Origin: Haliotis asinina
Lineage: Eukaryota; Mollusca; Gastropoda; Lepetellida; Haliotidae
Length of the DNA: 64,000 nucleotides
Assembly: GCF_037392515.1 (NCBI RefSeq)
Contig: NC_090280.1
Coordinates: 18,106,001-18,170,000 of the forward strand
Reading direction: 5' to 3'
The notes beneath the pieces were generated by a model that searched no databases, was not told the origin of the DNA, and saw only the letters and a list, made by a program, of their open reading frames with translations. Within the stretch, counting starts at the first letter, position 1, and the number at the start of each line of letters is the position of its first letter. The translations under genes were made by a program, and so were the position numbers. This document shows positions 1 to 64,000 of the stretch, piece after piece.

Positions 1-1891
1 AGATGAATCCTAGTAAATACTTTGCAAGCTGGGCTGTCAATATGATTGTGTGAAACAAGGAATATAATGACTTTACAAAATCATCGACAAATTCATTTGC
101 ACTTCTAGAGTACTCTATGCTATACAGTATTGTATATGAGGAAAAATTACAAAATCTGAGCATCTTGGAAAGTAAACTGGAAATAAAAATCAGTTTTACA
201 TATGTTTTTTGATAGATACAAATGATTCAGCTAAGAAATATCCAATAGCATAAATTCTAGTAACTGTGACTGAATAATGAAAAGAAATCGTTCTGTCGAA
301 CCTCTGTTCAAATCCAGGTAACTGAATCACTTTGCTACCAAAATTTTTATGGAGGTGCAAAACCAGCAACCTCCTTTTTACAATGCATACAATAACACTT
401 AAGTATATCAATGTCTATACTATGATTTTAACAGAAACTAATAATTCTATATAAATTAAAATGGATCCCTAGTGGGGTGGGAGAATCATTCAAAATGTGA
501 GGAACCGGCGTTACTTCAATATTTATTATTGTGCAGGAAAGGATAGATACCAAAGGGAAGGACTGAGACAGAATACTTTGGTCGGAATAAATTGTTTGTG
601 AAAGTGAATAGATATCAGGAATAATAGATTAGAATATTGTATCAAGTATACTTTATACCTAAGAATAGTAATTAAAGTATATGTGCCACTGTTGAACAAC
701 CACTATAATTGCAGGATATATCTTGAGTTGCGACATAGCATAGTTTGATCAGTCAACTGTATTTCTTTTAGTCTTGCTATTTCTATCAAGAAATTTGCTA
801 TTTTCATCAATAAATACAAGTTTTGATGAGTCAAAGTATGATATAAATGATCTATTTCTTCATCAACTATCGTTTGTTTCAAAACAGTATTTTTGTGGTT
901 GGCATTAAAGAAGGTAATCCTGTTGATCACTCATGCCTTAAGTGAAATTGATGTAAATCAGATTTAATGAAATTATACATACTTATTGAATGAAATTTTT
1001 TTTGACCAATATGTGTAATTACATGAGTAGATTAAACACTGGGTTTACATGATACCTCTGATGTCTGATTCAGGGCCACGAGTTTCAATACGAATGTTGG
1101 CAAGGAAAATGTATGTTATTCCATAAATAATCATGAATGTGTCGTCACATTTTCTAAATGGTTCATATTTTGGTGTCATGGGTGTAAACTTTCTTCAGTC
1201 TAGAATATTTCTAATAGAGGTATTGTATCTCTCACCTTCTATAGCAAAACAAATACTCCATTTCTTCAGATTTCAAGAGAAAATCACATGAATATTTGAA
1301 AATAAGAAAACAGAGAGCTGGATATGGTTTCTTTCACAAAGGTTTTATGAAATCTGTGGCAAAGTAATAATGCTTACATTTTCTGACGAAGTCATAAGTT
1401 CCTCACCTAAAACCGATGAGTGCCAATACAAAACACCATTGCCATCAAAGCTACATATTCAGAACTTAAAGCAAATAAATAATTACTTACACAAGAATTA
1501 GGAGAATATGAACAAGAGATGAAAAAGTAAATGAAAAAGAAATCTTGACAACCATTTTCATTTGGTGCTGGTGCTCAAGACAGGAGGAGTTACTTCCCTT
1601 TCTTTGTGGTTTTTCTTGCACCCACATCTAAATTATGTCCAAGTACACAGTGTGTAGTTAAAAAACACACAGAATAAGACTCATATTACGGTAGATAAGA
1701 TCTTGGATGGCGTGCTAGATAAAAGTAAACATGTCTAGTGTGAGAAGGAATATGAACTTAGGATGCCTTCAGATAAGCTGCAAACAGATCCTCCCACAAG
1801 GAAAAACACCTTGGAGCCTAAAAAAACCCAGAAGGTTCCAATTATAAGACAAACTTCAGTTTAAGGGGTCGGCCTTTACGTTTTTGTGTGA

Positions 1892-2022
1892 CAAAAAGTG
1901 AGTGAGGGAGTATGGTTTTACATCGATTTTAGCGGTATTCCAGCAACATCATGGCAGGGGATACCAGAAACGAGCTTCTCAGATTGAGCACATGCTTTAA
2001 CCACTAGGCTAATCTAACAGCC
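1892..2022 (-). repeat. SINE S2 copy (tRNA-derived)
   Basis: Reading the minus strand, it begins with the tRNA-like head (TAGCCTAGTGGTTAAAG type), runs through the body that elsewhere reads GGTGTCCCC, and ends in the GTAAAAC and CACTCAC tail. This copy is diverged and has lost a clear B box. Confidence 0.7.
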
Positions 2023-2540
2023 CTTTCAAGGGATGAAATGTCATATAAAAGAAAAATCACAAAGTAACCTGCAGTTATCAACATTCTTGCTAACATGAAA
2101 CTGTCAAATTTTCAGAATTAGTTGATTGTGTGTTCAAAATTCTAAATTAACTGAAGTCCTATCGTCCTTAACTGGAAAAATTAAGAGACAGCGAGCAAGA
2201 ATTTATCTTGATCTTCCCTGATTCCAAAGTCTGGCTAACAGTCAAAGTAACATATATAATGACAAATTATTTGGCATTGCGGGGATACTGACTTGATAAT
2301 TTCACTTCATCAAGTTTTGATGCTCAGTGTTATAGTATTGCTTTGAATAGAGTCATCAAATATGACATAAAAGTAACTAAAAACTAAACTTAAAAATCAT
2401 ACAAAACATCAAACCAAAAATGAAATATGATGTGGTAAAAAGTATTTCTTGAATTTGTCTGCCAGTAGCACTAAATACTGATTCACGGATATATCTGTCT
2501 TATGTCGATTCATGACTGCCTTTGCTAAAGTTAAGATGCA

Positions 2541-2635
2541 GTGAAAAAGTATTAGTTTTACATCACTTCGAGCAATATTCCAGAAAAAAATCTCTGCAGA
2601 GGACACCAGAAATGGGCTTAACTGTGACTTAACAC
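2541..2635 (-). repeat. Degraded SINE S2 fragment
   Basis: The plus strand reads GCAATATTCCAG, then GGACACCAGAAATGGGCTT, which are the tail-side and body motifs of the S2 family. The head is missing or unrecognisable. Confidence 0.55.
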
Positions 2636-3114
2636 ATTCATCAATACACACAGATCCATGGGTCGCTAATACAATGAATAGATACAAAGTTTTACATAGT
2701 TGTATATCTTGATACAATACTTCAAATGGGAAACGATACACTGATGTTTAACTCTGAGTATTGCCGAACCATTGTATTTGTCAAGACAATGACTTATGCT
2801 TCTTTGATGCTTAAAATTAATGTTTAATTATTTTCAGCTTATTAATGAACGTTTCTTGGAAAGTCTTGCGTCAACAACTGTGCCAGGCATAGCACATGTT
2901 ATTAACATTCACAAAGTCTGTGCATGAACTTAATTATCTCATTTCCGAATAAACACTGGAAGACTGAAATTGACAGAATACCTCAAGTGTGTTTTGGTTT
3001 TCTATGACTTTAGTAGTGCAGTTGAAGTGCATAATACTTCAACAATATATCACCACTGAAACTTCAATATCATCGTGTATCGCATCGCAGGTTGTATGCC
3101 AATACCAGCACTAT

Positions 3115-3207
3115 AACACAGAGTACCCACATGGAGAATCGAATCTGGGCCTTCAGTGTTACAAGATAATGCCAAAGTTTGACCATTAGTCTAAACCACA
3201 AGCCCTA
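3115..3207 (-). repeat. Degraded SINE S2 head
   Basis: The plus strand carries ACCCACATGGAGAATCGAAT and a TTTGACCATTAGTCTAAACC stretch. These are the B-box and A-box sides of the S2 head in reverse, strongly diverged. Confidence 0.45.
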
Positions 3208-3865
3208 GTTGAATGTTGATGGTAATTCTACTATTGGTACTTTCAGTGGGTAAAATACAAAAGTATTTCTACCATACAGATATTCCAGCTATACGTCAGA
3301 GGTCTTTATATTTCACGTCCCATTATAATGAATATCACATTTTGACAAAAGTTGACAAAATGGCCAATGAAGAGGAAGAGCCTTAAATGCTCTGGGATAA
3401 ATATATCAATGTTTTGAATGCAACATCGATAAAAAGTATTCAAATTCCTGTGAACTAAATAAAGTTAAGAACATTACTCTGCTAAACTGCATGACATGGA
3501 GGCATATTACAGAATCTGTATCCATCTAAATATGCAGAAGTCATAACTACAACAGATACAGAATATCAAATTGTTATATACAATTAAGATCATATCATTG
3601 CCCTAATAAAAATACATCAATCACTGTCAGTGAAGTTGCGTAGCAGAAACATAACACTGGCCTACTGACAAGCCAAAATGCTACAATGACTGGTCCCTCT
3701 AACTGTGTACAGTTGAGGTCAGTGCACCTTTGTCTAGGAGGCTGTTCTGACAACTGACCTCCCTCCCTCTATCCACACTGGACAGGCAAAGAACCCCTCA
3801 CAGCATTCGTTCACACGGGAATGCATGAACACCACACAGACTGTACCCCACAAATGAACACTTAC

Positions 3866-3902
3866 CTCAGCTGATGGTGACAATGACCCAGAAATGGGAT
3901 GA
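3866..3902 (-). other. Candidate 37-bp mini-exon
   Basis: On the minus strand a 37-bp segment is bounded by TTAATCAG before it and GTAAGT after it (CTGAG/GTAAGT is a near-perfect donor). One frame is open through it and reads HPISGSLSPSAE. No partner exon was found, so only the splice-site fit supports it. It could belong to the gene whose noncoding first exon may end at 8324. Confidence 0.2.
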
Positions 3903-4279
3903 CTGATTAAGAACATCAATTTTTCATAACACTTCATTCATGAACACCACTCATATTTTTTCACAGGTTACTTTCATTATCTTGTTTTCATTACAAACTG
4001 TGGAATAATTTCAACATATTACCAAAAATAAGAAAAAAAAAATAAAAAATTAAATCTTGCTTATATCTTGTATGATGTTTGGTAAATACAACACAAACTG
4101 GACAAGATCTCACTAATCCTCCATAAATCGAATTTTAGTTCATAGTAAATCCTTAAAATGTACATACTTCAGTATTTCACCTTATTCCAAAATATAATTA
4201 CATGATAATAGTATAGCAATATAAAAAATGAATACACCAAACAAGATCTTATTATTAATGTCACAAGAACTAATAGGGT

Positions 4280-4395
4280 TATATTTATTAAACGCCTCAC
4301 TCAACAATATTCCAGTTATGTCACTGCTGCCTGCAAATAATCCCGCCTGGACCACATAATCCAGTGATCAATAGTATGAGCACCAATCTATGCAA
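4280..4395 (-). repeat. SINE S1 fragment, minus strand
   Basis: The plus strand shows CAATATTCCAG, then a diverged CTGGACCACATAATCCAGTG and an ATGAGCACC stretch. These are the 3' half of the S1 family in reverse. The 5' half is missing. Confidence 0.6.
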
Positions 4396-4448
4396 CTGGG
4401 TTAGAAATGGTCTTTAGTAACCCCATGCTCGTTGTAATAAGCTACGAC

Positions 4449-4716
4449 CTGTGAAGGTCCCAGGGGAGAGTAGGCCTTCAGCAACCCATGCTTGCCATAA
4501 AAGGCGACTATGCTTGTCATAAGAGGCGACTAACGGGATCGGGTGGTCAGGCTCACTGACTTGGTTGACACATTTCATCGGTTCCCAATTGCGCAGATCG
4601 ATGCTCATGTTGTTGATCACTGGATTGTCTGGTCCAGACTCAACTATTTACAGCCCGCCGCCATATAGCTGGAATATTGATGAGTGCAGTGTAAAACTAA
4701 ACTCCCTAACTCAATC
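4449..4716 (+). repeat. SINE-like element S1, near full length
   Basis: This is a good representative of the commonest repeat in the window. It starts with GTGAAGGTCC, then CTTCAGCAACCCATGCTTGC, a segment with GGGATCGGGTGGTCAGGCTC, the segment GATGCTCATGTTGTTGATCA, and the tail TAGCTGGAATATTG followed by GTAAAACTAAACTC. Total length is about 270 bp. A Pol III head is not obvious; GGTTCCCAATTGCG could be a decayed B box. Confidence 0.8.
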
Positions 4717-4732
4717 ACGTAATAAGGTACTA

Positions 4733-4852
4733 ACAGTAACAGGATTGGGTGGTCAGACTTGCCGTCTTAGTTGACACGTCAATGAAGCCATACTGTGAGG
4801 ACTGAATTAGTTACAGAACCACCATATGGCTGGAATATTGTTGACTGGCGTT
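4733..4852 (+). repeat. Second, partial SINE S1 copy
   Basis: Directly downstream of the previous copy, a diverged fragment repeats AGGATTGGGTGGTCAGACTT and GGCTGGAATATTG of S1. Part of the middle is deleted. Confidence 0.55.
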
Positions 4853-4946
4853 AATCAAGAACCAATAAAAAAATATTGGAAATCAACTGAAGAATTTATG
4901 ACTCACTGTGGTAAGAAACCCAAACCAAATAATTTTTTTTTAATTC

Positions 4947-5180
4947 GAACAATGCTAATGATAGGTGATATTCAGTGAATACTTTTTAATGGTTGTTGTC
5001 TGTTATCCTGTGTCATGTAGAACAATGCTAATGATAGGTGATATTCAGTGAATACTTTTTAATGGTTGTTGTCTGTTATCCTGTGTCATGTAGAACAATG
5101 CTAATGATAGGTGATATTCAGTGAATACTTTTTAATGGTTGTTGTCTGTTATCCTGTGTCATGTAGAACAATGCTCATGA
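4947..5180. repeat. 73-bp tandem repeat, 3.2 copies
   Basis: Units start at 4947, 5020, 5093 and 5166 (GAACAATGCTAATGATAGG...). The three full units look identical by eye, so the array is young or recently homogenised. A 73-bp period is not a multiple of three and there is no coding frame. Confidence 0.95.
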
Positions 5181-5221
5181 TGTCAATCACTGTTTTTTCT
5201 TATCCATATTTGATTATTTAC

Positions 5222-5516
5222 AGACTGTGATGCTCATGTTGTCGATCAGCAGTTTGTCAGGCCCACGGTACATTATTTACAGGCTGTGATGCTCATGTTG
5301 TCGATCAGCAGTTTGTCAGTCCCACGGTACATTATTTACAGACTGTGATGCTCATGTTGTCGATCAGCAGTTTGTCAGGCCCACGGTACATTATTTACAG
5401 ACTGTGATGCTCATGTTGTCGATCAGCAGTTTGTCAGGCCCATGGTACATTATTTACAGACTGTGATGCTCATGCTGTCGATCAGCAGTTTGTCAGGCCC
5501 ACGGTACATTATTTAC
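5222..5516. repeat. 59-bp tandem repeat derived from SINE S1
   Basis: Five units start at about 5226, 5285, 5344, 5403 and 5462 and differ by single bases. Each unit reads GATGCTCATGTTGTCGATCA, then GTTTGTCAGGCCCA, then ATTATTTACAGACTG. This matches an internal segment of S1 (GATGCTCATGTTGTTGATCA, GGATTGTCTGGTCCA, ATTATTTACAGACCG). The array appears to be an amplified SINE fragment. Confidence 0.9.
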
Positions 5517-5619
5517 TGACTGATGAAATTATATGCTGAATGCAGCAAACAACTAGAAACTCAAACCCATTGCTTAGAGTGAGTGAGCGATTGAGTTTGT
5601 GAGTTAGTGTGTGAGCGAG

Positions 5620-5768
5620 TGAGCTGGGTTTTATGCCGTTTTAGCAATATTCCAACAATATCACAGCAGGGGATCACCTGAAATAGGCTTCACACATTGT
5701 ACCCATGTAGGGAATCTAACCCAGATCTTCAGTATGGACGGACGCTTTAACCACTTGACTACCCCACT
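5620..5768 (-). repeat. SINE S2 copy
   Basis: The plus strand reads GTTTTATGCCGTTTTAGCAA at the tail side, ACCCATGTAGGGAATCTAAC at the B-box side, and CGCTTTAACCACTTGACTAC at the A-box side. It is an almost complete reversed copy, preceded at 5578-5620 by degenerate GTGAGTGAG tail repeats. Confidence 0.75.
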
Positions 5769-8323
5769 CAACAACACTACTTAAAGCTGACTGGGATTTA
5801 AATCACCCAAAAAAATTCCATGATCCGACAATATTTAACCATATCTTTGTAATTCTTTTAGGTACATCTATAAACATGATGAAAGTTTACTGTTACGCTT
5901 TCCTATATTATGCATATTACCTATTGTTGTCATAAGTCGCAAAATTCAGTTCTGAACAAAAAAATGTAATTATTCCCCAAAACATGTTGAACATAATATC
6001 ATTATTTACATGAACACATTCATAAACATAAATATTTGCAATATTCGCATTCATTTTCCAACCATTATGTTATATAAGCCCCATAGTGGATATATGTATT
6101 TCAGACAGAAACAAACAGTTCTATTTAAATTGAAAAGGAGCCCTAGTGAGAAGGGGATTCTAGACTTGCGTTACTTAGAGCTTTAGCACTGCAGAAAGAG
6201 CAGGCAAAAGTGAAATAAAACCAGTTCAGGGATTGTGAGATGGACTACCCAACTCTGCATACAATTAAGGACGATAATATCCTTGGTAGATGTCTGTCAA
6301 CCTGGGGAGACTTTATTCTCTTTACCAGGTGTTTCCGGCATTTAGACAAAATAAAATATAAATTGCAGTTAAAAGTTCATATTTTTTAATCAACATTTAA
6401 ATGTTATAGAACTAAATGTGCTCAAATGCAGACATTTGGTCACAACAGTGCAGCAATTGTCTAAACATTCAGAATTCAATTAAAAATTTACCAATTCATG
6501 TTAAGCAGAATTAACATAATACACACTTACAAGATTTAGTTTTGAACACTATGTGTCAAAGGCACCTTGTATTGAATCGTTGAGAAAGCCCTATGTTAAT
6601 TGTTGCCAAAAGATATTCTGAATATTTCTGAGGAACTATTTGTTTGCATACATCAGCATTAAGTATTCAATACTGCTGTTGCCATAAAACATTTTACAAT
6701 GTCAGAAAAAAAATGAGGCAAATCCAGACATGCTATGTGTGAAGTGGTTGATAGTGTGAAGAATGCTGGGCCACACAGTCTGACTCAATATCTACTTCAG
6801 CCCATGTCTGCCCTGTGGACTGCATGTTTGGGACCTTATCTTCATATGATAAATGACTGCATTGTAAAAGTGCGTGAAAGTCAAGAGGTGACTGGTCACT
6901 TTTATGGAATACTTGTTGATGTCAAAACACTGATTTGTCAACGCACGACAAGGTTACAAGACATGTAATCACAATGAGAAAATCTCACCAGCAATAGCAT
7001 GTGCAACTAATGATGAATTTGTAACATGTCTCTACACATACATGTTTAGATCAGAAAGATTTTATTTGCTGAGCACAAAATTAAAATTCTGCATTAGTAT
7101 TTAAAGGCACACATGACCTTTCCTGTTGATAACAGGCAAAATACCAATACATTATCAACATTCAACAGTTTACAATGTTAACAGGGGGGCCTGTACCGAT
7201 TGATGGAACAGCTTCAACAGTGTTGAACATCTAAAAATGAAAATAAACTGAAATACTTTCATTGGTTATGCACATTAAACTTGATACCTGGAACTGCATT
7301 TTGTGCATCAAAATTAAACATGCTCCTTAAAACATTGTCTTATTCACAGGCATCTCTATCGTCTGAGGATATCAGCTGACGGGAGGCCATTCATCCTTAT
7401 CAAAACATAACCATGTGATTATCGAGACGAGCGACAGAGCTTGAGATTTACATTCGTGTTTGGGGGAACAAATTTGCACCGTGCGTAAAAACGAAAGGTT
7501 TACGTTGACAAAACGTGCACGTCCCAGTTTTCTAATGATTCCATGTTTCATCAATATAACATCGCAACGTTTCCACGACAAAATACTGTCCGTACACATT
7601 CCCTAGGTTACTAAGGTCGCACTAACGACACCGATGTTTTGGGAACGTTTGACGATGTTAGGATTATCTTGTCATTTTACACTAGACATTACTTTCTGCT
7701 AACTCATGGTGCACATATTTTGACTGATTTGAAAATATAAGGATCAATAATTTAGTTGAAATCGATGTTTAAGCGGCGAAGACTGCGGAAACTAAGACAT
7801 GCATGCTTTGGGTTATGGCGCTCAATTCAATTTAGATGCATACAGATGAATGAATTACATCGTCAGCATAAGAGACTGTGACACCGGGATTGAAAACGAC
7901 AAACTTATCCAAATAACATGTTTTTGTTTGTTAGGAAAACGGAGTTGATACAAAACGATAAACGATAATTCAGATCGATCATGTGTTTGTGACAAGTCCA
8001 GACTCGGTCTCAGCAACGAAACAGATTTTCATCACGAAATCAACATGAACATACATCTTAATTCTGAAACGCTTCAGTAAATGAAATCTTCTAAACATTA
8101 AATAAAGAATGCTCAAAGATAAAAAATGCCAAATATCAATTTATGTTGACATTTATTTACAAAAACGTAGATCGCGCTATAGGGGTGACATGAAAACACA
8201 AACAAGATGCGATTGCAAAGTCATGTCTTCCGTAGCACAGCATGAGAATTTAGGTCATCTACTGCGATCGCGAGTTTCAGTCTTTAAGAATATCCTATAT
8301 CTCATCCGAAATAAACCACTCAC
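5769..8323. other. Non-coding stretch, nothing assignable
   Basis: No gene or complete repeat is recognised apart from the diverged dispersed repeat near 6110-6215 shared with about 440-545. From about 7370 onward CpG dinucleotides become more common than in the surrounding DNA, as expected next to a promoter. Confidence 0.4.
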
Positions 8324-8440
8324 CTTAAAATAGTTGCCGTATTGTGTACAATCCAGTTAAAAATCCTTTCGTTGTACCCTTTCCCTAACAGGAGTCAACT
8401 TGACCTGGCCTCTGTGATCTAAAATGGCGCGCAAATGGCG
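8324..8440 (-). other. Candidate noncoding first exon, minus strand
   Basis: On the minus strand a GC-richer segment ends at a strong donor, TTTTAAG/GTGAGTGG (exon edge at 8324). No ATG opens a useful frame in it, so it would be 5' UTR. The transcription start is not determined; 8440 is a guess from the CpG-rich segment. It would be transcribed away from the candidate plus-strand exon at 8613. Confidence 0.3.
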
Positions 8441-8625
8441 GATTTGAATTGGCCATCACATTTACACAATCAGGCGACTTAGTAGCCTTCTCCGGTGTGA
8501 AATAAATCTTTCACTGAAACATGGGACGTAGAAAATAGGCTAAAACAAAAAAATATAAAAATCAAGGACCGTTGCTACAGTATTTTCTTCGTTCGGGAAT
8601 TGTCGGATTTCAAAATGGCGGCTAA
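8400..8625. promoter_or_regulatory. Probable divergent, TATA-less promoter with YY1-like motifs
   Basis: The interval contains AAAATGGCGCGC and AAAATGGCGGC (near 8420 and 8612). The second fits the YY1 AANATGGCGGC motif that often overlaps the start codon of TATA-less housekeeping genes. CpG density is above the background. Candidate first exons lie on both sides in divergent orientation. Promoter function is inferred from composition and motifs only. Confidence 0.4.
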
Positions 8626-8693
8626 TTCCACGAGCAGCGACGGCGTCGTTTATCCAGTAGCAGGATCATCCAGGGGAGGAATGGTTAATCGAG
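8613..8693 (+). CDS. Candidate first coding exon of an unidentified gene
   Basis: Just after the YY1-like motif, ATGGCGGCTAATTCCACG opens a 27-codon frame that ends at the donor AATCGAG/GTTAGTTG. The translation starts MAANSTSSDGVVYPV and ends near GGMVNR, rich in small and polar residues as in a disordered N-terminus. Composition and CpG content differ clearly from the surrounding AT-rich DNA. I do not recognise the protein. The next exon is not established. A segment after a good acceptor at about 12120 would continue in phase, but its support is only the acceptor. The gene would converge on TMEM192. Confidence 0.35.
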
Positions 8694-9355
8694 GTTAGTT
8701 GACACGCACTGGCGACCTTTCTTACGGAATTCACTCTCCCGCGTAGGTTTGTTACTATAGTGACAGTGATGTTTACAACGTGGGAGTTTATTTCTAATCA
8801 CGATTCTGCAACGAATGAAGGATTTATTTGCAAAATTTTGTTCAGTGTCAAACAGCATGGATCTTCTATGCTCTAACATGATAAGCTACTACCATATGAC
8901 AGTGGTGCTGATGTTATATCTAGCTTTTTACATTTCTTTTTTTATTATCGTATGACATAAATTCCATTTGTTAAAAAATCCAGCTGGGCAATTAGGTAAT
9001 ACTTTTCAAAGGAAATCAAAACAACAAGCACCATTCTTTGAATTCTTACTTGCCCTAAAAGTGCAGATATCTTATTTTGATTACAGTGCATTTTATTTTT
9101 CACTTCAAATTCAATGCCTGCATGTAAATCACCAATATATTGCTGAACAGTTGTTTTGTATGTACATGTAATTGTAAATTGAGTGAAATTTTATTGAGTT
9201 TATAATGATGTTCATTTAACCATTCTTATTTCGAAATGTCCAAAGAATATATCTACAGTTTATTATAAGTTGTCAATCAAATTTGAAAAAATAAAACCAT
9301 GTTGAAGTGCTGATATTCCAGCATAGCTTTTTCTATGATATAACACAGGTAACTT

Positions 9356-9490
9356 GTGATATTTTCATTTGAGAATGAAATATTTGACAAAACTACTACT
9401 ACTACTACTACCACTACTACTACTACCACTACTACTACTACTACTACTCCTCATACAACTACTACTAGTACTACTACTACTACCAGACAT
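9356..9490. repeat. (ACT)n trinucleotide microsatellite
   Basis: Interrupted CTA/ACT triplets run from about 9391 to 9485. Open frames reading poly-Thr or poly-Leu across it are by-products of the repeat. Confidence 0.9.
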
Positions 9491-9577
9491 GCCTACCTGG
9501 CGTATTTTGGCATACTTTGTACGATTTATTATCATTGAATATGATTATATGCCCACATAGCAAATTGTACTTGTACT

Positions 9578-10070
9578 CCCTTATGAGAGGTTGCGTAAGG
9601 TAACCTTTGAGATTGACCAATCAGAACACAGCTTACCAAATCGCGAAAGTGGACATTTGCACATACATTTTGAACTTTTTCGTACCCGAACGATTCTGAA
9701 TGCTATTTCGCATACTTTCGCCTCCGGGTGATGCACACAGCGCACGTTACAACCATGAAATCGGTGAGTAAACAGTCGCTGAAAATGTGTTTTTGACCAT
9801 ATTCAAGGATGTCATCTTGTGGAAATATTAGCTAATAGTAACCTTGTCAACAGAAACCCCAAGGCATATATACTGCAGGTCAAATTACTGTGTTCTATGC
9901 AGAGTTTTCTTTGTGGAGAAATCTGTGTCAGTGATCTGATTATTTTGTAACTTCCTCTGATTCCTAAGTAGTATCTGTTGTCTGGTTGGTTAAATTATTT
10001 AACCGTCTCGCTATTGATTGGATGGTCATAGGTCGCTCAAAGGTTACCATGATGCAACTTTCTACTAGGG
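9578..10070. mobile_element. Possible MITE with diverged inverted ends
   Basis: The left end reads CCCTTATGAGAGGTTGCGTA then GGTAACCTTTGAG. The reverse complement of the right end reads CCCTAGTAGAAAGTTGCATC then GGTAACCTTTGAG. About 35 bp can be aligned as terminal inverted repeats over a 493-bp element. There is no coding capacity. No convincing target-site duplication was found, so the superfamily is open. Confidence 0.5.
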
Positions 10071-10126
10071 TTTGTTAGACTCAGGGGTGGGGTCTAATGA
10101 ATAACACTGAGACTAAGTTTACGTAG

Positions 10127-10130
10127 ACTG

Positions 10131-10163
<33 letters not shown>
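10127..10163. repeat. (CTA)n/(CTG)n microsatellite
   Basis: CTACTACTACTG passes into a run of about eight CTG triplets. It is short and not in an evident coding frame. Confidence 0.85.
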
Positions 10164-10164
<1 letters not shown>

Positions 10165-10671
10165 TCCCCTCCACCACCATGATACCAGTGAAATTATTTA
10201 TACACACTGAAAATATTTTTCTTTTAGACAGCAATGTGATTGATAACATTCATGTATAAATCATGAAATCCAAAGGTTGGGGGTAAATGGTTCCCAGGGA
10301 AAGTTTATTCAGGAAGGATAACCCACCCAGAGGTCACTGGTGGTGGAAGTTAGACAGATATATTTGTTGTAAGGTGAAACCTGTGTTGCACTTTATCACT
10401 TCTCATGGCCTTGTTGTAATAAAACAGAATATTTTTTATTTCATAAATTTGTAGCACATGGGCTTCAATACTTGTTTTGCACTCAAGCATCCGGAGATGC
10501 TTGAAGAAAAATATAATGATGTGTATGTAGACTGACCAACGTCTTGGCAATGCTTCATGCATTATGTGAATCACATTGTTCATCATATGCTAGTGATGTA
10601 CACAGCTGTGATCGTAAATGAAATAATACCTTGCATGTTTGTTGGTTGGTTTGTTGGTTAATGCTAATCCA

Positions 10672-10787
10672 TGATAATGATGGTGATCACTGGATTGTCT
10701 GGCTCAGACTGGATTATTTACAAACAGCCGCCGTACAGCTGGAACATTGCTAAGTGCAGTATGAAACTAAACTAACTCACTTATATA
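10672..10787 (+). repeat. SINE S1 copy, 5'-truncated
   Basis: It begins inside the family at GTGATCACTGGATTGTCTGG, continues with ATTATTTACA and CAGCTGGAACATTGC, and ends in GAAACTAAACTAACTCAC. Truncation at the 5' side is the usual outcome of incomplete reverse transcription. Confidence 0.75.
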
Positions 10788-10904
10788 TTGGACTATAACT
10801 CATTTTAAGTTAAGCTGATGTAAAATGTGAATAATAACAGAAATTGTTTAAGAACCACTTCACATAGATTCTCATATATTTCCTGGCTATAAATGGAACC
10901 TCAT

Positions 10905-10977
10905 GTTTCTCATGTGGAGAATTGATCCAGAGTCTTCAGCGTGATGAGGAAACGCTTTAACCACTAGGCTACGCCCC
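10905..10977 (-). repeat. SINE S2 head fragment
   Basis: The plus strand has CTCATGTGGAGAATTGATCC and AACGCTTTAACCACTAGGCT, which are the B-box and A-box halves of the S2 head in reverse. Confidence 0.65.
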
Positions 10978-11244
10978 AAAATGAGAGGAATGAACATATG
11001 ACATAAAGTACTATTTGATGAAACATTTTGTGTGTAATATTGTTATATTATCTCTGAAACACAAACAAACCAATCACAAACAGCCAATTTTGCATTAAAT
11101 TATGTTTAACTACTGCTGTAGCCTTCAAGTACTCAGTCTAATGTAAGTCATATCACGTTTAGGCGGCACGTAAATTACAAGCTAAACATCTGACCAGTTA
11201 GTATGATAGTAACATGTACAGTGTCTCACAGTTGCATACCATAT

Positions 11245-11925
11245 CAGTCCCTCCTGGATTCCTCGGCAAATTTTTAAGAATTCTGTGGCAAATTTAAGCA
11301 AATTACACACTTTATTTTTCAATATTCTGCAAAACACTCTGCGGTTAAAACATTTATGAAAAACAACAAAAACAATATACAGACCTTCATAGTTTAATTC
11401 TAAAACACAGATATGAAGTTAAGTCGACATTATGCATCACATCTTGCGTGAGTTTGATGGCAAATCACCCACACCTTTTTCTGTGTTTGAGAATTAAACA
11501 CTCACTGAAAGTTATTTCTCTCCTCTCATTTGCAACTTAGGTGCAGACGAACAACTTCCGGTTTCATGCAAATAATAATTTTACGTTTAAACTAAATCTT
11601 TGCAGTGTCAGATTCATCTAACATTATTCGAAAGATGCTTAAAACCTGCTTTACTGATAAAGTATCTTTAATCATGATTATTTTGAAAATGTTGTCACAA
11701 TATGTCAATTTGTTTTATGTGTAACCGATCCTACTTTTGACATTAGCTCCACTTTTCATTTCGGCTGTCAGTCATGTTTCACCCAGTTTTTAAAATAACA
11801 AATTCTGTGGCAAATTCTGCTCAGATTCTGCAAGAAAATGCATTTTCTGCGAACAAGACATTTTTTCTGCATGGAAAGGTAAATTCCACGATTTTTTCTG
11901 CAACCACAGAATCCAGGCGGGACTG
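11245..11925. mobile_element. Non-autonomous DNA transposon, family CAGTCCCTCC, copy 1
   Basis: The left end is CAGTCCCTCCTGGATTC; the right end, reverse-complemented, is CAGTCCCGCCTGGATTC. The 681-bp body has no coding capacity and contains several sub-terminal AATTCTGC/GCAGAATT motifs. CCATAT flanks both sides (11239-11244 and 11926-11931), which would be a 6-bp target-site duplication. The sequence is shared along its whole length with 23352-24080, for example GTTAAGTCGAC and TAACCGATCCTACTTTTGA. The superfamily is not assigned. Confidence 0.8.
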
Positions 11926-13573
11926 CCATATTTAATGTAATGCAAACTCCAGATTTAGTAAGTATAGATGGTCCATTTTCAATTTAAATATAGTTTTTGG
12001 GGTTTTTTGTCAAAAAATACATTTTTAGAGGCTGTAGGTTTGGTGAAGAATGCATGTGTACTAAAACAGGTGATTGTACTGTTTATCACCTGCTTGACAT
12101 TATGTTATGTTTTGTATTCAGATATGTCTCCAGGGGCACATGATGGTAATATCAAGTCTACAAGAGTGATTTATGTTGCAGTGAAATGTGTAATGGATGA
12201 ATACCTTTGTGTTGAAGACAATAGATGTACTCTTGAGCGCCATAACTCGATATCTTGGTTGTCTCAATATAACATCTTGGTCCCTTCAAAATCATTCATA
12301 ATGTGTCATCAGTCAAGTTCTTTAAACTTGATATGTCTTGATATTTTGGATATCTCGATATTATTTCATGGTTCCAACAAGCAAAATTATATTTTTAACT
12401 TCATATTTGCAAAGAAATTACTGTTTTAACAGGATATTTGCTAAAAAATTTGTTATTCACCAACTTTTCATGGGCAAGCTTCCCTCTGGACTGAGGTTGT
12501 TTCCACACAATTACACATGAATCAATGGGATGCGGAATGCAGAAGTGAAAACTAATTAGGGCTAATTCGGCTAGGGCTAACATCGTGAATAAGTGATATC
12601 TGTGTTATCATTTTGTTTTTATTTTTTTGTTGTATGTGACCTTTAATTAGGATTAATCAACAATGAATTAATTAGAAAGTACTCACTGCTACAGCGAAAC
12701 ATCAAATAGTGGATTATAGTTTCAAATCAAAACATACTGAAATTCGAATGAGGGTTTTGTGTAATCACGTGACTAACATGTGCTTGTTGAGATGTTTCTA
12801 AATCTTCTATCAATCAAGATGGACACTGTAACATGATCTGTATTGTGTATAATTGTGATCCCTGTGACTAAATTGTATAAAGAAAGATATATACATGAAA
12901 TCTACTTTCTGTTTTATTTCATTGTGATATGTGATTATATGCCCAGGTTGTATGTCTTTAAGTTCGGATAACCCAATTTTTCATTTTGTCCCATGAATAT
13001 CGAGACAACATTGCACTTTGTCACTTTTCATGAGCTGTTTCTAAAATCCAGAATGTATTTTATTTGATAAATTTGTAGAGCATGGGCTTCAATACCTTAT
13101 GTAAAACTTCACTGTATACTTCACGGGTACAAATTAAGTGAAAGATGTATGCTCGGAACATGATGCATGCTGGGAAACCTGTGATGTCATGTGTTGTTTA
13201 CTGAGATCGCGGGTGACATGCACATAATGAGATTAGAATCTGAAGACTGAAATGATCCAAGTAGATCTGGTCTTCAGCAACCTTGAAGAGGTGACTAGCA
13301 GGATCAGACTTGATTAACACTTCTTGCAGATATGCCAACCCATAAAATAATAAAAACACAACTCACAACTAGCAGGAAAAATATAAGAATTTAAAAAAAA
13401 ATACATTCATGTAAGTCATCAAATAGCACATGTACTATACACTATAAAAGTCAACCACATTTTATTCAGTATGAAGCTATATGTTGATATGTAATACTGA
13501 TTTAGATGAGTACAATGATAACAACAAGCTTTTAGAATAACCCTTTGAAAGACATACTAATTTTGCCAAAATG
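11926..13573. other. Intergenic or intronic, no gene supported
   Basis: A 153-codon frame starting at 11968 is biased to Phe, Leu, Ile and Cys as expected for AT-rich noncoding DNA and shows no domain. A good acceptor lies at about 12120 (TTTTGTATTCAG) and would be in phase with the candidate exon at 8613. A head-side fragment of SINE S1 may lie near 13258-13330 (CTTCAGCAACC). Confidence 0.3.
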
Positions 13574-13717
13574 GACAACTGGTAATCTAGACTGCGCACT
13601 TTGTGTACCCCTCTGATAAGTGTAAATTGGTACGGGCCTCACAGCCGAAAGCTATAATTACACAATGCCATTTATCAGGGGGGCACACAAAGTATGCAGC
13701 CTAGACTACCAGTTGTC
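13574..13717. mobile_element. Foldback MITE with ~47-bp inverted arms
   Basis: The left arm reads GACAACTGGTAATCTAGACT, GCGCACTTTGTGTACCCC, TCTGATAAG. The reverse complement of the right arm reads GACAACTGGTAGTCTAGGCT, GCATACTTTGTGTGCCCC, CCTGATAAA. The 144-bp element is almost entirely arms around a short loop, so single strands would form a long hairpin. No clear target-site duplication is seen. Confidence 0.8.
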
Positions 13718-13737
13718 TGACTTTCATTTTTTGTGGA

Positions 13738-13995
13738 AGTCGCGGTGGCTGAATGGGCTAGGCAACTGACTTTATATGTTGGCGATTAGGTACCTGACTC
13801 TGAGGGTGCAGGTTCAAATCCCAGGTGGGACTCAACCAAAAAAGTACTAGAATTTGTACTGTACTAAGAAGGTGAAATCCAAAATATAACTTATGTTGTA
13901 TTTGACCACTTTCTAAATGGCATCGTGTAATCAGAGTCCACTTGTTATGGCAAGAAAGCCTTCCACAGATGCAGGCCATCAGAGTTCACAACTCT
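13738..13995 (+). repeat. SINE S4 with Leu/Ser-tRNA-like head
   Basis: The head reads GTCGCGGTGGCTGAATGGGC (A-box region) and, after a long variable-loop-like insert, GGTTCAAATCC (a good B box). This fits a class II tRNA (Leu or Ser) ancestor. An unrelated body of about 170 bp follows. It is not a functional tRNA gene: the acceptor stem does not close and non-tRNA sequence follows. Confidence 0.7.
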
Positions 13996-14403
13996 GGTGG
14001 AACCAAACACATGGTGCAGACACTTACATATATACTATCAAGAGAAAGTAGGGGATATTTGACTTACAAGATTGATAAAATATAAATGATGAAGCCACGG
14101 AGGAAATAGATGATGAGAAATGTAGGGAAAATGTGACCATTTATTCCATTCCTTTGGAAATGTTTCATCTATATGGATATATATTAGTTTTTCTCATGTA
14201 CATTGGCATTGATTAGTGGTATGCTTGCAAAATAGAGAATCCCCTACTTTTTGTGAGTGGTATATAATGTTGTGGTGAAACTGTGATCACAGGCTCTACA
14301 GTCTTTGACAATGGATCTTCCTTTCATTTGGGAATAGTCCCAAGTGCAGCTAGCTGTAGGTTAATACTGCTTGGTGATGGTCAAAAGACATTGAAAAAAT
14401 TCA

Positions 14404-15040
14404 ATTTATCTATGGAAGACTAACTGGGGTCACTTTATCAATGGAAGTACTAGGGTCACTTCATCGATGGAAGACTGACTGGGGTCACTTCATCGATGGA
14501 TGACTGACTGGGGTCACTTCATCGATGGAAGACTGACTGGGGTCACTTCATCGATGGATGACTGACTGGGGTCACCTCATCGATGGAAGACTGACTGGGG
14601 TCACTTCATCGACGGATGACTGATTGGGGTCACCTCATCGATGGAAGACTGACTGGGGTCACTTCATCGACGGATGACTGATTGGGGTCACCTCATCGAT
14701 GGAAGACTGACTGGGGTCACCTCATCGACGGATGACTGACTGGGGTCACCTCATCGATGGATGACTGACTGGAGTCACCTCGTCGACGGAAGACTGACTG
14801 GGGTCACTTCATCGATGGAAGACTGACTGGGGTCACCTCATCGATGGAAGACTGACTGGGGTCACCTCATCGATGGAAGACTGACTGGGGTCACCTCATC
14901 GATGGAAGACTGACTGGGGTCACCTCATCGATGGAAGACTGACTGGGGTCACTTCATCGATAGATGACTGACTGGGGTCACTTCATCAATGGATGACTGA
15001 CTTGGGTCACTTCATCAATGAAAGACTGATTGTGAGCACT
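14404..15040. repeat. 29-bp minisatellite, about 22 units, partly dimeric
   Basis: The unit is about GGGGTCACTTCATCGATGGA plus AGACTGACT. In the middle of the array, units ending ATGGAAGACTGACT alternate with units ending ACGGATGACTGATT, giving a 58-bp higher-order period. The edges are more diverged than the centre. The period is not a multiple of three. Confidence 0.95.
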
Positions 15041-15700
15041 TCACTGACTTCTGCATAACTGGATACATTCATTTGTATACAACTCCTCCATCTGGAGTCA
15101 TGAGCTGGAAGCATGAACGAAGCACTGAAGAAGTTCACCTTGTCTTTATTACAAATTGTTACAATTAAATATATTCATGGAAAACTGAGATCAAACATAA
15201 CACCTCTATCACTTTAGCGAAAAGCAATAAAAGGACAAGAGAAGTTTTAATCTATATGTCAGCTCAACCAATCAGTCATGCATCCTGTCCCACTACCAAC
15301 AGTCAGACCCTATTCATCTGTGCACAGTCCTGCCCCATCTACGGACCACTCCCCACCCACACCACACTGTCCCACCCATCCATTGCTCACAGTCAAACCC
15401 CATCTACCTCTTACACAACACCATCCTTCTTTCCATTCAGTTAAGTTCGACCATACTGCCTGCTCCACCTATCTCCCACTTGCCTCTCACAAACACATCT
15501 TCCTACCCATCTTTGCTGCCCAATTTTTCTTCCCTACCCATCTGCTTGCCTGCTCGCTCACTCCCATCTCACCTCTCCCTGCTCAAACAATCTTTTAGTT
15601 GTAGCGCTGTCTGCTATACTCATTCAATCACACACTTAAAAGATATTCATCTCATATCACCCTGAAAAAACCAAACCAAACACAGGTCAGTCCTGATATA
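15041..15700. other. Non-coding, CT-rich low-complexity segment
   Basis: From 15256 to about 15600 the plus strand is rich in CCCA, CTCC and CACA runs. Overlapping Pro/Ser/Thr-rich open frames appear in more than one frame. This is typical of low-complexity DNA and no gene is called. Confidence 0.5.
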
Positions 15701-17047
15701 TACTAACGACAGAAAATAAGGGAACCAAGAAATTGAATGTAGATGACTTTGACTGTGACAGGGTCCATTATCGTGGCGTATCTCCCAAACGCAACATCCA
15801 ATGACAATGGAATTTCGCATAATGCATGCCCAGCACGTGCTACACGTGCATACAGAAGTTAACTCCTGTAAATGTACTGGAGAAGTCGCAATCACTAATG
15901 CAATATAGATTGACACTTACTGACAGAAATGCCTCCGAGGCAGTATCTCGGTAAAGCAACAAAATGGAGAATTGTGGGGATGATAGAGTTTGGGACATCA
16001 TTATGTGAAGTTGCCCGGCAGATAGGTAAATCAAAAAGTGTAATTTCACGCCTGTGGGATAAGTACCGTCAAACGGGTGGGGTTGCAACGAGACCTGGGC
16101 GTGGTAGACCAAAATCAACGACACCACGACAGGATCATCTCATTATGTTAATTGCTCTATGCGATAGGTTTAAATCGGCCCCTGCCATCAATAGAGAATT
16201 CCGCACACTCACTGGAAAATGCATTTCAAACTCAACCGTTAAAAACTGACTCTATCAAGCTCGTCTGAAAGCAAGACGGCCTTTTAAGGGAGTCACCCTT
16301 TCAGCTCACCATAAGCGCCAAATATTGGCATGGGCTAGGCAGCATCAGGGACGGGCTATGCACCACTGGCGTTACACCATGTTCTCTGATGAGTCAAGGT
16401 TTTGCCTACGATTCACAGATGGCAGAAAACATTGTTGGCGTCGGAGCGGGGAGCAATATGCCAGAGCAGCAATTCTTGACCATGATCGATATGGAGGTGG
16501 TACTGTCATGGTGTGGGGTGGGATTACACATGACAGACGATCAGATTTGGTCATCATTAACGAAGCCATGACTGGTCAGTGATATGTTGACCAAATATTG
16601 CGTCCTGTTGTGGCTCCATTGGCTAGAGTTATCGGCCGAAATTTTGTATTTCAAGATGATAATGCCAGACCACATCGGGCCTGAATTGTCTCTGCTTATC
16701 TCCGACAAGCAGGTATCCAGACATTGGACTGGCCCTCTAAGTCCCCAGACCTGTCCCCAATTGAACATCTCTGGGACGTTCTTGGTTGAATTGTGTACGC
16801 CAGGGACCCAGGACCCGCCAACCTGGCCCAGCTTGGTGCAGCTCTCCAAGAGGAATGGCGGGCCATACCACAGGCAACCATCCGGAAATTGATTAACAGC
16901 ATGCCATCAAGGTGCCGTGAATGTGTTGCCCAACATGGTGGACACACCAGATATTGAACTTGACGCCTAAAATTGATTTAGTGCATATTTAAAGCAGTTT
17001 CAAATTCACTATTATTTCATTAGTTCCCTTATTTCTTGTCGGTAGTA
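15701..17047 (+). mobile_element. Tc1/mariner-type DNA transposon (DD34E), full length
   Basis: The left end TACTAACGACAGAAAATAAG matches the reverse-complemented right end TACTACCGACAAGAAATAAG. TA dinucleotides flank both ends (15699-15700 and 17048-17049), as Tc1/mariner insertion requires. The 1347-bp length and a single central transposase frame fit a complete element. The ends are about 90% identical, so the insertion is moderately old. It lies about 700 bp beyond the stop codon of TMEM192. Confidence 0.9.
15929..16957 (+). pseudogene. Tc1-like transposase with four in-frame TGA stops
   Basis: The frame starts MPPRQYLGKATKWRIVGMI and runs 342 codons to a terminal TGA at 16955. Residues 1-110 form the paired-like helix-turn-helix region (EVARQIGKSKSVISRLWDKY), with a GRGRPKS hook after it. 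The catalytic core shows MFSDESRF (first Asp), FQDDNARPH (second Asp) and SPDLSPIEHLWD (Glu). There are 34 residues between the second Asp and the Glu, so it is of DD34E type. The frame has no frameshift but is interrupted by TGA at 16247, 16580, 16682 and 16787. At several of these the family usually has Arg, as in PHRA-x-IVSAYL. CGA to TGA decay at methylated CpG would explain all four. The copy is therefore not autonomous now. Confidence 0.88.
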
Positions 17048-17049
17048 TA

Positions 17050-17753
17050 GAAGTTGTGAGCTTGGGAAAACATGGTTTACACAACAGTTCATCATTAGCT
17101 CAAGAGAGTAATTTGTTCAAGTAGCAACTGGTGTACATTTGTGGCATACCGAACGTATATGTGGTAAAGTCCCTTGTTGCACATCAAAACTAATGCTACA
17201 GAGTATTTATCTGGATCAGATACCTTTATCTAAGAATAAGACAAATAGTTCTTTGTTCCAAGAGTTCCATTAATCTGATCTATTTGTGACTGGAATCTTA
17301 TGAATCAAATATTGCAATATCCATGTCCTGAAAATGTTACAAAAGCTTTCTCTCCTGCACAATCAAGCCAAACATGTTTAGACACTCATCAGCAAGATCT
17401 GCAAATGTATTCACAGGTCTTCACTTGAACACAATCCATCCAAATAAATTTAGACTCTCCGATCTGGAAGATCTGCAACTGTAACAATGGTGTTCAGTTC
17501 CATACAATCCATCCGAACACATTTAGACATCCTGATCTGCAAATAGACCAAAGATCTTCCGTTCCACATAATCCATCGAAACCTATTCCAACACTTTGAT
17601 GTGCCAATGATACACAGGTTTTTAGATCCTGACAACTCATCCAAACACATCACAAGTTGCAGGATAGAAAGGTAAAGACTGTCTCCATGTCTGAGAGGTT
17701 TTGGAGATATGACCTTTGGAATAAAAAGCCCAGTTATGTCTAAAGAGCGTGTC
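17050..17753. other. TMEM192 3' UTR side and intergenic DNA
   Basis: No other gene is visible. The minus-strand open frame at 17450-17815 overlaps the last TMEM192 exon in the wrong frame. Imperfect repeats of about 60 bp occur at 17340-17600 (CACAATCCATCCAAA... and variants), suggesting an old tandem array in the 3' UTR side. Confidence 0.4.
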
Positions 17754-17892
17754 TTAAGAGCGTGGCTCATTGAGTGAATTGTTCTGAGCTGTGAGGGCCA
17801 GAATCCTTTTCCCAAGCTGTGAGTTGTGCTGTTTCAGGTATCGGATCATGTCCGCCTGCTTCTCTAAGACCTGGTCCACGTAGTTCTCATCT
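17754..17892 (-). CDS. TMEM192: TMEM192 last coding exon
   Basis: The acceptor is ATGTTTCAG before AGATGAGAACTACG. The exon encodes [16 protein letters not shown], then [20 protein letters not shown] and NNSLNEPRS, and ends with TAA at 17754-17756. The split Arg codon (AG/A) joins exactly to the previous exon. Confidence 0.9.
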
Positions 17893-20800
17893 CTGAAACA
17901 TAAACATGGACAGGGGTCACTATTTAGGGGGAAACAACCATTGCAATAACGATAGTCTGTTGCAACATACTACTGTGATAACAATAGTCTATTGTGACCA
18001 ACTATTGCAAAAGTTTTTTTCTCCCATTTGAAGTCATTTCCTAACCGAATGTCCTCTTTATATGAAATATAACACAAGCTGAAGAAGTGTCAGTCTCTTT
18101 TGATAAATGACAAGAAACTTGAAACTCATTAAATAACTCTTAACTCAGAGTGAATGAGCCTGATATTTCTTACATTTGTTACAGGGTATATATATATCCT
18201 GTTGTCACCCTGTATCATTCACACTGGAAAACGAGACCTGTGAAGGTCCTGTGAAGGTCCTGTGATAGAATAGGCCATCAGCAAACCATGCTTGCCATAA
18301 AAGACGACTATGCTTGTCAGAAGTGGCACCTAACGAGATCGGGTGGTTAGACTCGCTGACTTGGTTGACACATGTCATCGGTTCCCAATTGCACAGATCG
18401 ATGCTCATGTTGTTGGTCACTGGATTGTCTGGTCCAGACTCGATTGTTTACAGACCGCCACCATATAGCTGGAATATTGCTGAGTGCGGCGTAAAGCTAA
18501 ACTCACTCACTCACTTGAGAACGATACAAGAATCTGTATCGAAACTTCATGCTCTAGAATGAAAGAAGTTGTCATCCATATGTACTTGTTCTATCTGATA
18601 TTTCTTGCATTTTGTGCTGCACACGTATGAGTTAAGTCAGTTACTTAACAATCAGACATACTATCAATGTGTCAACAGTTTTTTGTTTCTACCATTGATT
18701 AATTGCCATTGAAGACTCAACAACTTAACTCATGGATATCAGTATCTGTCAACTGCCATGCAGCTGGGGGTGAAATGGTTTCTGCGGTATTTTTGCCTTC
18801 AGTCTGGTATACCGTTACTTAAAAAAAAAATTTGGTACTTTCTGATTTTGTACCATCATTTTATGAACTTGTAAAACCTTTTCTAAAATGTCTAGAAATT
18901 GAATCAGTTTGTTAAAATCTATGCCTTTCTTTGCAAGACAATTTTCCCGGCAGTAAGTTCTCATTTACTGAACTGAAACTACCAAAAGAAAGACTTTGCA
19001 CTGCAATATGTACCATATGAGTGTAACGTTTCACCCCTATATGCAGCGCTGTCATCTACTGTACAAGTCATGCAATAAGAAAGGGTTGATACTTTATGGG
19101 CAACGACTTCTTTATTATTAATATCAATGTTAAGCAAGAGTCACTCATCCTTGAAATGGTATAAAAATCCATATCAAAATTATATTATGATGCAAAATTT
19201 TGGGACACATGTTGAAAATAATGTTCTAAATACTGCATAATGGTACTACCGCATGTAGTCTGTTCTATTTTTGACAAATGTGTAACTTCTGGCATACCTG
19301 AAGCCGATATCAGAAGCTTGGGATTGTGAATGGACGAAGCTGTTCAGCATCTCATCCTGACTTACATCTGGGTGTGCCTGGCACCGGTTGAACTTGTAGG
19401 TCCTGGCTGTAAGGAGTGAGGGAGTGAGTGACTGATGGAGGGAGCAGGGTTTTACATCACTTTTAGCAATATTAGTGCAATATCACACACCGCATTCCAT
19501 GTTTAAAATAAATTGTTTTGTATGGAAGAATTTTGGAGGTAGTGAATGTGTGTGTTGGTTTTGGAGTGAAAGCAAGGGGAGGTGTGGAAAGATTTTGAAA
19601 CGTGTGAATGTGGGAAGGGGTTTCGAGTGAGTTAATGTGCGGGCAAGTTTTTGGAGGTACAGAGTGAGTGAATGTGTGGTATGATTTGGAGTGAATGTGT
19701 GGATGGATTTTGAGTAACTGTATGACAGCATGTGGATGGTTTTATTAAGTCATTGAAATGGTTGGTTGTTGTTGTTCAACATGTCATTGAGTAATTTCAT
19801 TCAAGGTGACAATCTCAACTGTGATGATTCAAGACTGCATGACCATTAATTGTTAAAAGAGTTTAGCTCACACATGCAGCTTTGTAAAGTGACACAAAAT
19901 ATTTCTTTCTTCCTTGAAGTTGTTACTAAGATGCAAGTAAAACCCCACAAATGTCCCCATGCCTTAAGAGTGAGTGAACAAGTTTAGTTTATAATCAAGT
20001 CTGGACCAGACAATCCAGTGATCGACAGCAGGACCATCGATCTGTGCAATTGGGAACTGATGACATGTGTTAACCACGTCAGTGAGCCTGACCACCCTAT
20101 CACGTTAATCACCTATTATGACAAGTATAGTTGCCTTTTATGGCAAGCAAGGGTTGCTGCAGGCCTATTTTACCTCGAACCATCATGCCTTAAGAGAGCC
20201 TAGGAGTCCAAAGATTAACATAGTTGTATCTTGCACATGTCAGTTAATTGAAAATGTAATCCATACAATATTTCTGAATCTTCATTTTACATGTTTAATG
20301 GAACAAGGCTATAAGACGTTTACAAGGAAGGTGACTTTCCATTAGTTTAAGACAGCAAGAGTTACTTCCCTTGATTCTACACATTTCAGTGTAGCTGAAA
20401 TTGGTCTTGTGCAACTTAAACTTGTCAAAAAGATCCAATGGGATCAGGTGGTCAGGCTTAATGACTTGGTCGATACAAAAATTGATCCTCATGCTTTTGA
20501 CCACTGGACTGTTTGGTCCAGACTCAATTATTTGCAGACCGCTGTCCAATAGCTGGAATATTGCTGAGTTCGGCATTAAACAAAACAGAACACCAAAGAA
20601 AAAAAGGTCGTTGACACTTTCCAAAAAGTGTTAAAAAAACTGAGAAAGATGTGTTTACCCTGGCTAATGTCAACAATCCTGTAAGTATATAGTCAACACT
20701 TACATTTAATTAACTTGACATCTGTGTCATAGCTGTGACAAATTAAATTGTCTTCATCAGGTCGAATGAATGATTTCGCTATTTGGCCATATAAAACGGT

Positions 20801-23800
20801 AAGAATATTCTTGTTTGTCATTAATAATGCCCGAACCAAATATTCAACCTGAGCCAAAGATTTATTTATTTTTTAAACCATAGAAAATGCAACTTTGACT
20901 CTCAAAATTTGCATGAATTTTCTGAGTTTTAAATTTCGAGAGAAAAGGTTATATTTCCACAGATATCAATGAGTTTTTGACAAAAAATAAACTCAAACAT
21001 TAAAATACAATCTGGTTGGCTGACCAATATTTTTTTTTTAAAATGTATAAGAAACCAAATTTTTTTTATGTGTCCTTAGTATACTCCACCATCACCCAGA
21101 CACACACAAAAAAATCATACCCAGGTACATTATAAGGAATATCAGCATTATAGCAGTCTCCATGGCAACAACAATCTGGATATAGTTTTCTTTCTTTAGT
21201 ATGTAGCACTTGTCTGGTGTGTGGCAGTACTCCTCCAAGATCCTGGTGACTATCAGCAGCAACGCATTCCCTGGGAATGGACAGACATATAATTACAGTG
21301 GAAGGTGTCTAAAACGGCACTCATCGGAATGAAGAAATAGTTTGGTTTTGACGTGACACATTGTAGAGATGACACGGTGTCCTACAACTAGGAGTGAACC
21401 AGTTTCGTCACTCTCAAATACGTGGCTGTATCAACTGGTTCTCTCGATTATTCTCAATAAAATGTGTCAACTCAATAATTACATGTACAAGAACAGCCAA
21501 ACTGAACTAAGATTATCTATGTTATTTTTATCGGCAACAATGTAGTTTAAGTCAGGATTAATTGGCTCCTCGCAACATGCCAGATTAGACAATGCTGATA
21601 AATACATGAACACATACTTGGCCAGCTTATTTCATGCCATCATCTGGAATTGACAGCCGCCGGCTTACAGAGCGTTTATATGTTGATAATGTACTAACGA
21701 CAGATGAGACTGAGATTTTATGCCAGTGTTGACAACTTGCTGGATTGGACAGCTGCTGGTTATGACAGCTTCATCTGTACACATATTCTGCAGCTAAAGC
21801 TAATTGACAGCCGCCGGCTTACAGAGCGTTTATATGTTGATAATGTACTAATGACAGATGAGACTGAGATTTTATGCCAGTGTTGACAACTTGCTGGATT
21901 GGACAGCTGCTGGTTATGACAGCTTCATCTGTACACATATTCTGCAGCTAAAGCTAATTGACAGCCGCCGGCTTACAGAGCGTTTATATGTTGATAATGT
22001 ACTAACGACAGATGAGACTGAGATTTTATGCCAGTGTTGACAACTTGCTGGATTGGACAGCTGCTGGTTATGACAGCTTCATCTGTACACATATTCTGCA
22101 GCTAAAGCTAATTGACAGCCGCCGGCTTACAGAGCGTTTATATGTTGATAATGTACTAATGACAGATGAGACTGAGATTTTATGCCAGTGTTGACAACTT
22201 GCTGGATTGGACAGCTGCTGGTTATGACAGCTTCATCTGTACACATATTCTGCAGCTAAAGCTAATTGACAGCCGCCGGCTTACAGAGCGTTTATATGTT
22301 GATAATGTACTAACGACAGATGAGACTGAGATTTTATGCCAGTGTTGACAACTTGCTGGATTGGACAGCTGCTGGTTATGACAGCTTCATCTGTACACAT
22401 ATTCTGCAGCTAAAGCTAATTGACAGCCGCCGGCTTACAGAGCGTTTATATGTTGATAATGTACTAATGACAGATGAGACTGAGATTTTATGCCAGTGTT
22501 GACAACTTGCTGGATTGGACAGCTGCTGGTTATGACAGCTTCATCTGTACACATATTCTGCAGCTAAAGCTAATTGACAGCCGCCGGCTTACAGAGCGTT
22601 TATATGTTGATAATGTACTAATGACAGATGAGACTGAGATTTTATGCCAGTGTTGACAACTTGCTGGATTGGACAGCTGCTGGTTATGACAGCTTCATCT
22701 GTACACATATTCTGCAGCTAAAGCTAATTGACAGCTGCCGGCTTACAGAGCGTTTATATGTTGATAATGTACTAACGACAGATGAGACTGAGATTTTATG
22801 CCAGTGTTGACAACTTGCTGGATTGGACAGCTGCTGGTTATGACAGCTTCATCTGTACACATATTCTGCAGCTAAAGCTAACTATGACTATAATAAACCA
22901 TAATGTTAGTTTGCTACAACTGTAGTTTGTTCTGTGCATTTATTAATATAAACAGCCCCTATCTTTGGATGTCTATCTGAAAGGCACATTGTATTATCAA
23001 TCTAAACTCTGTGGGAATCATACAACTCCTGCAGCCACAAAGCGCACTGATTTCATGTGGCTTTCCATTCCATACGAGGTTCATGTTCAAAGCTGGGTGT
23101 ACTGGGATACATGGTCACTGTACTTTGTCCAAGTTTACTGCACACTGCTGTATCTGCAACTGCATGTACGGTCATGTCTATTTAATCCGACATGGCCTGT
23201 TGCACAACAAATTGTCGGATTAAGAAGGATGTCGGACTAAATAATCGAGAATGAATTCTGTTTATCTAATTTGTTACCAACAAAAACATTGGATAAAGCC
23301 CACTGTCCGATAAACAGAGGTCCTATTAATGACACTTGACTGTACATTCATCAGTCCCTCCTGGATTCTGTGGCAAATTTTTAAGAATTCTGTGACAAAT
23401 TTAAGCAAATTGTGCACCCTATTTTTCAATATTCTGCTAAACTTTCGGCGATTAAAACATTTAGGAAAAACAACGAAAACAATATACAGACCTTCAAAGT
23501 TTAATTCTCAAACACAGATGTAAAGTTAAGTCGACAGTACACATCTCATCTTTAGTAAGTTTGATTACAAAGCACCAACACCTTTCTGTGTGTTTGAGAA
23601 TTAAACACTCACTCAAAGTGATTTCTCTCCTCTCATTCGTAACTTTGTTGCAGATGAACAACTTCCAGTTTCATGCAAATAACAATTTTATATTTAAACT
23701 AAATCTGAAATATTTTCGTTTTTCAAAATGATTGATTTTGAGAACGTAATTGCAGTGTCAAATTCATCTAATATTATTTGAAAGATACCTAAAACATTTT

Positions 23801-26800
23801 ATGTATTTATTAATAAAGTATCTTTAATCATGATTATTTTGAAAATGTTGTCACAGTAAATATGTCAGTTCGTTATATGTGTAACCGATCCTACTTTTGA
23901 TATATTTCGTCAGTCAGTTTTCACTCTGTTATTAAAATAAGCAAATTCTGCGGCAGAAAAGCGGCAAATTCTGCACGGATTCTGCAAGAAAATGCGTTTT
24001 CCATGGACCAGATGTTTTTCTGCATGGAAAGGTAAATTCTGCAATTTTTTCTGCAAACGCGCAGAATCCAGGAGGGACTGATTCAAGTGACCACCATTTG
24101 GTCATCTACCAACAGATTCATAGGTTCTTATAGTAGCACATGGTTGTGTACTGTACACTAGGGGCTGTAACATGACTGAAAGAGTCTGCACACAAAGCTG
24201 ACTCCAAAGTTTTACTTCTGAACACAGGTGGGCTTGATCTCAACACCTAAAGTTTGCTTGATCACTAGCCTGGTGCCTTAAACAGCTTGCAGACCACATC
24301 CTTTCATTTCTATTAAAGTAGACAACTAGTTCTAATCTGCTATAACAGAGAGTCATGTTTCTATAAAATCATGAATAATGTTGTTGGGACAACTGAAATG
24401 GTTGCACTATCAGCTTATCTATCAGGCCACATTTTTCCTCATTGTTCACAGTCAAAGGGAGGTAATTGAAGGTCTTGTGTGATCTTCCTTAGATTCTCAT
24501 GGCCAAAATTAAGGTCACCTGCAGCTTTTCTGAGAAAATGGAAACCTATGGAAACCAACAACTTAAAATACACACTAGTTCATCCATTCAAGCTGCAAAC
24601 TTACAACAAATATATCTCTGTTAGCTGAGGGTTAAACATTCGGTGTATGGAAATGTTTTGAATGTTTTAAGAACAGAGAGGGTAAGCAAGTCTATGCCTT
24701 TATATGCTCACACGATACCATGACAAGTTCTTGTGTGAAGATTATATTTTCATTCTGGATATCCTATCTAGGCCTGTTTTGGAAGAATATCATCATCGCT
24801 GACTTTATATCTGATGTGGCCACTGAATTTCGTAGTGACACAGGTTTGCGTTCATCCATTCATGGTTCATGGTGTTGTGTAATTTCACAATACAACTGTC
24901 AATTGTGAAACACCTTGTATTCCTGTGTCTACAAACTTGAAGCGTCTGAGATAGGGAAAAGGGAAAAGGAAAAATGGCAAACTTAAACACTGTAAAAAAT
25001 AATTCATCAATTTCTGTTTCATTGATTGATGTAATTATCAAATCTAAAAACTGGTTTACTGCTATCACAAAACTACTGCAACGGTTGACAAAGACAAAAA
25101 TGACAAAAATCTGCAAATAGCAAAAGGCACCACTTTAGTTCATGTTTGATATATCTACCATGTTTCATTGAAAGATATCAAACAGTTTTTCAGCTGTGCT
25201 CAGGAAACGAAGCACATCCCTTCATTTTAGACAAAGTTCAAATCATTTCCATAGAAACCGAGAAAAATAAAAATGACAAGTCTGCAAATAGCAAAGGGCA
25301 CCACGTTCTGTGCTGTTTGATATATGTGCCATTTTTTTTAAAATACTGAACTGTTTTTGAGTTATGCGCTGGAAATTAAATGACTGCGGACGGACACATG
25401 GATGGGCAGGTGGACGGATGGACAGACAGACCTTGCACTACATGCCGGGGGATAATAAAATGTTTAATAATCGGGCTCAAACTTTATTACAGACTGCTAT
25501 GAAACAACTGGAACATTGCTGAATGTAGTTTTCAGCAACAGATGTCTGTATTAGTTTGACTGTATTACCTCCAGATGTTATCAAGAATGGCATTCTGCGA
25601 ATATTTTTTGTCCTCCTGTAGAACTCCAGATATCCATTGAGCCTGTTGACATAGTGCTGTTGTCGGTAGTATCTGTCGAATGCCAGGAAGATGAACCAGA
25701 AAGCCCCATGGATGTAGATTACAAGCGCTATGTCGTCTGCCCCGCACTTGTTCTGCAGGCAGAACACGGGGATGATAAACGAGCCAGTCAGCAGAGCAAT
25801 CTGAAATGGAGGAAGTGACATACTGTAAATCATGATATTTTTGCCTGTGGCGACCAACAGACGTTTTGGGGCCATAATATTTTTGTGACTTGCCTAACTC
25901 TCAAAACTTAGATTAAAAACTTCACTGAAACTGAAAGTTCTTCCTGAAGTAAAAACAATCACATGTTAAAGGTTGCCACTAATTTTGAAGTCTGTTCAGT
26001 CGGCATGTGTGCAATCAGTGATGTTTTCCTAAAAACAACACAAGCTTATAGAGTAGTTAGTGAGTGTGTGAATGAGTTAATATTTAACGTCACATCGGCA
26101 ATATCTCAGCCATATCGTGACGAGAACATTTAATACTAAAATGAAATATATGTCTATTATAAAACCTGTCAACGAAGGACAGTAAAACAACTAGGATATC
26201 ACATATGGGATTAAAACTAGCATGAAGAGTTGAAACTAATATCACTATTTAGATAATACAATATGAAATCAGGCTATAGATCTCCAACAACCAAAGGTAG
26301 ATCACCATACTAGGGACCATGGGGACTTCCAGTACCTTTGCTACCTGCATGGACCCTAGTTGGATCTACACCATCCCTTCAGCTGCTGGAGAGTGTACAG
26401 AATGCTAGCCAAAATTAAAATAACATGAATACTACGATTAAAAACCTGATAGACTTAAATTTACTTTGAATGTTTGTGGACTTACATACCCTCTCAGGAG
26501 GACAATACTTTTACAGTACTTCAACCCCCTTTGAGGATACAGCCACTAACAATTCTAGTTACAAATTTAAACTACCAATCATTAAAATACATCTATCTAC
26601 AGAATATGTTATTCAAATCTCAACCATGAAATCGATTTCCATTAAAAAACCAATAATTAAATGACAACTGACACTGGTAAAAAGGTCCTTGACACTTTTG
26701 ACATTAAAATATTTATCCCTTGTGATGGAGAATTCAACACAGTCAAGCAGAATATGCTTGACCGTAACTCTCTCATCACAAGGGATACAAAACGGAGGAT

Positions 26801-29800
26801 CCTCACCTTTTAACAGATACTTATGGGTATATCTTGTATGGCCAATACGACATCGTCTCATGATTACCTCTTCAAATCTGGACTGACAACCCAAGTAGGT
26901 ATAACCAATGTAGGGTTTTATTTCATGTAATTTGTTGATGCCTACTTGAGTGTCCCACGTCTCCACATCAGATCATGGATGTAAGCTCTAATGCTAGCTT
27001 TGTAGTCAGAATTAGGAATAAGAAGTGGCGTCACAGATTTGTTGAGTGCTGCTTTCGCAGCAAGGTCAGCCACTGTGTTCCCAGAAATGCCTACGTGGCT
27101 GAGTAACCAACATAAGATGATGTCGTACTGGCCAGTAGCAAGATCATTATACAATTTGATAATTTCGATTAAAAGTGGATGTTTACATGATAAGTTTTTA
27201 ATAGCCTGAAGACAAGAAAGAGAGTCTGAACAGATTGTGTACTGTTTATGTTGAGGATGTTTCTGAATATATTTAAGAGCCATTAATATTGCGTAAAATA
27301 GAGCTATTATCCGGTAATCTAGAAGATACTGTTCTGGATCCAATGACAGTGGCACAAGCCACTGCGCCACCGTCTTTGGACCCATCTGTAAATAAGGATT
27401 TATAATTGCTGTATTTATGTTTTAATTGATTATCTTCTTGTTTATATTGTAATTCATTAGTTTCTGATTTTTTTAATGTGGTTAATGTTAGGTCAACTTG
27501 TGGCCTAACCAACTGCCAAGGAGAAGAAAGAAGACGGGAGGGAGCTATGTTTTCCAGGTCAATGCCAGAAGCAGCAAAAATGGCTTAATTCTAAGCCCAA
27601 GAGAAGGAACAAGAGAAGACTTTTTGTTATACAAATCCTCATATAGAGGCTTGAAGACGCGGTTATATGCAGGGTCAGATTCGTAAGAATATAGTTTTGT
27701 GATATATTGTAAAGATAATTTTATGCGGCGTTGTGTAAGAGACAGTTCAACTGCCTCAACGTAGAGGCTGTCAACAGGAGACGTTCTAAAGGAGCCAAGA
27801 CAAAGTCTTAGACCTTGGTGATGGAGAGAATCTAATAGTTTTAAGTTGCTTTTGCAAGCTCCACCACAAACGATGGAGCCATAATCAAGCTTTGAGCGGA
27901 CAAGTGATCTGTATAGGTGTAGGAGAGTAGCTTGATCTCCTCCCCAACTTGAATTAGAAATGACTTTCAATAAATCAAGTTCCTTCAGGCATTTAGATTT
28001 TAGGGATTTGATATGGGGGAGAAACGTTAAACGTGAGTCAAAAATCAATCCCAAGAACTTGGCCTCTTTTATAACTTTGACGGGAGTGCCATTTAAAAAC
28101 AGTTCTGCGTCTTTATGCAGTTTGTATTTTCTACAGAAATGTATACAATTGGTTTTCGACTTAGAAAATGAAAAGCCATTTTCCAGACACCATTTATTTA
28201 TTTTGTTTAAGCACAACTGCAGTTGCCGTTCAATAGTATGCATATTTTTACCCCGACAAGAAATCATCCACATAAAGTGATCCATCAATTGAATCATTTA
28301 AAACCTTGGATCAACTGTTTACCTTGATACTAAAAAGTGTGACAGACAAAATACTGCCTTGTGGAACACTCTGATCCTGATTATAATGGTCAGACAGGGT
28401 TGAACCCACTCGGACTTGAAACTGCCTGTGTTGTAAAAACTGTTATATAAAAAGAGGTAAACGACCCCTTAAACCGAAGTCATGTAAATCCTTTAAAATG
28501 CCACGCTTCCAGGTTGTATCATATGCTTTCCCGAGATCAAAGAAGATCGATACTGCATGTTGTTTATTTACAATAGCATTTTTAACGAAGGATTCCAATC
28601 GTATCAGGTGATCAATGGTACTACGATTTTTCCTAAAACCACAATGAATATTTGCTATAAGATTATTGGTTTCAAGATACCGTGTTAATCTATTGTTTAC
28701 CATTCGATCCATGGTTTTACAGACACAAGTTGTTAAGGAGATTGGTCTGTAGTTAGACGGATCAGTATGATCCCGACCAGGCTTCGGAATAGGGACTAAC
28801 TTTGCATTACGCCAGGAAGGTGGGAAATTACCTTAAGTCCCTATCTGATAAAAAATTTCTAAAAGGATTTCTTAACACGATTCAGGCAAATGTTTCAAGA
28901 GCTGATAATGTATGTTATCAGTCCCTGTTGCTGTATCATGAGCTTGCTCAAGGGCAGTATGGAGCTCATGTAACGAGAATAATTCGTTGTAATCTTCACC
29001 GTTGTCTGAGTTAAAATTGATTCTTTTCTTTTGTTGTTTCTCATACTTTTGAAACTCAGGGACATAATTAGATGATGAAGAATGTTTGGCAAGTGTTTCG
29101 CCAATTTTATTGGCTATGTCATCCTTATTAGTCAATACATTATCACCATCCTTTAGATGCTGAACAATCGATTAAAATCCTTTACCTTTTATCCTTTGGA
29201 TTATGTTCCACACCTTTGAAATTGGTGTGCGAGAATTTATTTGGGAAATATAGTTCCTCCAAGACTGACGCTTATTCTGTTTAAAGGCATGTCTAGCCTT
29301 GACATTGAAGATTTCAACTTTGTTTAAATTATGGACTGTGGGATGTTTGCGAAAATATTTTAGCAGCTTTCTTCCTACTCTTTCTGGCCTGTTTACACTC
29401 ATTATTAAACCATGGTTTGCGAATGTGTGGAGCTGCAGAGGACTGTGGAATTGCTCTGTCAGCTATGTTATTTAGAAGATCTGAAAACGACAGTATAGGA
29501 TCTTGACTGTTCCTGAAAAGATCAGGCTTCAAGTTTTCAACACACAGCATTTCATATAATGACCAATCAGCCCTGGCGAAGTTCCTTCTTGATACAGGTG
29601 GATCATCACCAGGGTTGCTGGTTTTGAGAATTGTGGGGAAGTGATCACTCCAACATAGGTCATCATGGACCATCCACTCAAATTCAGTATATAAGTTTGA
29701 ATCTGTAAGTGACAGATCCAGGGAAGAATATGTTCCTGTAGCTGGATGTAGATAAGTGGCTGAATCATTGGTGAAAATGCATACATTATTATCAGAAATA

Positions 29801-32323
29801 AATTCCTCACGGATTTTACCTTTATTAATAGTGTCGGCACTTCCCCAAAGCGGACTGTGTCCGTTAAGGTCACCCATGATGATAAATGGCTTTGGAAGTT
29901 GATCATATAGATTTTGAAGATCCGACTGTCTGATATTAGAAGACGGAGGGATATATCAGCTGTACAGAGTCAATGCAACATGCAGGGTCAGTCGAACCGC
30001 TACAGCCTGAAGATTGGTACAAAGTGGAACAGGGCTGTGTATTATACCCTGTCGTACTAAGATAGAAGCAGCTCCAGTTGCTCTCTCTCCTGGGGGAGAA
30101 AAGAAATGATAATTGCTGTGTTGTCGTAAAGTGAAGTTATCTGTGGATTTTAAATATGTCTCTTGGAGACATATGGCTGACGGCTGAAAATCTTGTATCA
30201 GTAATTGTATCTCACTGAAGTTAATTTTTCTCCGCCTATCCTGTGAGAATGGAGTTACCTCCATAACTAGAGGCCCAAATGAGTTTTCAAGAGGAACCTC
30301 TGGAACTGGGGGGACAACAGGTAGTTTATCCCTATTAATCCTTTTTCCTTTCTTCCTTTTAGATTTCTCAATGGCTGGTTGCAAAACAGTTGCTTGAGAT
30401 GATGTCTCGGATTCAGTTTCATCAGTCTGAGAACCAGATGTAGATTGAATAACAGTGGCAGTAGGTATAGTGGCTGAAATTGAAGAGATGGGTGTTGCTG
30501 TCTTGACCCAAGAGAAGTCAGTCTGAGATGCAGTAGAGGACACTACCACAGAGAGGTAAACTGCCGTAGCGTAGGTAATGTTTGGAGGAGTAGAGGTTTG
30601 ATTGAACATTTTTTTGGCATTCATGTACGAGACATTTTTCTCACATTTAAGCTTCATAATCTGTGATTCACGCTGGAACATAGGACAGGATTTTGAAGAA
30701 GCAGGATGTACACCATTACAGTTTGCCCACTTGTAATCTTTCTACCATCATGACTATTGCCACAACAATAACATACGACAGAGTTCCAGCAAGACTGTGA
30801 GCCATGTCCAAAATGCTGACATTTGTAACATCGGAGTGGATTTGGGATATCTTATAGAGTAACTTTTATTCGTGTATCCCTTGTCTGACATGTGACACAT
30901 GAGTACATGATGTGTTGTCTACATTTGTTGTTGATTAGGTGAACTAGTGAACAATAAAGAGCTAATGAGACTTTTTATTGGTTGATTGTTCATTCTGTTT
31001 CACCAGCACATTGCGTCATCATATTTTTGCAAGTTTAAGTCTTTCCCAATTTTTGCAATAATATCAAGCTCGAAAAAATTTTGTGATTTACATGATTTGT
31101 ATTATCATTTTACACTACAAGGACGAGGTTACAACATTAGGTAATTCAAAATGTTTATCTCGGGTTCTCATGTACAAAGTGATCTCAGCTCCCATGCCTT
31201 AATGTAGACTTATGACAATCATAACTCTGAGGCCATGGTAACTCCCGTACCTTAATATACACTTTCTGGTAGTCATGCTGCTAAGGTGATTGCAAATCCT
31301 ATACCAAAACACAGACCTACAACAGTGGTAACTATAACCCCTTTACCTTAACAAAGCCTTATAACAGTTGTAGCAACCGGTTGATTGTACATTCTGTACC
31401 TTAACACAGACCTACAACAGTCACAGCACTGAGGTGACCGTAAATCCTTTACCTTAATACAGACCTACAACAGTCACAGCACTGAGGTGACCGTAAATCC
31501 TGTACCTTAACACAGACCTACAACAGTCACAGCACTGAGGTGACCGTAAATCCTGTACCTTAACACAGACCTACAACAGTCACAGCACTGAGGTGACCGT
31601 AAATCCTACACCTTAACACAGACATACAACAGTCATAGTGGTAGGGTGAATGTAACTCCATACTCTAACATATACTTACGACAGTTGTAACTTTGTGCAA
31701 GATGATCGTAATTCCCATACCTTAACATAGGCCTGTGAAGGTATGGGGTAGAATAGGCCTTCAGGAACCCATGTTTGTCATGAAAGGCAACTAACAGGAC
31801 CGGGTGGTCAGGCTTGCTGACTTGGTTGATTCCTAAGTGCGCAGATCATTGCTCATGCTGTAGTTCACTGGAATGTCTGATTGTCTGACTCGATCACTTA
31901 GAGACCACTGCTATATAGCTGGAATATTGCTGAGTGCGGAGTAAAAGTAATCTCATTCAACAACAGACACAGTACTAAGGTGAATGCAACTCTTACAGCT
32001 TAATGCAGACTTATGACAACGTAACTATAATGCATGGTGATTTTAACTCCCATTCAACAAACACATACGACAGTCACACAAGCTGATCGTAACACTTATC
32101 CCTTATATAGACTTGCAACAGTTGTAGCACAAAGGTCGTTTTGGACAAAAGAACTCGGGTGCAAGGTACTCACTGACAGCAATATCTGGCAAATGATGGC
32201 CCACAGGGTGTTGATCTTCCTGAACACAATCTCCCCATCCCCTGTGAGTCCCACATGGTCACGCAGGAGTTCTTCTGTGTCTGATGTCTGAATTGAGTTC
32301 TGCTCATCATTGAAGAAATACCC
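17754..32323 (-). CDS. TMEM192: TMEM192, lysosomal transmembrane protein 192 (five exons)
   Basis: Joining 32174-32323, 25569-25800, 21121-21270, 19298-19406 and 17754-17892 on the minus strand gives 259 residues plus stop, with every splice site GT/AG and every phase consistent. With the candidate first exon (36186-36239) it is 277 aa; human TMEM192 is 271. Matches to the family as I remember it: [21 protein letters not shown] (TM1), [13 protein letters not shown] after TM2, the SGGN motif before TM3, [13 protein letters not shown] (TM4), and the C-terminal coiled stretch [15 protein letters not shown] with [10 protein letters not shown]. An acidic dileucine signal, DTEELL, lies before TM1; in mammals such a motif sends the protein to lysosomes. 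The human C-terminal Cys thought to link dimers is absent. Introns are 1.4-6.4 kb and full of repeats, including a LINE in the sense direction. Function in molluscs is unknown; identity is confident. Confidence 0.9.
18238..18515 (+). repeat. SINE S1, near full length, in a TMEM192 intron
   Basis: It shows TGAAGGTCC, GCTTGCCATAAAAGACGACT, GATGCTCATGTTGTTGGTCA, then TAGCTGGAATATTGC and ACTCACTCACTCACTT. It lies antisense to the host gene. Confidence 0.85.
19298..19406 (-). CDS. TMEM192: TMEM192 exon
   Basis: The minus-strand exon runs from CCTTACAG/CCAGGACC to CTTCAG/GTATGCC. It encodes [20 protein letters not shown], then [17 protein letters not shown], the cytosolic stretch after TM4. Phases 1 and 2 at its borders fit both neighbours. 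Confidence 0.9.
19411..19495 (-). repeat. SINE S2 tail fragment
   Basis: The plus strand carries GTGAGTGACTG..., then GTTTTACATCACTTTTAGCA, the tail side of S2 in reverse. The head is absent; a degenerate minisatellite follows. Confidence 0.55.
19535..19735. repeat. Degenerate ~30-bp minisatellite
   Basis: Variants of GTGAATGTGTGGATGGATTT with GGAGTGA recur about seven times with many differences. A Thr/His/Ser-rich minus-strand frame across it is a product of the repeat. Confidence 0.5.
19969..20183 (-). repeat. SINE S1 with internal deletion
   Basis: The plus strand shows GAGTGAGTGAACAAGTTTAG (tail), then jumps to AGTCTGGACCAGACAATCCA and runs to TTTTATGGCAAGCAAGGGTT and AGGCCTATTTTACC (head side). 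The TAGCTGGAATATT segment is missing. Confidence 0.75.
20436..20590 (+). repeat. SINE S1, 5'-truncated
   Basis: It begins at GGGATCAGGTGGTCAGGCTT and keeps GGTCCAGACTCAATTATTTG and AATAGCTGGAATATTGC. The CACTCAC tail is replaced by ACAAAACAGAAC. Confidence 0.7.
21121..21270 (-). CDS. TMEM192: TMEM192 exon with TM3-TM4
   Basis: The exon runs from CATTCCCAG/GGAATGCG to TACCTGG/GTATGA. It encodes [20 protein letters not shown], then [20 protein letters not shown] and [10 protein letters not shown]. It contains one hydrophobic helix, a Cys-bearing loop and a second helix, as in TM3 and TM4 of the family. Confidence 0.9.
21296..21648 (+). mobile_element. Left part of a Tc1-like MITE, feeding the 154-bp array
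   Basis: After a TA, CAGTGGAAGGTGTCTAAAAC and GGCACTCAT match the end of the solitary MITE at 43969-44142 (reverse-complemented CAGTGAAAGGTGTCTAAACC, GGCACTCAT). Similarity continues through ATTGTAGAG. The matching right half is what makes up the tandem array that follows. Confidence 0.6.
21649..22880. repeat. 154-bp tandem array, exactly eight units
   Basis: The 1232 bp are 8.0 units of 154 bp, nearly identical. Each begins ATTGACAGCCGCCGGCTTAC. The main variable site is ACTAACGAC versus ACTAATGAC. In order the units read C,T,C,T,C,T,T,C, so the array probably grew as 308-bp dimers with later disturbance; the last unit also has GCTGCCGG. The part TTTTATGCCAGTGTTGACAA, GGATTGGACAGCTGCTGG, ACAGCTTCATCTGTA matches the right half of the MITE at 43969-44142 and its TA. 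Repeated 60-codon frames here are by-products, because 154 is not a multiple of three. Confidence 0.95.
22985..23165 (-). repeat. SINE S3 body fragment
   Basis: Read on the minus strand it has ACTTGGACAAAGTAC, TATCCCAGTACACCCAGCTT, GCAGGAGTTGTATGATTCCC and GAGTTTAGATTGA. These correspond to GTCCCAGTCCACCCAGCTGT and GAGTTTAGATTGA at 62470-62610. Confidence 0.7.
23352..24080. mobile_element. Non-autonomous DNA transposon, family CAGTCCCTCC, copy 2
   Basis: The ends are CAGTCCCTCCTGGATTC and, reversed, CAGTCCCTCCTGGATTC: perfect 17-bp inverted repeats. It is flanked by ATTCAT and ATTCAA, a 5-of-6 match consistent with a 6-bp duplication. At 729 bp it is slightly longer than copy 1 (11245-11925) and alignable along most of its length. 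There is no coding frame. Confidence 0.82.
24100..24295 (-). repeat. SINE S3 head and middle module
   Basis: On the minus strand: a tRNA-like head AAGGCACCAGGCTAGTGATC with GAGATCAAGCC as B box, then CAGACTCTTTCAGTCATG, CCCTAGTGTACAGTACACAA and GACCAAATGGTGGTCAC. The middle module matches 54390-54500 and 62325-62435. It abuts the transposon ending at 24080. Confidence 0.7.
25060..25445. repeat. Dispersed repeat with GGAC-rich end
   Basis: The segment CTGCAAATAGCAAA-GGCACCAC occurs twice (about 25110 and 25285), each followed by a TTTGATATAT stretch. It ends in GACTGCGGACGGACACATGG and further GGAC/GGATGG units. I recognise this kind of sequence as common in mollusc genomes, but cannot name the family. 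Confidence 0.45.
25569..25800 (-). CDS. TMEM192: TMEM192 exon with TM1 end and TM2
   Basis: The exon runs from TCCATTTCAG/ATTGCTCTGC to TCTGGAG/GTAATA. It encodes [60 protein letters not shown] and [17 protein letters not shown]. The last part is the family's most recognisable stretch. Phase 0 at the 5' side and phase 1 at the 3' side fit the neighbours. Confidence 0.9.
26060..26612 (-). repeat. LINE 3' UTR and tail
   Basis: Noncoding region after the LINE stop codon. Shared blocks with 41290-41776 include GGACCATGGGGACT, GTACCTTTGCTA, TACACCATCCCTTCA and AACGTCACATCGGCAATAT (plus strand). On the minus strand it ends GGCTGAGATATTGCC, GATGTGACGTTAAA, TATTAACTCATTCAC. Confidence 0.85.
26613..26966 (-). 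pseudogene. LINE ORF2 C-terminal zinc-finger segment
   Basis: The translation contains [20 protein letters not shown], then [20 protein letters not shown]. This is the C-x2-C...H-x4-C finger found after RNase H in I-type LINEs. It ends FMVEI and stop, probably the true ORF2 end. It is out of frame with the RNase H segment upstream. Confidence 0.85.
26942..27512 (-). pseudogene. LINE RNase H domain, two frames
   Basis: LFTDGSKDG (first Asp) is in one frame. [21 protein letters not shown] (Asp) and [20 protein letters not shown] (final Asp) are in another, so a frameshift lies between about 27300 and 27390. The Glu expected in the ALKYI helix is not evident. RNase H in ORF2 supports the I-superfamily assignment. 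Confidence 0.85.
27545..28800 (-). pseudogene. LINE reverse transcriptase domain
   Basis: Visible motifs in order: [51 protein letters not shown] (first catalytic Asp), [23 protein letters not shown] (catalytic YVDD at 28263-28274), and [16 protein letters not shown] after it. Stops and frame changes interrupt it near 28443, 28300 and 28260. The C-terminal part 27545-28240 is a long clean frame. Confidence 0.9.
28872..29402 (-). pseudogene. LINE ORF2 linker between endonuclease and RT
   Basis: Segments reading [20 protein letters not shown] with [13 protein letters not shown], and [20 protein letters not shown] with [18 protein letters not shown], are the usual linker and RT N-terminus of jockey/I-type elements. 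They lie in different frames. Confidence 0.8.
29329..29877 (-). pseudogene. LINE AP endonuclease, C-terminal half
   Basis: [13 protein letters not shown] carries the GDLNGH motif of the endonuclease fold. [10 protein letters not shown] and WSDHFPTIL follow, with the catalytic Asp-His pair (SDHFP). This is a clean 182-codon frame. Confidence 0.88.
29956..30860 (-). pseudogene. LINE ORF1 end joined to start of endonuclease
   Basis: At 30690-30860 three zinc knuckles are readable: [24 protein letters not shown] and [16 protein letters not shown], followed by [19 protein letters not shown], a usual ORF1 ending block. The clean frame 30681-29956 then runs through a Ser/Thr-rich linker and, with no stop, into [20 protein letters not shown] and QET, which belongs to the ORF2 endonuclease. 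The usual endonuclease start (QWNCRG) is missing, so a deletion seems to have fused the two ORFs. Confidence 0.8.
31190..32135. repeat. 53-bp minisatellite with diverged flanks
   Basis: The core 31396-31615 has units of 53 bp (accttaa at 31451, 31504, 31557, 31610) built on CAGACCTACAACAGTCACAG and CACTGAGGTGACCGTAAATC. Units become steadily more diverged outward to about 31190 and 31720, and again from 31965 to about 32130 beyond an inserted SINE. It lies entirely in a TMEM192 intron, next to the exon at 32174. Confidence 0.9.
31731..31962 (+). repeat. SINE S1 inserted in the 53-bp array
   Basis: CTGTGAAGGTATGGGGTAGA, CTTCAGGAACCCATG, GGTGGTCAGGCTTGCTGACT and TATAGCTGGAATATTGCTGA are all present. 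It has a short internal deletion. Diverged 53-bp units lie on both sides, so the array predates the SINE. Confidence 0.85.
32174..32323 (-). CDS. TMEM192: TMEM192 exon with sorting signal and TM1
   Basis: The exon runs from GTTTGCTTTCAG/GGGTATTTC to CTGTCA/GTGAGTACC and is 50 codons in phase 0 at both ends. It encodes [40 protein letters not shown] and [10 protein letters not shown]. The D-x3-LL motif (DTEELL) precedes TM1. It has no start codon, so a further upstream exon must supply it. Confidence 0.9.
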
Positions 32324-34772
32324 CTGAAAGCAAACAGTGAATGCCTCTACATATATGACAGTTGAGATTACAGATCCTTAGTAAAGTACCGATTCTAGTA
32401 CTTGCTGAGGTTGATTCCTATTTCTAGAAATGATGAGAAACAGTGCTGAATTAAATTAATTAACTGTTCACCTGATGCCTGATGATCTGAAAAAGAGCAG
32501 AGTCTCACCAAATGTTGGGGAAATAGTAACTATTAATATAAGTTTCATACACTGAGTCAATGGTACCAAGTAGGTTTTTGCCAGTGAAACAACTTGATCA
32601 GAAGCTTCTGAAACTGATTTAGACCCAGCAGTTTTAGGTGATGCATAGTATCACACGAACCCAATTTAGTTCTCACATTCATTATTTCAGTTAAAACATA
32701 AACTGTTTTTATCAACAAAACATGGTAAGGTGTACTTTGCTCAATGCACTGGCACTCACAGACATACATTTTGTGTACAAGAATTTCATAAACAAATGAC
32801 AATCTAAAATATGCTTTTAGTTTTAAAGATTCTGAATCTGAAGTGAGAAACACTTAATGACCCACCACCTCCACAGAAGGACACACTTCCTAGAGACCTG
32901 ATAAGATAACATATCTGGCAACTAGAGACAATTCTACACAAATAATAATAAACACCACAAGACATGCCTGCTAGTGACAAGGAAGATAGTATGGCCTCCA
33001 CATTTTGGCTGGAATAGCCAGTGACATTTCAGGAGTTCAAATATCAAATAAAATTAAAGTAACTTGTCCTGACTAATTTTCAGCATGCCTTGATGATGAT
33101 GAAATTATGAACGAGTAAATCAACATGGTATTTGATGTTACTGATTACTGGACTAGTCATCGAAAAGTGATAAATAGCAAAGAAAGGTAACCTCACTTCA
33201 CTATCATTGTGAAATTTAATACCTACACTTTGTGAAGATATGAAATGACGTTTATTTGCAGTTTGAAACCATAAGTGGAAATTATCTAGTAGCCCATGGA
33301 CAAATAAGATACCACAGTAATATGCCCAGAAAGGTCAGGGTTGGGACTAGTCCAAATTCATGACCAAGGTACCAAACTCCTTATTACACAACACTACCCA
33401 AGTACTCAAACTAGGCTACAAGAAATGGGTACAAAATGTCAGAATTATTTCCACGGATTCTTGATAGATAGAAATCTGGACTCAATGCAATGCGGTTTTT
33501 CCCACAATCGAAACTCCTCTCTGAGTCCCATCAAAACAGTTCCAACTTTATCGCTTGCTTTATAATACAGAATCTCTCAATTATGAATTACAGACTAAAA
33601 TGACAGTCCCAACATTCAAATTGCATGAGAATTTTGTAGTAGTATTTGAAGTAGATGACTAAAATCTACTGAATAAATATCTTCTCCATTACTTCTGTTC
33701 ACAGGGGTAATTAATCAAACACTCACTAATTAGTGTCACTTAACTCAGAGTCAGTATGTAATCTTAGTAATGACAGGTTACTTGCTGTTTTCACATTTCA
33801 TCATAAGTCATGGTCAGTGAAACTGATTTGTCACTTGCTGACAAAGTGAAACCTATTGACGAGTCAGTGACGCCAAAACAGGAAAGATCTTGCTGAGAAA
33901 TACAAGATAAGTAAACAGAGCATATCAAATATTTTTGGTTTTCCTGTGCACGCAGTAAGAATATGCCTTTGTCTGGACCCATATTGAGAAAGTATGCCAC
34001 AAGCCTTGGTGCTGAAGAATTCAAAGCGCATTGTGGCAGAGTCAATGGTAACGAAGTATACAGACTCTTTAAAATCCAGACAAATGAGTAGGTCTCAGAC
34101 AAGTCCGTAATTGATAGATTCCATTGTGGTGCTGAATTCTCAAGGTGCTCCCATGTTTTACACTAAATTGTCTCAACTAGAAGGAAGACAATTCAGGTGG
34201 CAAATGAAGCAATTCACCTATATTCATGGCTAATGTGAAATTGAAAAATCAGAGTGCAAACAGGGGTGTCACATGTCAGCAGTAAGTAAAGTGGTCTGTG
34301 GTCTGTATATTTTCAGCTTTGGCAATAAAAGCGTCACAAACATAAATCCTGAAAGCGAGTTCAAGTCATCAGTTTGAGGGAAGAACAATAATTATGTTTT
34401 GCAAAACTCAAACGCTGATCGATTGGTTTTGTGGTTTCACTAGATTGAGCTATAAAAACACTTTCTGAGATTTCAGCTTGATTATGGAAACCAGTCAAGA
34501 TTTCACTTTAAAAATAGGCTTTTTTGTATAAACCTTTGACACAATAATTTATGATGCACACTAGACTCATTTTCTGTTTACAATAATCTTTTCATCTGGC
34601 TCACAAGATGCCCCATTAGAACCCTCTATCATTATTCATAACCAAATAGGTCTAGGTCTTTGAATGGCTTTTAAAAGTGACACTCATAAGGGGAGAATGA
34701 ATGAATGTCAGTTCCTTATTAAATATATGATACAAGGAACACAGCATTTCAGAGTTGTAACTTACTTCTACA
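32324..34772. other. TMEM192 upstream intron, nothing else assignable
   Basis: No conserved frame or complete repeat was recognised. Open frames on either strand (for example 33791-34102) show no domain and lack splice support. Confidence 0.4.
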
Positions 34773-35181
34773 CAGTGATTGAAATGATTTTTCAACTCAA
34801 CCTGACAGCCGGGCTGGTGGCCCATAAATGTTGCCTGCCCATCTTGAAAGTTGCCTGCCCACCTTTAATTAACCCTCTCTTTGTTTCTACAGATGTCCAA
34901 TCAAAGCATAGCTTACTAAGCCAGCCAGTTTTGCTATCTTCACTGGCTGAAGAGGTGTCCATGTATAGTTATGGATTGTGCTCGTAGCTTTCATTCATCT
35001 TTCTTAAATCAAAATATGACATGACAATTAAAATGGAATGATCGTCCTCAGAGTGAACTGAAAGTAGGTCAACCTTAAAAATTTCAGCCAGACAATCGGG
35101 CTGGTGGAGAGAATTTCCAGGCAGACCAACTCAAAATTTACCAGCCGCGGGCAGTCGGGCAGGCCATTATTTCGATAACTG
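34773..35181. mobile_element. hAT-like non-autonomous element with 8-bp duplication
   Basis: CTTCTACA stands immediately before (34765-34772) and after (35182-35189) the element: a perfect 8-bp target-site duplication. The ends are CAGTGATTGAAATGAT and, reverse-complemented, CAGTTATCGAAATAAT, with 13 of 16 positions equal. CAG ends with an 8-bp duplication are the hAT hallmark. The 409-bp body repeats GGGCTGGTGG and GCCTGCCC motifs on both sides and encodes nothing. Confidence 0.85.
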
Positions 35182-35213
35182 CTTCTACAGCTTAAGTATG
35201 CTCCTGCACCTGA

Positions 35214-35400
35214 TTGATGAGTGTGTGAACATGGTTTCACGTTGCTTTTAGCAATATCATGAGGGGTAGTGGAGTGGGGGTAGGGGTGACACCGGAAAAA
35301 GGTTTCACACAAGTTACCTATGTGTGGAATCGAACCCTGGTCCTACTAATCTTAGTGTGAGAGCCCGACGCTTTAACGATTAGGCTTCCCCACCAGCCCT
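35214..35400 (-). repeat. SINE S2 copy
   Basis: The plus strand shows CACGTTGCTTTTAGCAATAT (tail side), CCTATGTGTGGAATCGAACC (B-box side) and CCGACGCTTTAACGATTAGG (A-box side). It ends in CCACCAGCCCTT. Confidence 0.8.
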
Positions 35401-35745
35401 TCACCAGATGAAGGGGCAAGCAAGTATATACTTTGAAAAACACTTGTGTATACTGCTGTCTGTATCTATTTCTTTTTCTGTGTTTCTCATATCCCACCTT
35501 CCCTGAATTTTCATTTTCTACTTGTAGTGAATAAGAATGTGGATCAGGTGTTCTTACCTGAATTACAAAAATATTAATTAGGTTAAAACTTTACACCTGT
35601 TTTTAGGGCACCAGACACGACATTGCTGGGTGAGGTGGCAGCTGAGAAAGTAATCCATATATTTCCCATAAACAGTATTAGTTGGTCACGCAGTCCCTGA
35701 ACCACATTATTTTTCCCCACTGCCCAGCCCTCCCTGCTGGTTCAA

Positions 35746-36027
35746 GTGAGTGAGTGAGTTTAGTTTTACGCCGTACTCAGCAATATTCCAGCTATATGGC
35801 AGCGGTCTGTAAATATTCGAGTCTGGACCAAACAATACAGTGATCAACAGCATGAGCATCAATCTGCGTAATTGGGAACGAATGATGTGTCAACAATGAC
35901 CTGTCAACAATGACAAGTCAGCGAGCCTGACCAGCCGATTCCATTAGTCGCTTCCTACGACAAGCATAGTCGGCTTTCATGGCAAGCATGGGTTACTGAA
36001 GGCCTATTCTACCCCGGACCTTCACGT
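35746..36027 (-). repeat. SINE S1, full length, minus strand
   Basis: The plus strand reads GTGAGTGAGTTTAGTTTTAC, GCAATATTCCAGCTATATGG, then the S1 body to GCATGGGTTACTGAAGGCCT and ATTCTACCCCGGACCTTCAC. It contains a small internal duplication of ATGACCTGTCAACA. Confidence 0.85.
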
Positions 36028-36185
36028 GTTTGATGTGTTCAAGCCCTAAATGAAGCAAATTGGGTTTACTAGTACCCTCCATCCTTTCTGCAATGACACT
36101 GTATCAATAACATCTATGCACGCGACACTTTTTTCGTCATGAACAGAAATCGCGTCAGTAACATACTAAGTCAAATAAGGTTTAC

Positions 36186-36239
36186 AACACAGGCCGTGTC
36201 CCAGTCAGGAGTCTCCGGTATTTGGTGTGTCTGTGACAT
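36186..36239 (-). CDS. TMEM192: Candidate TMEM192 first coding exon
   Basis: On the minus strand an ATG with G at -3 (GGCATGTC) opens MSQTHQIPETPDWDTACV and is followed by GTAAAC, a usable donor. The 18 codons end in phase 0, as the next exon requires, and raise the total to 277 aa, close to the 271 of the human protein. It is chosen only on start codon, phase and length; other short first exons are possible. Confidence 0.35.
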
Positions 36240-36863
36240 GCCGATCTGTTGCGATCTCTGCTGAAACTGACGACAAAACATTCCTGTCTTACCCCGGAGT
36301 GTCTGGAGGTCTCCGACAAACTGACCATTTTGAAAAATACACGAACTCAATAAATGCTACATATGCTCCATTACAAATTATTTTTGTCAGAAGAATCTTG
36401 TTTGGGTCCACACAAATAACACCGGTCACGAGTTGTTTCGATCCTTAGGATTAAGTCATCCATGAAATAAAGTCCACATATTTCGTGTTTCATAGCGACA
36501 GAAGCAAAACCAAACAACAAGAACCACAAACAAGAAGTAATCATAATACGAAAGGTTGTCTCATCTGACCGTAACATGAAAGGGCAAGGTATTATGAGAC
36601 AAGCTATTGGGGAAAGATCGACTGTTGGGTGACCTTTAGGAATGGGGATATAAACATTCGCAACACCGCTTTGGTATCTTATTACCTCCACGACAGAAGA
36701 TCGAGAATAGTCTCCCTTCAATAAACATCCCCCTTTGGAAAATTGTCTTGTTACATTTATTTGCTCTGTCATCCCACAGGTAGGTGATACCTATCGCCTT
36801 AATAAAAGTTCCGCGTCTTACAGCCAAGTTAAATTGGGGAAGAAATGTTCTTAGCATGAACGC
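36240..36863. other. Probable TMEM192 upstream region
   Basis: Unique-looking DNA with moderately raised CpG and no recognised repeat. If the first exon at 36186-36239 is right, the promoter lies here. No TATA box was recognised. Confidence 0.25.
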
Positions 36864-36864
36864 G

Positions 36865-36901
<37 letters not shown>

Positions 36902-36903
36902 AC
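36864..36903. repeat. (ATC)n microsatellite
   Basis: About 12 uninterrupted ATC triplets on the plus strand. Confidence 0.95.
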
Positions 36904-37353
36904 ATGGATTTGACACCGTTATCACAGTCATATTGGAGTACTTGAAAGTTATTTAGAAGTTGGACGAAATGAATACATGGCACGCTTATTGTTATTTTTG
37001 TACGCTAATGTTTTTTCGGATTACCAAATTCTTTACTGTACAATAGTGACGTTTCGTTGTAGATGCTCATACCGTTTTTAAGCATGGATGCTTCTAGAAT
37101 GTCCCTCAGTTACATAACCCTATGTAATCAGCTTCGTGATTATATTGTCATCTTTATACATTCTCACATATCGTTGTGTAAACATTTTATCTCTTTATAA
37201 TCACTCTGTGCACAGACTCAGCTTTCACCCGATAAAGGAGCAAGAATCGTCGTCTAAAGAATAAAAAGTAGGTTTTATTAATGAAACGTGTCATGCTTTA
37301 ATAATATTATAAAATGAATGACAGCTGATGATTGGTTGAGACATGCTTCGTGT

Positions 37354-37936
37354 GAGTCCTAAATGTAAACATACCCGGTGCCATTAGAATGCCGGAATGT
37401 CTGAGTCCTAAATGTAAACATACCCGGTGCCATTAGAATGCCGGAATGTCTGAGTCCTAAATGTAAACATACCCGGTGCCATTAGAATGCCGGAATGTCT
37501 GAGTCCTAAATGTAAACATACCCGGTGCCATTAGAATGCCGGAATGTCTGAGTCCTAAATGTAAACATACCCGGTGCCATTAGAATGCCGGAATGTCTGA
37601 GTCCTAAATGTAAACATACCCGGTGCCATTAGAATGCCGGAATGTCTGAGTCCTAAATGTAAACATACCCGGTGCCATTAGAATGCCGGAATGTCTGAGT
37701 CCTAAATGTAAACATACCCGGTGCCATTAGAATGCCGGAATGTCTGAGTCCTAAATGTAAACATACCCGGTGCCATTAGAATGCCGGAATGTCTGAGTCC
37801 TAAATGTAAACATACCCGGTGCCATTAGAATGCCGGAATGTCTGAGTCCTAAATGTAAACATACCCGGTGCCATTAGAATGCCGGAATGTCTGAGTCCTA
37901 AATGTAAACATACCCGGTGCCATTAGAATGCCGGAA
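37354..37936. repeat. 49-bp tandem array, 12 units, apparently identical
   Basis: The unit reads GAGTCCTAAATGTAAACATA, CCCGGTGCCATTAGAATGCC, GGAATGTCT. GCCGGAATG recurs every 49 bp from 37391 to 37930. No difference between units was seen by eye. The array is followed at once by unique sequence (AGAGGCGACG). The complete homogeneity points to a very recent expansion, or in part to assembly. Confidence 0.95.
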
Positions 37937-39455
37937 TAGAGGCGACGTTAGTGGCATGTTATGTGTTATCACTTTCGCCATAGACAGTGTCTGTAAGAAA
38001 GTGGTCACATGTAAGAATTTATCTTTGTAATTATACGAGATCACTTTTTATCACATCTTTAATTTTACCCTTTTGTGAAATGTGAAATGAAATTTACATC
38101 ATCTGCGCTCACATGATATCTTGTTCAATCTTACTCTCTCAGTTTACTCATTGCAGCTACACAAGAGAAGTCAGTCAGAAAGATTGCTTTATTTATGATC
38201 TGCCGTGGAATTAACACATTTACAATTCCGACGGAATATAAAAAATGTATTTGAATTTCCTCTGTCTTCGTTGAGTAGATAGTGCATGTACCTAGTAGCT
38301 GTGTGTTTCTCTGTGTGTGCAACATTGCCAGACCACGTGATCACGAGGGAATCATTCGTGATGTAGCATCAGTTCATTCTTCCAAAAATAAAACAAAGTT
38401 GATAATTTACATATGCTGTTTTTATCTTTTTATCAATAACGTTTAATTGGATTTTTTTCTCTGCTTCGTATGCTATTCTTTATTTTGTCTCTTTTGTCTT
38501 TTGGAGTCATGTGAATCGTTATCTATCAGCAGCACAATACTCGTTCAGTTTATAGGCCTGGCCAGTCTATTTCATTGCCCGAGATTCCTTATTTTATTCA
38601 TCAGGAATTAGGAATCAGGATATTTACTCTCATAAACAATATATAAATGTTATAGAGAACATGCATTTATTTCGATAAATACAAAGTGTCATTATGGTTT
38701 ATATGCAGAAAAATATAAATGTCTAACTAAAATAGGGGTAATAAAATTTTCGTTAAACTTGACTGTTTCTGTACCAAAGGATGATACTCAGATTTCATAT
38801 GGGAAATAAGAAAAATATCAATATGGGTATTATTACAAAAATAACGAGAGAGAATACGTTTTCTTATATCATCTAGAGCTCTGCATGATAAGATGATATG
38901 AAATTTACCACGTAACGCATAGTCATTACAAATGATACGTTCTATTTTCTGTGTCTATATTATACCATCTGCAGGTTTCAATCGGTAATCTGTGATTACA
39001 TGTTCGCAGTTAACCAGACACGTTGTTTTAATGGGAGTCTGGTTAAATAAGGTTTAAAGTGAGATTATGCTTACCTTTTGATGAATTTTAAAGGTCGCCA
39101 TTAAGATTACTTAGACTGATCTATAAGTGTGTGTTTAACTTAAGTCTTTCAGCTAGGATGCGGAAGGAACACTTTGGGACTGTTATACGTAAGACAACCA
39201 AACATTTTGAAGTATACTTTTCTATGCATTCAAAAGATCAATCTGAATATTCAAACTAGTTGGTGGTTGTAATCATATGTAGTTAGGTGTATCATTCTGG
39301 TACTGATCATCTGTCAGATGGGCTGCCCGCAATCTTTGCTTCATTAGCTAAAGTAAATGTCACTCAAGAGCGTGTTATGTCAATACTTTGATGTGCAAAA
39401 AATAATCTATAAAAAATTCTGTGAGGTGACACAATTGATGGGTTTGAATGTTCGG
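37937..39455. other. Intergenic DNA, nothing assignable
   Basis: AT-rich, without coding frames or recognised repeats. It separates the TMEM192 upstream region from the GCNT locus. Confidence 0.4.
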
Positions 39456-39622
39456 AGGGCTACGGCTTAGCCTTATGGTTAAAGCGTTCGCTCGTCACTA
39501 AGAAGATCCCGGTTCGATTCCCCACATGGGTAAAATATGTGAAGCCCTTTTCTGGTGTTTCCCGCCGTGGTATTGATGTAACGTCGTTAGAAGCGGTTCG
39601 AAACTAAATTCACTCACTCGCT
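39456..39622 (+). repeat. SINE S2, full length, with A and B boxes
   Basis: The head TAGCCTTATGGTTAAAGCG serves as A box and GGTTCGATTCC (39511-39521) as a perfect B box of a Pol III promoter, so the family is tRNA-derived. The body GTGAAGCCCTTTTCTGGTGT follows, then AGAAGCGGTTCGAAACTAAA and TTCACTCACTCGC. Confidence 0.85.
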
Positions 39623-39904
39623 ATTCATATGTTGGAAAAATGGTTCATCTGAGGAAAAGTCAAGTACCGATCTGTTGATTTTTAATGATAATATGTTTCC
39701 GGTAGCTGCCTTTGTATAATGTTGTGCTTCCTTTTTTCGTTTAAAAATACGTTTTTCTAATTACGTTGAGCAAAACGGTTTTTTCTGAATGTAGCATTCG
39801 ATTGTTGTCAAACAGTATATTTCATCCAACATCCACAGCAGGTAATTAAACATATGATAAATTCTACAGTTTTTTGTGCTCGAAAGTTTATAAAGATAAT
39901 AGAG

Positions 39905-40063
39905 ACGGTGGGGAAACCTGCTGATTAATTCGTTTGCTCGCCACCCCGAAAGCCCGGGTTCGATTCCCCGCTTGGGTACAATTTGTGAAGCCCATTTCTG
40001 GTGTCCCCCGTCGTGGTGATTCTGGAATATTGCTAAAAGCGGTTTAAAACTAAACTCACTCAC
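39905..40063 (+). repeat. SINE S2, full length
   Basis: The A-box side is decayed. The B box GGTTCGATTCC at 39958-39968 is intact. The tail TCTGGAATATTGCTAAAAGC, GGTTTAAAACTAAACTCACT, CACC is one of the best-preserved S2 tails in the window. Confidence 0.85.
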
Positions 40064-40498
40064 CTTTACTCATATATAGACTATGGAGTTACATATCATG
40101 CTAACGCCCTAGGAATGAAATAAACGAATGAGAGTAAATTTCGTGAGGACTGAAATTGGCTGCACTTGTTGTCGTGCCACAATAGTTACCAGACCTAAAA
40201 AGGGAACCAATTATTTGCCATTTTTACTTATCCGAATAGACAGCAAATTTTCTTTCTTGTTAACATAAAAATTCCAATTAATTATCACTTATCAATTTAT
40301 CGATATGATAAGCTAAACTGACGTTTGGATAAATTCCTTTGCGATAGTAAATGGTTAAATATTGATACCATTAAAATATGGGGTGTTGCAATACTTTTAT
40401 CATGCGTATACATCGCATAAATTCCGTATCATGTCAGCTTTAAGACAATATGGAAAACAACAAGGCAACATAGTAACAGCTTATATCAAACGACTTCA
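40064..40498. other. GCNT 3' UTR side, nothing else seen
   Basis: AT-rich and without a recognised repeat. AATAAAATTTAA overlaps the GCNT stop codon on the minus strand; whether it acts as a polyadenylation signal is unclear. Confidence 0.35.
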
Positions 40499-40806
40499 TT
40501 AAATTTTATTCTTAACAAAATCCAGTGTTGTGTAATAGGACGTGTTAAAGGCGTACTCCCCGAGATACTCGTCCCTTGTCCGGTTGTAGTGCCACTCCTC
40601 GAGGCAGTCCAGGGTAAGAGGCTGGAAGTCCCAGTAGAATTTGTTAGCAAACAGATTTGGCCTAGTGGTCAGTATGGGTAGATCCCCAACGCCAAACACA
40701 CACACGGAGCGAACAAGCTTGCCGGTACAAGACCAGTTGCCCATCTTGCTTCCATACCAACTCTTAAACCTGGCAAGGAATGGTTTGTCTGGGTTGTCCA
40801 GTCGGC
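40499..40806 (-). CDS. GCNT-like gene, last exon
   Basis: Acceptor ATATCTTTTCAG/GCCGACTGG. It encodes GRLDNPDKPFLARFKSWYGS through RSVCVFGVGDLPIL and LFANKFYWDFQPLTLDCLEE to FVKNKI and TAA. It holds the C-terminal Cys residues typical of the GT14 fold. Confidence 0.9.
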
Positions 40807-42996
40807 CTGAAAAGATATGAATAGTTTGTTTGAACTCTGTGTTGACAAATGTCACCTGTGTGGAGCACCATTCAGGGAAACGTTTCATGTAGGTTGTACA
40901 ACAAAGCTGCCTCCACGAAAAGAGTTCAGCAAAAGTAAAACTTCCCTTATAAAGGATTAACTTGTTTGTGGATTATGACAATTGGAGTCCTACCCTTATA
41001 TGCTCCTGGTACCCCTAGCTGTGGATTATGATTAAGGGTGGAGAAAAACGTCTCATCGGGAACTTCGGTTTTCTTCACCCACTCCAACAGATCTCGGGCG
41101 GTTGAGTTGTGCAGGACGTAGTCTACAAATCCCCGACTGGCGGCAATGTGGACGGCCCCCTTTACAGTGGTGATGTTGTGAGGAGGTGGCCCGGCATGGC
41201 GCCATCTGTGTTTATTAGCTCTGGAAGAAATACGGTAGACTACCGTTATAGCGAACTCAAAGTGACCACAAAGTGTATCTCGCTATAGCCGGAGTTCGTG
41301 AGTGGGTTCGTGAGTTCGTGAGTTCGTGAGTTCGTGAGTGAGTTAATGTTTAACGTCACATCGGCAATATTTCAGAGATATCGAGACGGGAACATCTAAC
41401 ACTGAAATGTAATATTTGTTTATAATAAAAAGAAACTGTCGACAAAGGACAGTAAAATAACTAGAACATCACAATTAGAATTAAAACTAGCATAAAAATT
41501 TAAAACAAATATCACTATTTTGGACAATATTATATGTTTAAAACAGGTTATAGATCTCCAACAACTGGCGGTAAATCACCAGACTAGGGACCATGGGGAC
41601 TAACAGTACCTTTGCTATCTGCATTGTTCCTAGTTGGATTTACACCATCCCTTCACCTGCCGGCAATTGTAGGAAATGTTAACCACAATTAAAATACAAG
41701 CATACTACTTCCAACAATCTTGGTCATTTTAAATTTACTTAAAACGTTTTGGGACTTACGTACCCACTCAGGAGGAACCTGGATGAGGATCAGTCAAGTT
41801 TGCTGAAGAATGTTTGTAAGGTTCGGGAATCTGGTGGACGATCAGTAAGGTTTGCTAAACGACATTTTTAAGGTTCGAGAATCTGGTTGACAATCAGTAA
41901 GGGTTGCTGAAAAATATTTGTTAGGTCCAGGAATCCGGTTTTCAACCAGGATTTTCGATTCTACACGGCAATAGAAGCAGCAGCACCCTTCTATACCCTG
42001 GCGCTATATCCCACTAACGAACCACTATCACAACACCGAGTGTTAGTGGTTAGTTAGTTAGTGTTAGTGGTTAGAAATGTCTTTTATCTGTCCCCTGTTC
42101 AGTCACTAAAGGTCATCACATTTCTGAAGGTATTACCTCTTTATCGTACCCTCCAGATCATTGGCTCCATCGTAGGCTTTCAGAATCTTCACCAACTGTG
42201 CATTTGTTTTTAAAGGGAATTCCTGTCCGGTGAGATTAATGAAATATTTCCACTTGTGATGCCACAGATCTTTCATGCAAATAAGTTCAGGTTCCAGAAC
42301 TGTGAATTTTCCCCAGTGGACGCTCACAGAACGTGAGGATAGAAACACATTGTCAAAGCACTTGGCCAATGACGTCATCGCCTGTTTGACATCCGGTTGT
42401 GCTTTCGTGTCCATGTGGATGCAATAAAAGTTTTGTGGTCTGTAGATAGCTCGGAGAAGACGTTCAACCTGATTGGCATCTTTGAACATTACAATACTGA
42501 AAGCGATAGGGAATTCCTCCTCCTCTTTTGTCAAAGAGTCTGTTATATAACCTTTTTCTATTTTAAACGCGTCACATTTTTCAGTGGCAACACTGATATT
42601 AAGAGGAGGCCTAACGTGATTCATCTTGGCTTTGGATATTGCCTTTTGTTCCCCGTCTATGAGTAGTTTACAGTCATATGTGCTAACCCTCCTGGGTACA
42701 TAGCGGAAATGTGCTTTTGTTGTGATGGAAGGTCGGATGACGTTCTTGAATAACTGGTCCTTAATCTGTACCGTAACATCACGGTCCATATCTGTCAAAG
42801 ATTTAAATAACAGTCCTTGTAGATTTACTGACGTGTTTGTGATGTTAATAAACTTAGGAATAAAATATCGTGGGCGTGTGAGGTCAAGCCAGCGTTTGTC
42901 CGTAACTATGTCGCGGTAGAAGTACGTACTGCCGATCAACCCCAAACAGAGAATTCCAGCCCCGGTGTATACCAGTATTGCACCCCTTGGTGCCAT
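40499..42996 (-). CDS. Beta-1,6-N-acetylglucosaminyltransferase, GT14 (GCNT-like)
   Basis: Three exons (42137-42996, 40994-41220, 40499-40806) join in phase to 464 residues. The enzyme would add GlcNAc in beta-1,6 linkage to O-glycan cores (core-2 branch) or related acceptors in the Golgi. It has type II topology: a short N-terminus, a membrane anchor at residues 5-26 (GAILVYTGAGILCLGLIGST), a stem, then the GT14 domain from about residue 195. Family motifs: FPIAFSIVMFKD, LLRAIYRPQNFYCIHMDTKA, ELICMKDL, WKYFINLTGQEFPLKTN, GAVHIAASRGFVDYVLHN, LLEWVKKTEVPDE with the Glu near residue 343 at the catalytic position, RSVCVFGVGDL and LFANKFYWD. The start MAPRG is chosen because an acceptor (AAATTTCAG) precedes it at 43024. 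Which GCNT subtype it is cannot be told, so no symbol is given. Confidence 0.9.
40994..41220 (-). CDS. GCNT-like gene, middle exon
   Basis: Acceptor TTTCTTCCAG/AGCTAATAAA, donor TATAAGG/GTAGGA. It encodes RANKHRWRHAGPPP, GAVHIAASRGFVDYVLHN and LLEWVKKTEVPDETFFSTL, the region carrying the catalytic Glu in the family. Confidence 0.9.
41288..41776 (-). mobile_element. 5'-truncated LINE copy: 3' end only
   Basis: About 430 bp match the 3' UTR of the LINE at 26060-30900 in the same orientation. The minus-strand end reads GATGTGACGTTAAACATTAA and CTCACTCAC, then about six 8-bp units of TCACGAAC type (plus strand GTTCGTGA, 41288-41337). Truncation on the 5' side and a short repetitive 3' tail are what LINE insertion leaves. 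It sits in GCNT intron 1. Confidence 0.85.
41786..41943. repeat. ~60-bp imperfect tandem repeat, three units
   Basis: ATCAGTAAGGTTTGCT..., AGGTTCGGGAATCTGGT and variants recur at about 41795, 41848 and 41893. The copies are diverged. They lie in GCNT intron 1. Confidence 0.75.
42137..42996 (-). CDS. GCNT-like gene, first coding exon
   Basis: It starts MAPRGAILVYTG with the membrane anchor and runs to NDLEGTIK with donor AAAGAG/GTAATA. It includes the stem and the first half of the GT14 domain. The 27 bases up to the acceptor at 43024 would be 5' UTR, so at least one upstream noncoding exon is expected. A segment with a good donor (GAAAG/GTACGT at 45486) is a candidate. Confidence 0.9.
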
Positions 42997-43156
42997 TGTC
43001 GGGGTCGTGGCTGTGCTGAAGTCCTGAAATTTAGAGGATTGAGTTATAAATATATGGAAGACAAACGACATACATTTGACAATGGTTTGAGTGCTTCGAA
43101 CATCAAACTGTGGAAATGTGTGGAAGCGAGTCGATGAGTAGGGACGTGAATGAGTG

Positions 43157-43407
43157 GGTGAGTGAGTGGATGACGGGTTGTTTTACGCCGTCCTCAGCAA
43201 TATTCTATTGATATGGTCCCGTCTGTAAAAAATGAAGTCTTCACCAAACAATCACGTGACCAATGCCGTGAGCATCGATGCATGTAACTGGGAATCGATG
43301 ACATGTGCCAACCAAGTCAGCGAGTCTGACCACCCGATCCCGTTAGTCGCCTCTTACGAAACACATTGGTTGCAAGAGACCGATTCTAACACGGATCTTC
43401 ACGGGTG
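43157..43407 (-). repeat. SINE S1, near full length
   Basis: The plus strand has GTTTTACGCCGTCCTCAGCA, a diverged middle, AGTCAGCGAGTCTGACCACC, CGATCCCGTTAGTCGCCTCT and GATCTTCACGGGT. Confidence 0.8.
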
Positions 43408-43812
43408 AGTGAGTGAGTGGGTTTAAAGTAATATACCACACCATTACACACGAAGTTTACCTTGAGATACGAACCTTTGGGACTGAGGCACCCGATCTCA
43501 TCCAGACTGTGTCACGAGTTGACACAAAGAATCGATATGCATGTGTGTATATTAAAAAATGCAATGCATATACCCGCAGACTACGTCTGACGTCAGTGAT
43601 AGTATCTGACTTCGGTGATAAAATACTAGCATTAATAAATGTTTCTGTTATTAGGAACCTGATAACGTTGATTACCACTTGTCATTTTGTAGCTCTAACC
43701 GTCGCGACTTACCGGAAAACGTCCTTTGTGCAGAACAATATCCCAACTAAACTATTATGACTTGAGGCAGCGGCATAATTTTAAAGTTACGTGCTTGCTT
43801 TAATATCATTTT
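43408..43812. other. GCNT upstream DNA, no gene
   Basis: Open frames on both strands overlap here (about 115 and 73 codons) without recognisable domains. No repeat is recognised. Confidence 0.35.
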
Positions 43813-43868
43813 CCAGTGAGTGAGTTTAGTTTTAGGCCGCACTCAGCAATATTCCAGCTGTATGGCGG
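43813..43868 (-). repeat. SINE S1 tail fragment
   Basis: The plus strand is AGTGAGTGAGTTTAGTTTTA, then GCCGCACTCAGCAATATTCC and AGCTGTATGGCGG. Only the 3'-most ~55 bp of S1 are present. Confidence 0.75.
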
Positions 43869-43968
43869 TTACGTGTGACAATCATGTTTTACAGTCTTTT
43901 ACTGACAGATTTGACTAACTTCTAGTGGTGAAAGCGTCCTCATAAGGGCACAATGTGTGAAGCGTATA

Positions 43969-44142
43969 CAGTGAAAGCTGCCCAAACCGGCATCTGTCCA
44001 ATCCGTCAAGATGTCAACACTGGCATGAAATCTGTCCCATCCGTGGCTTGTACATTTTTCATCGGCTCTACAATTCAGCACGTTGTCTAAACCTCATTAA
44101 TTCTTCAGTCCCAATGAGTGCCGGTTTAGACACCTTTCACTG
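43969..44142. mobile_element. Tc1-like MITE, 174 bp
   Basis: Left end CAGTGAAAGCTGCCCAAACC (then GGCA); right end reverse-complemented CAGTGAAAGGTGTCTAAACC (then GGCA). TA flanks both sides (43967-43968, 44143-44144). CAGT ends with a TA duplication fit the Tc1/mariner group. One half of it is the evident source of the 154-bp array at 21649-22880. Confidence 0.85.
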
Positions 44143-44244
44143 TATTTTATATTTATGCTATGTGCATGTCGAACTAAGCTTCTACCTCCTTATATTCTGC
44201 TGATAGCATCATAAATGTTAACGAAATGGTTCAGTTCAGTACAA

Positions 44245-44395
44245 GATGCGCGAAGATCCTGATTCGAACCGGTATTCAGCAGTCCACGCGAGGCGACAAA
44301 CGAGATCGAGTGATCAGGCTCACTGACATGGTTGACACATATCATTGTATCCCAGTTTTGCGTTGTCGATTCTCTGGAAAAGTGCGGCGTTAAAC
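44245..44395 (+). repeat. SINE S1, diverged, internally deleted
   Basis: GAAGATCCTGATTCGAACCG, GAGATCGAGTGATCAGGCTC, CATTGTATCCCAGTTTTGCG, then a jump to AAAAGTGCGGCGTTAAACAG. Confidence 0.6.
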
Positions 44396-45145
44396 AGTCA
44401 ACAAACATACACCAGGCACTGTGACTTTGGGTTCGGTTTCTGCAACAGGTTGATGTTACACCCGTTGGAGTACCCAGATTGGAATGTCCGAGTCTTGTAT
44501 ACCTATCCTTCCGGTCTTATTTCAGCCGACTCCTTGTAGGTCTGGTCTATTCCAGAATCTCCCAGCACTGGTTCAAGGGAAAGTTGGACTGATGCAACTC
44601 TGCAACAGATCTTGTGGTTTCGATTGTGCGCTTTCAAGAGCGACCCATTTGAAGAGCATTTCCACATCCAAATACTGCCAGCAAACTCGAATTTTAACCA
44701 ACATTCATTGGTTCCTGGCACTCTCAAGATTCGTGATGATCCTTGGATTATTCATGACCGAGTATAACGGATAGTGCTGTTTCTACCCGAGTACCCCATC
44801 CCCTATTACCCTACACTACCCGGTGCCCGGATAATTCTTGACAACAAATTTGTAAGAAATGGCAATATATTTTTCAGCTCAGAGGCAAACATTTCGAGTT
44901 TTTCAATATCTGAATCATGTATTATATTGAAAACAGGTGACTGTAAATAATGCCTAAACCTTGAAAAACAATCACATATTACACTGTTTCATCCATTAGT
45001 CACATGCTCATAACGGGTCAGAATACTGAGGTACCCGGGTCCCATACATTACCCGCACCCGTCCCAGGCATCCGGGTTATCCGTCTCAGCACTGATACGT
45101 GTAAAGTGTGTCTCCTTTTCACTTTATGAGAATTGTTTGAGCGAA

Positions 45146-45304
45146 CAGACATTGGCGGATCCAGAAGGGTTGACCCGCCCCTCCTTTTGAAATCACAGAT
45201 GACCACACTGAAGTTTATATTTTTTTGAGTTGGCTGAGCCAAGGGGGGTTCGGAGGGTTCGAACCCTTATCCTCCATCAAAATTCCTGGATCAGCCCATG
45301 ACAG
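45146..45304. mobile_element. Possible hAT-type MITE
   Basis: The left side reads CAGACATTGGCGGATCCAG and the reversed right side CTGTCATGGGCTGATCCAG. The GGCGGATCCAG core resembles widespread hAT MITE ends. No target-site duplication was found. The interior contains a GGTTCGAACCC stretch. Confidence 0.35.
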
Positions 45305-45485
45305 AGAATGCCTGATTTCGTTGTATTTTTGCAACATCTAATAATTACCACACATCATCCACGACTTCTCAGAGTATACCCATCTGTTAGAACAGAATCC
45401 GGTACGTCGGCCTGTCGAGAGAACACCTCCGTGCTGAGCTGCAGTGCCATAATGGAAACAGAAACACGGAAAATTATCAACGTAC

Positions 45486-45650
45486 CTTTCTATCGTCGGC
45501 TAAAAACGTGCAGTATCTACCCTTCACATAGTAGGGGAATTTCTGCGAGTCTTTACTCCGGCCACGTCATGCCGTCACCCTCAAACCCTGCTGTAGCAAC
45601 CCAGACAGGTGCGATAAGATACCAGGGACCGTTTCAAGGAGGTTTCTGTA
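45486..45650 (-). other. Candidate GCNT noncoding first exon
   Basis: On the minus strand GATAGAAAG/GTACGTTG is a good donor (edge 45486) preceded by moderately CpG-rich DNA. Splicing to the acceptor at 43024 would give the required 5' UTR. The start is not determined. Confidence 0.2.
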
Positions 45651-46257
45651 ATTATTTAGGTCTGTCCAGTGAGAACATTACTTAATATGTCATACTTTGT
45701 GACATTTTCGTTCATAGTTGAGTTTTGGTCGGGATGACATACAACTATTTTCAAAGTGGTAATTTCTTGTACTGTATAATTTCTTCTTATATCTCGAAAG
45801 AGACAGTCCTTCCTCTAAATCAATTCATTCGATAGAAAGACCTGTCGAACAAACCTAATCTGACCGGTTTGGGGCCTTGCCTTCAAATTAGGGTACAGAC
45901 CGTGGATACTGGTCTGTTGTTGACAGGCTGGGGTTATTATTGGACTCATATATTTAACCCAGTTTGATTACTTGGTCCTTATCTCATGACACACCTAACT
46001 ACGGCTGTGTGCTTGGATGATCCGACACATAGACGCGTCTTCCACCGTGGTCACATCTAACAACGGCTGTGTGCTTAGATGGCGCAACACATAGACGGGT
46101 CTTCCACCGTCGTTACATTCTTGTGCTAGAAGACATTCCCCTAAAGATGGCGAGTGTGATATTTTGCCCTTTTTAGCAGCAACACAGCAATGTCACCTTT
46201 CCGTACACTGGGGAAATGGATATGGCACTTTGTTGCTATGACAACTCGCGAAACCCT

Positions 46258-46480
46258 TGAAGATCCATATTAGGGTTGGTATTAAGCAACCCAACCTTGT
46301 CGTCAGAGCGACTACTGGCATCGGGTGGTCAGGCTCGCTGACGTGGTTGACACATGTCATCGTATCCCAGTTGCGTAGATCGATGCTCATGCTCTTGATC
46401 TCTTGACAGGCTGTTCTAGACTTCATTATTTACAAACCGCCGACATGTAGCTGGAATATTGCTGAGAGCAGCGCCCCGAT
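46258..46480 (+). repeat. SINE S1 copy
   Basis: TTAAGCAACCCAACCTTGTC, ATCGGGTGGTCAGGCTCGCT, GTTGCGTAGATCGATGCTCA and TAGCTGGAATATTGCTGAGA are recognisable. The CACTCAC tail is lost. Confidence 0.75.
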
Positions 46481-46535
46481 GTAGCTAGAATAGTGTGTCA
46501 AAAATAAAAAAGCAAACAAAACATTCATTGTGACG

Positions 46536-46570
46536 ACGAACGTCTTAACCGCTAGGTTACCCCACTGCCT
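46536..46570 (-). repeat. SINE S2 head scrap
   Basis: The plus strand GAACGTCTTAACCGCTAGGT and TACCCCACTGCC are the A-box end of S2 in reverse. Confidence 0.5.
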
Positions 46571-46582
46571 CTATGTATAACA

Positions 46583-46745
46583 GCGGTGGTAGTGTGGCCT
46601 CGTGATTAAAGCGTTGGACGATCATGCCGATCACCCAGGTTCGATTCCACACATGGGCACAATGTGTGAAGCCAATTTCTGGTGTCCCTTGCCATGGTAT
46701 TGATGGAGTGTAGCTAAAATCGGCGTAAACCTAAACTCACTCACT
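46583..46745 (+). repeat. SINE S2, full length
   Basis: A-box region TGTGGCCTCGTGATTAAAGC; B box GGTTCGATTCC at 46639-46649; body AATGTGTGAAGCCAATTTCT; tail AAACCTAAACTCACTCACT. All parts are in the expected order. Confidence 0.85.
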
Positions 46746-46913
46746 AAGGATTATATTAGCATTAATCAGAGTGCTGTCAAACGTCGCTTAGAACACCGTT
46801 CTAGACATTACATGAAGACTGTCGCACCTACCAACCTATCATTTTCTACCGATATTCCCCTGTGTCAGACATAAATGAAACGCATGAAGCCATCTGACGT
46901 TTTTGACATTTAG

Positions 46914-47030
46914 TGAGTGAGTGAATTTTATGCCGCTTTTAGCACTATGCGAACACTTAACGTCATTGGTATGACGCTGTCGGGGATCGATCTCTGGGTG
47001 GACGCTCTAACCACTACAACACGGTGGCGG
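46914..47030 (-). repeat. SINE S2, shortened
   Basis: The plus strand GTGAGTGAGTGAATTTTATG, GCCGCTTTTAGCAC, then GGGGATCGATCTCTGGGTGG and CGCTCTAACCACTACAACAC. The body is partly deleted. Confidence 0.65.
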
Positions 47031-47045
47031 TCGTCAAAACAAGAA

Positions 47046-47222
47046 TGAGGTTAATTGTACGCCGCAGTCAGCAATATACCAGCTATATGGCAACGCTCTG
47101 ATGATGATGACCTGTGTCCACCAAGTCAGCAAGTCTGACCACCCGATCCCGTTAGTCGCCTCTTCCGACAAGCATGGATAACTGAAGATTAATATAATTC
47201 CAGCCCGGATCTTCACAGGTTG
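47046..47222 (-). repeat. SINE S1, internally deleted
   Basis: The plus strand AATTGTACGCCGCAGTCAGC, AATATACCAGCTATATGGCA, a gap, then AAGTCAGCAAGTCTGACCAC, CCGATCCCGTTAGTCGCCTC and GATCTTCACAGG. Confidence 0.75.
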
Positions 47223-47773
47223 TCAAAACCAGAACACGTGGATTAAATGTGGAACACTTACATAAGGAAGAGGAGATAGATTTTATTGAACTACCATTTC
47301 TGTACAGTGTGACAAGGATATTGAATGAGATTACAAAACTCGCCAGCACCCAACCATATACCTACATTTGTAACATCAATTTAACATAAATACCACAATG
47401 GGCGCATGCTTATTGGAGGTACTATAGTTTTGTAAAGAAAACAGCAGCCCTCTCACTACCCGGACTTCCAGTCAAACCATTCAGTGAATTAGTTCAGACC
47501 TGTGTCCTCTAACCAGACGATCAAATGGTAGTGTAGCCTCAGTACAAAGCTTGGTCGAGATTTTGAACAGGATTCAAACTGAAATGGGTTACGCGATAGG
47601 ATTTGTGAAAAGATACAACATCCTAACAGTTTTTGCAAACAGTTTCAGGAGGAAAGGGTCTTTTGAAGAACTGTTGTTAATATCCTCGTTAACGTGATAC
47701 ACTGCGTTATGGGGAGATAACTCATTGTCTTCACGAGAATTTCTGTCGCTCTGAGTCTTCGTCTCGGTTTGAC

Positions 47774-48095
47774 TTAAGGTGATCCATCAGAGGTGACCAT
47801 GGGGTAACGTTGGGTGTTCCTGAACCTGAGCTGATTTAAAGAACCTGTCAGTAAAGCAATGATTTGGAGGCCGGGGTTGATGTTCGGGACTGACATTGTG
47901 TCCTCTTTGTATACTCTGAAAGGAGCAGGGAGTCTCTTCGCCAGAAAGGTCACCTTGTGAGCATCGACCCGATCGTTCGGTACAAACTCGGCGCTGCGCT
48001 TGTCAACCAAAGGGCAGATGACCTTCATCAGTGGACCTGGCTTCGCTTTCGGTACAGTCCATTTGTGATCAGGGAGCACCCCGGATGTCGCTGAA
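47774..48095 (-). CDS. Unrecognised gene, last exon
   Basis: Acceptor TTGTATTACAG/TTCAGCGAC. It encodes SATSGVLPDHKWTVPKAKPG, PLMKVICPLVDKRSAEFVPN, DRVDAHKVTFLAKRLPAPFR, VYKEDTMSVPNINPGLQIIA, and ends in TAA. Its codon use is less AT-biased than the flanks. Confidence 0.55.
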
Positions 48096-49700
48096 CTGTA
48101 ATACAAAACACAGTTGAGTAGCATGCCAGGCATATTTGGAAGAATTTACAACAGGATTTGTTTTTTCCTTAATGACATATTGCAGTCCTGTAGCATGAAG
48201 TACCTTTTGAAGGTGACATTTAGTTTGACGAAATCCTTAAAAGCACTATATACAACTATTATTTCACATACAAGTTAATATGTAAGCCAAAATAGCGGTA
48301 GGGAAAAACTGAATGCTTAGCTACTGAAATCATGACACTGAACACTCATAAAGGAGCATGTCAAAACATTGATTACACAACTCATGTTGACTGAGTTCCG
48401 TCCTACTGTGCAATTTAGTTCAATAACCAGTTCAGAATGTTTTGACTAATTCATTTAACTGGATATATAAATATTTATCGGTATTATTTGATACATCTGA
48501 GCACTTGCATATTGCAACACTGCGCTCCTTTTAGTCCTTGTAAGCACGTCGTTTGGCGGTCTGGTACGGAATTGATGCCATGTCAATCACATTGGTCGTT
48601 ACAGAACTACAATAGATAAGCGTAAAAACACATAACAAGTGTGACCAGTGAGCCAGATGCATTATGGATCATTTTACGACGTCATCAAACAGCGACAGTC
48701 TGTAACGTCTTAGTTAAGGCCAAGCGACTTACACCCAGCCATTAAATATAGAAATACGGTTTGTGATGTCTATTTTCATTTTCACCCGAGAAAATTGGGA
48801 TCGGCTGATAACGAGGTCATTGTCTGCACAGGTTAATGGGACTGATGTTTCGACATCAACAAGTGTTACGAGAGTGCAGTTTCTGTAAATTGTATTATTA
48901 ATTAAGTAATCATTATTACTGGGTCGCAATGTTTAGTGTTTTGAATGATAATTATTATGGGTCACATTTCGTATCATCAATGTTCAAGACTTTGAGCATT
49001 TTGTCTGCAGGCCTTTAAGGAAGTGCTTTAGAGTTACCTCCCCTTGGCTTTGGGTTTAACCGCTGCCTAATCACTCGCTATATAACTCTCACACTAAGTG
49101 AGTTGCCATTATATTTGTGACCCATTACTCTAGAACTGACTCTGTTGTATTGTACATGAAACCTCTATTGTGAATCTGTTGTATCTTGCCGTTGTTTTGC
49201 TGATATACAAACTATTGAAAATTCAGACCTTTTAGCGTTATATTTTGCTGGTTCTGAGGGAATTTCTTACACCTTTTGTCACGGCAAATTTTAACCGTAG
49301 CACAAGACAGAAGAAGGTTATAACGGTACTGTTGCCAAAGAAAATGTTCTTTTAAATTGAGCGATCGCTCGTTCCACCGAATACCTGGTTCGATTCCATT
49401 GTATGAAGCACATTTCTGGTGTCCACCGCTGTATTATGCTGGAATAATGCTAGAAGCCTTGTAAAACCCACTCACTCACTTTCCATCTTAAACTTTGGGA
49501 TATTTTTTGAACACAAGTCAAAACAATCATTATACCAAATCGACCGATTTCATAACTGCATCAGCTATTGAATGGGTGTACAGGTACCATAGCAGTCCTC
49601 TAGGTAAGACAAGGCGTGATCAGCTGAAACAACGATCATAGAAGAGACAATACCTGACGCCCAGTAGCATCATCCACATTCGTGGGCACCAAACAGCCAT
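47774..49700 (-). CDS. Unrecognised three-exon gene, 172 aa
   Basis: Exons 49654-49700, 48733-48882 and 47774-48095 join on the minus strand in consistent phases (2, 2) with GT/AG borders. The second donor is a perfect GTAAGT. The product starts MAVWCPRMWMMLLGV, which could be the core of a signal peptide or anchor, then NCTLVTLVDVETSVPLTCAD, ending near LNQLRFRNTQRYPMVTSDGS. It has three Cys after the start region (NCT, LTCAD, VICPL) and a late hydrophobic stretch, LQIIALLTGS. I do not recognise the family. It lies upstream of the GCNT-like gene on the same strand. Exon 3 has moderate GC and a long frame that ends cleanly, so coding is likely; exon 1 is the weakest part. Confidence 0.55.
48733..48882 (-). 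CDS. Unrecognised gene, middle exon
   Basis: Acceptor CAATTTACAG/AAACTGCAC; donor GGCTGGGT/GTAAGT. It encodes NCTLVTLVDVETSVPLTCAD, NDLVISRSQFSRVKMKIDIT and NRISIFNGW. Exactly 150 bp. Confidence 0.5.
49358..49482 (+). repeat. SINE S2, 5'-truncated
   Basis: GATCGCTCGTTCCACCGAAT, B box GGTTCGATTCC, body GAAGCACATTTCTGGTGTCC, tail GCTGGAATAATGCTAGAAGC and CCCACTCACTCACTT. Confidence 0.75.
49654..49700 (-). CDS. Unrecognised gene, first coding exon (candidate)
   Basis: ATG to donor GGCGTCAG/GTATTG gives 15 codons plus two bases in the phase needed by the next exon. The choice rests on phase and hydrophobic character only. Confidence 0.4.
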
Positions 49701-49889
49701 GACGGAGCAGGAACAGGAGGGTGGCTGGCCGATGTTAAACCTTTTCACAGCCAGGGACGTCGCAGCCTTTATTTCACTTTGAGTGTTTCACACATTTGGT
49801 TGCTAGGAGATGCAGTTGCCAGGATGTCTTGGTTTCCTGCTTGCCACACGTTGGTGTCCACTTTGAAACATGTCTGAAAGGGCACAACT

Positions 49890-50130
49890 TTGAGATTTCT
49901 AAAATAATATTTCGAAGTATTCTGGTTGAGGAAGTCATCAAATATTTGTAGTTTCATGAATAGACAACAAACTCCCAAACCTTAAGATTCTTTGGATTTA
50001 TAAAAATATCATTTTAAAGCATTTGGAGTGAGCACGGTCATCAAATATTTGTAGCTTCATGAACATTTTAACATGCGAGGACTTTTTAAAAACAAATAAA
50101 AAATATTATTTTGAAGTATTCGGACTGGAA
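49890..50130. repeat. Imperfect ~115-bp duplication
   Basis: CATCAAATATTTGTAGTTTC and CATCAAATATTTGTAGCTTC, with flanking AATATTATTTTGAAGTATTC variants, indicate a diverged tandem duplication. Confidence 0.55.
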
Positions 50131-50667
50131 AGATGGATATATTAATGTTAGAAAAAGATGGCCATATTTTCTAATTAATTCCAAGACGAAACTGTAATTC
50201 ATCTTTGTTCACCAATGCAAGAATTCTGGGATATCATCAGTATAGTCAAAAGCCCGACAATAACACAAGTCAGTCCTTGATAAGTGCCCCTTTCAATATA
50301 GCAAGTTTTGTGCATCGATATCTGCACCTGGAAATCACCCCTGAATGTGCTGACCGTTAACAACATTAGGTTCAAGTTTAGCTTGTGTATGATGATAGGT
50401 AAGGTAATTATTTGCGAAATTATTCAAGTGTTCATTGCGGAGAGTCCCCAACACACCCCAGGGAGCATGTCCAAGAAAAACCCTCGAAATTTCGCACGTA
50501 CGGTTGGTGCTCGTGCAACATGTCTGTATTTAATCTACTAGAGTTACACTTTGTAATCAGTTTGTCCTCACTAGCTTATGAGGAAAAGAGATTGCATATC
50601 GACATGCCATTCAGTTATTCGGAAAATGAATGTCCATCACACAGCTGTCAGACGTTAGGTCAAACTG
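50131..50667. other. Intergenic DNA, nothing assignable
   Basis: Two overlapping plus-strand frames of 77-88 codons lack domains. No repeat is recognised. Confidence 0.35.
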
Positions 50668-50813
50668 AGGTGAAGTGAATTTAGCTTTACGTCGCTTTCA
50701 GCAATATTCCAGCCATATCACGGAGGGGGACACAAGAATTGGGTTTCACACATTGTAGGGACTCGAACCCGTGATGAACGAACGCTTTAACCACTAGGCT
50801 ACCACACCGCCCT
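50668..50813 (-). repeat. SINE S2, full length
   Basis: The plus strand TTAGCTTTACGTCGCTTTCA, GCAATATTCCAGCCATATCA, TGTAGGGACTCGAACCCGTG, AACGCTTTAACCACTAGGCT, ACCACACCGCCCTT. The B box (GGGTTCGAGTCC on the minus strand) is well kept. Confidence 0.85.
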
Positions 50814-53130
50814 TGTGGTGAAGGACCTCCCACGGAATACAGTATCTGCATAAAAAAACCCATCAATCCATGGGAGTCATTGGTGGAGGTGTGGGGTTGT
50901 GTCCCATGAGTGGGAACTTGACATGGTGACAATAGATTGGAACTGGACAGGTCCAGTTGACCCAGTTTTGATAATCATTCTCTTGCTACAAGACCTGTAT
51001 TTATGGATGACAACGCTAGAGGACACTGGGACATTCTCGGGAGACGGACACAAGCACGCGAGCCACCTGTTCCAAATCTGAAGAAAAGCTGATAAGTTAG
51101 TACCATTAAGAACATCACAATACGCTGTTCTGTAGCACCGCCATGACTCACCCATATGTCAGCAAGTTTAACTTCCTCCATGACCAACGACTTCAGAGTG
51201 ACTCACGTGGGCACGTTTTGTCACATGTGCCGTTCTAACAAACAATATCCGTTTTGATACACACACGTTTCAACACATTGTTCGTGATAAGGAAGGATTG
51301 CAATATACCAACGTACAGCTTCTTTACTGCAATAATTAAGATAAATGAATTGCATTGTAATAAAGACTCTGTTAATCCATATATTTTTATCATTCCTTAC
51401 CACGTAAAATGTAGTATTATCCGTCCCTACTATTCCCTCGAACAAGATCTTACTGGATCTTATATTGACATATCTTGACAGACTGCTTTGAATTAAGATG
51501 GACATAAACATGACTGCCTCGATGAGATTTAATAGCATTATTTACGGCATTGGACCAGCATTTCTTATCAATAAATTGACCATTATTGACAGTTAGCTAG
51601 CATATCGTATGTACACGTTGCAGCATAGTATATGGGAGATTTTTACTACATACGTTGTATGTAGAACTATCTGAACACATAAATTGATAAATTCGAGCTA
51701 GAAACATTTCTTTAAAAACACATTTACACTTTGTATTACATAACTTTCCTAATAGGTAGAGGGCTCTTTTGTCCATGCAATACAGTAGTGCAGTGTTAGA
51801 ACAGGTTCAAACTGCCAGTAGCCAGTGGGGCTAATGCCCAAAACAGCCACTTGCCCTTCAGACACCTTTACTGGCCCGAAAAATTCATAATAATCTATAG
51901 ACAATAAAACAGCGCATATGAGAATAGTTAGAGTAGTGAATTGTTTCAAACTATTAACTCTGAGCCTCTGACATTGATAGAACACACTCTAAGAATGCCC
52001 ATACACTTTCAAATTAACTTTATTTTAAATCATCTTAAGGATTTCAGTCACCATCCCTGGAAGACTCCTCCACATCGTCTGCATCAGATATGCCGCCACC
52101 ACTATCACTTGTCACAGTCACACTCTTGACCTGTCTGGGCCTCACCATCCACTGCCTCGTATGCAAGAAAAATGAGGCCTTTTGCAAGCAAAACATGACA
52201 GAAATCAGTATATGGCAAAATGCACCACTTTGGGATCTACTTCAATTTCAGTTTTAGCAATTCAGCAAACATTATGGATAGTTTTGTGTAAATTTAAATG
52301 ACTCGTTCTTCGTAGATAGATGCCTAGGACTGTGATCAGATGCAGGTCTTCCTCATCTCCAATGGCAAGTGATTTTTGGCAATAAAATTCAAACTGAGAT
52401 CCAGATGCACTGATGCATTGGGACCTTTATCACATCTGCTGAGGCAGAGATCTATAGAATAGGATCTCTGACATTCTAAGTGAGTTTGGAGCCTTCATTA
52501 TGGTGATGGCAGAGCTGATGAGCCCAATCCTTAGATTTTTTTAGGTTCTGAGGTTGTATATCTGCTGGAATCTCCTTGGAATCAATTGTGAAGACTCCAC
52601 TTATCATCATAGAGGCTGCATAGAGACTGGTGCTCTGCTGGTCAAGTTCGTCTTCATATGCTCCATGCGTGCTCCTTGAAGACTCTCGGGTTTTGATGTT
52701 TCTACTTGATGAGAAAATAAGTAATGAAAGGAGCCCCGAAGGAATGGTATATCTGTTCCTTAAAATGTTTGTGATGAATGGGTCTTCCAGAAGGTTCCAG
52801 TTTGGCCGGTTCTTCCTTGTCTACTTAGTAAGGTGAGTCTGCCGATGTTGAACAGATCTGGTCGGAGGTCTCCTGCTAGTTGACCAAGAGCAAAATGGTG
52901 CATTCTTTGTCAGATCTTTGAAGTGTGATGTCTTTGCCTTGTTGAAAGATATAGACATGGTGAGGCTCAAGAAGACTCGTCTGATAATAATGTCAAGCTT
53001 AGCAAGCTGGGGAGTATAAATTTCTGGTCTTTTCATGAATCCCTAAATCACTATTTATGAAAGGTACCGGTGTGTAATGAATGTCAATACTAAAGATAGA
53101 AGGGAACACGTTGAAAATAGTGAGTCAATA
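50814..53130. other. Non-coding; possible very old pseudogene
   Basis: No gene is supported. Between 52000 and 53040 both strands show broken frames of 60-70 codons with more protein-like composition (for example minus strand 52821-53036, beginning MKRPEIYTPQLAKLDIIIRR). I could not link them to a family. Confidence 0.3.
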
Positions 53131-53133
53131 GTG

Positions 53134-53260
53134 TTGCGTAGATCGATGCTCATGCCGTTGATCACTGCATTGTATGGGCTAGACAAGATTACTTACATAT
53201 ATAATATAGCTGGGATATTGATGAATGCGGCATAAAACTAAAACCATTCACTCACACACT
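53134..53260 (+). repeat. SINE S1, 5'-truncated
   Basis: GTAGATCGATGCTCATGCCG, TTGATCACTGCATTGTATGG, TAGCTGGGATATTGATGAAT and TCACTCACACACT. It abuts the 39-bp array. Confidence 0.75.
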
Positions 53261-53267
53261 CTAAAGG

Positions 53268-53430
53268 GCCGAGTGGAGACGAATGTTCTTGGAGGTTACG
53301 GAAAAGGGCGAGTAGTGACTAAAGGTTTTGGAGGTTACGGAAAGGGCCGAGTGTTGACGAATGTTCTTGGAGGTTACGGAAAAGGGCGAGTAGTGACTAA
53401 AAGTTTTGGAGGTTACGGAAAGGGAAGAGA
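53268..53430 (+). repeat. 39-bp in-frame repeat (GGYGKGRV-type), four units
   Basis: GAGTxxTGAC starts recur at 53271, 53310, 53349 and 53388. The period of 39 keeps one frame open, which reads GGYGKGRVVTKGF, GGYGKGRVLTNVL and so on, 13 residues per unit. Units 1 and 3 (NVL) alternate with 2 and 4 (KGF/KSF), so a 78-bp dimer underlies it. The 91-codon frame 53225-53497 contains it, but no splice sites or homology support a gene. Confidence 0.85.
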
Positions 53431-53717
53431 GGTTCGTATAATTCTTCTGCGCTACTTGTGCAGGTGGACAAGAGCCTTTGGTTTTACACTGAGGTGAGGT
53501 ACAAAGTGTTGCTAGCTCAGGGAGCATTCAGTGTTCACTGTTTGTGTCGCCGTCGAAGTCTTCAGACACAGCCTCAGTGTTGACAACAGCTAAATAACTC
53601 AGTCGTATCAATTACATACACCTTCCACACTGGGCATGCAGAGACGGAATGAACGTGGATTTCCGGACGAGCGTTGCCATATTACTGTCCTTTATGCTTG
53701 TCATGCATAAAGAATAC

Positions 53718-53882
53718 AATTTGAATACACAGTGTTATTTATCCAAGTGTACATTATGTTATATTTGGGATTATACTTTCTCAGTAAAGTACACGCTTCA
53801 ATTTGAATACACAGTGTTATTTATAAGTATCCAAGTGTACATTATGTTATATTTGGGATTATACTTTCTCAGTAAAGTACAC
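53718..53882. repeat. 82-bp tandem duplication
   Basis: AATTTGAATACACAGTGTTA through TTTCTCAGTAAAGTACAC occurs twice. The second copy has a TAAGTA insertion and the first has GCTTC at the junction. Confidence 0.9.
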
Positions 53883-53883
53883 A

Positions 53884-53995
53884 GAGTCTTGTACTTTTTG
53901 TACCAACAGGGATTAGAACCAGCACTCTCGAACCGAATCGCCAGCACACAATGTCAGCCATCTAACCCACTTAGCCACCGGAAAATCAATGACCT
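53884..53995 (-). repeat. SINE S4 head, minus strand
   Basis: On the minus strand CCGGTGGCTAAGTGGGTTAG (A-box region), CTGACATTGTGTGCTGGCGA and GCTGGTTCTAATCCCTG (B-box region) resemble the Leu/Ser-tRNA-like head at 13738. Confidence 0.6.
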
Positions 53996-54384
53996 TGTGT
54001 GATGGTGATTAATGTAACCTTTAGCCTTTGAAACAAAACGTAGCATTTCACAAAGTGTACGATAACATTTTATGGTCGCTTCTGTATACTCCATATAAAT
54101 TATGGCAACTTGGTGTAATTACGAGTTCTCCCCCCTTGGACATGTTTTGGGTCAGTTTATTTCACCGGGGCACAATAGATTCATTACGCATACTAAAATC
54201 GACATGCCGTAGATAAAAATTAAAATGTAATGAAATGATAAATCAGGTAACTGTCCACTACATATGAACATTGTGTGTACATTTATATGAACATGTTTAA
54301 TGGCATGTACACAAGTTGGGAGGGTGCCTAGATCTATACCCGCCTGTGACCGGGTGAAAAAAGCCTTGCTTGAAGCTTCCATTA

Positions 54385-54515
54385 TTAGCAAACTCTTTCA
54401 GTGTTGTCACCACCCCTAGTGTGCAGTATACAACCCTGTGCACTTAAAGGAAGCCATTCATCTGAAGATAGGTGACCAGATGGTGGACACACGAACACTT
54501 GCAGACACCTAGTTG
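54385..54515 (+). repeat. SINE S3 middle module
   Basis: AACTCTTTCAGTGTTGTCAC, CCCTAGTGTGCAGTATACAA, CACTTAAAGGAAGCCATTC and GACCAGATGGTGGACAC match 62325-62435 and, reversed, 24100-24200. Confidence 0.75.
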
Positions 54516-54894
54516 TTGTTAATGTAACATTTAGTCCAAGAGATAAGGTCGATTTGTTTATTTATCCCGAGAGGTCCAAAAGGTTTGAACATTGGTTCCC
54601 ATGTAAAAATGAATGAATTTTCAGAATATGTCAGCCCTGCGACATGAAATGCAAAGAAAGGAAGACATGTTATACGTCATATGGAAGTCAACACATTTGG
54701 CTTTAGTAAACTTGTAATATTAAGTACATGTTTGCGCTCTCTACTTTGTCAGTACAGGGAAAAGACAAAAATGACATAAAATATGACAAAAAACACATCT
54801 TATATTTTTCACCATGTGTGCAAATAAACTACTGAAGAGTGTTTTTGGGTTGACGAATATATGGCTAATCATTTGAAACAAACATTATAACTTG

Positions 54895-55189
54895 ATTTAG
54901 GCTGGGTCGTACAAGTCTAATGATCACTGAAGGTAGAAACCGTGATCTAGAAAAGTATTTACGATTATGCCCTATGTGTAGTTTTGGAACTGAAGATAAA
55001 TTCCATTGTCTGTTTTTGTGCCCAACTTTTACGTTACTGCTAAGAAAATATCTTGGCGAACATTATTGTCCAAACCATGTCAGATATACCATTTTCGCTA
55101 ATCTCATGGCTTTCAAAAATGAATCAGTTTTGTCTGATCTAGCATTATATGAATTAGACTCACATATTGTATCTATGGTTTGTATATAG
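54895..55189 (+). pseudogene. LINE ORF2 C-terminal fragment (finger region)
   Basis: The 89-codon frame reads MITEGRNRDLEKYLRLCPMC, SFGTEDKFHCLFLCPTFTLL. C-x2-C...H-x4-C after an R-rich start is the finger that closes ORF2 in RTE/CR1-like LINEs. It is followed by RKYLGEHYCPNHVRYTIFAN. Only this terminal part is present, a usual 5' truncation. It is a different family from the LINE at 26-31 kb. Confidence 0.65.
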
Positions 55190-55770
55190 GCCAATGACCT
55201 TTCATTAACGTTTATATCAGAAACAATTTAACCAAATTCTCGTTACTACATTCCATATATTAAATATCATATGGATCTCAACTAAAACACATTTCTTAGT
55301 ACATAGAATGTTAATTTCCGTCTAACTACATTACGTGTACAGTTCTGTCCAACCTGTCATCTGTAGGGATTGCTGATGCACGCGAGTCTTCTGTTCCCTT
55401 TATAGATCTCTCCGGGACTTGCTCACGAATACTGTTCGGCTTCTCAAATTCCTTCAGCAAATATAAATTTGTCTATCATGGCGTGGTTAGAAATGATCCC
55501 CAGGGCTAATGCAATAGGCACGAACCAGTTTAATTGTATATTTTCTCCATTACAACATTACTAGTTGAAGACATAAATTTCCCAAGTAGCGTTAGACCTA
55601 CTTCAAGATTTGAGAGGGTTGGTGTCTCCGATATGATTAGGTTGCCTCGCATAGAATGACATTCAGAGTGATGGATACATAATGCCAGATGTGACACTGA
55701 GAAATGGTAATCAAAAAAAAAAAAAAAATACAAAAATACAAATCCAAATAAAAAACCCAAAGAAACAACC
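55190..55770. other. Non-coding, nothing assignable
   Basis: Probably includes the 3' UTR of the LINE fragment. A poly-A run lies at about 55711-55729. Confidence 0.35.
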
Positions 55771-55862
55771 TGTTGATCACTCTGTTGTCAGGTTCAGACT
55801 CGATAATTTGCAGACCGCCAGCATGTAGCGAGAATATTGCTGAGAGTAACGTTAAACAACAA
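55771..55862 (+). repeat. SINE S1, 5'-truncated
   Basis: TGTTGATCACTCTGTTGTCA, GGTTCAGACTCGATAATTTG, CAGACCGCCAGCATGTAGCG and GAATATTGCTGAGAGTAACG are S1 motifs in order. Confidence 0.7.
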
Positions 55863-56425
55863 CAAAAACCAAACCATGAATGTTCCGAGGTTCAATGATC
55901 TTGAAGCCCCATAAATATTTGGGTTCTGTTATCAAGGCACAGGAAAACATCGGAAATGCAGAAACACCACGCCCCTATTGGATGTTTACATATGCAGATT
56001 AGATGTTCATCTTTGCAGTGAGTTCTGGAACATTCCCAAAAATCTTTTGACCTCTATCTTTGCACGAATCAAAACTTACTCCATCTGTGTGTTGGCTGTT
56101 CTGAAAATATAACAAGAAGTGATGTATTTTACACTCCGCTACATATTACACATGGCAAAACATGACATTGATATGTTACTGTTATATTGTATCTGAATAT
56201 AAATGAATGTAAGTTTCATTATTGTTTTGGTTTGAAAAATATTTACAACATTAAATTCTTCATGTAATTCCTAACTATTTTAAACATAAAACTATGAAGA
56301 TACGTTACCTGTGGTACAAACGTTAGACTTTGACTTATACCGCCTGCTGCAGCTGAAATAGTAATACGTCGATAATAGCGAGTCATTTCAAACTCCCGGT
56401 TAAACGAGTGAGAGAGTGAATGAAT

Positions 56426-56687
56426 GAGTGAGTTTAGTCTTACGCCGCACTCAGCAATATTCCAGCTATATGACGGCTGTCTGTAAATAAATGAGTCTGG
56501 ACCCGACAATCCTGTGATCAACAGCATGTATGCATCGATCTACGCAACTGGGAACCGATGACATGTGTCAACCAAGTCAGCGAGCCTGACCACCCGATCC
56601 CGTTAGTCGTCTCTTACGACAAGCAGAGTCGCCTTTTATGGCAAGCATGAGTTGCTGAAGGGCTATTCTACCCCGGTCCTTCACGGA
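56426..56687 (-). repeat. SINE S1, full length
   Basis: The plus strand AGTGAGTTTAGTCTTACGCC, GCACTCAGCAATATTCCAGC, TATATGACGG, the complete body, then TTTTATGGCAAGCATGAGTT and CTACCCCGGTCCTTCACGG. One of the best-preserved S1 copies. Confidence 0.88.
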
Positions 56688-58897
56688 GCGAGGCAGTTGA
56701 GGTTGACTCTATCATACTAAACTAAGCAAAGACTAAACACACGTCAACTGACAATATTCATAAAATTCTAAATGTCAGTTGGCGTTCATAACTCATATAG
56801 CGACAACATTAATTTCCGCCACACAGGAGACACTGGAACAATTTCATTCCTCCATCAGATCTAGATATGTGTGTGTTTTAACGTTTTAACATGTACAGAA
56901 CTTGTAAGTTATCGGGGTAATGACGGCAAGATGTATCCTTTTAACGGGACAGCACAAGCATTCCATTTAGCGATTCTACACCAAGAAACTGTATTTGCTG
57001 TTGACTTTTGGAGCAGAATCATTTCAGAAACATAACAATTGAATAATACTTAGCGAGCATGGCACAATCTAGGCGTGGTTACCATGGACTGAAATATACA
57101 CTGCCATATATCAATTTTCACAAGGCTGTGTATTACAGCCTCTGCTGCCGTTTATGTAAGAATTGAGAAACTACATACCTACTACATGTATATGACACCA
57201 AACAAAAACAACAAGCTCATGAATATAAGTTAGCTCTGTTTTCATTGTAGATTTTATATCGTTATGTTTATAACTGGGATACCGACTACTTGTGTGGCGA
57301 TGGGCCTCTATTCTTCACGAATATAGAATTGTGAATATATTTGACTTGTGGTTTGTGTCATTTGACTATGTTACAGTCATGTTCTGGTATGTCATTAGAG
57401 AATGTTGTAGATCTATCCCAGTGTTATCATGACGGGATGTTACATCGGTGCTTTTCAGGTTGGATGATCTGATGCTACTCGATTAATAGAAGTGATTGAG
57501 TATATTTTACGCCGATTGCAGGACACCAGAAATGGGCTTCAAACAACTTACCTATGTGTGCAGACGTAACCGAGTCTTTGGCTTGGTTAGCGAAAACTTT
57601 ACCCATAAGATACCAGCACCCACCCTCTGAATATGAAAATATTTTCATACCGTTGTCAACGCAATCGTATTAACAGTCAACAACGACGTCATTGACGGTA
57701 GAGGTCCTAACATCGACGGCGCTGTGTCACCATCTAAGCATTTTTTAAAATGTAAATTCTAACCTAATACACAACTTATATATTTCAAGTTGTTTGAATT
57801 ATGAAAAAGTTAAATGTCATATTCAAGGCAATTTTCTTGCAAAATAGAACATGCTCACAGCTTCCACAAAAATATCCGTTAGCGAAGATGGAGGTATTTT
57901 GGTCTTGTCGTCTAGACATAAACATTACATGATGCACAATTCTCCGTTTGTTTTGAAAAAAAGAGAAATTATCTGGAGACATTGGTATTTGCAGTAGCTG
58001 TGAAAGAATGTCTCGTCATGTCACGATTTCAGTTCAATTAGAATATCTAATTTCGTTTTCCGAATGTTGAAACTGCACTGTTACCAAATTAGCAGTTGCC
58101 GGCGATTCGTATATAACCTGATAATCACAGGAGGTGTTTCGTCGGTTACCATGGGAACTGTGAAGCAAGACCACTGAAAGGAAGACCATTCGTTGCGTGT
58201 TATTATTGTCCACTAATACCAGAATAACGTTTTCGACTTTCGTATTATCGATAATTAAATAACCAAGCTATCATTACCTTCCTGATACAGATGGAGGGCG
58301 TCTGCATATTTATAGAATTTTGAAAGGGACACTTTTGCAAATGTTGAAGAATTTTCGATTAACACAGTGTTAACAAATATTTTCATAATCCGGTTAAGTG
58401 TCACTTTGTCAAATAATAGAATAATAAGATTAAAGATAGTCATCGAGCGCTGATTTGGGTTTGAGGCATTTGGCCTCGTTATCGGGTTTGTTTCTGTATG
58501 CAATTTGGTTACAGTACAATTCTATGTACATGAATGCATCTGCAGTGCCCGCGATGGCATTGACACCTTCAGCTCCAGGAAGTCAAATACGAGGCACATG
58601 ATCGAAGCTCGAGTTCTCGGGTTTGGTCTGAGTAGTTTGAGAGTGAAGAGCTGAAGCGAGTTGCATGTGGCTAACTGCTAGTTAAAACACTGATGCCCCG
58701 TGCAAAAATGGCATTCCATTTTTACGCATTTAGGTAAAGTATTACATTGACCCTTTATGAGGCGGTGAGGAACATTAGTCACATTTGACCACTGTATTAT
58801 AGGCTTTGTGAGTTCATACCCGAGTCTTACTAATACGTGTCAGAGGTGTACAACCAATACACGGTCCAGTCTAACGGTTGTCGGACTTCCATCTTTG
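56688..58897. other. Non-coding, one SINE scrap, no gene
   Basis: AT-rich with no supported frame. The 82-codon minus frame at 58255-58503 has no domain. A shortened S2 copy lies at 57495-57590. Confidence 0.4.
57495..57590 (-). repeat. SINE S2, shortened
   Basis: The plus strand TTTTACGCCGATTGCAGGAC, ACCAGAAATGGGCTTCAAAC, CCTATGTGTGCAGACGTAAC, TGGCTTGGTTAGCG. The segment around the usual GCAATATTCC is deleted. Confidence 0.6.
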
Positions 58898-59137
58898 AGA
58901 TCCGTGAAGATCCGGGTTAGAACTGATCTTCAGTAACCCATCCTTGTCGTTAGATGTCACAAACGGGATCGGATGAAAAGACGCGCTGACAGGAATGACA
59001 CATGTCATCGTATTCAAATGCGTTGCTTCATGCTCATGATATTGATCACTGGATTCCCTCGTTCGGATCTGATTATTTAAGACCGTCACCATTTAGCTGG
59101 AATATTGTCTAGTGCGGCGTAAAACTAAACTCAGGAA
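58898..59137 (+). repeat. SINE S1, near full length, diverged
   Basis: CCGTGAAGATCCGGGTTAGA, TCTTCAGTAACCCATCCTTG, AAACGGGATCGGATG, TTAGCTGGAATATTG and TAGTGCGGCGTAAAACTAAA with CTCA. Confidence 0.75.
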
Positions 59138-59204
59138 AAATTTTGACGTGTCTGAGTGGGTTCGATCATTGAATTTATAGATGAATCATCGGTTTCCAGT
59201 TGCT

Positions 59205-59285
59205 CATGTTTTTGATTGTCTAGTCTAGACTCGATTATTTACAGAAGCTGCCACATAGCTGACATAAAGCTAAATTTACTCACTA
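59205..59285 (+). repeat. SINE S1 fragment
   Basis: GCTCATGTTTTTGATTGTCT, AGTCTAGACTCGATTATTTA, CAGAAGC, then a shortened tail AGCTAAATTTACTCACT. Confidence 0.6.
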
Positions 59286-59466
59286 CAAAAGTCAAGTATA
59301 CACAGAATGTCGCTGCAATGACATTTGTACAATGGTACATATACACTAGTTTGACATTACACATGCATAACTTTTAGCAGTATTTGCATCGGTATCTATA
59401 GACCTGTGCCAGACGTCAAAATTGGAGGTCTCATTACCAAATTGCTGAACATATATCTTATGTATT

Positions 59467-59735
59467 ATGATATTGCTACCCTGTCCTGGTGATAGCTACG
59501 GATGGAGTATGACGGAAGGAAAACTTGGAATTTGCTGGCTCACAGGAGCTCCAGCTCCAGAGATTGTCCTCGAGCTGATGTCTTGGCAATGTCCACGTGA
59601 TTGCGATGAAAGCTGTCCATGCATATGGATTCCGTTGCACTCCAGCATGCAAATTGATAAACTGTGCCAACATGGAAGAAGAGAATGGGGACCAGTCTTA
59701 CAGTCAGCCTATGGATGACAGCGACAGTGGGGAAG
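59467..59735 (+). pseudogene. Cys-rich C-terminal tail of an unassigned, probably mobile, ORF
   Basis: A short region reads YGWSMTEGKLGI, APAPEIVLELMSWQCPRDCD, ESCPCIW and then an acidic, Ser-rich end. The order WGW/YGW, EG-L, AP, then spaced Cys pairs resembles a Cys-rich tail I have seen on repetitive ORFs in invertebrate genomes, often repeat-borne. The family cannot be named from this piece, the rest of the ORF is missing, and the copy looks broken. Confidence 0.35.
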
Positions 59736-60890
59736 AATATTGAAAATGGGTCTAAAGGGAATTTGTAATGCACTATTGAGAGCCACAAGTTCATATTACA
59801 TGTATGTAACCCTGGTTTAAAGTGTTAATACATTGTTGATCAGTCAATCGCGAACTGTGTCTCAACTATAAGTAAAACCAAAAACAGATAAAGACATCTT
59901 TTTGGTAAAACTGAATACTGAACGACTAAAAATGTGGTCCGCTCCAGCAAAACCAGGCACAAGTAGCGTCAGTGACAAGGGTCTTGATCTCCTGATCAGT
60001 TTAATACGTACGGTAACCATTGTTGCGTCACTGGAGTGCAACGATGTCCATTATCAGCTATTCATAGGAAAGGTAATAAAAATAATGTTTTGCAACTTGT
60101 GGCTGGTTTTGCTGGAGCACGCGACAATGAGTTGAATTTCGGTTTTAGAATCTTCATTTCCTGTTCTTTTCAGTGTATTTAAAGTGTACATGCACACTTG
60201 ACTTGTAACGGTATAGCAAAATATGGCACCATTTTCCAAATTTGCTGAAAAAGGCTTATGTTTGAAAAACGGATTATTGGATCAAATAAATGTGAATCAC
60301 AGTCAATGTAACAGTTGTTGTGGATGCCTAAAACACCCCTCTAACCTACCCAAGTCATAAGTTGCCCATCCTGGATCTTTGTATGCCTTTGGGACGGAGC
60401 ATATGAAGGAAAATCGTGAAAAATGGAAAAAATATCACTTTTTTCAAAGTATTTTGCAAATATGAAGCAGGTAATTTTGATTAAATCACGTCATATATCA
60501 GGAGATGCGGAATGTTATTAGGAACGTTTTGAGCCCATTTGCACATCAATTGGTCAATCCTGTGTAGAGTTATGGCGGATTCCCTAACCCCCTATATTTG
60601 AAGAGAAAACTGGCGGCCATATTTAAAGATGGCCACCAAAATGGCATTTAGCAAAGTGATCTGTAGGTCCATCAACCATTTCTGGACACCTCAGATATCA
60701 AGCTAACCAGATATCATAACTAAATCTGTTCAGCAAATTGGTAATGAAATTTGGTCTGGCATATGGACTACTGTAACATTCTTTTACACACTGGAAGATA
60801 TAGGTGAGCTAAAACTTTTCATTCACTTTGGCTAGTGCATTTTAATACATATGCAAAAATTTAAAACATGAGGTTCGTTCTTTGACGTTA
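59736..60890. other. Non-coding, nothing assignable
   Basis: Contains ATGGCGGATTCCCTAACCCC and CTGGCGGCCATATTTAAAGA near 60570-60640, which look repeat-like, but the family is not recognised. Confidence 0.3.
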
Positions 60891-60894
60891 AAAT

Positions 60895-61140
60895 GTATAT
60901 GACCGATAGCTTGCATCGATGGTATCAGTATGAAATAATGTTTAATATATTTCCTTCTAATGTCATTATAAAATGGATTTCATTTTCTATTTCTCTATCG
61001 CATAATTGGCAGATTCGTTTCGATTTTCCAGTGAAAGTTTTCTTCCTTCATTTGCAAATAATAAACCAAGTCGATATGTAATAAAACGTTTCAATATATT
61101 TTCTGTTGTGATTACTGATAAAAAGATTTTTGGGGTAAGG
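60895..61140 (-). pseudogene. LINE ORF2 C-terminal finger, second fragment
   Basis: In one minus-strand frame: RKKTFTGKSKRICQLCDREI, then ENEIHFIMTLEG. The RxCxLC...E.HF pattern is the terminal Cys/His finger of RTE/CR1-like LINE ORF2. The preceding residues lie in the same frame but are interrupted. It may be the same family as 54895-55189, in the opposite direction. Confidence 0.55.
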
Positions 61141-61229
61141 TCTCGATAGTTTGATAGTAAACATATCATGAACTATCTGCTAAACTTGAATGTCATTCCT
61201 GGTAGAACATATTTACAGAGCGATTTCTA

Positions 61230-61497
61230 AATCCCTTAAGAAACATGTCTACACATCCAAATGTTTGACGTAAACATATAAAACCATAACCAGAGGAATC
61301 CCTTAAGAAACATGTCTACACATCCAAATGTTTGACGTAAACATATAAAACCATAACCAGAGGAATCCCTTAAGAAACATGTCTACACATCCAAATGTTT
61401 GACGTAAACATATAAAACCATAACCAGAGGAATCCCTTAAGAAACATGTCTACACATCCAAATGTTTGACGTAAACATATAAAACCATAACCAGAGG
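61230..61497. repeat. 67-bp tandem repeat, four identical units
   Basis: AATCCCTTAAGAAACATGTC begins units at 61230, 61297, 61364 and 61431. No differences are seen. It ends in CATAACCAGAGG. Confidence 0.95.
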
Positions 61498-61914
61498 AAA
61501 ACATAGCATTCCTTATAATTGACGAGCATGTAGTTTTCCTATGTTAAGGAAATGTAAAAACACGTTACTATGCCATATATTTTGGAGAGGGTTGTTCGTG
61601 CGTAAGGAGAAGTTTGAACTAGTATATGGAGAATGTTCACTTATGTGCATTTAAAGAACATTTTTGTTGGATGTTTTGTCAGTGTTATAAAGATGTCAAA
61701 ATTGAATGTTTTCGCCATAACTATGTGTTTGTAACCCGTGAAGGGGAAGGTTTGTGCCATGCGAGGATGACGTTTTGATACGCATTGCTAAGTTTTGATA
61801 AAGACATGAAAAATTAGAAATGCAGTCAATACTATATACTAGACACATGTATAGCGCCGAAATCCAGTTGGTCAGTTCAGCTGTTAAAGGACGCTTTGTT
61901 TCTCCCCCGATCGT
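61498..61914. other. Non-coding, nothing assignable
   Basis: No frame or repeat is recognised. Confidence 0.35.
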
Positions 61915-62155
61915 TGTTCATCACAACGACACGTCGTATTTTCAATCTCAACTCCCTGGGGATCATACAACTCTCGCAGCCTACTAGACGCACCGAGTTG
62001 ATGTGACTTTCCCATTCTTACGGGGTACCCATTCACAGCTGGGTGGACTGGGACAGGTAGTCACAGGACTTTGTTCGCAACTAGGTTCGATCCCGGCACG
62101 CTGGATTACTAGCCTGGCGCCTTACACAGCTCGCCCACCGCGCCCCTCTGGATAA
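61915..62155 (-). repeat. SINE S3 with tRNA head, minus strand
   Basis: On the minus strand: head GGCGAGCTGTGTAAGGCGCC, AGGCTAGTAATCCAGCG, B box GGGATCGAACC, then directly GTCCCAGTCCACCCAGCTGT, GTGAATGGGTACCCCG, GAGAGTTGTATGATCCCCAG and GGAGTTGAGATTGAAAATAC. It lacks the CAGACTCTTTCAG middle module. Confidence 0.8.
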
Positions 62156-62317
62156 GTTTAACATGTTATCTTTAAACGGGTATATTATGCCTGTACATTG
62201 TGCAAAATGTTGGATAGTTTTCCAAGGCAATAATGTATCGCGGCTACCGGTTAACCAGCATCAAATCAAAGGAATTGTTAAATTAATCTGTAATGTTGCT
62301 CATGACCTTATACATGA

Positions 62318-62708
62318 CCTTGTGTGCAGACTCTTTCAGTGTTGTCACACCCCCTAGTGTACAGTACACAACCTCGTGCACTTAAAAGAATCCACGAATC
62401 CCTTTTATATATGACCAGATGGTGGCCACATACCCCCAGTTGCGGGTACAGCAACGTGCAGTGAACTTGGACAAAGTACTGTGTCTATGTGTCCCAGTCC
62501 ACCCAGCTGTCAATTGGGTATCTCGTTAGGATGAGAGAGAGCCCCACTAAACTCGGTGTGCCAAGTGGCAGCAAGAGTTGTATACTCCCCAGGGAGTTTA
62601 GATTGAAATACAATATGCTGTTGAGATTGACATCCAGTGATCGAGGGAAAAATACCAGTGCCTTGAGCATGCACTAGTGCGTGGATATGTGCAGTATATA
62701 AATATCAT
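62318..62708 (+). repeat. SINE S3, middle and body modules
   Basis: CAGACTCTTTCAGTGTTGTC, CCCTAGTGTACAGTACACAA, GACCAGATGGTGGCCAC, then TGTCCCAGTCCACCCAGCTG, GAGTTGTATACTCCCCAGGG, AGTTTAGATTGAAATACAAT and CAGTATATAAATATCATC. Its 3' end passes directly into the ATCT microsatellite. A clear tRNA head is not visible at its 5' side. Confidence 0.8.
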
Positions 62709-62718
62709 CTATCTATCC

Positions 62719-62802
<84 letters not shown>

Positions 62803-62811
62803 CTCTATCTC

Positions 62812-62842
<31 letters not shown>

Positions 62843-62849
62843 CTCTAAT
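62706..62849. repeat. (ATCT)n microsatellite at a SINE end
   Basis: About 35 ATCT units with a few CTCT variants follow ATATAAATATCATCT of the S3 SINE. Confidence 0.97.
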
Positions 62850-63710
62850 GGATTAACTGTCTCTGTCTGTTGGACCCCTACACAAGAATATATGGTGAAT
62901 ATGGTAGATACCCATATATGTAAAATCCCAAATCAGATTCCGATTCCGATTTCAGTTCATTGGGCATTTCTGGCCTTAAGGCGTACAATACAATTGTTGT
63001 GTTTCAAAATAACCTGCAAGCTACGTGAACATATGGTTATATGTATGGAACCATATTTGAGATAAATTGCCACAGTCGTACAGAAGGACAATCTGATGAC
63101 TGTACTAAAATGTAAATGTTCACCCAGCAGAAGATGGGTACCCGGTGGGATAAGTCATGCGACTATTAACCTTCTAGCGCCCCACAAGCTGCCTGGGTTA
63201 TCCGGGGTAATAATAATCAGACTGTAGCGTTTTGGCCATGTCCTTTAGCAATCCACCACAATGCCCTTAGTCTTATGTTATTATTGTTAAATATAAGTTT
63301 CAATGCCTCTCCTTCTATTTTTGTTCTATTATTAGTTATCATGTAAATATCACCGCTCAGTTCTGTTGTCATGGTAACTTTTTTTCGTGAGTCGAGTACC
63401 AACACACGCACGCTACCGGCGTGTTTCCTATATTTGTCACATGACGTCAGTGATCACTTTGAAGCAGTCTGATAGCACAGAGTTTGTGTTGTTAGCAAGA
63501 TTTTAATAACAATACGTTTGCAAAACTGAAAGACAAGTACGTCCATTTAATAGTCCACAGCGCTTAATGCACCCAATATGTCACTTGTCAGCTATTATAA
63601 AGGTTTAACCAAACATGGATGTTGTTGCGTTCTTGGAGCATCCGAGTTCAGAGAATCCTCGATTAACAATCAATCTGCCTTACGAAAATGTCGTAAAGCA
63701 AAGGCGATGG
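62850..63710. other. Non-coding, nothing assignable
   Basis: No supported frame. ATCAGATTCCGATTCCGATT near 62931 is a short internal duplication only. Confidence 0.35.
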
Positions 63711-63790
63711 TCCCGTGAAGATGCTCATGCTGTTGATCCCTGGATTGTCTGGTCCAGACTCGATTATTTACAGATCGCCGCCAGTCTTGC
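63711..63790 (+). repeat. SINE S1 fragment with deletion
   Basis: CCCGTGAAG joins directly to ATGCTCATGCTGTTGATCCC, then GGTCCAGACTCGATTATTTA and CAGATCGCCGCCAG. The tail motif CACTCACTCACTCAC appears only at 63917-63934, after an unrelated insert. Confidence 0.7.
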
Positions 63791-64000
63791 CTGAACAGAA
63801 GTTAAAGTCCCACCAAAGCAGTTCTTGTTTATTTTCAAATGTCTGTTACAGCGTGTATGTTGGTGACATAGATACAAATCAATTCGCACCATTTTGGTGG
63901 AATGACTGACGTTTACACACTCACTCACTCACTCACTTGAAGTTTTCTTCCAAAGAATATCGAGTGAATAAACGAACCCTCGATCATTCCACCCTGTTAC

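Follow-up and report, generated by a model that had tools for sequence, protein, structure and literature searches.

LINE and SINE copies in the window

The window, meaning the whole stretch of 64,000 nucleotides of Haliotis asinina DNA that was analysed, holds two copies of a LINE, both on the minus strand and 80% identical over 457 bp (copies ending at 26062 and 41329). In the longer copy an ORF1-like stretch reaches to about position 30851, beyond the endonuclease piece. The recognisable parts are as follows.

26062..30851, minus strand: decayed LINE copy of an RNase-H-bearing family of I-superfamily type, with an uncertain 5' limit
26068..26123, minus strand: LINE 3' tail, with a predicted two-part hairpin (26088-26122), a linker and the first ACTC-type repeats
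26613..26972, minus strand: C-terminal part of the LINE, with a CxxC...H...C motif as read by eye
26942..27421, minus strand: RNase H piece of the LINE (PF00075, E 6.7e-4, under the cut-off)
27545..28297, minus strand: C-terminal piece of the LINE reverse transcriptase, alone without a Pfam match and with at least 150 matches in the genome
28443..28832, minus strand: N-terminal piece of the LINE reverse transcriptase (PF00078, E 8.4e-16)
29329..29955, minus strand: endonuclease piece of the LINE (PF14529, E 2.6e-16)
41329..41779, minus strand: second LINE copy, 5'-truncated, with its tail at 41334-41389

A search of NCBIfam with the LINE pieces of the window gave nothing close to the cut-off, and a search of solved structures with its RNase H piece gave no match. 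Two SINE families, S1 and S2, are interspersed in the same stretch, where 6.7% of the window falls in profile matches to S1 and 3.7% in matches to S2, the tails being counted in both values. Copies referred to below include:

18249..18510, plus strand: best preserved S1 copy, with its tail at 18455-18510
4449..4709, plus strand: S1 copy with a 12-nt target-site duplication carrying one mismatch
35750..36026, minus strand: S1 copy with a flanking 7-nt repeat, CTTGAAC
56425..56686, minus strand: S1 copy
39901..40063, plus strand: S2 copy whose tail starts at 40008
46582..46744, plus strand: S2 copy
50674..50813, minus strand: S2 copy, with a tail second only to that at 40008 among S2 copies in its likeness to the LINE
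5616..5767, minus strand: S2 copy

Across the genome the exact 30-nt core of the S1 tail was counted 4939 times, against 0 for its reversed control. Tail matches found in 284 kb numbered 115: the LINE accounts for 62 of them, S1 for 30 and S2 for 12, two fit both LINE and S1, and nine fit none of the three. Judged by eye, these nine seem to be weak matches, fragments of S1 type, and LINE copies that are nested or consist of the tail only. Exact tail patterns found no match in collections of viral contigs and genome contigs, nor were the tail letters found in published text.

A 3' tail common to the LINE and both SINEs

It was proposed in the sequence-only reading that the LINE, S1 and S2 share one 3' end of about 40 bp. 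All the tail strings quoted there are present, with the minus-strand LINE end at 26123-26062 and the S1 and S2 tails reading as given, and the second LINE copy, ending at 41329, has the same end. The common end was borne out but its length was not, since the similarity extends over about 56 nt. When consensus tails of 56 nt are compared without gaps, the LINE is identical to S1 at 39/56 positions and to S2 at 38/56, and the two SINEs agree with each other at 50/56. The LINE and S1 consensus tails reach a score of 29 (shuffles: mean 7.0, maximum 16) and the LINE and S2 tails one of 25 (mean 7.3, maximum 15), and none of 5000 shuffles attained the score in either case. Leaving out the terminal ACTCACTCAC, that is, the last ten bases, the scores were reached by 0/5000 shuffles for S1 and 2/5000 for S2, so that the sharing of the tail goes beyond simple repeats both with and without ACTCACTCAC. 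The single LINE copies of the window score 23 and 27 against S1, and 20 and 24 against S2; similarly, a blastn search of the window with an S1 copy matched both LINE ends at 75% and 74% identity (E 6e-6 and 2e-5). Beyond the two LINE ends, the window contains 14 stretches of 56 nt with at least 31 identities to the LINE tail, and all 14 lie in S1 or S2 copies or, at 43871, in a fragment of an S1-type tail.

The profile behind the LINE consensus had absorbed an S1 tail in addition to two LINE copies. The consensus obtained is nevertheless identical, letter for letter, to the tails of five independent genome copies (L031, L032, L033, L038 and L043), and the comparison between LINE and SINE tails stands for this reason. 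Moreover, the ends do not diverge once more copies are aligned, an outcome named in advance as contrary to a shared tail: the pattern is kept by 21 S1, 9 S2 and 67 LINE tails, most of the latter coming from loci picked by their tail, with 19 of 20 copies picked by their reverse transcriptase as the independent sample.

SINE heads and marks of insertion

The two SINE families have different heads. The S2 consensus shows an A box (7/7, at position 14) and a B box (9/9, at 57) at the spacing found in tRNAs. In the S1 consensus no A box is followed by a B box at that spacing, the best candidates being A boxes of 6/7 (at 161 and 44) and B boxes of 6/9 (at 126, 81 and 14), and S1 was therefore rejected as a tRNA-derived SINE. 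An origin of the S1 head from the 5' region of the LINE was likewise discarded, the sole match being an S1 copy on the opposite strand. Even at E values up to 1, Rfam reported no tRNA in the window, and its two matches there lie under the gathering scores and outside S1 and S2. The only tRNA called by ARAGORN in the window, a tRNA-Ile(tat) at 13738-13833 on the plus strand, lies outside the listed S1 and S2 copies.

A terminal ACTC repeat is common to the LINE, S1 and S2. Target-site duplications, which the sequence-only reading had proposed to look for along with shared tail repeats, mark some S1 copies and some 5'-truncated LINE copies, and are weakly attested for S2. Flanking repeats scoring at least 9 accompany 8 of 17 near-complete S1 copies, compared with 13/340 mismatched pairs of flanks; of these eight, six are perfect over 10-14 nt, another is 12 nt long and carries a mismatch, and the last consists of the ACTC repeat. 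For S2 a flanking repeat was seen in 1/14 copies versus 1/280 mismatched pairs. At the 3' ends of the LINE, repeats scoring at least 9 occur in 8/40 cases against 3.9% in the control, and about five of the eight are credible, given that one is the ACTC repeat, one lies off the insertion edge and two have the same flanks. The duplications, where present in S1 and truncated LINE copies, come after (ACTC)n. Because of its target-site duplications and fixed 5' start, S1 is a retroposon despite having no recognisable tRNA boxes.

The LINE family across the genome

The assembly searched comprises 1.14 Gb in 159 contigs. With the reverse transcriptase piece as query, 19,766 first-look candidates were obtained, and the 150 that were scored all had E values of 1.0e-134 or lower, many of them lying in open frames of 1224-1255 aa. 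The 3' flanks were taken from 20 copies chosen by their reverse transcriptase, without the tail as a criterion, and the tail appeared at the expected position in 19 of them, L035 being the sole copy without it. The tail of L034 stops after TTAACT; the remaining ones continue into ACTC-type repeats. The tail was also present in all four copies of this same family chosen by their RNase H. One copy with an open frame, L049, gave Pfam matches over the cut-offs for the endonuclease (PF14529, 2e-22), the reverse transcriptase (PF00078, 1.4e-36) and RNase H (PF00075, 3.1e-11), and thus unites in a single ORF2 the APE-type endonuclease, reverse transcriptase and RNase H by which I-superfamily LINEs are recognised. 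The element is an abundant and apparently young RNase-H family of I-superfamily type. Among viral contigs, no relative of its reverse transcriptase was confirmed.

Between the endonuclease and the reverse transcriptase, the ORF2 of L049 is basic, with K or R at 29 positions of residues 251-370, and contains PW followed by basic residues. By sequence alone, this stretch resembles the tail-binding region of L2-clade LINEs as presented in PMC4176376. A LINE-type tail at L013:453-521 departs from the rest: one U-A pair is replaced by C-G, part of the 3' half of the stem is repeated as an insertion, and the sequence upstream of the tail differs from the usual LINE 3' UTR.

Tails of other LINE families

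In the RNase H search, 150 of 4297 first-look candidates were scored, and 3' flanks were taken from 20. Sixteen of these flanks belong to other families, and 14 of the 16 compare with the LINE, S1 and S2 tails at chance level (scores of 9-15, shuffled full tails reaching 16). As to the other two, the flank of L054 contains an S1 copy and that of L060 a separate 3' end of the window LINE family, as judged from its upstream letters. Similar scores (9-15 on the LINE strand) were given by five more flanks from the reverse transcriptase search, some of which may stop before the 3' end; that of L071 includes an S1 copy on the opposite strand. None of the 16 other RNase-H flanks and five further reverse transcriptase flanks sampled, of which only some extend to a 3' end that could be placed, matches the SINE tails by an end of its own. 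Among the families sampled, only that of the window LINE matches the SINE tails.

The 3' ends of five families could be placed from at least two copies each (family a, 4; b, 3/4; c, 3; d, 2; the window LINE family, 4), the flanks of the four others being L050-L053, L056-L058, L061-L063 and L064-L065. In every placed family a predicted bipartite hairpin peculiar to it is followed by a linker and then by a short repeat of its own, these repeats being AACG, TATC, ACCT/AACCT, ACTGAA (in one copy of family d) and the ACTC already described. Shuffle controls, made for the hairpins of family d and of the window LINE family, gave z values of -2.53 and -2.76. The architecture of the tail looks common across the RNase-H LINE families placed and its sequence family-specific, as far as these predicted folds indicate. 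Family d has CGTC...GACGTTAAAT in common with the window LINE family. In a region of about 395 kb (G000:C6:42279483-42674835) there are at least 15 RNase H matches of family a, ten of them in open frames of 1253 aa, which is possibly a tandem array.

A genome-wide search for the 3' UTR motif of the window LINE family joined to an S1-type tail, run as an exact pattern that misses variants, found two places, both of S1 type by their upstream letters as read by eye.

A predicted conserved hairpin with compensated stems

The common tail of about 56 nt is predicted to form, in the LINE as in S1 and S2, a bipartite hairpin followed by an A-rich linker and (ACTC)n. The hairpin would comprise an outer stem of 6-7 bp, an internal loop, an inner stem of 4 bp (2-3 in S2) and a 9-nt loop, UGRAAUAUU. 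Folding the tails in search of a conserved stem-loop, as proposed in the sequence-only reading, returned the same minimum-energy hairpin for all three consensus tails, with z values of -2.67, -2.52 and -1.98 for the LINE, S1 and S2 tails folded singly. With its flanks, the window LINE tail at 26062 still forms the hairpin (z -1.43), and that of the second copy (41329) does not.

A close comparison of the LINE and S1 tails shows that six of twenty stem positions differ and that they amount to three compensated pairs (U-A/C-G, A-U/G-C and G-C/A-U), with none of the ten pairs broken and a loop identity of 8/9. When the LINE/S1 substitutions were placed at random, 44 of 400000 trials kept all pairs standard and had at least three double changes, a figure biased in favour of the structure in that the structure was derived from folding these very consensus tails. 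Between the LINE and S2 there are two double and two single changes that keep the pairing, and one of ten pairs is broken. Identity in the structural alignment is 44/57, or 77%.

A covariance model built from 24 SINE tails only, with the ACTC part left out, was applied to 13 LINE loci from the 20 picked by reverse transcriptase. It found 12 of the 13 at E < 0.01, with 27.7 bits for the five best, and L039 only at E 0.073. Once the pairing was removed from the model, the best five loci fell to 17.1 bits and 9/13 were reported; for L041 pairing adds little (18.4 versus 17.1 bits). In 63 distinct tails aligned to the model, an alignment that is fitted to it and hence leans to the structure, pairing is seen in 85.7% of the cells, where slid controls give 19.7-44.7%, and double changes occur in 68 cells, compared with 30.2 in shuffles (0/500 reaching this value). 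Two of the five measures taken on these tails were not above shuffles: pairs changed on both sides (205/500) and further pair types (384/500). Moreover, RNAalifold predicted no structure from the 24 SINE tails, which the decay of single copies would explain, and this null result lends no support to the hairpin. What emerges is a conserved stem-loop backed by covariation, against which stand the RNAalifold result on SINE copies and the one broken pair of S2. The compensated stem changes between the LINE and S1 argue that selection for the hairpin has continued.

Probable mobilisation by the LINE and alternative readings

As S1 and S2 end in nearly the same hairpin as an abundant LINE, they most likely spread by means of the copying enzyme of that LINE. 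The suggestion that both SINEs borrow its reverse transcriptase, already made from the letters of the window, gains from the shared tail, the compensated hairpin, the ACTC repeat, the target-site duplications and the abundance of the LINE in open-frame copies, and we consider it very probable that the ORF2 of this RNase-H-bearing lineage copies both SINEs, as non-autonomous retroposons, in trans. The ORF2 protein would bind the tail hairpin of its own RNA or of SINE RNA, presumably through the basic stretch between endonuclease and reverse transcriptase (around residues 251-370 in L049) as a candidate binding region. It might recognise the loop from its sequence and the stem from its shape, and target-primed reverse transcription would then begin in the ACTC repeats, alike on its own and on SINE RNA. 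A kept loop with a covarying stem is, by analogy, what would be predicted from the stem-by-shape, loop-by-sequence model of PMC4176376. Taking this further, the LINE may be of the stringent type, with an ORF2 that recognises the loop by its letters and the stem by its shape: the hairpin, with compensated stems, is carried by two SINE families whose heads are unrelated, one of them lacking a recognisable tRNA promoter, and hairpins and repeats recur in the five placed RNase-H families, so that this mode of recognition could be general for the group and extend beyond the L2 clade. We hold this extension tentatively, at somewhat short of an even chance.

Identity is modest, at only about 70-77%, and even 77% is lower than would be expected of a SINE and the LINE that copies it. 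A closer LINE may therefore be the direct partner, an unseen or extinct subfamily or sister with the SINE-type stem CGCCGC/GCGGCG, of which the window LINE would be only a relative. The LINE loop indeed varies among copies, L068 having the exact SINE loop TGGAATATT, and the tail at L013:453 has a SINE-like C-G pair where U-A is usual; yet no other sampled LINE flank has a SINE-type tail at its own end, and the exact search for a LINE 3' UTR joined to an S1 tail led to just those two S1-type places. This possibility, which would refine the main reading, deserves to be taken seriously, although on balance we doubt it.

It is unlikely, on the other hand, that the SINEs took their tail long ago and now use another LINE, so that the likeness would reflect common descent with no present mobilisation. 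LINEs can exchange tails, according to PMC8010984, and a clear target-site duplication was seen in only one of 14 S2 copies; against these points, the compensated LINE/S1 stems speak for continued selection on the hairpin, the ACTC repeat is still common to LINE and SINEs, and the other LINE families sampled offer no matching end. Finally, a chance likeness arising from ACTC repeats and AT-rich words, for which it may be said that the LINE, S1 and S2 all finish with 10 nt of repeat units, was rejected by the shuffle test and is scarcely conceivable: outside the repeat units the S1 tail surpasses all 5000 shuffles and the S2 tail all but two, and the covariance models were built without the ACTC repeats. 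The compensated pairs of the stem contradict it as well. Copying of S1 and S2 by the ORF2 of the LINE lineage is thus the reading that we prefer.

Comparison with known LINE/SINE pairs

The sharing of tails between SINEs and LINEs is itself well known. L2-clade LINEs are not known to carry RNase H, unlike the abalone LINE. Vingi elements are related to Ingi, of the I group. A common stem-loop 3' tail with a short 3' repeat is likewise found in the eel UnaSINE1/UnaSINE2-UnaL2 and zebrafish ZfL2-1/ZfL2-2 systems, the repeat of UnaL2 being TGTAA (PMC3747384) in place of ACTC. For two zebrafish L2-clade LINEs, PMC4176376 reports a general recognition of the stem and a specific one of the loop by ORF2, through its region between endonuclease and reverse transcriptase. 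I-group LINEs have few SINE partners in Table 1 of PMC3747384. One is Gecko, a tRNA SINE with an I-group tail, like S2, paired with the I-clade LINEs MosquI and I-74_AAe of the mosquito Aedes aegypti; it is the sole pair of Protostomes in that table and is likened to ours by description only. The other is the Anolis SINE2-1B_Acar/SINE2-1_Acar, whose tail comes from the LINE Vingi-2_Acar (same table), a vertebrate case that is again likened by description. The UnaL2 and ZfL2 systems were assayed in cells, the abalone pair being known from its sequence alone.

Nishihara and Matetovici, both in 2016, are said to have described molluscan SINE superfamilies (MetaSINE, MESC, Nin and V) with shared bodies and LINE-derived tails, and S1 or S2 may already be named among them. 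In Haliotis discus hannai, LINE/I is a signature, recently expanded element and SINEs make up 5.11% of the genome, the two not being linked to each other in the accessible portion of PMC5439488. In bivalves, a LINE donor was said to be known for only three of eight SINE families (PMC10294476). In this regard, a probable engine can now be named for two very common repeats, S1 and S2, and ready test constructs would be provided by the natural tails of the LINE and the SINEs, which are almost alike in the loop and have stem pairs exchanged.

Other features of the window

Six tandem arrays lie at 14333-15173 (29 bp), 37203-38084 (49 bp), 21648-23025 (154 bp), 5112-5581 (59 bp), 31311-31681 (53 bp) and 61163-61564 (67 bp). 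The 59-bp unit of the array at 5112-5581 resembles the middle of S1, and this array may therefore be a SINE-born satellite. On the minus strand, an open frame at 42133-43182 encodes a Core-2/I-branching enzyme domain (PF02485, E 6.6e-28) and is probably a host gene.
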